Source of the DNA: a virus
IMG/VR virus record: IMGVR_UViG_3300004095_000001
Location: 1 to 35,624 of that record
Length of the DNA stretch: 35,624 nt
Reading direction: 5' to 3' (one strand)
Shown: positions 1 to 35,624 of the stretch, in pieces
How the letters are laid out: each line of letters begins with the position of its first letter
Position numbering within the stretch: the first letter of the stretch is position 1
Position numbers and translations under genes: made by a program
Notes under the pieces: model-generated
The model's database searches: none
Seen by the model: only the letters and a program-made list of their open reading frames with translations
What the model was told of the DNA's origin: nothing

Positions 1-1
1 T

Positions 2-295
2 CGGTTTTTAGCATATCAATGGGAAAGAATGCAAGAGTTAGTAATTAAACAATCACGTGACGCTTATACGTGGGCCATTGAAAAAGGTATTGCTAAGGAA
101 CAAGCTCGTGCTGTACTACCAGAAGGTTTAATCGAAAGTCGTTTGTACATGAATGGTACGTTACGTAGTTGGGTACATTTTATAGAACTACGTAGTGCAA
201 ATGGTACTCAGAAAGAACACCAGGAAGTTGCTATTGCTTGTGCTAAAGTGATATCTGAGATTTTTCCGCTAGCCAACGAACTTCTAGCCAATTAA
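2..295 (+). CDS. thyX: Flavin-dependent thymidylate synthase ThyX, C-terminal part (5' end outside window)
   Basis: ThyX makes dTMP from dUMP using methylene-tetrahydrofolate, FAD and NADPH, supplying thymidylate for phage DNA synthesis. The open frame runs in from the left edge (codons from position 2, starting RFLAYQWERMQE), so the ATG at 29 is internal and not the start. The 97 visible residues match the C-terminal half of the family: the helix ending in ARAVLPEGL, then RLYMNGTLRSWVHFIELR, which holds the conserved Asn/Arg substrate-binding residues, then GTQKEHQEVA in place of the usual AQ-E-I segment. The signature RHR motif would lie upstream, outside the window. Whole family members are about 200-250 residues, so more than half is missing here. 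It is the only plus-strand gene, converges on the glycosyltransferase operon, and overlaps its last gene by 53 bases. Confidence 0.93.
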   Translation, partial: RFLAYQWERMQELVIKQSRDAYTWAIEKGIAKEQARAVLPEGLIESRLYMNGTLRSWVHFIELRSANGTQKEHQEVAIACAKVISEIFPLANELLAN

Positions 296-923
296 AATCA
301 TTTATCTTAGCAAGTGCCTCCTTATTGGAGGCATTTTTTTCTCCGTATTGTTTACCAGATAACGCACCTAAATAGGCATAAAATCCGTATTCAGCATTTT
401 CATTTAGTGTACACCATGCGTCTAATCTGATTAAAGATTCCTCGTTATTAGTTACTGCCAGTTTACAAGATTCTCTAAACGCACTACGCCAAGTACTAAA
501 TGGATCTGTATTAAATGCTGTAATGTTACTAATACTATCCATTGCTTTAAATTTAGTACTGATATTTGTAGTCATATCTATAGTACTAGTATCCATTTTT
601 AATGTAAGCGATTTTGGTAATAATTTAACTCCGCCGTATCCATAACTCAAATTATTAACAGGATTTAAACTACGCCAAACATGTACTACATCTAAATCCC
701 ATTCGCTTACTTCATAATCAAAATTAAAATCGTTTAATATAACAGCATCCGCATCTACTACCCAAAACATTTTAGTAAATGATTTACGAGCGGCGGCAAT
801 ATGAGCTTGGTGTATTCCTTCTACTCCGTGTACACGTTTTGCTAAAGGAAAGCGTTCTTTTAAACTGGCAAAGTTATCGTCGGCATCTGGCTCATTATAA
901 CTTATAAAGATTATATCATACAT
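243..923 (-). CDS. Glycosyltransferase-like protein with DAD motif (paralogue of its upstream neighbour)
   Basis: A 226-residue protein starting MYDIIFISYNEP. It aligns over its N-terminal half with the gene just upstream: both have D-I-I-F-x-S-Y-x-E-P, then AKRVHGV, an Ala/His-rich helix, and a hydrophobic strand ending in Asp-Ala-Asp (residues 57-59). A strand ending in DxD early in the chain is typical of GT-A fold nucleotide-sugar transferases, where it binds the metal and nucleotide sugar. Such proteins are common in large T4-like phages, but donor and acceptor are unknown. The start overlaps the upstream stop by 8 bases (ATGTATGA), implying translational coupling. Last gene of the operon; its 3' end overlaps thyX in the opposite direction and contains the thyX terminator. 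The enzyme class rests on motif and fold reasoning only. Confidence 0.7.
   Translation of the reverse strand: MYDIIFISYNEPDADDNFASLKERFPLAKRVHGVEGIHQAHIAAARKSFTKMFWVVDADAVILNDFNFDYEVSEWDLDVVHVWRSLNPVNNLSYGYGGVKLLPKSLTLKMDTSTIDMTTNISTKFKAMDSISNITAFNTDPFSTWRSAFRESCKLAVTNNEESLIRLDAWCTLNENAEYGFYAYLGALSGKQYGEKNASNKEALAKINDFNWLEVRWLAEKSQISL
314..340 (+). terminator. Intrinsic terminator of thyX
   Basis: A perfect 7-bp stem, TGCCTCC (315-321) pairing with GGAGGCA (327-333), closes a 5-nt loop. It can be extended by a G-T pair (314/334) and is followed by seven T residues (334-340). It lies 19 bases after the thyX stop codon and has the U-run only on the plus strand, so it should stop thyX transcription and not that of the opposing operon. 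It lies inside the coding sequence of the convergent gene ending at 243. Confidence 0.85.
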
Positions 924-1812
924 GGCGTTTTCTTATTATACGAGGACTATTACTATAAACTGTTTTAAAAAATCGACTTCCGGCAGAATCTAAATTAGCT
1001 ATTTCTAGTTTACATTTGTCTCTTAATTCTGCTCCTAAAAAATTAATGTATTTGGTCATCTCTTCAGGCTCTGCTACTTCATGTGTAGTATTCCAGTATT
1101 CTGTTAACCAATCAAAATCTCTCACTTGACTATAATCCCAATCAGTACAGTTTGTTTTCCAGCATCCTTCTCTGGCACCCATTATACTCCATATACCATT
1201 TTCTACATCTGTACCCACGCTAGCCCAAACTAATAATCTATGATAATTTTGCCACCAGATAGTTTTAAGATCTGCTACCTTAGCACCCTGGTCAAGTGAC
1301 ATCTTTACACCTTCACGGAATCCTGCTCGCCATGCTTGGAAGGGAGTTGCGTTGGTAAAACTTTCACTATAACTTTCATTAAATTGATAGTACTTGTCGT
1401 CAAAACAAAATTCAACTAGACCCTTAGTATCTTCTGGATCACTATTTTCATGTGTACGCATTTCATTTACAAAATTACGTGTCCATAATTTTAATCCACC
1501 ATTACCATACATAAGTCCATTAACATGAACACGCCCACACCAACTAAACACATGTTCAGGAGTTAACCCTAATTTGTCTAAGTCTATTTCTACTTCAAGA
1601 AATTTTGGATCTACAATATTGTCAGCATCTACTGTAACAAAGTATTCCGTTTCACTTAATGCGGCGCAGGCTTTATGTGCGGCATCACTACCTTTAACTC
1701 CATGTACACGTTTAGCCCATGGCACTTTAGTACATAAATCAGCGTAGTTTTTTTCAGCATTAGGTTCATCATAACTGAGGAAAATAATGTCTTGTTCTAA
1801 AATTTTAATCAT
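916..1812 (-). CDS. Glycosyltransferase-like protein with DAD motif
   Basis: A 298-residue protein, paralogous to the gene downstream. The shared N-terminal core has QDIIFLSYDEPNAEKN, then AKRVHGVKG, then a strand FVTVDADNIV with Asp-Ala-Asp at residues 62-64, as in GT-A nucleotide-sugar transferases. Further shared points are YGNGGLKLW (YGYGGVKLL in the paralogue) and FQAWRAGFREGVK (FSTWRSAFRESCK), which suggest a common second half with an acceptor-side role. It is about 70 residues longer than the paralogue at the C-terminus, with a basic tail (RIIRKRHV). It overlaps both neighbours by 8 bases within the operon read from 4427. Donor sugar and target are not deducible. Phage virion or host-surface glycosylation is a guess from its place beside tail-fibre genes. 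Confidence 0.72.
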   Translation of the reverse strand: MIKILEQDIIFLSYDEPNAEKNYADLCTKVPWAKRVHGVKGSDAAHKACAALSETEYFVTVDADNIVDPKFLEVEIDLDKLGLTPEHVFSWCGRVHVNGLMYGNGGLKLWTRNFVNEMRTHENSDPEDTKGLVEFCFDDKYYQFNESYSESFTNATPFQAWRAGFREGVKMSLDQGAKVADLKTIWWQNYHRLLVWASVGTDVENGIWSIMGAREGCWKTNCTDWDYSQVRDFDWLTEYWNTTHEVAEPEEMTKYINFLGAELRDKCKLEIANLDSAGSRFFKTVYSNSPRIIRKRHV

Positions 1813-2407
1813 GTTTTATTCCGTAGTAAGTAAAAAACTTTTTAGTAGATACTGATAAATTATCAATTTGAGATTCAATCGAGCTTTCGAAATCATAAAT
1901 GATTTCTCCTGCCTTAAGTATATCATGTATTCTAAGATAAAAAGTTCTAATTAAAAAATCTAAATCTGTAGATAATGTCACAAAAACAACCAGTGTATTA
2001 TCATATCGAGCTCCAGATAGTACACTACGTCCAGCATCAGTAATAGAAAATTTCCATTGTTTATTTTCATTATTCCATGTAACTGTAAATTCTGTATTAA
2101 CATTGATAGGTTCTGTAATCCAAATCAAGTCGTTCTTTTTAAAACTAAACTCGTCAAACATCTGTTTGGTTATTAATTTATGTTCTATTGTACCGTCAGA
2201 ATTAACTACACGATCAATAATACAATCATTGAAATTAACTTTAGTAGATGTTAACTCGCCATGTTGATCTTTAGTAATTTTAGCATAGTACTTATGAGTT
2301 GGGTGTAATTCATTAGTAACTAAAAATACTCGATCAGTTAATGGATCAAAATAAGCATAATGCTCAAGTTTAATATTTTCAATTGGATTAAATTTACGTT
2401 TAGCCAT
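1805..2407 (-). CDS. Unknown protein in glycosyltransferase operon
   Basis: A 200-residue protein that I do not recognise. It begins MAKRKFNPIENIKLEHYAYF and is rich in beta-strand-like segments with charged and aromatic residues (FTVTWNNENKQWKFSITDAG). A more helical, acidic C-terminal part follows (ILKAGEIIYDFESSIESQID). No signal peptide, membrane segment, Cys cluster or catalytic motif is visible. It is flanked on each side by two glycosyltransferase-like genes and overlaps both neighbours by 8 bases, so it is almost certainly co-translated with them. A partner or structural role tied to that pathway is possible but unsupported by sequence. Confidence 0.75.
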   Translation of the reverse strand: MAKRKFNPIENIKLEHYAYFDPLTDRVFLVTNELHPTHKYYAKITKDQHGELTSTKVNFNDCIIDRVVNSDGTIEHKLITKQMFDEFSFKKNDLIWITEPINVNTEFTVTWNNENKQWKFSITDAGRSVLSGARYDNTLVVFVTLSTDLDFLIRTFYLRIHDILKAGEIIYDFESSIESQIDNLSVSTKKFFTYYGIKHD

Positions 2408-3239
2408 TTGCTAGTGCCTCTAATCTTTCTAGTAGTTTAGGAGTTATAAAATCCTTTTCTACATAATGAAATATTTTAGATTGATTAATGTTGTTTACTA
2501 TAAGATCGCCTTTAATATTTAAAATACACGATACTGCATCTGTCCATTTTTCTGGATATGTAATCCACCCTTGAAGAGGGCTTTTCATATGTATAAATTC
2601 TAAAGGACTATGTTTATCTAAAACAGTATTATGACACAACAATAATTCAATTGTTATTGCTGTTGCAAGATCCATACTGGGCCATTTTTGATATTCTTCA
2701 GGAGCAAATTTAGTCCAGCACCATTCCCAGTTTTTACAAACAAACTCTAATGTCTTATAAAACTCTAAAGCACCTTGAGATTTTTTAAAATAATGAAGAG
2801 CAAAATAAGGACTTGTAAGTTTATTAGCTATAAATGCTTTTCTATGTATTGTATCAACAACTGTTTCTAATTTATAATTCTTGATTCTATCGCAAAATTT
2901 AATTTCGTAATCTTTACAATAATCCCACCAAGTGCTTATATCCTCGACTATCAGCATATCGCTATCCAATACAATAGTTTCATCATATGGACTAGCATGA
3001 AATAACTTCCATCTATGTTCTACCATTAATGGACTATTTTCAACTTCTTCAAACCATGGGATAGGAATTATGTTATCAAATAACTGTTGATATTTTTCAG
3101 GTACTAGACAATTAGTTACAATAGAAACATTTTTAATTTCTGTTTGACTGTATTTTATACTTAAAGCCAAGGCACAGGCTTGTGTAACATAATCTACATT
3201 ATTTGTATTTTCGGCAAATATTAAAAATCCCTTAGACAC
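2400..3239 (-). CDS. GT-A glycosyltransferase-like protein with DSD motif (GTG start)
   Basis: A protein of 279 residues with GT8-like features. It opens SKGFLIFAENTNNVDYVTQA, then a strand giving VSIVTN, and the strand ETIVLDSDMLIVED carrying the Asp-Ser-Asp expected to hold Mn2+ and the nucleotide sugar (residues 92-94 from the GTG). A later PYFALHYFKKS and SMDLATAITIELL resemble the acceptor-side half. I prefer the GTG start at 3239 to the ATG at 3251. GGAGG (3245-3249) is spaced 5 nt before the GTG and lies across the ATG itself. The resulting N-terminus lines up with that of the paralogue upstream (MTQGAIIFAQNN), and the overlap with that gene becomes 8 bases, like its operon neighbours. 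Substrate unknown. Confidence 0.75.
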   Translation of the reverse strand: MSKGFLIFAENTNNVDYVTQACALALSIKYSQTEIKNVSIVTNCLVPEKYQQLFDNIIPIPWFEEVENSPLMVEHRWKLFHASPYDETIVLDSDMLIVEDISTWWDYCKDYEIKFCDRIKNYKLETVVDTIHRKAFIANKLTSPYFALHYFKKSQGALEFYKTLEFVCKNWEWCWTKFAPEEYQKWPSMDLATAITIELLLCHNTVLDKHSPLEFIHMKSPLQGWITYPEKWTDAVSCILNIKGDLIVNNINQSKIFHYVEKDFITPKLLERLEALANG

Positions 3240-4080
3240 CAGAACCTCCATCTATGTACCGACTTAAACTTATCTTGTTCATAACATGAACATCTAATCC
3301 TGTTGTTTTAACTAACGTATATTCTCCAATATGGTCTTTCTTTTCTACAAGAAATTTCATTTTATTACCATCTGTGTTTATTAGAATATCCTTGTCCTTG
3401 GAATAGGTCATTTTTCCTGGCAACTCAACAGCAAATTGTCCGTTGGTCTTTCCGTTCATAATATGAATGGCAATACTAAAAGCAAAATCATTTCTAAATT
3501 TAGCATCTACAATACCATACAATGTTCTGAAATACAACCAGTTAGATTTAATATAAACTATAAGATCAAAAAATGCCTGCGTTACAGAATTTTTTTCAAA
3601 TATAAATGTAGTTGCCCAGTAAAAAGGAATACTGTATTGATTTATTCTATAAAATTCGTCAGTTGGACGCCAACTAGCAAGATCCATACTTTTACTGTAT
3701 ATTTGAAAATCGTAATGATTGTCCATTGCTGGTTTAAGCACAGAAGAATTTAAAATATAATCGCTATCTATTACTAGTGTTCTATCGTAAGGAGTTAAAT
3801 CGTACACTTGATCTCTAGTTAAATTTTTCCACTCGGCAGTTTTACTTGATATAGTACCGTCATGAAATTTTTTATACTGAGTAGTATCGGAATATCCTAT
3901 AATTATAATTTGATCAAAACCGTGATTAGGGTAAGCATCGGCTAACCAATCAGGACTATCTGTAACTATGCTTACAGGAATATCTAAATATTGTCTAATA
4001 CGACTTGCGGCAAATACTGCCAGTTTGATATAGTCTACAGCAGAGTTATTCTGAGCGAATATTATTGCTCCTTGTGTCAT
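3232..4080 (-). CDS. GT-A glycosyltransferase-like protein with DSD motif
   Basis: A 282-residue paralogue of the next gene downstream. Shared landmarks in order: GAIIFAQNNSAVDYIKLA at the N-terminus, PVSIVTDSPDWL, the strand TLVIDSDYIL with Asp-Ser-Asp at residues 105-107, and a following segment IPFYWATTFIFEKNSVTQAF (compare SPYFALHYFKKSQGALEF). This is the layout of retaining GT-A enzymes such as family GT8, in which DxD coordinates the metal ion. No membrane anchor or signal peptide is seen, so it should act in the host cytoplasm. The start overlaps the upstream stop by 4 bases. The acceptor could be phage DNA, virion proteins or host glycans; nothing in the sequence decides. Confidence 0.75.
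   Translation of the reverse strand: MTQGAIIFAQNNSAVDYIKLAVFAASRIRQYLDIPVSIVTDSPDWLADAYPNHGFDQIIIIGYSDTTQYKKFHDGTISSKTAEWKNLTRDQVYDLTPYDRTLVIDSDYILNSSVLKPAMDNHYDFQIYSKSMDLASWRPTDEFYRINQYSIPFYWATTFIFEKNSVTQAFFDLIVYIKSNWLYFRTLYGIVDAKFRNDFAFSIAIHIMNGKTNGQFAVELPGKMTYSKDKDILINTDGNKMKFLVEKKDHIGEYTLVKTTGLDVHVMNKISLSRYIDGGSGV
3245..3249 (-). promoter_or_regulatory. Shine-Dalgarno site fixing the GTG start at 3239
   Basis: A full GGAGG on the minus strand sits 5 nt upstream of a GTG at 3239-3237. The ATG at 3251-3249 shares its G with this site and has no comparable site of its own, so the GTG is the likely start of the downstream glycosyltransferase. Confidence 0.65.
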
Positions 4081-4427
4081 AACTCTATAATATCTGAAAT
4101 TTTTCTTTTTGTTTTTAACTCGGCATATTTGGCAGCATATTCGTTTGTTGCCTCAAAATATAATCCGCTGATGTTATCAAAAAATTGTTGTACATCTTTT
4201 ATAATAACTGGAAAATCGTTAGAATCTACAAAAGCTACATCTTCGGTGTATCCTAGATCTAGTACAGTTTTTGTAAAATTGATCAAGTCGGTTGTAATTT
4301 TAAAACTAGCGCCGTCGATATAATGGACTAGTTTTTGATTGTATTCTTCTAAAATAATACGACGTTGATTTGATAACGTCGACATATAATTGGCCACCGC
4401 AAAGGCCTTTTCAATTTTTTCATCCAT
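4077..4427 (-). CDS. Small unknown protein, first gene of the glycosyltransferase operon
   Basis: A 116-residue, mostly helical, acidic protein (begins MDEKIEKAFAVANYMSTLSN, ends KTKRKISDIIEL). It contains no Cys, signal peptide or membrane span, and I do not recognise a family with certainty. It is led by a good ribosome-binding site (GGAG, 6 nt before the ATG) and directly follows a near-consensus sigma-70 promoter, so it is the promoter-proximal gene of a six-gene chain ending at 243. The overlap with the next gene is 4 bases. Its helical make-up and position would suit a small accessory or chaperone-like protein, but that is speculation. Confidence 0.78.
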   Translation of the reverse strand: MDEKIEKAFAVANYMSTLSNQRRIILEEYNQKLVHYIDGASFKITTDLINFTKTVLDLGYTEDVAFVDSNDFPVIIKDVQQFFDNISGLYFEATNEYAAKYAELKTKRKISDIIEL

Positions 4428-4447
4428 AACAAACTCCGTAGTGTACT

Positions 4448-4476
4448 ATAATACGCTACTGTAATTAGTTTGTCAA
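4448..4476 (-). promoter_or_regulatory. Sigma-70-type promoter of the glycosyltransferase operon
   Basis: On the minus strand a perfect -35 box TTGACA (4476-4471) is followed after exactly 17 nt by TATTAT (4453-4448), one change from the TATAAT consensus. Transcription would start near 4441, leaving a leader of roughly 15 nt with GGAG before the ATG at 4427. It lies in the 61-base gap between the virion gene ending at 4489 and the operon, and has no TATAAATA late box. This points to transcription by unmodified host polymerase, probably early or continuous. Confidence 0.72.
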
Positions 4477-4488
4477 TAGATATTGGTA

Positions 4489-5427
4489 TTAAGGATTTGA
4501 ACTACTAAAATCGTAAGTATTATTAGTAGTACTTGGCAAATAAGAAGACGCAGATACTTGGCCTGCTCCTGATGCGTAATACAATGTCTGTGTACTAGTT
4601 GTTGTACCTACTACAGATTCGTCGATACCAAATACGCCATAACCCGGACCATAGTTTGTATTATTTGATGTTGTACTTAAATCTTCAAATTCTATTCTAA
4701 AACTAATTGTCGATCCGCTAATACTAGCGTAGATATCATATTGATTCGGAGTATATGTTGAATTTTCAGTACCTTTTGAATAAATCAACTGGAAAGATCC
4801 TGTAAGTTGATTGTATCCTATACTACTACCGGTACCTGGTGTAGTTGCGCCAGACAAGGTAGAAGTAGTATTGACGCCAAACGCAATAGTGCCCATATGA
4901 TTTAGCATACTAGCCCAACTGTTATCTTTGGCACTTCCGCTACTAGCTAAACTGGCTGTAAAACGAATCTGTCCACCAGTGTTGAAAAAATATTGAGCTA
5001 CTGTAGTACTAGCAAACGTAACATTAACAAAATGTCTTGCTGTACTTTGTCCTGCAGTATTCACACCCCATCCGCCTGGAATAGAAATTGAATTAAGGCC
5101 GGCTGAAGCCGAATATCCTGATAAAAAGTTTGTATAGTTACTTAGGCAATTATTTGCCATTGTTTGATAAGCTAAAAAATCAGCGGCCTGAACTTTACTG
5201 CTAGTACTTGGATATGTTAACGAACCGTTAACAGGATTTTGATGGTTGTAAGCAGTTAAAATATCAGTATACAATGCTTGCCATTGGGCGGCAGTGATAC
5301 GAGAAGAACTAGCTGTAACTTGTCCGCTGTTAACTGTTTGGCCATAGTATGTGCCCATTACTGTAGCAATAGTTGTTTGAACACTATTATAGTCACTTGC
5401 TAGTATTTTTGAACCTACTGACGCCAT
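4489..5427 (-). CDS. Probable virion/tail protein
   Basis: A 312-residue protein with a Ser/Thr/Asn/Gly-rich composition like the neighbouring fibre proteins and no enzymatic motif. The N-terminal 100 residues (MASVGSKILASDYNSVQTTI, ... ITAAQWQALYTDILTAYNHQ) look like a helical domain. The remainder is strand-rich, with Thr/Ser runs and a Ser/Thr/Asn-rich end (YLPSTTNNTYDFSSSNP). Similar openings occur in predicted structural proteins of large T4-like phages, as far as I recall. It has its own exact late promoter TATAAATA 25 nt upstream and a short AGAGG ribosome-binding site, so late expression as a particle component is likely. Exact place in the virion is unknown. Confidence 0.72.
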   Translation of the reverse strand: MASVGSKILASDYNSVQTTIATVMGTYYGQTVNSGQVTASSSRITAAQWQALYTDILTAYNHQNPVNGSLTYPSTSSKVQAADFLAYQTMANNCLSNYTNFLSGYSASAGLNSISIPGGWGVNTAGQSTARHFVNVTFASTTVAQYFFNTGGQIRFTASLASSGSAKDNSWASMLNHMGTIAFGVNTTSTLSGATTPGTGSSIGYNQLTGSFQLIYSKGTENSTYTPNQYDIYASISGSTISFRIEFEDLSTTSNNTNYGPGYGVFGIDESVVGTTTSTQTLYYASGAGQVSASSYLPSTTNNTYDFSSSNP

Positions 5428-5452
5428 TCTTAACCTCTTTTTTAAAGTATTT

Positions 5453-5460
5453 TATTTATA
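5453..5460 (-). promoter_or_regulatory. T4-type late promoter TATAAATA
   Basis: An exact TATAAATA on the minus strand ends 25 nt before the start codon of the gene at 5427. In T4 this octamer alone is the late promoter element recognised by gp55 with gp33 and the sliding clamp. The TAA stop of the upstream fibre gene (5458-5456) is embedded in the box. Confidence 0.75.
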
Positions 5461-7528
5461 AAACTAGACATTCTACTAGTTTAACACTGATGTCATCGCT
5501 AGATTCTAATGCTACAGCAAATACATCGTTCGCGTGTGGAACTGCGGCTACGGCTGTACCATTTGAAGAGGCAATCAAGCGTTGTCCTTTTCGAACCGCG
5601 CCTACAACTTTAACTGGAACACGACCTTTAAGAGCAATGTAAGTTCCGCCTTCTAACCCTTCATTCATTTTAAAAGCAGGATTAGCACTAACTACGCCAA
5701 TTGCCAAATTGCCATAATTACAAGCCGTAACTTCTGCATTGCCACCTACGCTAACAACTGTTCCAACTTCGTATTCTTGATCTGCCAAATATTTTTCTGC
5801 TAAGTCCGCATAGTTGGCTGTTGTAGCATTTCCATAGAATATATTAGCATAAATGCTACTTGTTCCATCTCTAGCAACAACTGTTCCACTTGTTGACGCA
5901 GTAGTTGCTGATTCATAAGTTGTTCCGTTAACAATCAATGTAGTTGCTTTACTAGCAATACCAGTTACGTTACCTGTTAGGCTTCCAGTAAATGCTTTAG
6001 CAGTAGCATCAACCAATACACTATTGTCAGTAGCTTTAACGTTACCTGTTAAAATACCAGTCACATTACCTGTTAAATTAGCTGTAATTGTACTAGCACT
6101 AAAATTACCACTGCTATCACGTGCTACAATAGTACTTGCTGTCCCTGCGTTAGTTGCGTTTACAAATCCACCATTGAACGCTAGTGTATTTGCTTGAGTA
6201 GCTGTACCTGTTAAAATATTAACTGTTGTATTACCGCTAGCATCTCTGGCCATTATGGTACTTGCTGTATTTGTAGTTGCCGCTGATACAAAATTACTAC
6301 CTAATAATAATTGATTTGCCTTAGTAGCAATACCATTCATCTGTGTTACATTGATATTGCCGCCAGCATCTCTGGCAACAATACTTGTTTGTCCAACAGC
6401 ATTAGCTACACTAGCTTGATTAGCACCCGATACTGAAGCTTGAATTGTAAGAGTATCTGCTTGTTGAGCAGTTGCATAAACATAACTAGCGTATACGTTT
6501 CTCCAACGTTGTGGGCTAGTACCTTGCAAGCCACCGCCTGTGTTAGATCCTAAATCGCAAGTTAAATCATCGCCTGGTAATACTTGAGTGTTTAATAACT
6601 GTAAAGGTACCACAAGCTGACTACTTGAATTGGTAGTTTGAAATACTATAGGAGTACTATTAACTGTGCTTCTAAAAGTTGGAGTAGTATTGCCATCGTT
6701 GAATACTAGTAATTTAACACTAGCACCTACAGTATAGCCTCTATCGCTAAAATTAACAACATCTCCAAATACAGCATTAGTACTTAGAACATATCCGCTT
6801 GCGCTTACACCGCCTAATTGATCCGAATCAGTAGCTGTTCCCCAGAATCTAAATAAATTAGTATCGTTTAAGTTGCTTGATGTATCAAGTGTACCGTTTG
6901 TAACACCAATCTGTGAAGGATTATTAGTATTAACTAGTGTAACACCTTTGTAAATCCAATCGTACCCAGTACTAAATCCCAATGTAGCATTAGCTGTTGA
7001 ATCTTGTTCAAACGCAGAATCGCTACTAATTGTAAAAATGACATTTCCGTTATCATATGCTGCAATAACAGCATGAGTTCCGCCTGCTTTATCTTTAAGG
7101 CTGATACTTTGCATTTGTGTATTTTGTGCGCCGTTAACTGCTTGAGGTCCAATTAATGTAGGTGCTGTTCCATTCCACGCAAATAACTGATTACTAACTG
7201 TATCGAACCAAAAATCGCCAACGCTTAATCCCGAAGGTGTTGTGGCACTTACATCTGCTCCGCCTACTACGCGAAATTTTGTTCCGTCATAGAATTTTAT
7301 TTTGCCAGCACTACTATCAAACCAAATTTGTCCAGTTAAAGGATTTGCTGGAGCAATACTATTAGCAAAATTTTCTAACAAATAAACAAAATTTTCATTT
7401 TGTGCTAATCCATAGCCAGCATAACTTTTACCAATCAATTTAAGATCAGTTGTTGTATCAACTGTACCATCGGCAACTGTAGTTATCGCTGGTAAATTTG
7501 GGTTATAGTGGTAAATTGTATATGACAT
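5456..7528 (-). CDS. Tail fibre protein, paralogue with shared N-terminal module
   Basis: A 690-residue fibre-type protein. Residues 1-150 carry the module common to four proteins here: D-G-T-V-D-T-T-T-D-L-K-L-I-G-K, GYGLAQNENFVYLLENFAN, then NPLTGQIWFD and GDFWFDT. A middle region has short Gly/Asn/Thr repeats, including LTGNVTGILTGNV near residues 490-500. From about residue 571 a distinct C-terminal domain begins YADLAEKYLADQEYEVGTVV and continues through GVVSANPAFKMNEG and GRVPVKVVGAVRKGQRL. This is the domain found at the end of many phage fibres, related in pattern to self-cleaving or trimerising G2-type tips. The exact late promoter at 7549-7556 lies 20 nt upstream. The N-terminus presumably docks on the baseplate, and the C-terminus ends the fibre. 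Confidence 0.85.
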   Translation of the reverse strand: MSYTIYHYNPNLPAITTVADGTVDTTTDLKLIGKSYAGYGLAQNENFVYLLENFANSIAPANPLTGQIWFDSSAGKIKFYDGTKFRVVGGADVSATTPSGLSVGDFWFDTVSNQLFAWNGTAPTLIGPQAVNGAQNTQMQSISLKDKAGGTHAVIAAYDNGNVIFTISSDSAFEQDSTANATLGFSTGYDWIYKGVTLVNTNNPSQIGVTNGTLDTSSNLNDTNLFRFWGTATDSDQLGGVSASGYVLSTNAVFGDVVNFSDRGYTVGASVKLLVFNDGNTTPTFRSTVNSTPIVFQTTNSSSQLVVPLQLLNTQVLPGDDLTCDLGSNTGGGLQGTSPQRWRNVYASYVYATAQQADTLTIQASVSGANQASVANAVGQTSIVARDAGGNINVTQMNGIATKANQLLLGSNFVSAATTNTASTIMARDASGNTTVNILTGTATQANTLAFNGGFVNATNAGTASTIVARDSSGNFSASTITANLTGNVTGILTGNVKATDNSVLVDATAKAFTGSLTGNVTGIASKATTLIVNGTTYESATTASTSGTVVARDGTSSIYANIFYGNATTANYADLAEKYLADQEYEVGTVVSVGGNAEVTACNYGNLAIGVVSANPAFKMNEGLEGGTYIALKGRVPVKVVGAVRKGQRLIASSNGTAVAAVPHANDVFAVALESSDDISVKLVECLVL

Positions 7529-7548
7529 GTCGCTCTTTCCTTATTCTA

Positions 7549-7556
7549 TATTTATA
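7549..7556 (-). promoter_or_regulatory. T4-type late promoter TATAAATA
   Basis: An exact TATAAATA on the minus strand, 20 nt before the start at 7528. As at 5453-5460, the upstream gene's TAA stop (7554-7552) lies within the octamer. AAGGAAAGAG follows as the ribosome-binding region. Confidence 0.78.
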
Positions 7557-8241
7557 CTGTATTTGGTGTTGACTGGTTACCCTGTACCCAGGTGTTAAAA
7601 GCCGCCATCTGATCAGCATCATATCCATACAATTCAGGGTATATACTAAGCCAAACCGAGCTTAATTCTGGCACCATGGCCTTAAATCTGACAGAAGCGT
7701 AACCTATCTTGTTTAATTGAAAGGTTACTGTGCCGCCGTTTGTTGTTGTAGACTTATAAACGCTAGGATCAGCACCATCGATACTAATAGGAAAATCTAA
7801 TTTTTGTAGATTTTTTACACCTATTTCTGTAATATCAGTACACTGAACTCCATTTTGATCTACAATTTGTGGAATAAGAGTAATAAGATTGTCTACTCCT
7901 ACAATTGATTTCTTTTTACTGTCTAAATAAGTATTAGGACCAAAATTTACAATAGCTTTTCTCATTTTAAGAGTATTTTCTGGAGTCCAAAAAGCCATTT
8001 GACTTGGAGCTAAAATACTTTGAGAAATATCATTGTATTGTTGCTGGGTGATAGTTCCTAGATAATGATTTTCTAGATCTGTATCGCTATGCTTAACATC
8101 AGCAAAAGACGCTAGTGCCCCGTAAAGCCCTGTGATTAATCTAGTAGTCATTGAAAATGTAATACTATATTGTTTGTCTTCTGTCCATCCAGTAGATATT
8201 TTAACTCCTGGTGGTGCTGGTGGTATAGTTGTATCTGTCAT
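7552..8241 (-). CDS. Unknown protein between fibre genes
   Basis: A 229-residue protein that I do not recognise. It starts with a Pro-rich stretch (TDTTIPPAPPGVK), then a mixed alpha/beta body (QYSITFSMTTRLITGLYGAL, WTPENTLKMRKAIVNFGPNT), and closes with strands plus an acidic helix. No Cys clusters, membrane spans or catalytic motifs are visible. The start overlaps the stop of the U32-like gene by 4 bases (ATGA), so the two are translationally coupled. It ends inside a late promoter that serves the next fibre gene. A virion or fibre-assembly role is the simplest reading given its neighbours, but no sequence evidence is decisive. Confidence 0.7.
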   Translation of the reverse strand: MTDTTIPPAPPGVKISTGWTEDKQYSITFSMTTRLITGLYGALASFADVKHSDTDLENHYLGTITQQQYNDISQSILAPSQMAFWTPENTLKMRKAIVNFGPNTYLDSKKKSIVGVDNLITLIPQIVDQNGVQCTDITEIGVKNLQKLDFPISIDGADPSVYKSTTTNGGTVTFQLNKIGYASVRFKAMVPELSSVWLSIYPELYGYDADQMAAFNTWVQGNQSTPNTV

Positions 8242-9236
8242 GCTGTAACCTTTATTAATTTATCGTATACTTTGTCGCAATGATCGCATTCAATTCCGCA
8301 AACTGTTTTACAATTATTAGTTAGCTGATTGAATCCTAGTTCAGTAATATCATTGATCAGTGTTAATGCCAATGGCATGTGACCTGTAGTGCTTAATATT
8401 TCACCGAATCTAACATTACCACTAGATCTTTGATAAGCGTCTACTACACGGGTCCATCTTTCGATAGGGTAACCTCTTCCGGCTAGTTTAATAACATCAA
8501 CTAAACCGTCAAACTTTCCTAAATCATTAGGAAATGTAAATGCTGTTTTAAGCCATTCGGCAGGACGTTCTTTAAAATAGCTAACACATCCTAGTTGATT
8601 GTGTACACTAGAAGTCAACTCTCTCTTGTCGTGTATCTTAACTTGACTTATAATTAAATCGTCCCATTGTTTCCATTTACAATCTACTATACATCCTTCA
8701 TTAACTAGCATGGTAATTTTAATATCATGCTGTTTGGCATACGCACTCATCTTGCGTAAGGTATCTAAGTCTCTATTTAAACTTCGATCTACAATGATAT
8801 TTGTAAGATGTAACACTTCATGCATAAAAATAAAATCTTTAAGTGTACGTACTAAGTTGTTTACACTATTTTTTAATACAATATCAGGCTTATGTTTTTG
8901 AAAATCTTTAATAATATTAGATCTAAGCAAATAAGAATTATTAAGAGTTACCATATCCACGTCAATATTTTTAACGTGCTCTATTAAATCAAACACTTGT
9001 CCATAAAATTCATTACTATACAAACTAGGGTTAATAAGATAATGTAGTTTTATACCGTATTTGTTTCGTACGGCATACAATTCATCAAACATTTCTTTTG
9101 AGCCGAACAAACTTCTAGCACTACCAAATTTATTGTCGCTAAAATACACATCGGAGATAGAATCAACATCAAGGTCTTCTAAAGCTCCAAGTATTCCTGG
9201 TGTATAAGGTATACTAAATTTACGGTGTGTAGACAT
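8238..9236 (-). CDS. Cys-rich U32/UbiU-like (possible Fe-S) protein
   Basis: A 332-residue protein that is not fibre-like. Its pattern of alternating strands and helices (SISDVYFSDNKFG, KLHYLINPSLYSNEFY, DMVTLNNSYLL, HLTNIIVDRSLNR, ITMLVNEGC) fits a TIM-barrel. It recalls peptidase-U32/UbiU-type proteins or SPASM-bearing radical-SAM relatives: NEGC-x3-C (Cys182, Cys186), a third Cys217 in LGCVSY, and IKLAGRGYPIERW near residue 249. A C-terminal cluster, C-x3-C-x3-C-x2-C (309, 313, 317, 320), could hold a second Fe-S site. No N-terminal CxxxCxxC radical-SAM motif is present. U32 relatives hydroxylate ubiquinone precursors or RNA bases, or cleave peptides; the reaction here is unknown. It overlaps the upstream fibre gene by 17 bases and is coupled to the next gene by ATGA. 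Family assignment is from memory of motifs. Confidence 0.55.
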   Translation of the reverse strand: MSTHRKFSIPYTPGILGALEDLDVDSISDVYFSDNKFGSARSLFGSKEMFDELYAVRNKYGIKLHYLINPSLYSNEFYGQVFDLIEHVKNIDVDMVTLNNSYLLRSNIIKDFQKHKPDIVLKNSVNNLVRTLKDFIFMHEVLHLTNIIVDRSLNRDLDTLRKMSAYAKQHDIKITMLVNEGCIVDCKWKQWDDLIISQVKIHDKRELTSSVHNQLGCVSYFKERPAEWLKTAFTFPNDLGKFDGLVDVIKLAGRGYPIERWTRVVDAYQRSSGNVRFGEILSTTGHMPLALTLINDITELGFNQLTNNCKTVCGIECDHCDKVYDKLIKVTA

Positions 9237-12063
9237 TGTTTGTTCTGCTTCCTATTCCAATCCAGCTAGCTTCTACACTGGTTCCGTGATAATAATGGTC
9301 ACCGCTTGTAGCCGCTGTTACATAGAACCAACCGTAGTAGTAATTATTTCTGTCATAACTCAATGGTTGAACACTTACGGCCCAAGTTACTGCTTCTAAT
9401 CCATAATAATTATTTCTTCCATCATATATGGAAGTAAGCGCAGAATGAATATTCAAGTCGTAGTGCCCTTTCCAGTATAAACTGTTAGGATCATAACTTA
9501 GTCCTAGTATAGATCCTAAGTCTATTGTGATAGTAACTGATCCATTTGACTGATAACCGTAACCTAAATTATAATAACTGGTGGTCCAACCGCCGTAAGT
9601 ACTGCTAGGAGCATAGGCATTTCCAACTGGTGACCCGCCCCACTGATGCATATCAATGGTTCCTACGATAGTTTCAACAATATTTTGTAAATTGTTATTT
9701 AAATTTTGAGCAATAATTATAGGATTAGGAATATAAGGCTTGTTGCTTAGGTCGTTATAGTTACCTGTTGTAGCCACTGTTGCTAATAATGAACTAAAGT
9801 TAGCATCAGTTAAAATTTTAGCCCATGGACTCCAAGTATTAGCTACATCGCGACGACTACGAATATAGTTGTCGGCGTGGGCACCAGTTGAACCGCTCCA
9901 ACCAATTAACAATTCACCTCCGCCTCCGCCGCCTAATGTAATTAAGTTACCGTAAGTTGTTGGATAACCATTATTGTAAACACCACGTAATGTTAACTCT
10001 CCGCTTGGTTCGCTTTGTCCGTTTGACTCGGCTGATATATTACCTTGATAACGTAAAGCACCAGTTGTAGTAGAATAGTTTACACTAAAGTTCAATGGGT
10101 TCCAAACATAAGAATTTGCTCCGTCATTTGAACCCCATAACCATGTTGGTTGGCCACCTTGGCCATTCCAATGTAACTTCATATTATACGCATCAGTATT
10201 AATATAAGTTGAATAGGTAGCGTTAACAGAATTAGTAGCCGTGTCGGCATTACCTGTTACGTTACCTGTTAAATGTCCTGTTACATTACCAATCAAATTG
10301 CCAGCAAAATGGTCGCTAGCAGTATGGATTGTTCCTGTCGCATTACCTGTTAGATTACCTGTTACATTACCAGTTACATTTCCAAGAACGTTACCTTGTA
10401 AATTACCAGCAAAGTAATTAAGTGCGGTAAGAACAGAACCAGTTACATTACCAGTCACATTACCAATTAAGTTACCTGAAAAGTGATCGCTAGCTGTATG
10501 AACAGTACCCGATATGTTACCAGTTACGTTACCAGTTACGTTACCAGTTACGTTACCAGTTACGTTACCTTGTAAATTACCAGCAAAATGATTAAGGGCT
10601 GTAAGAAGATTACCTGTTACATTACCTGTTACATTACCTGTTAAGTTACCGATAAAGTGATCTGTAGCAGTATGGGTTGCTCCTATGATATTACCTTGTA
10701 CATTACCAACAACGTTACCAAAAACATCACCGACTTGTTGTCCTGAATGAGTTCCAAAACTATCGCCAGTCAGCGTACCAGTTACATTACCTGTTACCGG
10801 TCCGCTATGTTGTCCTGTTGTATTACCTGTTACATTTCCAACAATACTAATATTGTAAGTAGCATTGTTATTAAACACAAAATTATTTGGTTTATTTGGA
10901 TAAACGTTATTCCAATCAACTTGATTAGCTACTGTGGCGACATCTGCGAGTGTAGCGTGGTCGGCTAATGCGGCATGGTCTGCTTGTGATGCCGCATCTG
11001 CCTTTCCAATGAAATGAGGACTAGTAATAGCACCATTGCCGTCTCTAATAACTGCTGTATTAGGAGTTCCAGATACACTGGCTGTTTGATAATTGCCGTT
11101 ACCGTCGTTTAGCGTATCTGCTTTTTGTGCTGTAGAAAATACATAACCAGCGTATACATTATTAAACTTAAGACTGCTACTACCTAAATTTGTACTTAGA
11201 TTAGTATTAGGTAATACGTTGTTGTTAACCAATGTTAATGGAGTATTTGCTCCTGCATTAGTTTGAAATTGTATTGTTGTTGACGCGGCTCTTAATGTTG
11301 GTATTGAACTAACATTTAATAATGTTGTTGCTGAACCAACATTGACTCCTGCATCTGGAGTTTGAATACTTGTCAGGAATACTGGATTAGAAACTGGAGC
11401 ATAAAAACTAGGAGGATTATTTCCTAAATTATCTGCATTTGTACTTGTTCCGTGTACTTTATAATTTGAATTTAAAGTTATTCCTTGGAATACTGTAGCA
11501 AAACCTGGAATAGAAACTTTAGGTGTAAAATTTTCGGCGGAACTAACAATGAAATAAATGTTACCGTCTACTAGAGCTTGTTGTACAGGATGCGGATTGT
11601 TATCTGTATCTAAAATAGTAGTACTAAACATTTCTGTAGTACCAAACCCTGTTACACTTTGTGGACCTACTAGAATGTAAGCAGATCCGTTGTATACTTT
11701 TAATTGATTATTAGCTGTGTCATACCACATGTCTCCAAGTGTAGGAGTTCCAGCTGGGTTTTGACCGCCAGCAGATGTTGGTCCAACTTGATTAACAGCA
11801 AGCGATTTCCAACCGCCGCCGTCAAACACATTTAATTTTAAAGCAGAACTAGTTGTATTAAACCAAGTTTGCCCTGTTGTAGTTTTTAAAGGCTGACTAG
11901 TGCTAGCAAAATTTTGTAATAACCATAAAAAATTATCGTTTTGCTTTTCACCGTACCCGGCGTAGTTTTTACCAATAAAAGTAAGACTTGAAGTGGTATT
12001 AATTGTGCCGTCTGCTACTACAGCATAGGGTGTTCCATCAAAATTTGTTATGTTGTATGACAT
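9220..12063 (-). CDS. Long tail fibre with GNVTGN repeats
   Basis: A 947-residue fibre protein. Residues 1-200 are the shared N-terminal module (SLTFIGKNYAGYGEKQNDNF, LLQNFAS, GQTWFNT, GDMWYDT, NQLKVYNGSAYILVGPQ). Residues about 411-608 are a shaft of GN-V-T-G-N hexads arranged in a 58-residue super-repeat. About 640-760 holds WNGQGGQPTWLWGSNDG, GGGGGGELLIGWSGSTGAHA and RRDVANTWSPWAKILTDAN, which resemble the pyocin-knob type fibre domain. The last 170 residues are Tyr/Gly/Asn-rich (NNYYGLEAVTW, RNNYYYGWFYV) and may be the receptor-binding tip; I do not recognise that fold. A degenerate late box (GGTAAATA) lies 26 nt upstream. It is the longest of the four paralogues. Confidence 0.87.
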   Translation of the reverse strand: MSYNITNFDGTPYAVVADGTINTTSSLTFIGKNYAGYGEKQNDNFLWLLQNFASTSQPLKTTTGQTWFNTTSSALKLNVFDGGGWKSLAVNQVGPTSAGGQNPAGTPTLGDMWYDTANNQLKVYNGSAYILVGPQSVTGFGTTEMFSTTILDTDNNPHPVQQALVDGNIYFIVSSAENFTPKVSIPGFATVFQGITLNSNYKVHGTSTNADNLGNNPPSFYAPVSNPVFLTSIQTPDAGVNVGSATTLLNVSSIPTLRAASTTIQFQTNAGANTPLTLVNNNVLPNTNLSTNLGSSSLKFNNVYAGYVFSTAQKADTLNDGNGNYQTASVSGTPNTAVIRDGNGAITSPHFIGKADAASQADHAALADHATLADVATVANQVDWNNVYPNKPNNFVFNNNATYNISIVGNVTGNTTGQHSGPVTGNVTGTLTGDSFGTHSGQQVGDVFGNVVGNVQGNIIGATHTATDHFIGNLTGNVTGNVTGNLLTALNHFAGNLQGNVTGNVTGNVTGNVTGNISGTVHTASDHFSGNLIGNVTGNVTGSVLTALNYFAGNLQGNVLGNVTGNVTGNLTGNATGTIHTASDHFAGNLIGNVTGHLTGNVTGNADTATNSVNATYSTYINTDAYNMKLHWNGQGGQPTWLWGSNDGANSYVWNPLNFSVNYSTTTGALRYQGNISAESNGQSEPSGELTLRGVYNNGYPTTYGNLITLGGGGGGELLIGWSGSTGAHADNYIRSRRDVANTWSPWAKILTDANFSSLLATVATTGNYNDLSNKPYIPNPIIIAQNLNNNLQNIVETIVGTIDMHQWGGSPVGNAYAPSSTYGGWTTSYYNLGYGYQSNGSVTITIDLGSILGLSYDPNSLYWKGHYDLNIHSALTSIYDGRNNYYGLEAVTWAVSVQPLSYDRNNYYYGWFYVTAATSGDHYYHGTSVEASWIGIGSRTNNVYTP
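10249..10680 (-). repeat. 174-bp (58-residue) super-repeat in the fibre shaft
   Basis: Two adjacent complete units of exactly 58 residues (10680-10507 and 10506-10333) are followed by a third of 28 residues (10332-10249). Each unit starts with a HTA[ST]DHF[SIA]GNL[TI] segment, then GN-V-T-G-N hexads. In the two full units the motif LTALN[HY]FAGNLQGNV sits at the same place. The regular period suggests a beta-solenoid or triple-stranded beta shaft with alternating turn types. Confidence 0.85.
10516..10569 (-). repeat. 12-bp tandem repeat inside the fibre gene
   Basis: Four and a half perfect tandem copies of the plus-strand 12-mer GTTACCAGTTAC, encoding repeated G-N-V-T on the minus strand. 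Flanking copies are degenerate. In-frame length change by slippage or recombination would alter shaft length by four residues per copy. Confidence 0.9.
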
Positions 12064-12089
12064 TTTCGCTCTGCTCTTTTAATATTCAA

Positions 12090-12097
12090 TATTTACC
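12090..12097 (-). promoter_or_regulatory. Possible degenerate late promoter GGTAAATA
   Basis: The octamer matches the late consensus at six of eight positions and lies 26 nt before the start at 12063, the same distance range as the exact boxes. It directly follows the stop codon of the upstream gene (12098). The two mismatches are at the first positions, so this is a weak call. Confidence 0.4.
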
Positions 12098-13747
12098 TTA
12101 CAGGTTGAACTGGTATGTCCAGACCAACGGGCTTCCAGTTAACTGGAATTGTCTCACAGTTGAATCGTCAGTTACAAACACTCTACATAATGTACCAGAC
12201 TGATGTTCTGTATTAGGAAAAATCTTAGACAAATAATTTGCCGCTAACTGAGTGTTAGATAAACCGTTTGCTGTTAATGTTATTGCCACACTAGCTGTCT
12301 GAACTGCTGTATCAACGTATGTTTTATTTGCAGCATCGGTTGATTGAGTAGGAGTTGCTACATTAATAACTCTAGCCGAATTAACATTAACTACTCCAAT
12401 ACCCTTTGGTTGAATGATAATATCACCGTTTGGCTGAAGTGGATTGTAGTAACTAATAGTATTAGAATTAATATTAATATTAGTTGTATTAAGACTTGTT
12501 AATCTGCCAAGACTGGTTATTCCGTTGGCACTAGTAATACCTGTTCCTAAACTTGAACCAGTTAATACATCAAGGCCGTTTATTTTAAATGTTTGACCAC
12601 TAGCTAGATTAATAGTTTCGCTACTATTCCAACCAGTATTATCATTAACCCATGTAAATGTTTTGTCAGTTGTACCATGTAATGTAAATCCGCCACCGTT
12701 AGCTAGTGTATCTGTTGGGCTTGTTACTTTGTTTAGTTCAACATTTTTATCTGCCAATGTAATTACTGTAGAACTAATAGTAGCTGTAGAACCTTTGACT
12801 GTTAAATTGCCTTCAACAATTACATCGCCAGCTACATCTAAGGTGGCCGCTGGAGATTGAGTATAAAGACCTACATACTGATTAGCGGAATCAATATACA
12901 ACGCAGGATGTGTACCCGAGGCGTTTTTTAATTGAATTAAAAAGTTTTGATTGGTTGTATTTGATTTAATTTCAAATATGCTTCCAGTTACATCGAACTC
13001 TGTATCTGCCGCTGGACCTAATAGTAAAGGTGTGCTGTTTTGAATACTTAATGTGCCGGTACTTTGACTAGAATCGCTAGTAGATACAAAACTTTCGGCT
13101 GTTTTTAACGCACCTGTTGCCGAAATTAAATTATAAGCAGAGCTGGTTGGAACATTAAATGTAAAATTAGTTATACTGCTACAGGTAAATCCAACACCTA
13201 CTGTAGCTGGAATGCCAGCGGGAGGTTCGTTGAATGTAAATGCTTCTTTAGTAAACACACCTAATAATTGTTGAGACAACCATAGCAAAACAACTGTGTG
13301 ACTAATTTGATTAGTATCTAAGTGGTCTTCAATAGTAAATCCAGATACGCCTTGGGCCGCTGTATATGCCGGTCCTGCTAACAATGTAGCTATACCATCA
13401 TTGAAATATAATTGCTCACGGACATTATCAATCCACAAGTCACCAGCTGACAAACTGCTAGGAATAGTACTAGATACTATTGATCCGCCACTAACAACAA
13501 ACTGAGTTCCATTATATACTTTTAATCTATTGACACTTGTATCAAACCATAACTGACCCTGTATAGGACTATTAGGAGGACTACTATTAGAAAAATTTTC
13601 TAATATGTGTACAAAATTTTCGTTAATATAATTGCCGTAGCCTGTAGAATTTTTTCCAATTAAGGTTAAATCGGTAGTATTGTCGACAGATCCATCTGTT
13701 ATACTAGTTAATGCTGTACCGTTGGTTAAAAGAATTGAATAAGTCAT
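12098..13747 (-). CDS. Tail fibre protein, shortest of the four paralogues
   Basis: A 549-residue protein. The N-terminal module is present (NTTDLTLIGKNSTGYGNYIN, NFVHILENFSN, QGQLWFD, AGDLWID, LLAGP). The middle holds a beta-rich spine with AATLDVAGDVIVEGNLTVKG around residue 305, a pattern common in phage fibre and spike stalks. It leads into TLADKNVELNKV and a Gly/Thr-rich part. The last 80 residues contain helical STDAANKTYVDTAVQTASVA, often found before tail-fibre tips, and end in a short strand segment. The start shares one base with the stop of the upstream gene (TAATG), so it is translated with it; no separate late box is visible. It probably forms another baseplate-attached fibre. 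Confidence 0.83.
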   Translation of the reverse strand: MTYSILLTNGTALTSITDGSVDNTTDLTLIGKNSTGYGNYINENFVHILENFSNSSPPNSPIQGQLWFDTSVNRLKVYNGTQFVVSGGSIVSSTIPSSLSAGDLWIDNVREQLYFNDGIATLLAGPAYTAAQGVSGFTIEDHLDTNQISHTVVLLWLSQQLLGVFTKEAFTFNEPPAGIPATVGVGFTCSSITNFTFNVPTSSAYNLISATGALKTAESFVSTSDSSQSTGTLSIQNSTPLLLGPAADTEFDVTGSIFEIKSNTTNQNFLIQLKNASGTHPALYIDSANQYVGLYTQSPAATLDVAGDVIVEGNLTVKGSTATISSTVITLADKNVELNKVTSPTDTLANGGGFTLHGTTDKTFTWVNDNTGWNSSETINLASGQTFKINGLDVLTGSSLGTGITSANGITSLGRLTSLNTTNININSNTISYYNPLQPNGDIIIQPKGIGVVNVNSARVINVATPTQSTDAANKTYVDTAVQTASVAITLTANGLSNTQLAANYLSKIFPNTEHQSGTLCRVFVTDDSTVRQFQLTGSPLVWTYQFNL

Positions 13748-16008
13748 TATAGGATACCAGTGAAAATTATGTAATTAATAGTTTCATACGGATTCATAAT
13801 ATTAATTGGCACACCATGTGCAGGAGCAATAACGCTACCGCTATTAGGCAATCCATAACCTGTACTAGAAGAAGGAAGTCCTAAACCAGGAGTTGCGGCA
13901 GAATCAGAAGCCGCTCCAGGAATACCGCCAGCATAATATTGTGGATAAGGAGGTTGCGAACTCTTCAAATCGTGTTGGTGATCTGGTAAGTTAGTAACTC
14001 CAACTGAAATTTGTTGATTACCTGCTCCTGTTCCAATAATATCAGCAGTAACATCACTTACACGATTAGCGGCACCGCCGCCTGCTGATATTTTTGTTCC
14101 AGAACCATCCTTGTAAGGAACAGTTAAATTATTATTCATATTATCACGACCTAACGGGAAACGTCCACGTAAGTCAGGTAGAGCAAATGTTCCTTGCCCT
14201 TGTAATAGTATGGCTGCCTTATAATTATAACCAATTACATTATACAAAATTGTATATTTTGAAATCTGTACTTCACTTCCGTCGCATAGTAAATATCCTG
14301 TTGGAACGATTGTTCCAGCAAAAGGAAAAATACATCCGACTGGTACTGTTGCCACATGGTTAAACAATGTTTGTTTAGACATTTGTACTAAGCCAGCACC
14401 TGTTTGATATACAAGCAATGCGTCGTTGTAGTTACTATCTGTTGCGCTAGTTCTTGGAGTATTATTTGAATTAGTGGTAATAAAGTTCTGATTAATTTGG
14501 GTTTGAAATACTACAGAACCTGTAGTAGTTTGTCCATTAAAGCTGATAGTGTTACTGACTACGTCGCCGTTTAAACTAAATTGAGTCGGACTTGCCAACT
14601 TAGCCGCGCTACCATTAACACTACCTGCTAGACTTCCAGTAAACGATCCATTGAAAGTTCCAACAAAGCTCTGAGCATAAACATTTCTAAAAGGTCTAGT
14701 AGCAGTTCCAATGTCATACAATCCTGCGCCTGCTGTTACATAAGGAATATTTAAACTTTGTGCTTCTGAAGAACTAATACTGTAACCTGGAACCATAACT
14801 GCGCCAGCAACTGGTGCGCCAGCTGACAAATTATTTAAAATTACGCCGCCGCCACTATTATTAGGCTGTGTGGCATACACAGAAATATCTTTACCAAAGT
14901 TACTGTTTAAGGCAACACCTAGTCCGCCTGATGTAACAATGCTACCCGTAGTAGTAGTTGTAGAATTAGTTGTGCCAGTTATTACTAGGTTGCCAGGACC
15001 GCCAGATGGAGTATTAATTGTGTCAGGCTTAATAGTTAATGTTCCCATTACATCTAATGTAGATGTTGGAGCAGTATTATTAAATCCTAAACCAACTGTT
15101 CCGTTAGCTTGAAAATAAACTAATGTTTGAGTCGCTGAGCCGTTATTTAAATTAAAGGCAATGTTGTGTCCACTTGTAATACTTGTAAAAATTGTAGTAC
15201 TAGTATTAACACCAATATTGAAACCTAACGCAGTACCTAAATTTATACCAGCGTTTGATTTAATATTAAGCGAACTGGTTGTTGTGTTTGTTGTACCTTC
15301 TGTTGTAAGAAAGTTCGAAGATAAAATTGTTTTACCATTAACTAATAATGAGTCAGCAGATTGAGCAGTTCCCCAGAATCTTGTTAATCCTGAACTAGCA
15401 TCTACAGAACTTAAATTAACACCTTCGTTGATTGTAGTAAATCCAGGGATTGCTAATTTAGGAATAAAAGTATCTTTACTGATTATAGTAATTCTATAAC
15501 TAGTACCTGTAGCAGAACTAGCGGCATAGTTTGTAACAACGCTATGCGTTACGTTATTAGTATCTACAATATTTTCAACTATAGGACCTGTTAAAGTTCC
15601 TTGACTAAATTGTGGGCCGACTAATAACCAGTTAGATCCCGAGAACAAATACAACTGACTGTTAGCAGTATCAACCCACAAATCGCCTTGTAGACTGTTA
15701 GAAACTTGAGGAGCTGTGGCAGATTTTTTTAAATTACCTGCTGATGTCCAAGTAGTACCGTCCCATATTTTAAGGCTGCTGGCACTATTGTCATACCATA
15801 ATTGACCTTGAACTGGGTTGTTAGGAGCTGTTGGTGCCGCAAAATTTTCTAATAAATGTAAAAAATCATTAGCAACAATAGGAGCATAACCATTATAGTT
15901 TTGTCCTACAAAAGTAAGACTAGTTTGATTGTTAAGACTTTGATCTTGAACAACAATAGCCGGTTTAGCTGGATTGTTTGATTCGGTATACGTAACTTGG
16001 TAAGTCAT
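13747..16008 (-). CDS. Tail fibre protein with phage tail collar domain
   Basis: A 753-residue fibre protein. Residues 1-150 are the shared module (QTSLTFVGQNYNGYAPIVAN, FLHLLENFAA, GQLWYDNS, GDLWVDT, LVGPQ). Residues about 215-330 have the spine repeats (APTSTLDVMGTLTIKPDT). About 450-480 is a short run of GSFTGSLAGSVNGS, related to the longer repeat in the sibling at 12063. Residues about 545-625 are a clear phage tail collar domain: VGCIFPFAGTIVPTGYLLCD, YNVIGY, FALPDLRGRFPLGRDNM. The C-terminus ends INIMNPYETINYIIFTGIL, the usual end of collar-type fibres such as short-tail-fibre (gp12-like) proteins. It starts one base after the upstream stop. This is the best candidate for a gp12-like short tail fibre. 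Confidence 0.9.
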   Translation of the reverse strand: MTYQVTYTESNNPAKPAIVVQDQSLNNQTSLTFVGQNYNGYAPIVANDFLHLLENFAAPTAPNNPVQGQLWYDNSASSLKIWDGTTWTSAGNLKKSATAPQVSNSLQGDLWVDTANSQLYLFSGSNWLLVGPQFSQGTLTGPIVENIVDTNNVTHSVVTNYAASSATGTSYRITIISKDTFIPKLAIPGFTTINEGVNLSSVDASSGLTRFWGTAQSADSLLVNGKTILSSNFLTTEGTTNTTTSSLNIKSNAGINLGTALGFNIGVNTSTTIFTSITSGHNIAFNLNNGSATQTLVYFQANGTVGLGFNNTAPTSTLDVMGTLTIKPDTINTPSGGPGNLVITGTTNSTTTTTGSIVTSGGLGVALNSNFGKDISVYATQPNNSGGGVILNNLSAGAPVAGAVMVPGYSISSSEAQSLNIPYVTAGAGLYDIGTATRPFRNVYAQSFVGTFNGSFTGSLAGSVNGSAAKLASPTQFSLNGDVVSNTISFNGQTTTGSVVFQTQINQNFITTNSNNTPRTSATDSNYNDALLVYQTGAGLVQMSKQTLFNHVATVPVGCIFPFAGTIVPTGYLLCDGSEVQISKYTILYNVIGYNYKAAILLQGQGTFALPDLRGRFPLGRDNMNNNLTVPYKDGSGTKISAGGGAANRVSDVTADIIGTGAGNQQISVGVTNLPDHQHDLKSSQPPYPQYYAGGIPGAASDSAATPGLGLPSSSTGYGLPNSGSVIAPAHGVPINIMNPYETINYIIFTGIL

Positions 16009-16009
16009 C

Positions 16010-16618
16010 TTATACTCCTACTAGTCCAGTTAAACTTTGAATACGAACTGTATAATCAATTTGTATTAAACGGTTTAAACTTTTTAAAACTGGGTGGAAT
16101 ATCACATGAGTCAATAATAACGCAGATCCGTCTGAATTATAACTTTGTAATCCTAATTCGTCAAATACAAAAGTAGCTTCTGTACTAGTTGCTGTATCAT
16201 ATGCGCCCTGGCCACTAGGTTCGCCGTAATCTAACAAACAAGTTACAAAAATGTCTGTATAGTTTGTACCGGTTACGTGGCGACTTTCAATAAAATTTCT
16301 GCTAGGGTCTAGGTTAGTACTGGAATTATTGTTTACAACTTTACTGTATGTTTCGTTGTACAAACTAGCATTAGTTCCGCTGGTATTTGGAGTCAAATAT
16401 GTAATAATTCCCGTAGGATCAATACTAGTTCCGCCATTACCGAATGCCATTTGATAAATGAACCCTTGTCCGCTATTAGCCATGCTTTCTGCTAGTGCTA
16501 TACTAATATTTTCATAGTGAATAGCATTACGTTTGTTTACGTAAATTTCTTTAGAAACCGGGTCGTGGATCTTAATATGACCCTCAATATGTATTCCTGT
16601 CGCGTCTTTAGTCTGCAT
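16010..16618 (-). CDS. Virion protein of unknown role, probably baseplate or fibre-linked
   Basis: A 202-residue protein. It begins MQTKDATGIHIEGHIKIHDP, followed by NKRNAIHYENISIALAESMA and MAFGNGGTSIDPTGIITYLT. I recall similar sequences among predicted structural proteins of large T4-superfamily phages but cannot name a T4 counterpart. The strand-rich body ends with a basic-hydrophobic segment (LKSLNRLIQIDYTVRIQSLT). It lies between the giant wedge protein and the collar fibre, has a late-promoter-like box 20 nt upstream, and likely starts a late transcript covering the first two fibre genes. A connector between baseplate and fibres would fit the position, but this is inference. Confidence 0.72.
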   Translation of the reverse strand: MQTKDATGIHIEGHIKIHDPVSKEIYVNKRNAIHYENISIALAESMANSGQGFIYQMAFGNGGTSIDPTGIITYLTPNTSGTNASLYNETYSKVVNNNSSTNLDPSRNFIESRHVTGTNYTDIFVTCLLDYGEPSGQGAYDTATSTEATFVFDELGLQSYNSDGSALLLTHVIFHPVLKSLNRLIQIDYTVRIQSLTGLVGV

Positions 16619-16638
16619 ATCAATCTCTCTTTATCTTA

Positions 16639-16646
16639 TATTTATC
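16639..16646 (-). promoter_or_regulatory. Late promoter-like box GATAAATA
   Basis: On the minus strand GATAAATA, one change from the T4 late octamer, lies 20 nt before the start at 16618, in the 47-base gap after the giant gene. The spacing equals that of the exact box at 7549-7556. Confidence 0.6.
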
Positions 16647-16665
16647 AAAGCCATTATCTGCTAGT

Positions 16666-19600
16666 TTAACTCTTGTAATCTGTATACCACACACCTGGAC
16701 TGACTTTTAAGAACTCAGAAATCTTGCTATTATCGTTTAAAATATTAACTGGATTGTTCTTGTTTCCGTCCCATGCTGTTCCGATTTGTTTGATTACAGT
16801 AATTTGAGTTCCTTTGTTTAGTAAATTAGTTAATGTTATGGATTTTGAAACACCGTCTACAGTAAAATCTGCCGGTAATTGAACATCACCTGCCGGACTG
16901 TAAGGATTAACATTAACATTGTGTACTTTGTATGGTTGTTTCTTTAATCGAATATTTCCAATAAAGAATGTCCAATTACTACTATCAGCACTAAATGTTG
17001 CTCCGGCAGTATGTGCCGTTGTACATCTATATGTATAACTACCTATGTTTACAATGTCACCAACATTATAACTAACACCAGATGCCCAAGAAGATCCATC
17101 ATTGTATCCGCCGACAAATACTTCAATATCACCCGGAACTTCTGCTACAATCGCATGAGTTTTAGCATTATGGATAGGATATAGTCCAGGAGCAAAACTT
17201 AAATTCACCGTACTTGTTCCATCACTAATAATTTGTTCAGTAATAGTAGTTTCAGTATATGGAATAGTTTCAGTTGGGCCAATATCTTGTACAAACGCAC
17301 CTGCTTTATGTAAAGTGTAAACACCTGTGCCTAAAGTTCCACGACGTAGTCTACTTAATACGTTGCCATTAATGGCAAAATATTCAATACGCTCGCCGCG
17401 AATTTCAATTACGCCTGGTTTGTTAGCTGTAGGATTTGGCACATCAAAGTTACTAGCATCTACCAATGTAATACTAGTATCATTCCAATGTAAATCGTTA
17501 GCAAGAGTGGTTCTCTTACTTAAACTTAAACGCTTATAACTTACACGATTCAACATATCTTTAAATTGCATGTAGGCAATTCCCGAAGATAATATGTTAC
17601 TTCCAAATGTAATAAACGTTAGTTGATCAGATCCTAATGGCAATGTTGCCAACTGGACACTTTGCTTATCATCATTTAATTTGTAATCAATTGTAGGTGT
17701 TAATAGTTTACCATTCTTTGTAATCCATACATAACTGTCACTCAATACAGTTCTTTCTAGTTTAATTAAACCAGATGCTAGATTTTTGTAATAATAGTAA
17801 TCAGCAGTATTTGGAGTTAATGAGACATTAGATGTAACATTAACGCTAGATCTTTGAATATCTAATACAGAATGATTATAAGAACTTATTACTTCTACAA
17901 CATGAGTATGGTCATAGGCTTGTGTAAATGTAATTGTTTGTGATTCTGGATTGTAAAAATAACTTTCATCCGTTGTAATACTTACTAATAACGTAGTTCC
18001 TGAATAAAGTGTGTAAGCATTTTTTGTCAATGTAATAGTAATTCCAGACAAATCTACAGTATAGTCCGATCCTAGATTTAATTTTATACCGTTAGCTATC
18101 ACATTAATATTTTGAATGGTTGCTGAGTATGGAATAATCTTTGCTGGATCAATATTATAGTTTAGTTGATTATTTTCAATTGTAAAATAGTTATCATTAG
18201 GGCCTGACAAAATAGTTTGGTCTACACGAACTATCATACTAGACTCGTATGGTAAACTTGTTCCGACAGGATATGCTAATGGATAAGTTAAACTTACACC
18301 ATTAGTTGCTATAATTTCTTTATTTGTTACTACAAATGTTTGTTGTGCTCCGCTGACAATAACAAAATTAATTAAACTACCAACTGTTGGAGGATTAATA
18401 AATTTAAATCCAACAGCATTAGCAAAATCATAAGTTGCGTCTGTTTTAAACAACTGAGGATTAGCAACAACTCCGTCAATATAAACAACTGCTGTTATAT
18501 CTTTGAGCCAAGGCGCTTTAGTTACAAATTCTGTAGTAGTTCCGTCTCCGACAAAATAATCAAGGTCAAGAATATTAGAACCAGCAAATCCTATATTAAA
18601 GACTGTTACAGTAGTTTTAGCTGGAGGTGTCGATAATAATGTAATTTTTTTATTTTTATAATCGACTGTATAATCTGTTTGATAAGTTTTTATAGTATTA
18701 CCAACTTTAACAATCAATGCTTTTGGACTGTTAGGTTGTTGTGTTAAAGTATATGTAGAAGTTGTTCCGTTGGCAATAAAATTGTCTGTCACAATATTTG
18801 CGGCACCCGAATTAGATCTATCATAAACTTTAATAGCCACAGCATCAACTACTTGTCCTGGAACAACTTCTTCTGGAGCAGGGCTTGTAGTTGGAGTAAC
18901 CATTCCGTCACCGTCAACTATAATATCATCTGCTGCCAAGCCGGTAGCTGTACTATATGCCAAATCACCGCCTACTAGAGAAGTGTCATAATCGTTGGCA
19001 TTTGGTAATATAGAACCATCGCTGGTACTACGTCTGATAATAAACTCATCACCGTTAGATACTGTATATCCACTAGGAATTGTAATTGTATATTGATATA
19101 ATCCAGGCGCAACTTGACTGTCTGGAGTTCCGGTAGCAATTGGAGATATCATTATAGCATTTTTATTTGTCTGTTGCTGTGTTCCATAATATGGATCATC
19201 TAATCTTACAGGACTAATTTTACCAGTAATATTAAGAACTGATAAATTAGACAACCCTGTAGGATACGTTGTACTATTAAGCACAGCAGTTCCGTTAGCA
19301 TTAATTGTTATATCAGTTGGTTGAGATAATGTTTTAGTAAATGTTAATTCAATATTTGGATTAATATCTGAATATAAAATTGAATTCAAAGCGACTGTTT
19401 GACTGTCAACGATACCTGTAACTGTTGAATTATAAATTAATGATTTAACTGTAGCGCAAGCTACAACATCTCCAACATTAATATATGTTGTATCTGAGAC
19501 TGTAAGCTGTGTACTACCAGCAAAGTTAAATGTAAAGATTAGTGTTCCGCTAGGAATACTATCAGGTGCTCTGTTCAATGTAACAGTATTAGTATCTTGA

Positions 19601-22600
19601 TTCACGCTAACAACTTTATGTATAGCACTACCAATGATAGTACCAGCTTGAGTCTTAGTGCCAGTTGCGGTACTTGCGTAACTTACACTTGTAGTAGTAC
19701 AAGCGGTAACTGTATAAGTTCCATTGTAAGCTACCGGCAATACATTATTAACAATAATTGTTTGACCTACGCTGTAAGGTGGAGCTGAAACAGTATCGAA
19801 TGTCAATGTAACAGTAGTACCATTTCCGCTTGCGCCAGTAGTTGTTAATACGGCTACGTTAGAACTAAATCCTACACCAATAATTCCCATGCCTGGCAAT
19901 ATGCCAGCGGCACTTGCCACAACTAAAGTTGTTTCATAGCTTCCGTTAGGATTGTATGTAGTAGAATGTCCGGCAGTATTAATGTGTGTAATAGTTGTTG
20001 CCACAGGACTGCTATCATTAATGTTATAACTAAATTCTAATTGATTATTATAAGTTCCAGTTCTGTTATCATAACTATCTACATTGTTTTTAATTTGATA
20101 AATGTTTAATTCTGTATTTGCGGCGGGCACATATGGCAATGTAAAACTATGTGTGTTAGCGGCAACTGTTACATAATAGTCGTCAAAACTACTGTCATAA
20201 TTGTCCCACTTGTCCTTATAGTAAGGACTAGATCCCCATCCTGTTTTTACATTGAACCCAAGTCCGTCAACAATAGTTCCGCCGTAATCGATACCAGTCA
20301 TAACCTGTGCTAGATCTTTACCTAACATTCCAGAACCTGGTTCGTAATAAAACTCAATACGATCCGCGGCATTAAGCATAGCTGTGTTAATTAGATATGT
20401 AACCGATAAAGTAGATCCTTTAGCTGGAGCATTTCCTACAGCAAATGTAATTAATCCAGAATATTGAGTGTATCCGTTCTTAGTTGAAACTACTGTACTT
20501 AATGTGTACAATTCTCTTAATACCGGAATACCATTAACTGTAATTGAACTTTGTCCAATTCTAATATCTGGCGCCCAAGTCAACGCAAATTTTAACTGGC
20601 TTCCATCACCGGCAAATGTTTGTGTTTGCTGCAATTGTGTTATATAGTTTGTATGGCTTACTCTATCAAACTTAATACCAATAGTAGTTGAACGAACAAC
20701 ACTTTCTCCAATTATTGCGATAGCTCTTGCTTGTACGCCAACAGTTGATAATCCGCCATCTAAGACAATTTCTGGAACTGACAAGTATCCACTACCAGGA
20801 GTTAACAATACCACTCGAGTTACAACACCGTTTTTAATAAATGCTCTACCAGTGGCACCCGATCCGCTAGTACTGTTAAACACTACATGAGGAGGAATAT
20901 TATATCCTGATCCGCCATCAATTAATATTAACTCAGTTACAACAAACCCTACATTATCTAACCAGAATTTCCAAGGATATGTTTGTATAGCACTATCACC
21001 TGCTACTAGTTTTCCGTTTTGTACAGTTACATCAATTAATCCAACTTTATCATTTTCATAAATTGGCATTAAATCAAAGTCAGTAATAGGTAATTGAGCA
21101 GTATCTAAACTTTCGTAATTGCTTACATATTCTCTAACTTTTGTTCTGTAAGGTTTTACTTCCGAAACATAATCTTCAAAATTTGACAAGTTGTCAACGG
21201 GGTAATTTACAGGTTGATCTAGCATTCCAACATTGTGTTGAGCTTTAACAAAACTAGTTTTAAAAATCCAATCTACATATACTTGCTCGCTCAATACATA
21301 ATGAACAGTATTGAAGAATAAATTTAAATATTCTTGTTTTAAATTGTCAATAAAGATATTATTTTTAATAGTGTTTAAAATAATTCTTAATTCTGTTGCG
21401 GCAACAACGTCAAATCCTTCTCCGTCAAAAATACTCGAATCGTAACCTACGTCAGTTAAAGCAAAATCATATAATTTACTGCTAAACTGTATAGTTCCAT
21501 TTTGTATACCAACTGTATTATAACTTTGTGTCCAGTCAACGCTGTTTACATTAGCAAATTTTTCTAATAATAACCAGCCGCCGTTATTTGATGTTCTAAT
21601 TCTAACAACTTGTCCAACTTGAATAGTTAATGAATTTAATTCAACAAATGTATCAACAGCATAATCTTCTAATGAATACTGACTATAACCAGAAGCATAC
21701 CAATCTGAATAAGACCAGTAATTTCTCACATCATAACTTTGTGTTAATGTTCTAGACCATTGTTTGTAAACAGGATCGTAAGTATAGATACTCCATTGAT
21801 TGTTTGCTTGACTATCGCTATGTACTAACACCGCGTAGTTTCTAATTACACAACGAGTATTACTATCGTAGCCAACACCGGAAGAAATAACAGTTGCGCC
21901 TGTTACTTGACCCAATGCGTTTATTGTTGCTCTAACTACGGCGCCTTGGCCAGAGCCAACAATTTCTATATAAGGGGAAGTAGCAATTCCATTTACGACA
22001 GAAACATATCCCTTACCTGCTGAATTTATAATAATTCCAGTAATTTGTCCGTTGTTAATAATAATAGGAACTAGATTAGGAACAGCAAAACTTGCCACGC
22101 TAGCATATGGTAATTCGGCATCTGTATCCAATATAGCATCATATAGCCCAGTAACTACTGTTGGTTCTTTATCGTAACTTTCCAAGGCACTAATATTAAG
22201 CTCGGCAACTTGATTAGTAATCATTACTTGATTAGCATATTCAATTAATTGTTTTAATGCTTCAAATCGATTAATAACCATACTTTGTCTTGGACGATTT
22301 TCAATTCCATAACGAATCTTAAACGGCAATCTTGGGTCAGGTACTACTTTTCCAAAACTGTCTATACCGCATAAACTATCAAACCATTTTTGTTCAATTG
22401 TCTTAGGTAAATCAATGTTTGGATCGTTGCTGATCATCTTGTACTGTGTATGTATATTTTGATCTGTTTTATCGATAGTCCAGAATTCTACAGATAACAC
22501 TACGTTAGATGAGGAAGTATATCCCTTAACATTAGTCAAACTAAATGTGTTTAATCCAGTAATACCTAAATAGGTGTAATCTTGTCCTCTTGGATTTGAT

Positions 22601-25600
22601 ATTAAGTTTGCTACATCCATAGCAGACATGTGACGTCCGTTTATATAAGGAGTAACTGCTTTATTTTTAACCCAGAAGTAATAGGTATTTTTAAATGTTT
22701 TACTAATCTTATCGTAAGATTGTGTGACACTATAAGCCTTATCACTATAAAGACTTTTGCCGCTAATTCCATCAGCTAGTCCAGCATTTGTATCTGCTTG
22801 AGCGTCCCATTGACTTGGTTTAAGATTAGAACTGACCCATTCGTAAATATCTATAGTAGCGCCAGTAGCTAATTGATTCCAAGTTGAATTTCTATAAACA
22901 ATATCTTGGTCATAGCTATTAATAAATTTAGCTGTTCTTAAATCCCACCATAACTGTCCAACTTGTTTATTAGACCAGATACTAGCAGTATTAACTACAA
23001 CATCACTAGTACCAATGCTATATACCGCAGGATCATAAAAAGTTTTGTATCTTATTTCTTCTTCTGCCGGTCCTGGAATTTTACCTTGTAATGGATCAAC
23101 TACATCTAAATATTTTAATAAACTTCCGTTTGTCTTATCATACAAGAATGCTTTTTTAATTTTTGTAATATCGGCAACAGGTGTTTGACTAGTATGAATT
23201 GTCCAAGTGTAAGTATTTGGTAATTTATAATAATTATAAATCACTCCAGAATTTGTAAAATTGTTTTCAGTAGCATTAGGAGCTCCTACAAAAATTTGGT
23301 TCACTCCAACAGAAAAACCAGCGCCAAGCGCATCACTAGAATTTCCAGTCATTGGAATAGTCTCACTGTAAACCCATTGTGTGTCATAACGATCGTAAAT
23401 GTCAATTCGTCCTGAAGAATTTACAGATGTATATACAACTAATGTATTGTAATCATTCATAAAGGAAATTTTAGTTCCAAAATGACTTGATATTGTAGAA
23501 CGTGGATGTACAAAAGTTGGAGTTCCTAAGTCGTACTGACCAGTTGCTAGTAAAGAATAAATTGCGACTACGCCAGTTGTAGATGCGGTATTATCACTAA
23601 TGGCAAGATATGTGCCATTATCCGAAATACTAATACCGGTAGCAAAAGTAGTTGTCGATCCAGAAATTGTCTGACTTAGAGTAAATCCTGATCCAGAATT
23701 TTTGTATACTCTAACATATCCACGACTGCCGCCGGTAGCTCCAATAGCTAATGTTAATCCATCATTGCTAACATTTATTGAACTACCAAAATTGTCGCCT
23801 GTGAATCCAGTGTAATTTGTTGAATATTGCCAATTGGTCGTAACGAAATTTAATATACCAGCTGGAGTGCTATCAGGACTTCCTGATAATTCAAGAGTAG
23901 TACTATTAATAACTGCGGTAACTGTTTGTCCGCTTGTAAATCCCACACCCTGTACTACTAGTCCAACTGTAATTCCTGTTGTACTAGTTACTACAAGTGT
24001 AGCATAGCTACTGCCAATTGGGTTATAGGCGGAACTTACTTTGACATTTGAAGTATAAATTAATTTGTAAACACGGCCAGCATTGTTATTGTAACCTGTG
24101 GCACCAATGTATAATTCGTTTGTATTAAATGCCAATGTTGCGCCAAACTGTTCTCCAGTAACGTAAGTAGGCTCTAATCCTATTGAAGGACTAACAATAG
24201 AATCAACTAATGAATAACTATTTCCAAAAGATCTTTTATATAAACTAACAACACCTTGATTAGTATATGAACTATTATTGCTAGGACTAGTAGTATCTAC
24301 AGGAACATATGATATTTGATTCCAAGCAGATACTCCGTAAGGATTAACTATTTGATAACTATTAACAAAACCAGAAATAGGTGTCGGCAATGTTATTAAT
24401 AAATCGTTAATAATATCAGTACCACCAACGCTACTACCTTTAATTAATATTTGATCTCCTGCCAAATATCCATTACCTGTAGCAGAAACTGTGACAACGT
24501 ATCCTGTTAAAACAGGTTTAACTGTAAATGTTGCGCCCGTACCTAATATTACACTGCCGCCTAGACTTGTATATGTTTGAGGAGGTGTACCTACACTATT
24601 TGCAGTAACTCCAGTAATAGCACCTGGAGATAATGTAGTTGTAGAGCCATTAATCGACGTTACTGTTATTGTTATGTCGTTAACTGTGTCAATTCCGCCA
24701 ACTTGAGATCCTAAAATAGTAATTTTGTTTCCTACTTTATAACCTGCGCCGCCTGAAACTACATTTACTGTATAAGTTGATCCAATTACTACAACGTTAA
24801 ATCTTGCGCCTTGAGCTTGATTTTGTGTAATACCTGTAACACCACTGTATTGATGTGACATATTACTTGTTACTTGATAATAATTTACACCATCAGTAAC
24901 AATAGATTTTGCTAGATAGTCTGTAGAATTAGGAACGGTATATATACCTTTATAATTAGTTGCTACATATCCAGAATTAGGACTACCAATAGCTAACCAT
25001 TGTTTGTCATTACTAATTGCCACAGTTGTTGCAGCAGAAGCTCTAGTATTTTTATTAACTGAACCGACACGTATGGTGAATCCTGTTCCAGTTCCGCCTA
25101 TGTGTGATGAGTCGACTGTTAATTGATCATTTACTTGATAATTTAAACCACCATAATTTAATATAATGTTTGACACTAAACCGTTAGTCACAGTCACTGT
25201 AGCTACAGCAGTTCCATCACCTGTTCCAGATCCTGTATAAATTAACGGAACATTGGCATACACGACTGTACCAACTGCTGGAGTATAACCTGAACCGCAA
25301 TTATTAGATACTTGTATTTCAACTGGTGTGTTTGAAGTTCCGCCTAAATATTTTTGATCTATTGTTAATACTTGGCCAGACACATATTGTGTGTTGTATC
25401 TTATTAGTTGAACATTAGTTACTACTCCGTTAGATACAGTTACGTTTGCTATGGCACCTGACCCAGTGCCGCCAGTCAATGGAACATTTGAATAAAGTTG
25501 AGTACCGTTAGTTGGTCTATATCCTGTGCCGCCTGATATCAATGATATACTTAAACCTAGGCCGGCTGTATTAAAAGATTCTATAGTACCTTGTACACCT

Positions 25601-28600
25601 GATGTAGTATAGTTTGCTGAAATAAATGGTGTTTGAATTAATTGATTTCTAGTCCAATTTGTTAGTACACCAGATTTTAAATAAATGGCTGTTTGTCCAT
25701 CGGATGAAGTTATTGCCGCAGTATCCCCAGTTTTGGTCATAGCGATTGCTCTGCCAAAGTTATGTCCATTACTTGCTATTTGATCGTTGATAGTTGTAGT
25801 ACTGTACACAGGATTATAAATCCAACTTGCCCAATTAGTACTAGTTGAAGATATATAGTCCGTCCATACTAATTGTCCAGCAACTGGAGTTGTTGGTAGT
25901 AACGACTCTAATTGGTCAATAGACGAATCTAACGAGCGTTGAGATACAAAATAGAATACTTCTATTGTAGACAAATCATTAAACGGAGCAAGTACTTGTT
26001 TAGGAGCAAGAGTGATAGTAAATGTATTTGTTGTAACTGCTGTAATAGCATAAAATCCATTTATTTTTGTTGTTCCTGTAATACCAATATAATCGCCAGC
26101 GGCAAAAGTCACTGTAGTGGGTACGGTGATTGTAACAGTATTAGGTGTAACAGAGGTGTTAGATGTTACAGAGCTTATAACTCCTGTAGCATATTTTAAT
26201 GTGTATCTATACACATTCCAATAGTAAGGCGGAGGAGCAAAAGCACACCATACATAATTTCCATCAACATATTTTGTAGGATCATACGATAGTATTTCTG
26301 ACAACTGACCTATACTTAAATTAACATCTTTTGAATTTACATAACCTGCGCTAGCTAGTAAAGGTTTATAATTTGAAAGCACTGGCCATAAGTTAGATTC
26401 GTAACCATTACTAGGCAAATAAACATCGCTAGGTAAAATTTGTATAATAAACGGATTTAAATTTTTATCAATTTTATCAGTTAATACATATCCTTGCGGA
26501 TTATTTCTTATAGTGCCTTCGTTAAGAACAAATTCTACTTGTTGGAAACTATTAGCGGCTCCGTATTGTCCCACACGAACTGCCCACTCTTCATAAAATA
26601 CTAAACTTTCTTTATTCTCACTGCTTAGTACATTGAATAATTTGTTAAGGACATTTTGTGTTCCTTTTTCACGAATCATTCCTTGATAGAATTTAAACTC
26701 ACTAACATCGTCTTGAATAATGTTATCCAGGTATTGACGTTTTTGATAGCCAATTAAATGCTGTCCCATTGCTTGCTGGGCACTATCAAAACTATCTACA
26801 TCTAAACTATAAAAATCTTGGAACTGTGTGGCAATATTTGTCCAGTTAGGCAATATTTGACTAGAAGGTTTGTGAGCTAATTCTGTCCATTTCGAAATAT
26901 CAAACACCGCAGTACCTGGCAAGAACTCGTTGGCACTATAATAATATCCTTGATAGTTTATGATATCTCCAAGATTGTAATCTTGCCATTGTTGCCAGTT
27001 TTGTATTTTTGCCGCATCAAATATAAATCCTGGAATATCTAATCCGCCATACCATCCGGTGGTGATATATCCTGATACTTTAATACGTTCTTGTCTATAG
27101 CCGCTTTCTGGATTATAAATTGTATCATTGAATATTGTAGTGTTATTAAGTATTACTACGTGTTCATGTTGAACTAGATAAAAACTTGCTCCATAAATTC
27201 CATCAGAATTTTTTGGATTATATGAAACAGTATTATTTTTTCTATAACTATCTAAATCCGCTGTGTTTATAGCTGTGCCGTTTACTTTAAATATTTCATA
27301 TTTGTTAAATGAATTATTAATATCATCAACAACATTTAAAGGTGTTATAAATTCAATATTGCCGGCTGCTGGACTTAAACTAATTACGCTAGCACCATCT
27401 ACACTTAGTCCATCTAATTTATTAAAGTCGTTATAATCAAATGCGTCTGATGCTGGAACATTTCTAGTGGCACTATAATATTCTCCATTGAATCTAACAA
27501 TGGTACCGTATGGCACTACAATGTTAGGAGTCCAATCGCTCCATTTATCTTTTCCAGAACTCCAGTTTTGTGTAGTCCAGAACATAAATTCTTTAGCACT
27601 AGTTTCCCAGTTGCTAACAACACCCAAGTTTGTATTGTACTGATTAAAAATAAAACCTTGATCTTTTAAATATTCACCGTAGCCTAATAAAAAGTCAACT
27701 ACATCTTGAACTTTCTTAAATGTTAAACCGTATGGTGCTGTTAATATTTCTGTCTTATCCCAAGACTTTCTAAAATTAGCAGTTACTCCGCCGTTAACTG
27801 GAAGGAATGGCATGGCAACAAATTGTGTGCTGTCAAATGAAGCACCAGTAGTTGTCAAAGTCAATGCTTTATAATAACCGTTATTATATTTTATAATACT
27901 TCCGGCCGCATATTGTTCATTTGCTGTCCAGTTTGAAAAGTTTTCTGAAATTCCGCCAACGTTAATATTTGGTCCAGGTTGACTATAATTGTAATAGTTA
28001 AAGAAAGGTTGTGTTAAACTATAACCGCTTACTTGGAAACCATCCTGTAATCGAGTAATAATAACACCGCTATAAGATAATTTCTTAGTTGGACTGGAAC
28101 TATTTAAAAATACAGAATAATCTTCCTTTGGAATAAAAACACTTCCCGAACTACTAGGAGTTTTACTTTCTAGTAATAAATTAAACTGATCTTGATTTGT
28201 AAATGATCCTACTCTATATGCTAATCGAACATTCATCGATGTTAAATCGTTAGCATAACCTTCGTAAGATTTTAGATTATTGCTAAAGATATAATTTAAA
28301 ATAAGATTAACAACATAGTTAATAATACCAGCAGTTTGTACTCGAGTTGTACTTGAATAAACACTAGGCAATATAACATCTTGTGGTCTAATTCTTAATC
28401 CGGTATCTTTATAAATTAATTGTCCGGCTTTATTTCTTACAATTCGACTTCTATCTAATAATACGCCAAATGTTTTAGCCGGTGTTAACAACATACTAGT
28501 TATTAACACACTAAATGGATAATGACTACTACGTCTCCAGCTAGATTCGACTGGAGCAACATCTCCAAAGACAAATTCAAAATCAATGCTAGGTGTTACT

Positions 28601-31600
28601 TGTCCCAATGCTAATGATGAAAATAATGGGCTCACAAGATTTCCAGATTCGTCTACTGGAATATGATTAATTAAAAATGGTTTAACATAATCGGCAAGAT
28701 ACACCGGAGGCTTACCTGGTTCTCTTAACATACCGTCTGCGATATCCTGCCACATTACACGATTGTCGCTAGTATAAGGAGCTGGTCCATAGACTTGTGT
28801 CCACCAACTAGGCTCTATACTAAGACCTAGCATTTCCCAAGGACAAATATTTGGACGGTCAGTGTTTAATAACCAACGATATACGCCTCTCCAATATCCT
28901 GGCAAACTTGTTCCGTCTGGGGCACTATTGTTTCTATAGTTGTAAGTAAAACTATTACTAATGTCGTAACTTAAAGGCTTACTAAAATTAACACCTACGT
29001 CTTTAGCCCAACGATAAAAATTAGGTGCTAGAACTTTATTAAATTCTTCTCTAGTATAAACGTTTGTTTTATTATAGTTTGGAATAACACTATTAATATC
29101 GTAAACACTAGGATCATATTCAACTTTAATATTATTAAAAATACGCTTTTCTAATTCTAAAATTAATCCATCTCTGTAATCGCCATACGCCAATACTTGA
29201 CTTCCATCGTGTCCTTGAATCATTAGTTGCGGAGCAATTAATGTAGTATCTAAATAAATTTTAGGTTCAAACTTTGGATAAATTCCTAACTTTGTCGGTG
29301 TTTCTGGTACAAAACAACCATCTGTACTTTCATACTCTAAAGTAGTAAGTGTATCACCATTGTTCATAGATAAAGAATTATCTATTACAACAAATCCTTG
29401 ATTATTAAATGTATAATCTTTTCCGTATGTCAATTGAACATCATTTAAGTACACACCAACTGCTTTATTAGACAATGTGTCTAAAGTAAATACCGCAGTT
29501 AACGGATATGTTTTAATTCTGTAGTCAACAATTTTTATATCTGTGCGTAAACTTGCTCCATAAGGAATCATATCACTAAAATAATATGGAGCCGTATTAG
29601 GTTTATTAGAATTAATTCTTTCTAAAATAACATCGACTAGTTTAACTGGGTCGCCATCAACACCTAAATTTTCAGCTGTGGTGATAAAAATTCGTTTAAA
29701 ATGATTATAATCGTCTCTGCTTTGTTCAATGGCTCGTACAATATTATTAGATTCACTAGTAATATGATACATTGACAAACTCATTGGGCCGCTATGTTGA
29801 ACAAACTTAGTACCATACGCCGCAGTATTACCGAGATCTCTTAAGTTGCTAGTTCCTGGAAATGCGCCAACGAATAATGTTTCTAAATTATCTACAATGC
29901 TATTAACATGATCTGAAACTTCACCTAACGTAAAATCTCCCATAGTATTGTTTAATGGGTTATTTTGTAAGTTGATAGGAATTTCATAATAACCATTTTT
30001 GTTAATAGGCTGAGAAGCAAATGCCTTAATAGTTAATACGTCAGTTAATGCTATCGGTGTTGTTAAAACAATACGCTTATACTGTTGACCATCAACGATT
30101 GACCATAGGCTTGCGTCTAATCGTTTTCCATTAATATAAACTCTAACTACTAAATCATTTAAATTTGAAATATCATCAAAAATATCTAAATTAAAATTAT
30201 TTGTTTTATTAGAATTTTCATAAATTCGAATGGCCGCTTGTGTATTATTAACTACTGAAGTTTGCCAGCCATTTTCATAAACAGTATTACCAGCATAATC
30301 TTGACCAACAATATAGCCTACATTAACATTCTTTGTTATTAATGCGGTGCCTTGTTTATATTGAAAATTATCTGTAGCAAGGTTAAAGTTAAAAACAATA
30401 TCGCCTATATTGCTGACATTTTTATAACTTAAAGCAAATCCTAAAGTTGTATCAGCTAGCCCCGAACCAACTTTGTAAGAAAAGACTTTAGTTCCTAAAA
30501 AAGTTGAACCAGGGTAAACGCTAGTATCGCCATAACTAACACCATTGTCGTCAACAACATCAAATAAAGGAGGTTGATTAGTGTTAGTTTTTTGTTGGCT
30601 CTTAATCCAAGTTGTACCATTAAACCAGTACATAAAACTTTGATTAGTAATGCCTTGATTAACTAAAACTGTTTGATTTAATTCAGGAGAAGCTATTTCA
30701 ACAAGATGTAGTTGTTTACTGCCATTGCTAAGATGTTTAACATCAACAAATTCTACTCGATAAATTTTGTTTGCTACAAGCGGATCTGTATCTGCTGTAA
30801 ACAAAATTGTTTGATTGGCTGTTAACGGAATACCATCAATGTTATAGCCTGAAGAACCTTCTATTGTAGAAAATACGTCTGTTGTAAAATTGTCAATTAA
30901 GTCAATATCTGCGATAGCAGTAGTTCCAAAATTAAACAATTTTAAATCTGCTTCAAATTCAATAATAGGTCGAGTTGCTCTTGCTAATTGATTTAAATTA
31001 GGAACATCGCCATTTAATTTTGCGCTGGCTATAATTACATCTTGATGGAACCAACGGTTATATCTACTCCAAGGATTGTGATCTCGGCTAGCACGATTAA
31101 TAACAATATAATCAGCAACTGCAGCATAGCCTGTAGCATCACTAAACGGCTCCTGGTCAAAAGGTGTATTATCAAACTCGACTGTTTGAGATAATGTATA
31201 AGGACTTACAATTTCTAAAATTGATTGAGATACTAATTTAATAGCAGTACCGACACCTTCTACATAATAACTACCGGTGGCATATTTTGTTGGGGTAACA
31301 TTTCCACCAAACTTAACTTTCATTCCGTTACTTAATGGAGTTCCGTCAGTTAATTTATATGTCTTTTTACCTAATACGTCTGCTTCTATATCAATATATG
31401 TATTCTGGTCAATGTCGAATATTTCAATTACGCCACCAAGATTAATATCATTTTCACTTTGATAGTAAATCATAGTAGGAGCATCATCAGCAACAGTCCA
31501 TGTAATTGTGCCTTGTTGTACTCCGTAATTGTCTATACCAGCATTTAAATATCTGTCTACTTTACCAGTAGTTCTAGATAATTTAAAACTAAACGCATTA

Positions 31601-32211
31601 CCTGGGCTATTAATTTCAAATGTATAAGTTTGTCCGCGATATAATTTTAGTACAGGATTAGGAGTAAATCCATTAGGAGTAAACACATATTGTGAATCTT
31701 CTCCAACCGCAACTAAGTCTACAGTATAGGTACTGGTTACTTTTTGTTGCTGTCCATATACTGTAACTGGCTCAGGACCGTATGGTAGCCAATAGTAGTT
31801 TTGAAAATTAACTACTTTGTCCCAGTCAATATGTGGATCCCAACTATAAAATTCTTCGGAGTTTAATCTAGAATGGTTCGCAGTATTGCCGCCAAACACT
31901 CCTAGTTGATTGATATAGTCAATGTAGTCTTTATAAAAAGTTACATTGTTTAAACTATCTTGAATTACTACACTAGGTTCTAGTTGATAATTTTGTCTGC
32001 TTGTTTCAGCGGCTGTTACATAAATGTCTGAACCAGTCGCGGCTTTGGCATTTTTTCTTCCGATGAACCCATTAATCTTTTTTACTGAGCCTGGTTGATA
32101 TAATTGATCAAGCGTTGCTTGTAAAAACTTTTTATTACTTTTACTTTGATAAAATGCTGGTAATAAATTAGATGTAAGGTTGTTGTTTCCAAAAGGCGTA
32201 TTATTAGCCAT
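16666..32211 (-). CDS. Giant 5,181-residue baseplate/tail structural protein
   Basis: One uninterrupted frame of 15.5 kb. It starts 8 bases inside the gp6-like gene (GGAGC ribosome site) and takes the place of T4 genes 7 and 8 in gene order. The N-terminus (LLPAFYQSKSNKKFLQATLD, DHNPWSRYNRWFHQDVI near residue 380) resembles virion proteins of large phages. Residues about 1425-1780 hold three aromatic modules like CBM5/12 (YNNGYYKA, FNGEYYSA, YQGYYYSA); a fourth is near 5040 (GVSYNVGDIVNIGSYTYRCT). Residues about 2150-3010 contain seven FG-GAP-like blades, with Gly-rich inserts after the first and second. Gly-rich GSGY repeats recur near 3400 and 3760. Residues 3830-4800 are repeated beta-sandwich segments, and about 4885-4990 is a domain with GERIEYFAINGNVLSRLRRG. 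No enzymatic motif was found. Likely outer wedge plus host-surface contact; function inferred. Confidence 0.85.
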   Translation of the reverse strand: MANNTPFGNNNLTSNLLPAFYQSKSNKKFLQATLDQLYQPGSVKKINGFIGRKNAKAATGSDIYVTAAETSRQNYQLEPSVVIQDSLNNVTFYKDYIDYINQLGVFGGNTANHSRLNSEEFYSWDPHIDWDKVVNFQNYYWLPYGPEPVTVYGQQQKVTSTYTVDLVAVGEDSQYVFTPNGFTPNPVLKLYRGQTYTFEINSPGNAFSFKLSRTTGKVDRYLNAGIDNYGVQQGTITWTVADDAPTMIYYQSENDINLGGVIEIFDIDQNTYIDIEADVLGKKTYKLTDGTPLSNGMKVKFGGNVTPTKYATGSYYVEGVGTAIKLVSQSILEIVSPYTLSQTVEFDNTPFDQEPFSDATGYAAVADYIVINRASRDHNPWSRYNRWFHQDVIIASAKLNGDVPNLNQLARATRPIIEFEADLKLFNFGTTAIADIDLIDNFTTDVFSTIEGSSGYNIDGIPLTANQTILFTADTDPLVANKIYRVEFVDVKHLSNGSKQLHLVEIASPELNQTVLVNQGITNQSFMYWFNGTTWIKSQQKTNTNQPPLFDVVDDNGVSYGDTSVYPGSTFLGTKVFSYKVGSGLADTTLGFALSYKNVSNIGDIVFNFNLATDNFQYKQGTALITKNVNVGYIVGQDYAGNTVYENGWQTSVVNNTQAAIRIYENSNKTNNFNLDIFDDISNLNDLVVRVYINGKRLDASLWSIVDGQQYKRIVLTTPIALTDVLTIKAFASQPINKNGYYEIPINLQNNPLNNTMGDFTLGEVSDHVNSIVDNLETLFVGAFPGTSNLRDLGNTAAYGTKFVQHSGPMSLSMYHITSESNNIVRAIEQSRDDYNHFKRIFITTAENLGVDGDPVKLVDVILERINSNKPNTAPYYFSDMIPYGASLRTDIKIVDYRIKTYPLTAVFTLDTLSNKAVGVYLNDVQLTYGKDYTFNNQGFVVIDNSLSMNNGDTLTTLEYESTDGCFVPETPTKLGIYPKFEPKIYLDTTLIAPQLMIQGHDGSQVLAYGDYRDGLILELEKRIFNNIKVEYDPSVYDINSVIPNYNKTNVYTREEFNKVLAPNFYRWAKDVGVNFSKPLSYDISNSFTYNYRNNSAPDGTSLPGYWRGVYRWLLNTDRPNICPWEMLGLSIEPSWWTQVYGPAPYTSDNRVMWQDIADGMLREPGKPPVYLADYVKPFLINHIPVDESGNLVSPLFSSLALGQVTPSIDFEFVFGDVAPVESSWRRSSHYPFSVLITSMLLTPAKTFGVLLDRSRIVRNKAGQLIYKDTGLRIRPQDVILPSVYSSTTRVQTAGIINYVVNLILNYIFSNNLKSYEGYANDLTSMNVRLAYRVGSFTNQDQFNLLLESKTPSSSGSVFIPKEDYSVFLNSSSPTKKLSYSGVIITRLQDGFQVSGYSLTQPFFNYYNYSQPGPNINVGGISENFSNWTANEQYAAGSIIKYNNGYYKALTLTTTGASFDSTQFVAMPFLPVNGGVTANFRKSWDKTEILTAPYGLTFKKVQDVVDFLLGYGEYLKDQGFIFNQYNTNLGVVSNWETSAKEFMFWTTQNWSSGKDKWSDWTPNIVVPYGTIVRFNGEYYSATRNVPASDAFDYNDFNKLDGLSVDGASVISLSPAAGNIEFITPLNVVDDINNSFNKYEIFKVNGTAINTADLDSYRKNNTVSYNPKNSDGIYGASFYLVQHEHVVILNNTTIFNDTIYNPESGYRQERIKVSGYITTGWYGGLDIPGFIFDAAKIQNWQQWQDYNLGDIINYQGYYYSANEFLPGTAVFDISKWTELAHKPSSQILPNWTNIATQFQDFYSLDVDSFDSAQQAMGQHLIGYQKRQYLDNIIQDDVSEFKFYQGMIREKGTQNVLNKLFNVLSSENKESLVFYEEWAVRVGQYGAANSFQQVEFVLNEGTIRNNPQGYVLTDKIDKNLNPFIIQILPSDVYLPSNGYESNLWPVLSNYKPLLASAGYVNSKDVNLSIGQLSEILSYDPTKYVDGNYVWCAFAPPPYYWNVYRYTLKYATGVISSVTSNTSVTPNTVTITVPTTVTFAAGDYIGITGTTKINGFYAITAVTTNTFTITLAPKQVLAPFNDLSTIEVFYFVSQRSLDSSIDQLESLLPTTPVAGQLVWTDYISSTSTNWASWIYNPVYSTTTINDQIASNGHNFGRAIAMTKTGDTAAITSSDGQTAIYLKSGVLTNWTRNQLIQTPFISANYTTSGVQGTIESFNTAGLGLSISLISGGTGYRPTNGTQLYSNVPLTGGTGSGAIANVTVSNGVVTNVQLIRYNTQYVSGQVLTIDQKYLGGTSNTPVEIQVSNNCGSGYTPAVGTVVYANVPLIYTGSGTGDGTAVATVTVTNGLVSNIILNYGGLNYQVNDQLTVDSSHIGGTGTGFTIRVGSVNKNTRASAATTVAISNDKQWLAIGSPNSGYVATNYKGIYTVPNSTDYLAKSIVTDGVNYYQVTSNMSHQYSGVTGITQNQAQGARFNVVVIGSTYTVNVVSGGAGYKVGNKITILGSQVGGIDTVNDITITVTSINGSTTTLSPGAITGVTANSVGTPPQTYTSLGGSVILGTGATFTVKPVLTGYVVTVSATGNGYLAGDQILIKGSSVGGTDIINDLLITLPTPISGFVNSYQIVNPYGVSAWNQISYVPVDTTSPSNNSSYTNQGVVSLYKRSFGNSYSLVDSIVSPSIGLEPTYVTGEQFGATLAFNTNELYIGATGYNNNAGRVYKLIYTSNVKVSSAYNPIGSSYATLVVTSTTGITVGLVVQGVGFTSGQTVTAVINSTTLELSGSPDSTPAGILNFVTTNWQYSTNYTGFTGDNFGSSINVSNDGLTLAIGATGGSRGYVRVYKNSGSGFTLSQTISGSTTTFATGISISDNGTYLAISDNTASTTGVVAIYSLLATGQYDLGTPTFVHPRSTISSHFGTKISFMNDYNTLVVYTSVNSSGRIDIYDRYDTQWVYSETIPMTGNSSDALGAGFSVGVNQIFVGAPNATENNFTNSGVIYNYYKLPNTYTWTIHTSQTPVADITKIKKAFLYDKTNGSLLKYLDVVDPLQGKIPGPAEEEIRYKTFYDPAVYSIGTSDVVVNTASIWSNKQVGQLWWDLRTAKFINSYDQDIVYRNSTWNQLATGATIDIYEWVSSNLKPSQWDAQADTNAGLADGISGKSLYSDKAYSVTQSYDKISKTFKNTYYFWVKNKAVTPYINGRHMSAMDVANLISNPRGQDYTYLGITGLNTFSLTNVKGYTSSSNVVLSVEFWTIDKTDQNIHTQYKMISNDPNIDLPKTIEQKWFDSLCGIDSFGKVVPDPRLPFKIRYGIENRPRQSMVINRFEALKQLIEYANQVMITNQVAELNISALESYDKEPTVVTGLYDAILDTDAELPYASVASFAVPNLVPIIINNGQITGIIINSAGKGYVSVVNGIATSPYIEIVGSGQGAVVRATINALGQVTGATVISSGVGYDSNTRCVIRNYAVLVHSDSQANNQWSIYTYDPVYKQWSRTLTQSYDVRNYWSYSDWYASGYSQYSLEDYAVDTFVELNSLTIQVGQVVRIRTSNNGGWLLLEKFANVNSVDWTQSYNTVGIQNGTIQFSSKLYDFALTDVGYDSSIFDGEGFDVVAATELRIILNTIKNNIFIDNLKQEYLNLFFNTVHYVLSEQVYVDWIFKTSFVKAQHNVGMLDQPVNYPVDNLSNFEDYVSEVKPYRTKVREYVSNYESLDTAQLPITDFDLMPIYENDKVGLIDVTVQNGKLVAGDSAIQTYPWKFWLDNVGFVVTELILIDGGSGYNIPPHVVFNSTSGSGATGRAFIKNGVVTRVVLLTPGSGYLSVPEIVLDGGLSTVGVQARAIAIIGESVVRSTTIGIKFDRVSHTNYITQLQQTQTFAGDGSQLKFALTWAPDIRIGQSSITVNGIPVLRELYTLSTVVSTKNGYTQYSGLITFAVGNAPAKGSTLSVTYLINTAMLNAADRIEFYYEPGSGMLGKDLAQVMTGIDYGGTIVDGLGFNVKTGWGSSPYYKDKWDNYDSSFDDYYVTVAANTHSFTLPYVPAANTELNIYQIKNNVDSYDNRTGTYNNQLEFSYNINDSSPVATTITHINTAGHSTTYNPNGSYETTLVVASAAGILPGMGIIGVGFSSNVAVLTTTGASGNGTTVTLTFDTVSAPPYSVGQTIIVNNVLPVAYNGTYTVTACTTTSVSYASTATGTKTQAGTIIGSAIHKVVSVNQDTNTVTLNRAPDSIPSGTLIFTFNFAGSTQLTVSDTTYINVGDVVACATVKSLIYNSTVTGIVDSQTVALNSILYSDINPNIELTFTKTLSQPTDITINANGTAVLNSTTYPTGLSNLSVLNITGKISPVRLDDPYYGTQQQTNKNAIMISPIATGTPDSQVAPGLYQYTITIPSGYTVSNGDEFIIRRSTSDGSILPNANDYDTSLVGGDLAYSTATGLAADDIIVDGDGMVTPTTSPAPEEVVPGQVVDAVAIKVYDRSNSGAANIVTDNFIANGTTSTYTLTQQPNSPKALIVKVGNTIKTYQTDYTVDYKNKKITLLSTPPAKTTVTVFNIGFAGSNILDLDYFVGDGTTTEFVTKAPWLKDITAVVYIDGVVANPQLFKTDATYDFANAVGFKFINPPTVGSLINFVIVSGAQQTFVVTNKEIIATNGVSLTYPLAYPVGTSLPYESSMIVRVDQTILSGPNDNYFTIENNQLNYNIDPAKIIPYSATIQNINVIANGIKLNLGSDYTVDLSGITITLTKNAYTLYSGTTLLVSITTDESYFYNPESQTITFTQAYDHTHVVEVISSYNHSVLDIQRSSVNVTSNVSLTPNTADYYYYKNLASGLIKLERTVLSDSYVWITKNGKLLTPTIDYKLNDDKQSVQLATLPLGSDQLTFITFGSNILSSGIAYMQFKDMLNRVSYKRLSLSKRTTLANDLHWNDTSITLVDASNFDVPNPTANKPGVIEIRGERIEYFAINGNVLSRLRRGTLGTGVYTLHKAGAFVQDIGPTETIPYTETTITEQIISDGTSTVNLSFAPGLYPIHNAKTHAIVAEVPGDIEVFVGGYNDGSSWASGVSYNVGDIVNIGSYTYRCTTAHTAGATFSADSSNWTFFIGNIRLKKQPYKVHNVNVNPYSPAGDVQLPADFTVDGVSKSITLTNLLNKGTQITVIKQIGTAWDGNKNNPVNILNDNSKISEFLKVSPGVWYTDYKS

Positions 32212-35200
32212 TAGATGCTCCGTTTGTTGCGCTGGTTATATTTTGTGTGTTAATAACGGTTGTTAATGCTTCGCCGGTTATTGTTTTAAGATTGGCACTG
32301 GTTAAGCCTGATACAATAACAATATCACTAGCTTGGGCACAGCTTATAAAAATCTGATTGCTAGGACATTGTATTTCAAATAAGCTACCAAAGTACTGTC
32401 CTGCTTGTTTTGGAACAATAACAAAACTAGTAATATCTGGATTTAATTGTGTTAATATGTAAGTCGATAATTCTGTAAAATAAAATGTATCGCCAAAGTC
32501 CCAATTATCTAAATTAAAGAATGCATTAATAGCTGTTAAAATACGTGCTATAATATTTGAATTACTAGCAGTACTACTTGGATTTCGAACTACATTAAAT
32601 GTAGCTTGAAGACTTAAATCGGCTTGTGCGCCAAATAATAATTTATAACTTACAGGATGATACACAATCTCGTCGCTGATTGATTTAATTAAATTCAAGT
32701 TAGGACTTAATTGAGTGTTCAATTGATTACTGCTTGGGGGTAACGGTTCTACTGAAGTTGCTCCAATAACCCATTGTCTAAAAGCAGTATCGTATGTTTT
32801 TGTTAGAACAAAAACATCCATAATGTTACTTGCGCTTGGATCAATTCTACTGTCATAATCGGCACTATGAGTATATTGGAATTTTAAATTGTCGCGACCT
32901 ACATAAACTTTATAGTCTAGTGTTGGAACAAATCCTTCACCATTTACATATTGAGACACATAATTAGCATCTACAAAATAATAATACTGACCATTAACTC
33001 CACTACCTGGCTTAGTTGGTAATATTATTACAGGGCCTTTAGCAGAATCATTGCTTACATAACGATAGTCTTCTTCACCCTGACTAATTAGATATTTTTC
33101 TTGAACAACAAATGTTGTAGCACTGTCAGGCGAAACAATATCTAAAAACAGTTGAGGATTATCTACAATACCACTGTTAGTACTGTCAGCAAAACTAACA
33201 ACAATTTTACTAGGATCAATATAGCCATCTTGTCCGTTATATTCACTGACAACATCCCAGTTATAGTTTAATGTAAATGGGCTAGTAGAGCCTGGTTGTG
33301 TGTTTATGCTTAATATTTTTATGTTGTCTTTAACAATAGCCGTATTAACTACATCATAGATCTTTGTATTTGTATCAAAATAGAATGTAACTTGAGCATC
33401 ACTTTCAAACACATAACGTAATTCTCTTGTAGTTACTGTGTAATATTCGTTATTAGTAGTAAACAATAATATCCAACTAGAATCCTTGTTAGCGTTGGTA
33501 AGGTCGCCTTGATTACCTAAACTAAATGAATCAGTTGTGTTTAAGTTTGTTTCAAATATAATTTGCCAGCTTTGTGTAGATCCGTTGTAACTTAATCCAA
33601 ATGGTTTATTAGCAAATACTAAATCAATTATTGTTGTTATTACGGTACTACTAAACGTACGAGTAAAACTAGGAATAATTTGACTTATAATTGCGCCCTC
33701 TGGAATTGACTTGTTTAACATTATAGCGCCATAGCCACTAGACAAGACACCTGTATATGAACTACTAACTAATAGTCCTCTGCCATCACCCGATACTGAA
33801 ACTACTTCAGCCCATATATACGAGCTTGCGCCAGCTTGATTTATATTGCTAGTAGATAATATGTTGTTGTTAGTTGTATCAAAATATTGTGTTCCTGGAT
33901 TTGGTACGGTAAATTGAATTAAAGAACCAGGAGTCAAATATTGTAATGATGTATTAGTGTAACTACCAACTTGTAATGGACTAGAGTTAGTAGTTGTATC
34001 AATATAGCCTGTTGAATTTGTAGTACTAGAAGTTACTTGATTCCATGCAATATTACTGTTAGATAAAGAAATTACATATTGTTGATAAAAGAAATTTCTT
34101 AAATTAGGATCATTTAATATATCATAAATTTGTCCTAAAATTACACCTTGAATGTCAGTTTGAGTTATGTAACTAAAAGTAGAACTAGCTATAAAAGGCT
34201 CTCTGTAGATAACACCATCGTCGGCAAATAAATTAGTACTAGAATATTTTCCAGTAGGATCCACTAGGTCAAAATAACGACTAATACCACTACTTGTTCT
34301 ATTAAGAGCTTTAACTTTAGCAACGTCTGTACTAGAACTTAACGGACTAATATTATAGTCTTCTCCGGTAATCATACGATTTTGTGTATAGTATGTTTGA
34401 GGAGCGTTTGTTTTAACACTTGCGTTTGTTTCACTTGTAGCAGAATTTGATACTGTAGTTTGTAAAGATAAACTAATACTTAAAATTTCACTTGTGCCTG
34501 TAGCACTAGTGTATGGAATATCTATAGAAACATTTCTAATATCTGTTGGCGCAACTGTATAGGTTAGATTGTTACTAACTCTATAATAAGTTCTAAAATT
34601 ACCTAATGGTAAATCACCAAACGTGCCATCACTGAATTGTAAACTAATAGCATCAGTTGCTCTAGTAACTACACTATAAATTGTTTTAATCTTACTGTTT
34701 AAACTATTATAGATAATATTATTACCTAGTGTTGATGGCACTTGTGTCCATAATGTCGATTCGATTCCGTTTGAATCTAATTGGTATAACCAAAGATCTG
34801 TATCATTTATATTTTGTGTAGCAATATCAATTTGTTGATTGCTACTAGGCTGGGTAACTGTAAAGTTACCTACTCCTAGTGAACCTTGTGTAAAATTAAA
34901 AAAGAATCCAGTGCCTGCGCTACCTGCTCCATAGCCGTCATCTTTGTAAACACAAGCTATACTGTTGGCGATTTTTGGAGGTTCTTCGTAGATGTATGTT
35001 TGATTTTTAAAGGTAGTACTAGTTACTTCAAAATTCATATTACGGCCAGCAACTGGTTTGGTAAAACTATAAACTGGAACATCTGAATTAGTTGCGTTAA
35101 ATCTATACTGAGCAGTAGGTACTCCATATATAGTTGCTTTATCTGCTGGATTTCCATACTGTTGTGTTTGTGGCATTGCGGCATTTAACACACTGATAAA

Positions 35201-35624
35201 TTGGTCATACCAATTAGGATTACTGCTGTCGTTCCAAGTAATATATTGTCCTGATAAATTTCTACCGTTGCTGTCTAAAACAGATTCTGTAGTAGAAATA
35301 ACATTAAATTTTAATAAACCAGTTGCCGCAGTATTACGCTTTGCGTTATAACCAATCATACGTGCTAAACGTAACACGCTGTCACGACGGCTAGCAAGCT
35401 CTAAAAAGTTTTCACGAGCATTTAAATCAACACGGAAAGCTATGCTTTGGCCCACGTAGGCTATAAGATCAATTAGGGCAAGGTATTCGCTAGATTCAAT
35501 ATAATCGTTAAAATCTTCAGGAAAATTAGTACGGATATAGTCAATCATTGTACGACGTAAATTGTCAAAGTCGTAGCTTTGGAAGTCTGCGTTCTTAAAT
35601 GATTGATAAATTTTCTGCCAGTCC
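32204..35624 (-). CDS. 6: Baseplate wedge protein, T4 gp6-like (5' end outside window)
   Basis: The open frame continues past the ATG at 35548 to the window edge; the 25 upstream codons read DWQKIYQSFKNADFQSYDFD then NLRRT. The ATG is therefore internal and at least 1,139 residues are present. The N-terminal signature is very close to T4 gp6: YDFDNLRRTMIDYIRTNFPE, ESSEYLALIDLIAYVGQSIA, FRVDLNARENFLELASRR. The end also matches (FFNLDNWDFGDTFYFTELST, VIVPKQAGQYFGSLFEIQCP, DIVIVSGLTSANLKTI), as does DSRIDPSASNIMDVFVLTKT. In T4, gp6 dimers with gp7 form the wedge core that holds the baseplate together and transmits the contraction signal. T4 gp6 is about 660 residues; this version is far longer, the extra length lying in strand-rich Ser/Thr/Asn segments in the middle. 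It overlaps the giant gene by 8 bases. Confidence 0.93.
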   Translation of the reverse strand, partial: DWQKIYQSFKNADFQSYDFDNLRRTMIDYIRTNFPEDFNDYIESSEYLALIDLIAYVGQSIAFRVDLNARENFLELASRRDSVLRLARMIGYNAKRNTAATGLLKFNVISTTESVLDSNGRNLSGQYITWNDSSNPNWYDQFISVLNAAMPQTQQYGNPADKATIYGVPTAQYRFNATNSDVPVYSFTKPVAGRNMNFEVTSTTFKNQTYIYEEPPKIANSIACVYKDDGYGAGSAGTGFFFNFTQGSLGVGNFTVTQPSSNQQIDIATQNINDTDLWLYQLDSNGIESTLWTQVPSTLGNNIIYNSLNSKIKTIYSVVTRATDAISLQFSDGTFGDLPLGNFRTYYRVSNNLTYTVAPTDIRNVSIDIPYTSATGTSEILSISLSLQTTVSNSATSETNASVKTNAPQTYYTQNRMITGEDYNISPLSSSTDVAKVKALNRTSSGISRYFDLVDPTGKYSSTNLFADDGVIYREPFIASSTFSYITQTDIQGVILGQIYDILNDPNLRNFFYQQYVISLSNSNIAWNQVTSSTTNSTGYIDTTTNSSPLQVGSYTNTSLQYLTPGSLIQFTVPNPGTQYFDTTNNNILSTSNINQAGASSYIWAEVVSVSGDGRGLLVSSSYTGVLSSGYGAIMLNKSIPEGAIISQIIPSFTRTFSSTVITTIIDLVFANKPFGLSYNGSTQSWQIIFETNLNTTDSFSLGNQGDLTNANKDSSWILLFTTNNEYYTVTTRELRYVFESDAQVTFYFDTNTKIYDVVNTAIVKDNIKILSINTQPGSTSPFTLNYNWDVVSEYNGQDGYIDPSKIVVSFADSTNSGIVDNPQLFLDIVSPDSATTFVVQEKYLISQGEEDYRYVSNDSAKGPVIILPTKPGSGVNGQYYYFVDANYVSQYVNGEGFVPTLDYKVYVGRDNLKFQYTHSADYDSRIDPSASNIMDVFVLTKTYDTAFRQWVIGATSVEPLPPSSNQLNTQLSPNLNLIKSISDEIVYHPVSYKLLFGAQADLSLQATFNVVRNPSSTASNSNIIARILTAINAFFNLDNWDFGDTFYFTELSTYILTQLNPDITSFVIVPKQAGQYFGSLFEIQCPSNQIFISCAQASDIVIVSGLTSANLKTITGEALTTVINTQNITSATNGASNG

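Follow-up and report, generated by a model that had tools for sequence, protein, structure and literature searches.

A giant structural protein at the gp7 position of an environmental phage belongs to a known family of jumbo-phage virion proteins

Introduction

The closest described relatives of the locus reported here are the jumbo-phage proteins of PHROG 10938, which include PA5oct gp355, Atu_ph07 gp180, RaK2 gp465/ORF070w, 121Q 582, CBB_236 and phAPEC6 gp245. Homologues lie directly after gp6, in the gene order gp25-gp6-giant, in PA5oct (3,857 aa), Atu_ph07 (4,449 aa), Phosso (4,555 aa), RaK2 (3,326 aa), 121Q (3,323 aa) and CBB, and lengths across the six isolates compared range from 3,323 to 4,555 aa. 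Several of these proteins have been detected in virions: the record of PA5oct gp355 carries an ESI-MS/MS mark, CBB_236 yielded 21 peptides by mass spectrometry of virions (PMC5259590), and phAPEC6 gp245 (381.9 kDa) yielded 17 virion peptides and sits beside gp244, a baseplate wedge protein (PMC7247149). We take phAPEC6 gp245 to be a putative homologue because its size and place match, an assignment made from these two features. Baseplates measure 35 nm in RaK2 (PMC3622015) and 36.4 nm in CBB (PMC5259590).

Cyanophage proteins at the same place, annotated as gp7 or wedge initiator, can be as large as the protein described here or larger, reaching 7,312 aa in P-SSM4 and 5,195 aa in P-SSM2; that of ACG-2014f has 4,225 aa. 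The P-SSM4 gene is a single frame without a stop (2445-24383), followed directly by gp9, and that genome has no annotated gp8. Because jumbo-phage and cyanophage proteins of this order were already known after gp6, neither the size nor the position of the protein described below is new.

Results

We analyzed a window of 35,624 nucleotides, the stretch covered by IMG/VR virus record IMGVR_UViG_3300004095_000001 (Table 1). A prior sequence-only reading had described an intact 15.5-kb frame of 5,181 residues that follows a clear gp6 homologue with an 8-base overlap and fills more than 40 percent of the window, and each of these points was confirmed: the frame begins with ATG, has zero internal stops, takes up 43.6% of the window, and its start overlaps the end of gp6 at position 32204 by 8 bases. 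It is no chance reading frame, because at least 31 environmental loci hold complete, uninterrupted homologous frames. The preceding gene matched phrog_10646, "baseplate wedge subunit" (8.5e-284, profile search), and its family profile matched T4-type gp6 with 97.9% probability (HHalign). Its frame is open up to base 35623 and the alignment with PA5oct gp6 begins at about residue 15; the ATG at 35548, which would give a 1,114-aa ORF, is not the true gp6 start, since both the open frame and the alignment extend beyond it.

Table 1 Features of the giant gene and its neighbours in window coordinates
Feature	Position	Strand	Basis
Giant structural protein, 5,181 aa, gp7 position, PHROG 10938	16666..32211	-	ORF and profile match
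gp6 baseplate wedge homologue, cut by window edge, ~14 N-terminal residues missing	32204..35624	-	Profile and PA5oct alignment
Residues 1-1910, conserved N-terminal block, in all relatives	26482..32211	-	Comparison with relatives
Residues 159-266, domain also found in P-SSM4 gp9 and at the C-terminus of phrog_677 (baseplate wedge tail fibre connector)	31414..31737	-	Profile match
Residues 1428-1465, chitin-binding (CBM5/12-type) module	27817..27930	-	Pfam, AlphaFold model
Residues 1560-1600, CBM5/12-like motif	27412..27534	-	Pattern only
Residues 1739-1780, CBM5/12-like motif	26872..26997	-	Pattern only
Residues 1780-1870, conserved segment with FYQGMIREKG (1841-1850), candidate gp7 core (helix-KG-helix)	26602..26874	-	Weak match, in register
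Residues 2150-3000, variable region, seven FG-GAP/propeller-blade-like repeats	23212..25764	-	Motifs, sub-cut-off Pfam
Residues 3000-3750, second and third conserved blocks	20962..23214	-	Comparison with relatives
Residues 3757-3817, GSGY-type module, also at several places of P-SSM4 gp7	20761..20943	-	Sequence comparison
Residues 4878-4966, C-terminal module common to PA5oct, 42.7% identity	17314..17580	-	Sequence comparison
Residues 5035-5075, chitin-binding module CBM5/12	16987..17109	-	Above Pfam cut-off
Companion gene of 202 aa (phrog_11259), domain with tail-collar-fibre-type fold	16010..16618	-	Profile, fold search

We assign the giant protein to PHROG 10938, "virion structural protein", most of whose conserved parts it matches (2e-207, 6e-89 and 2e-23 for three overlapping thirds); the gene lies directly after gp6 in the window as in the relatives. 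Relatives are encoded by at least 586 IMG/VR viral-contig stretches. Among the matches listed, 31 of the 80 loci kept (the 31 including some near-duplicates) carry complete homologous frames of 4,433-5,262 aa, so the protein of the window is large, yet its length lies between the extremes of its group. Short matches to one search profile at other places in some contigs resemble hits to single modules. Preceding the giant in SCTP-2 is a gene for 3,096 aa (10609-19899), which is not annotated as gp6 and is far longer than the gp6 of the relatives. In a 345-kb IMG/VR record, one in-frame TAG (3757-3759) at a conserved position breaks an otherwise intact giant gene and is either a sequencing error or real.

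The giant is modular in make-up, with carbohydrate-binding-type domains, and its conserved blocks alternate with two variable regions. Conservation with distant relatives is concentrated at residues ~1-1910, 3000-3340 and 3490-3750, and the regions least shared with close relatives are ~2200-2700 and ~4000-4300. Pfam recognized CBM5/12 above its cut-off near residue 5042 and below it near residue 1427, and an AlphaFold model of residues 862-2000 (mean pLDDT 76) matched only chitin-binding domains in the PDB (Foldseek). Seven FG-GAP-like motifs, read by eye between residues 2151 and 2997 with a sub-threshold Pfam match, suggest a beta-propeller. A PDB sequence search found no structure of any family member. 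When the giant was searched for gp7, gp8, gp9, gp10, gp11 and gp12 with Pfam, PHROG, PDB sequences and HHalign, the chitin-binding modules and the domain common to the wedge connector family were all that emerged.

Positions 9220-12063 encode a 947-aa tail-fibre-like protein in which tandem repeats (10248-10720) specify NVTGNVTG runs, and three neighbours (5456-7528, 12098-13747 and 13747-16008) begin like it. A 332-aa protein encoded between fibre genes (8238-9236) had no Pfam match; several radical SAM genes occupy a similar place in Atu_ph07 and Phosso. PA5oct, Atu_ph07, Phosso and SCTP-2 all have the 202-aa companion gene behind the giant, and it is common in viral contigs. Its product had no match in the PDB, and its best named matches in BFVD are tail-collar-fibre-like (E ~1e-3). 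As a candidate for gp8 it was rejected, having no sequence match to gp8 and a fold that resembles tail-collar fibre proteins.

T4-type profiles detected no separate gp7 or gp8 in six clade records longer than 280 kb, nor in any of the jumbo records searched, which included Atu_ph07, PA5oct, RaK2, Phosso, SCTP-2 and the 345-kb IMG/VR record, and the same profiles did recover the controls, T4 and cyanophage ACG-2014f, which bears out the earlier remark that these genes are not seen separately. The full-length T4-type gp7 profile matched the giant with a probability below 1% (HHalign), giving no profile-level homology. Foldseek searches with the model of residues 862-2000, in which the KG region is of low confidence, found no gp7 or gp8 in the PDB, and HHalign gave nothing significant for either.

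One segment nevertheless resembles the gp7 core, which is itself recognizable between cyanophages and T4 (97%, 5e-11, HHalign). A helix-KG-helix motif at residues 1841-1866 aligns in register with the core common to T4 and cyanophage gp7 and is the top HHalign match of that core within residues 1-1910, at a weak E of 0.02-0.09; with the segment chosen beforehand and cyanophage sequences in the core profile, E was ~5e-4 to 3e-3. Depending on profile and stretch, probabilities varied from 1 to 33% and pairwise E from 5e-4 to 0.09. The cyanophage core scored 24.3 at the motif against 21.5 in the best of 74 control windows, and the combined core scored 21.0, not above all 74. Deeper profiles from further scans left the match in the doubtful range. 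Because segment 1780-1870 was picked by eye, we count the match as a lead, one that lends weak sequence-based support to a gp7 identity. An N-terminal LP motif, compared with cyanophage gp7, was rejected for want of statistical support.

Discussion

By its slot, the giant is probably gp7, and we read it as most likely a wedge protein in the gp7 position, made up of conserved blocks and two variable regions. We favour, with some reserve, the fuller proposal that the gene, from a jumbo myovirus related to T4, encodes a wedge-located structural protein bearing a long multidomain arm. Within the baseplate wedge the protein would bind gp6, a contact probably made by a helical core like that of gp7, and the remainder would form the arm, carrying sugar-binding and exchangeable domains outward for either surface contact or fibre anchoring. 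It may replace gp7, and perhaps gp8 too, as the sole large protein there, and not as a demonstrated fusion. This proposal draws on the PHROG 10938 match (2e-207), the gp6-giant order, the homologues in virions, the failure to detect any other gp7 or gp8 in long genomes of the clade, the T4 gp7 core of the cyanophage proteins that hold this slot under a gp7 annotation, and the KG motif in register; it is weakened by the weak core match, the null full-length profiles, the null Foldseek result for residues 862-2000 and the unsupported LP motif.

The same negative searches agree with a different account, in which the giant lies at the baseplate periphery or serves as a receptor-binding protein, is non-homologous to gp7 and only fills the slot, a gp7 too diverged for detection being encoded elsewhere. 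Its chitin-binding and propeller-like modules would suit a receptor-contact protein, and neither sequence comparison nor the fold search of residues 862-2000 gave a significant match to gp7. Against this stand the pairing with gp6, kept across very distant phages, the KG motif in register and the profile searches, which produced no other gp7 candidate; we regard the peripheral account as possible and the less probable of the two. Far less credible is the true gp7-gp8 fusion in one chain proposed by the sequence-only reading. The lack of a detectable separate gp8 in the clade records longer than 280 kb would fit a fusion, as would the P-SSM4 order gp6-gp7-gp9. However, the gp8 profile matched neither the giants nor the 202-aa neighbour nor the 7,312-aa gp7 of P-SSM4 (HMM, HHalign), and gp8 is encoded by its own gene in ACG-2014f and P-SSM2, whose gp7 is similarly large.

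What stands of the proposed outer wedge with a mosaic of receptor-contact domains is the gp7 slot (gp25-gp6-giant), the carbohydrate-binding-type modules and the status of a virion protein, for which homologues in PA5oct, phAPEC6 and CBB virions speak, this evidence coming from relatives and not from the phage of the window; no gp7 or gp8 fold was found by HHalign or, for residues 862-2000, by Foldseek. The predicted baseplate of unusual size was not supported either: RaK2 and CBB, with shorter homologues of ~3,300 aa, have baseplates of 35-36 nm, so the presence of a giant protein does not by itself imply a baseplate of exceptional size. We think it unlikely, though conceivable, that the gp7 core is split, its first helix being N-terminal and the KG hairpin lying near residue 1841, with ~1,800 inserted residues between them. 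Were it so, the arm would lie before the core in T4, mostly after it in cyanophages and inside it in the giant's clade, and one wedge protein would have been enlarged in three different ways.

The giant is a large new addition to an already known family and does not define a novel type of baseplate. In this abundant environmental jumbo-phage group, very large proteins in the gp7 slot are usual rather than exceptional, and the conserved segment 1780-1870 and the two variable regions are now named, with their roles open to testing.

The PHROG 10938 proteins of isolates share the three conserved blocks and the post-gp6 place with the giant, and differ from its 5,181 aa in length (at most 4,555 aa), the extra sequence comprising residues ~1910-3000 and the C-terminal part. 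T4 gp7 (1,032 aa) and gp8 (334 aa) share the wedge operon position and possibly the helix-KG-helix core, but the giant has no significant sequence match to gp7 and none at all to gp8. The cyanophage giant gp7 proteins resemble it in post-gp6 slot, size class and GSGY-type modules (P-SSM4, 6e-7); unlike it, they have a clear T4 gp7 core within their first 200-700 residues, and the two show no overall homology.
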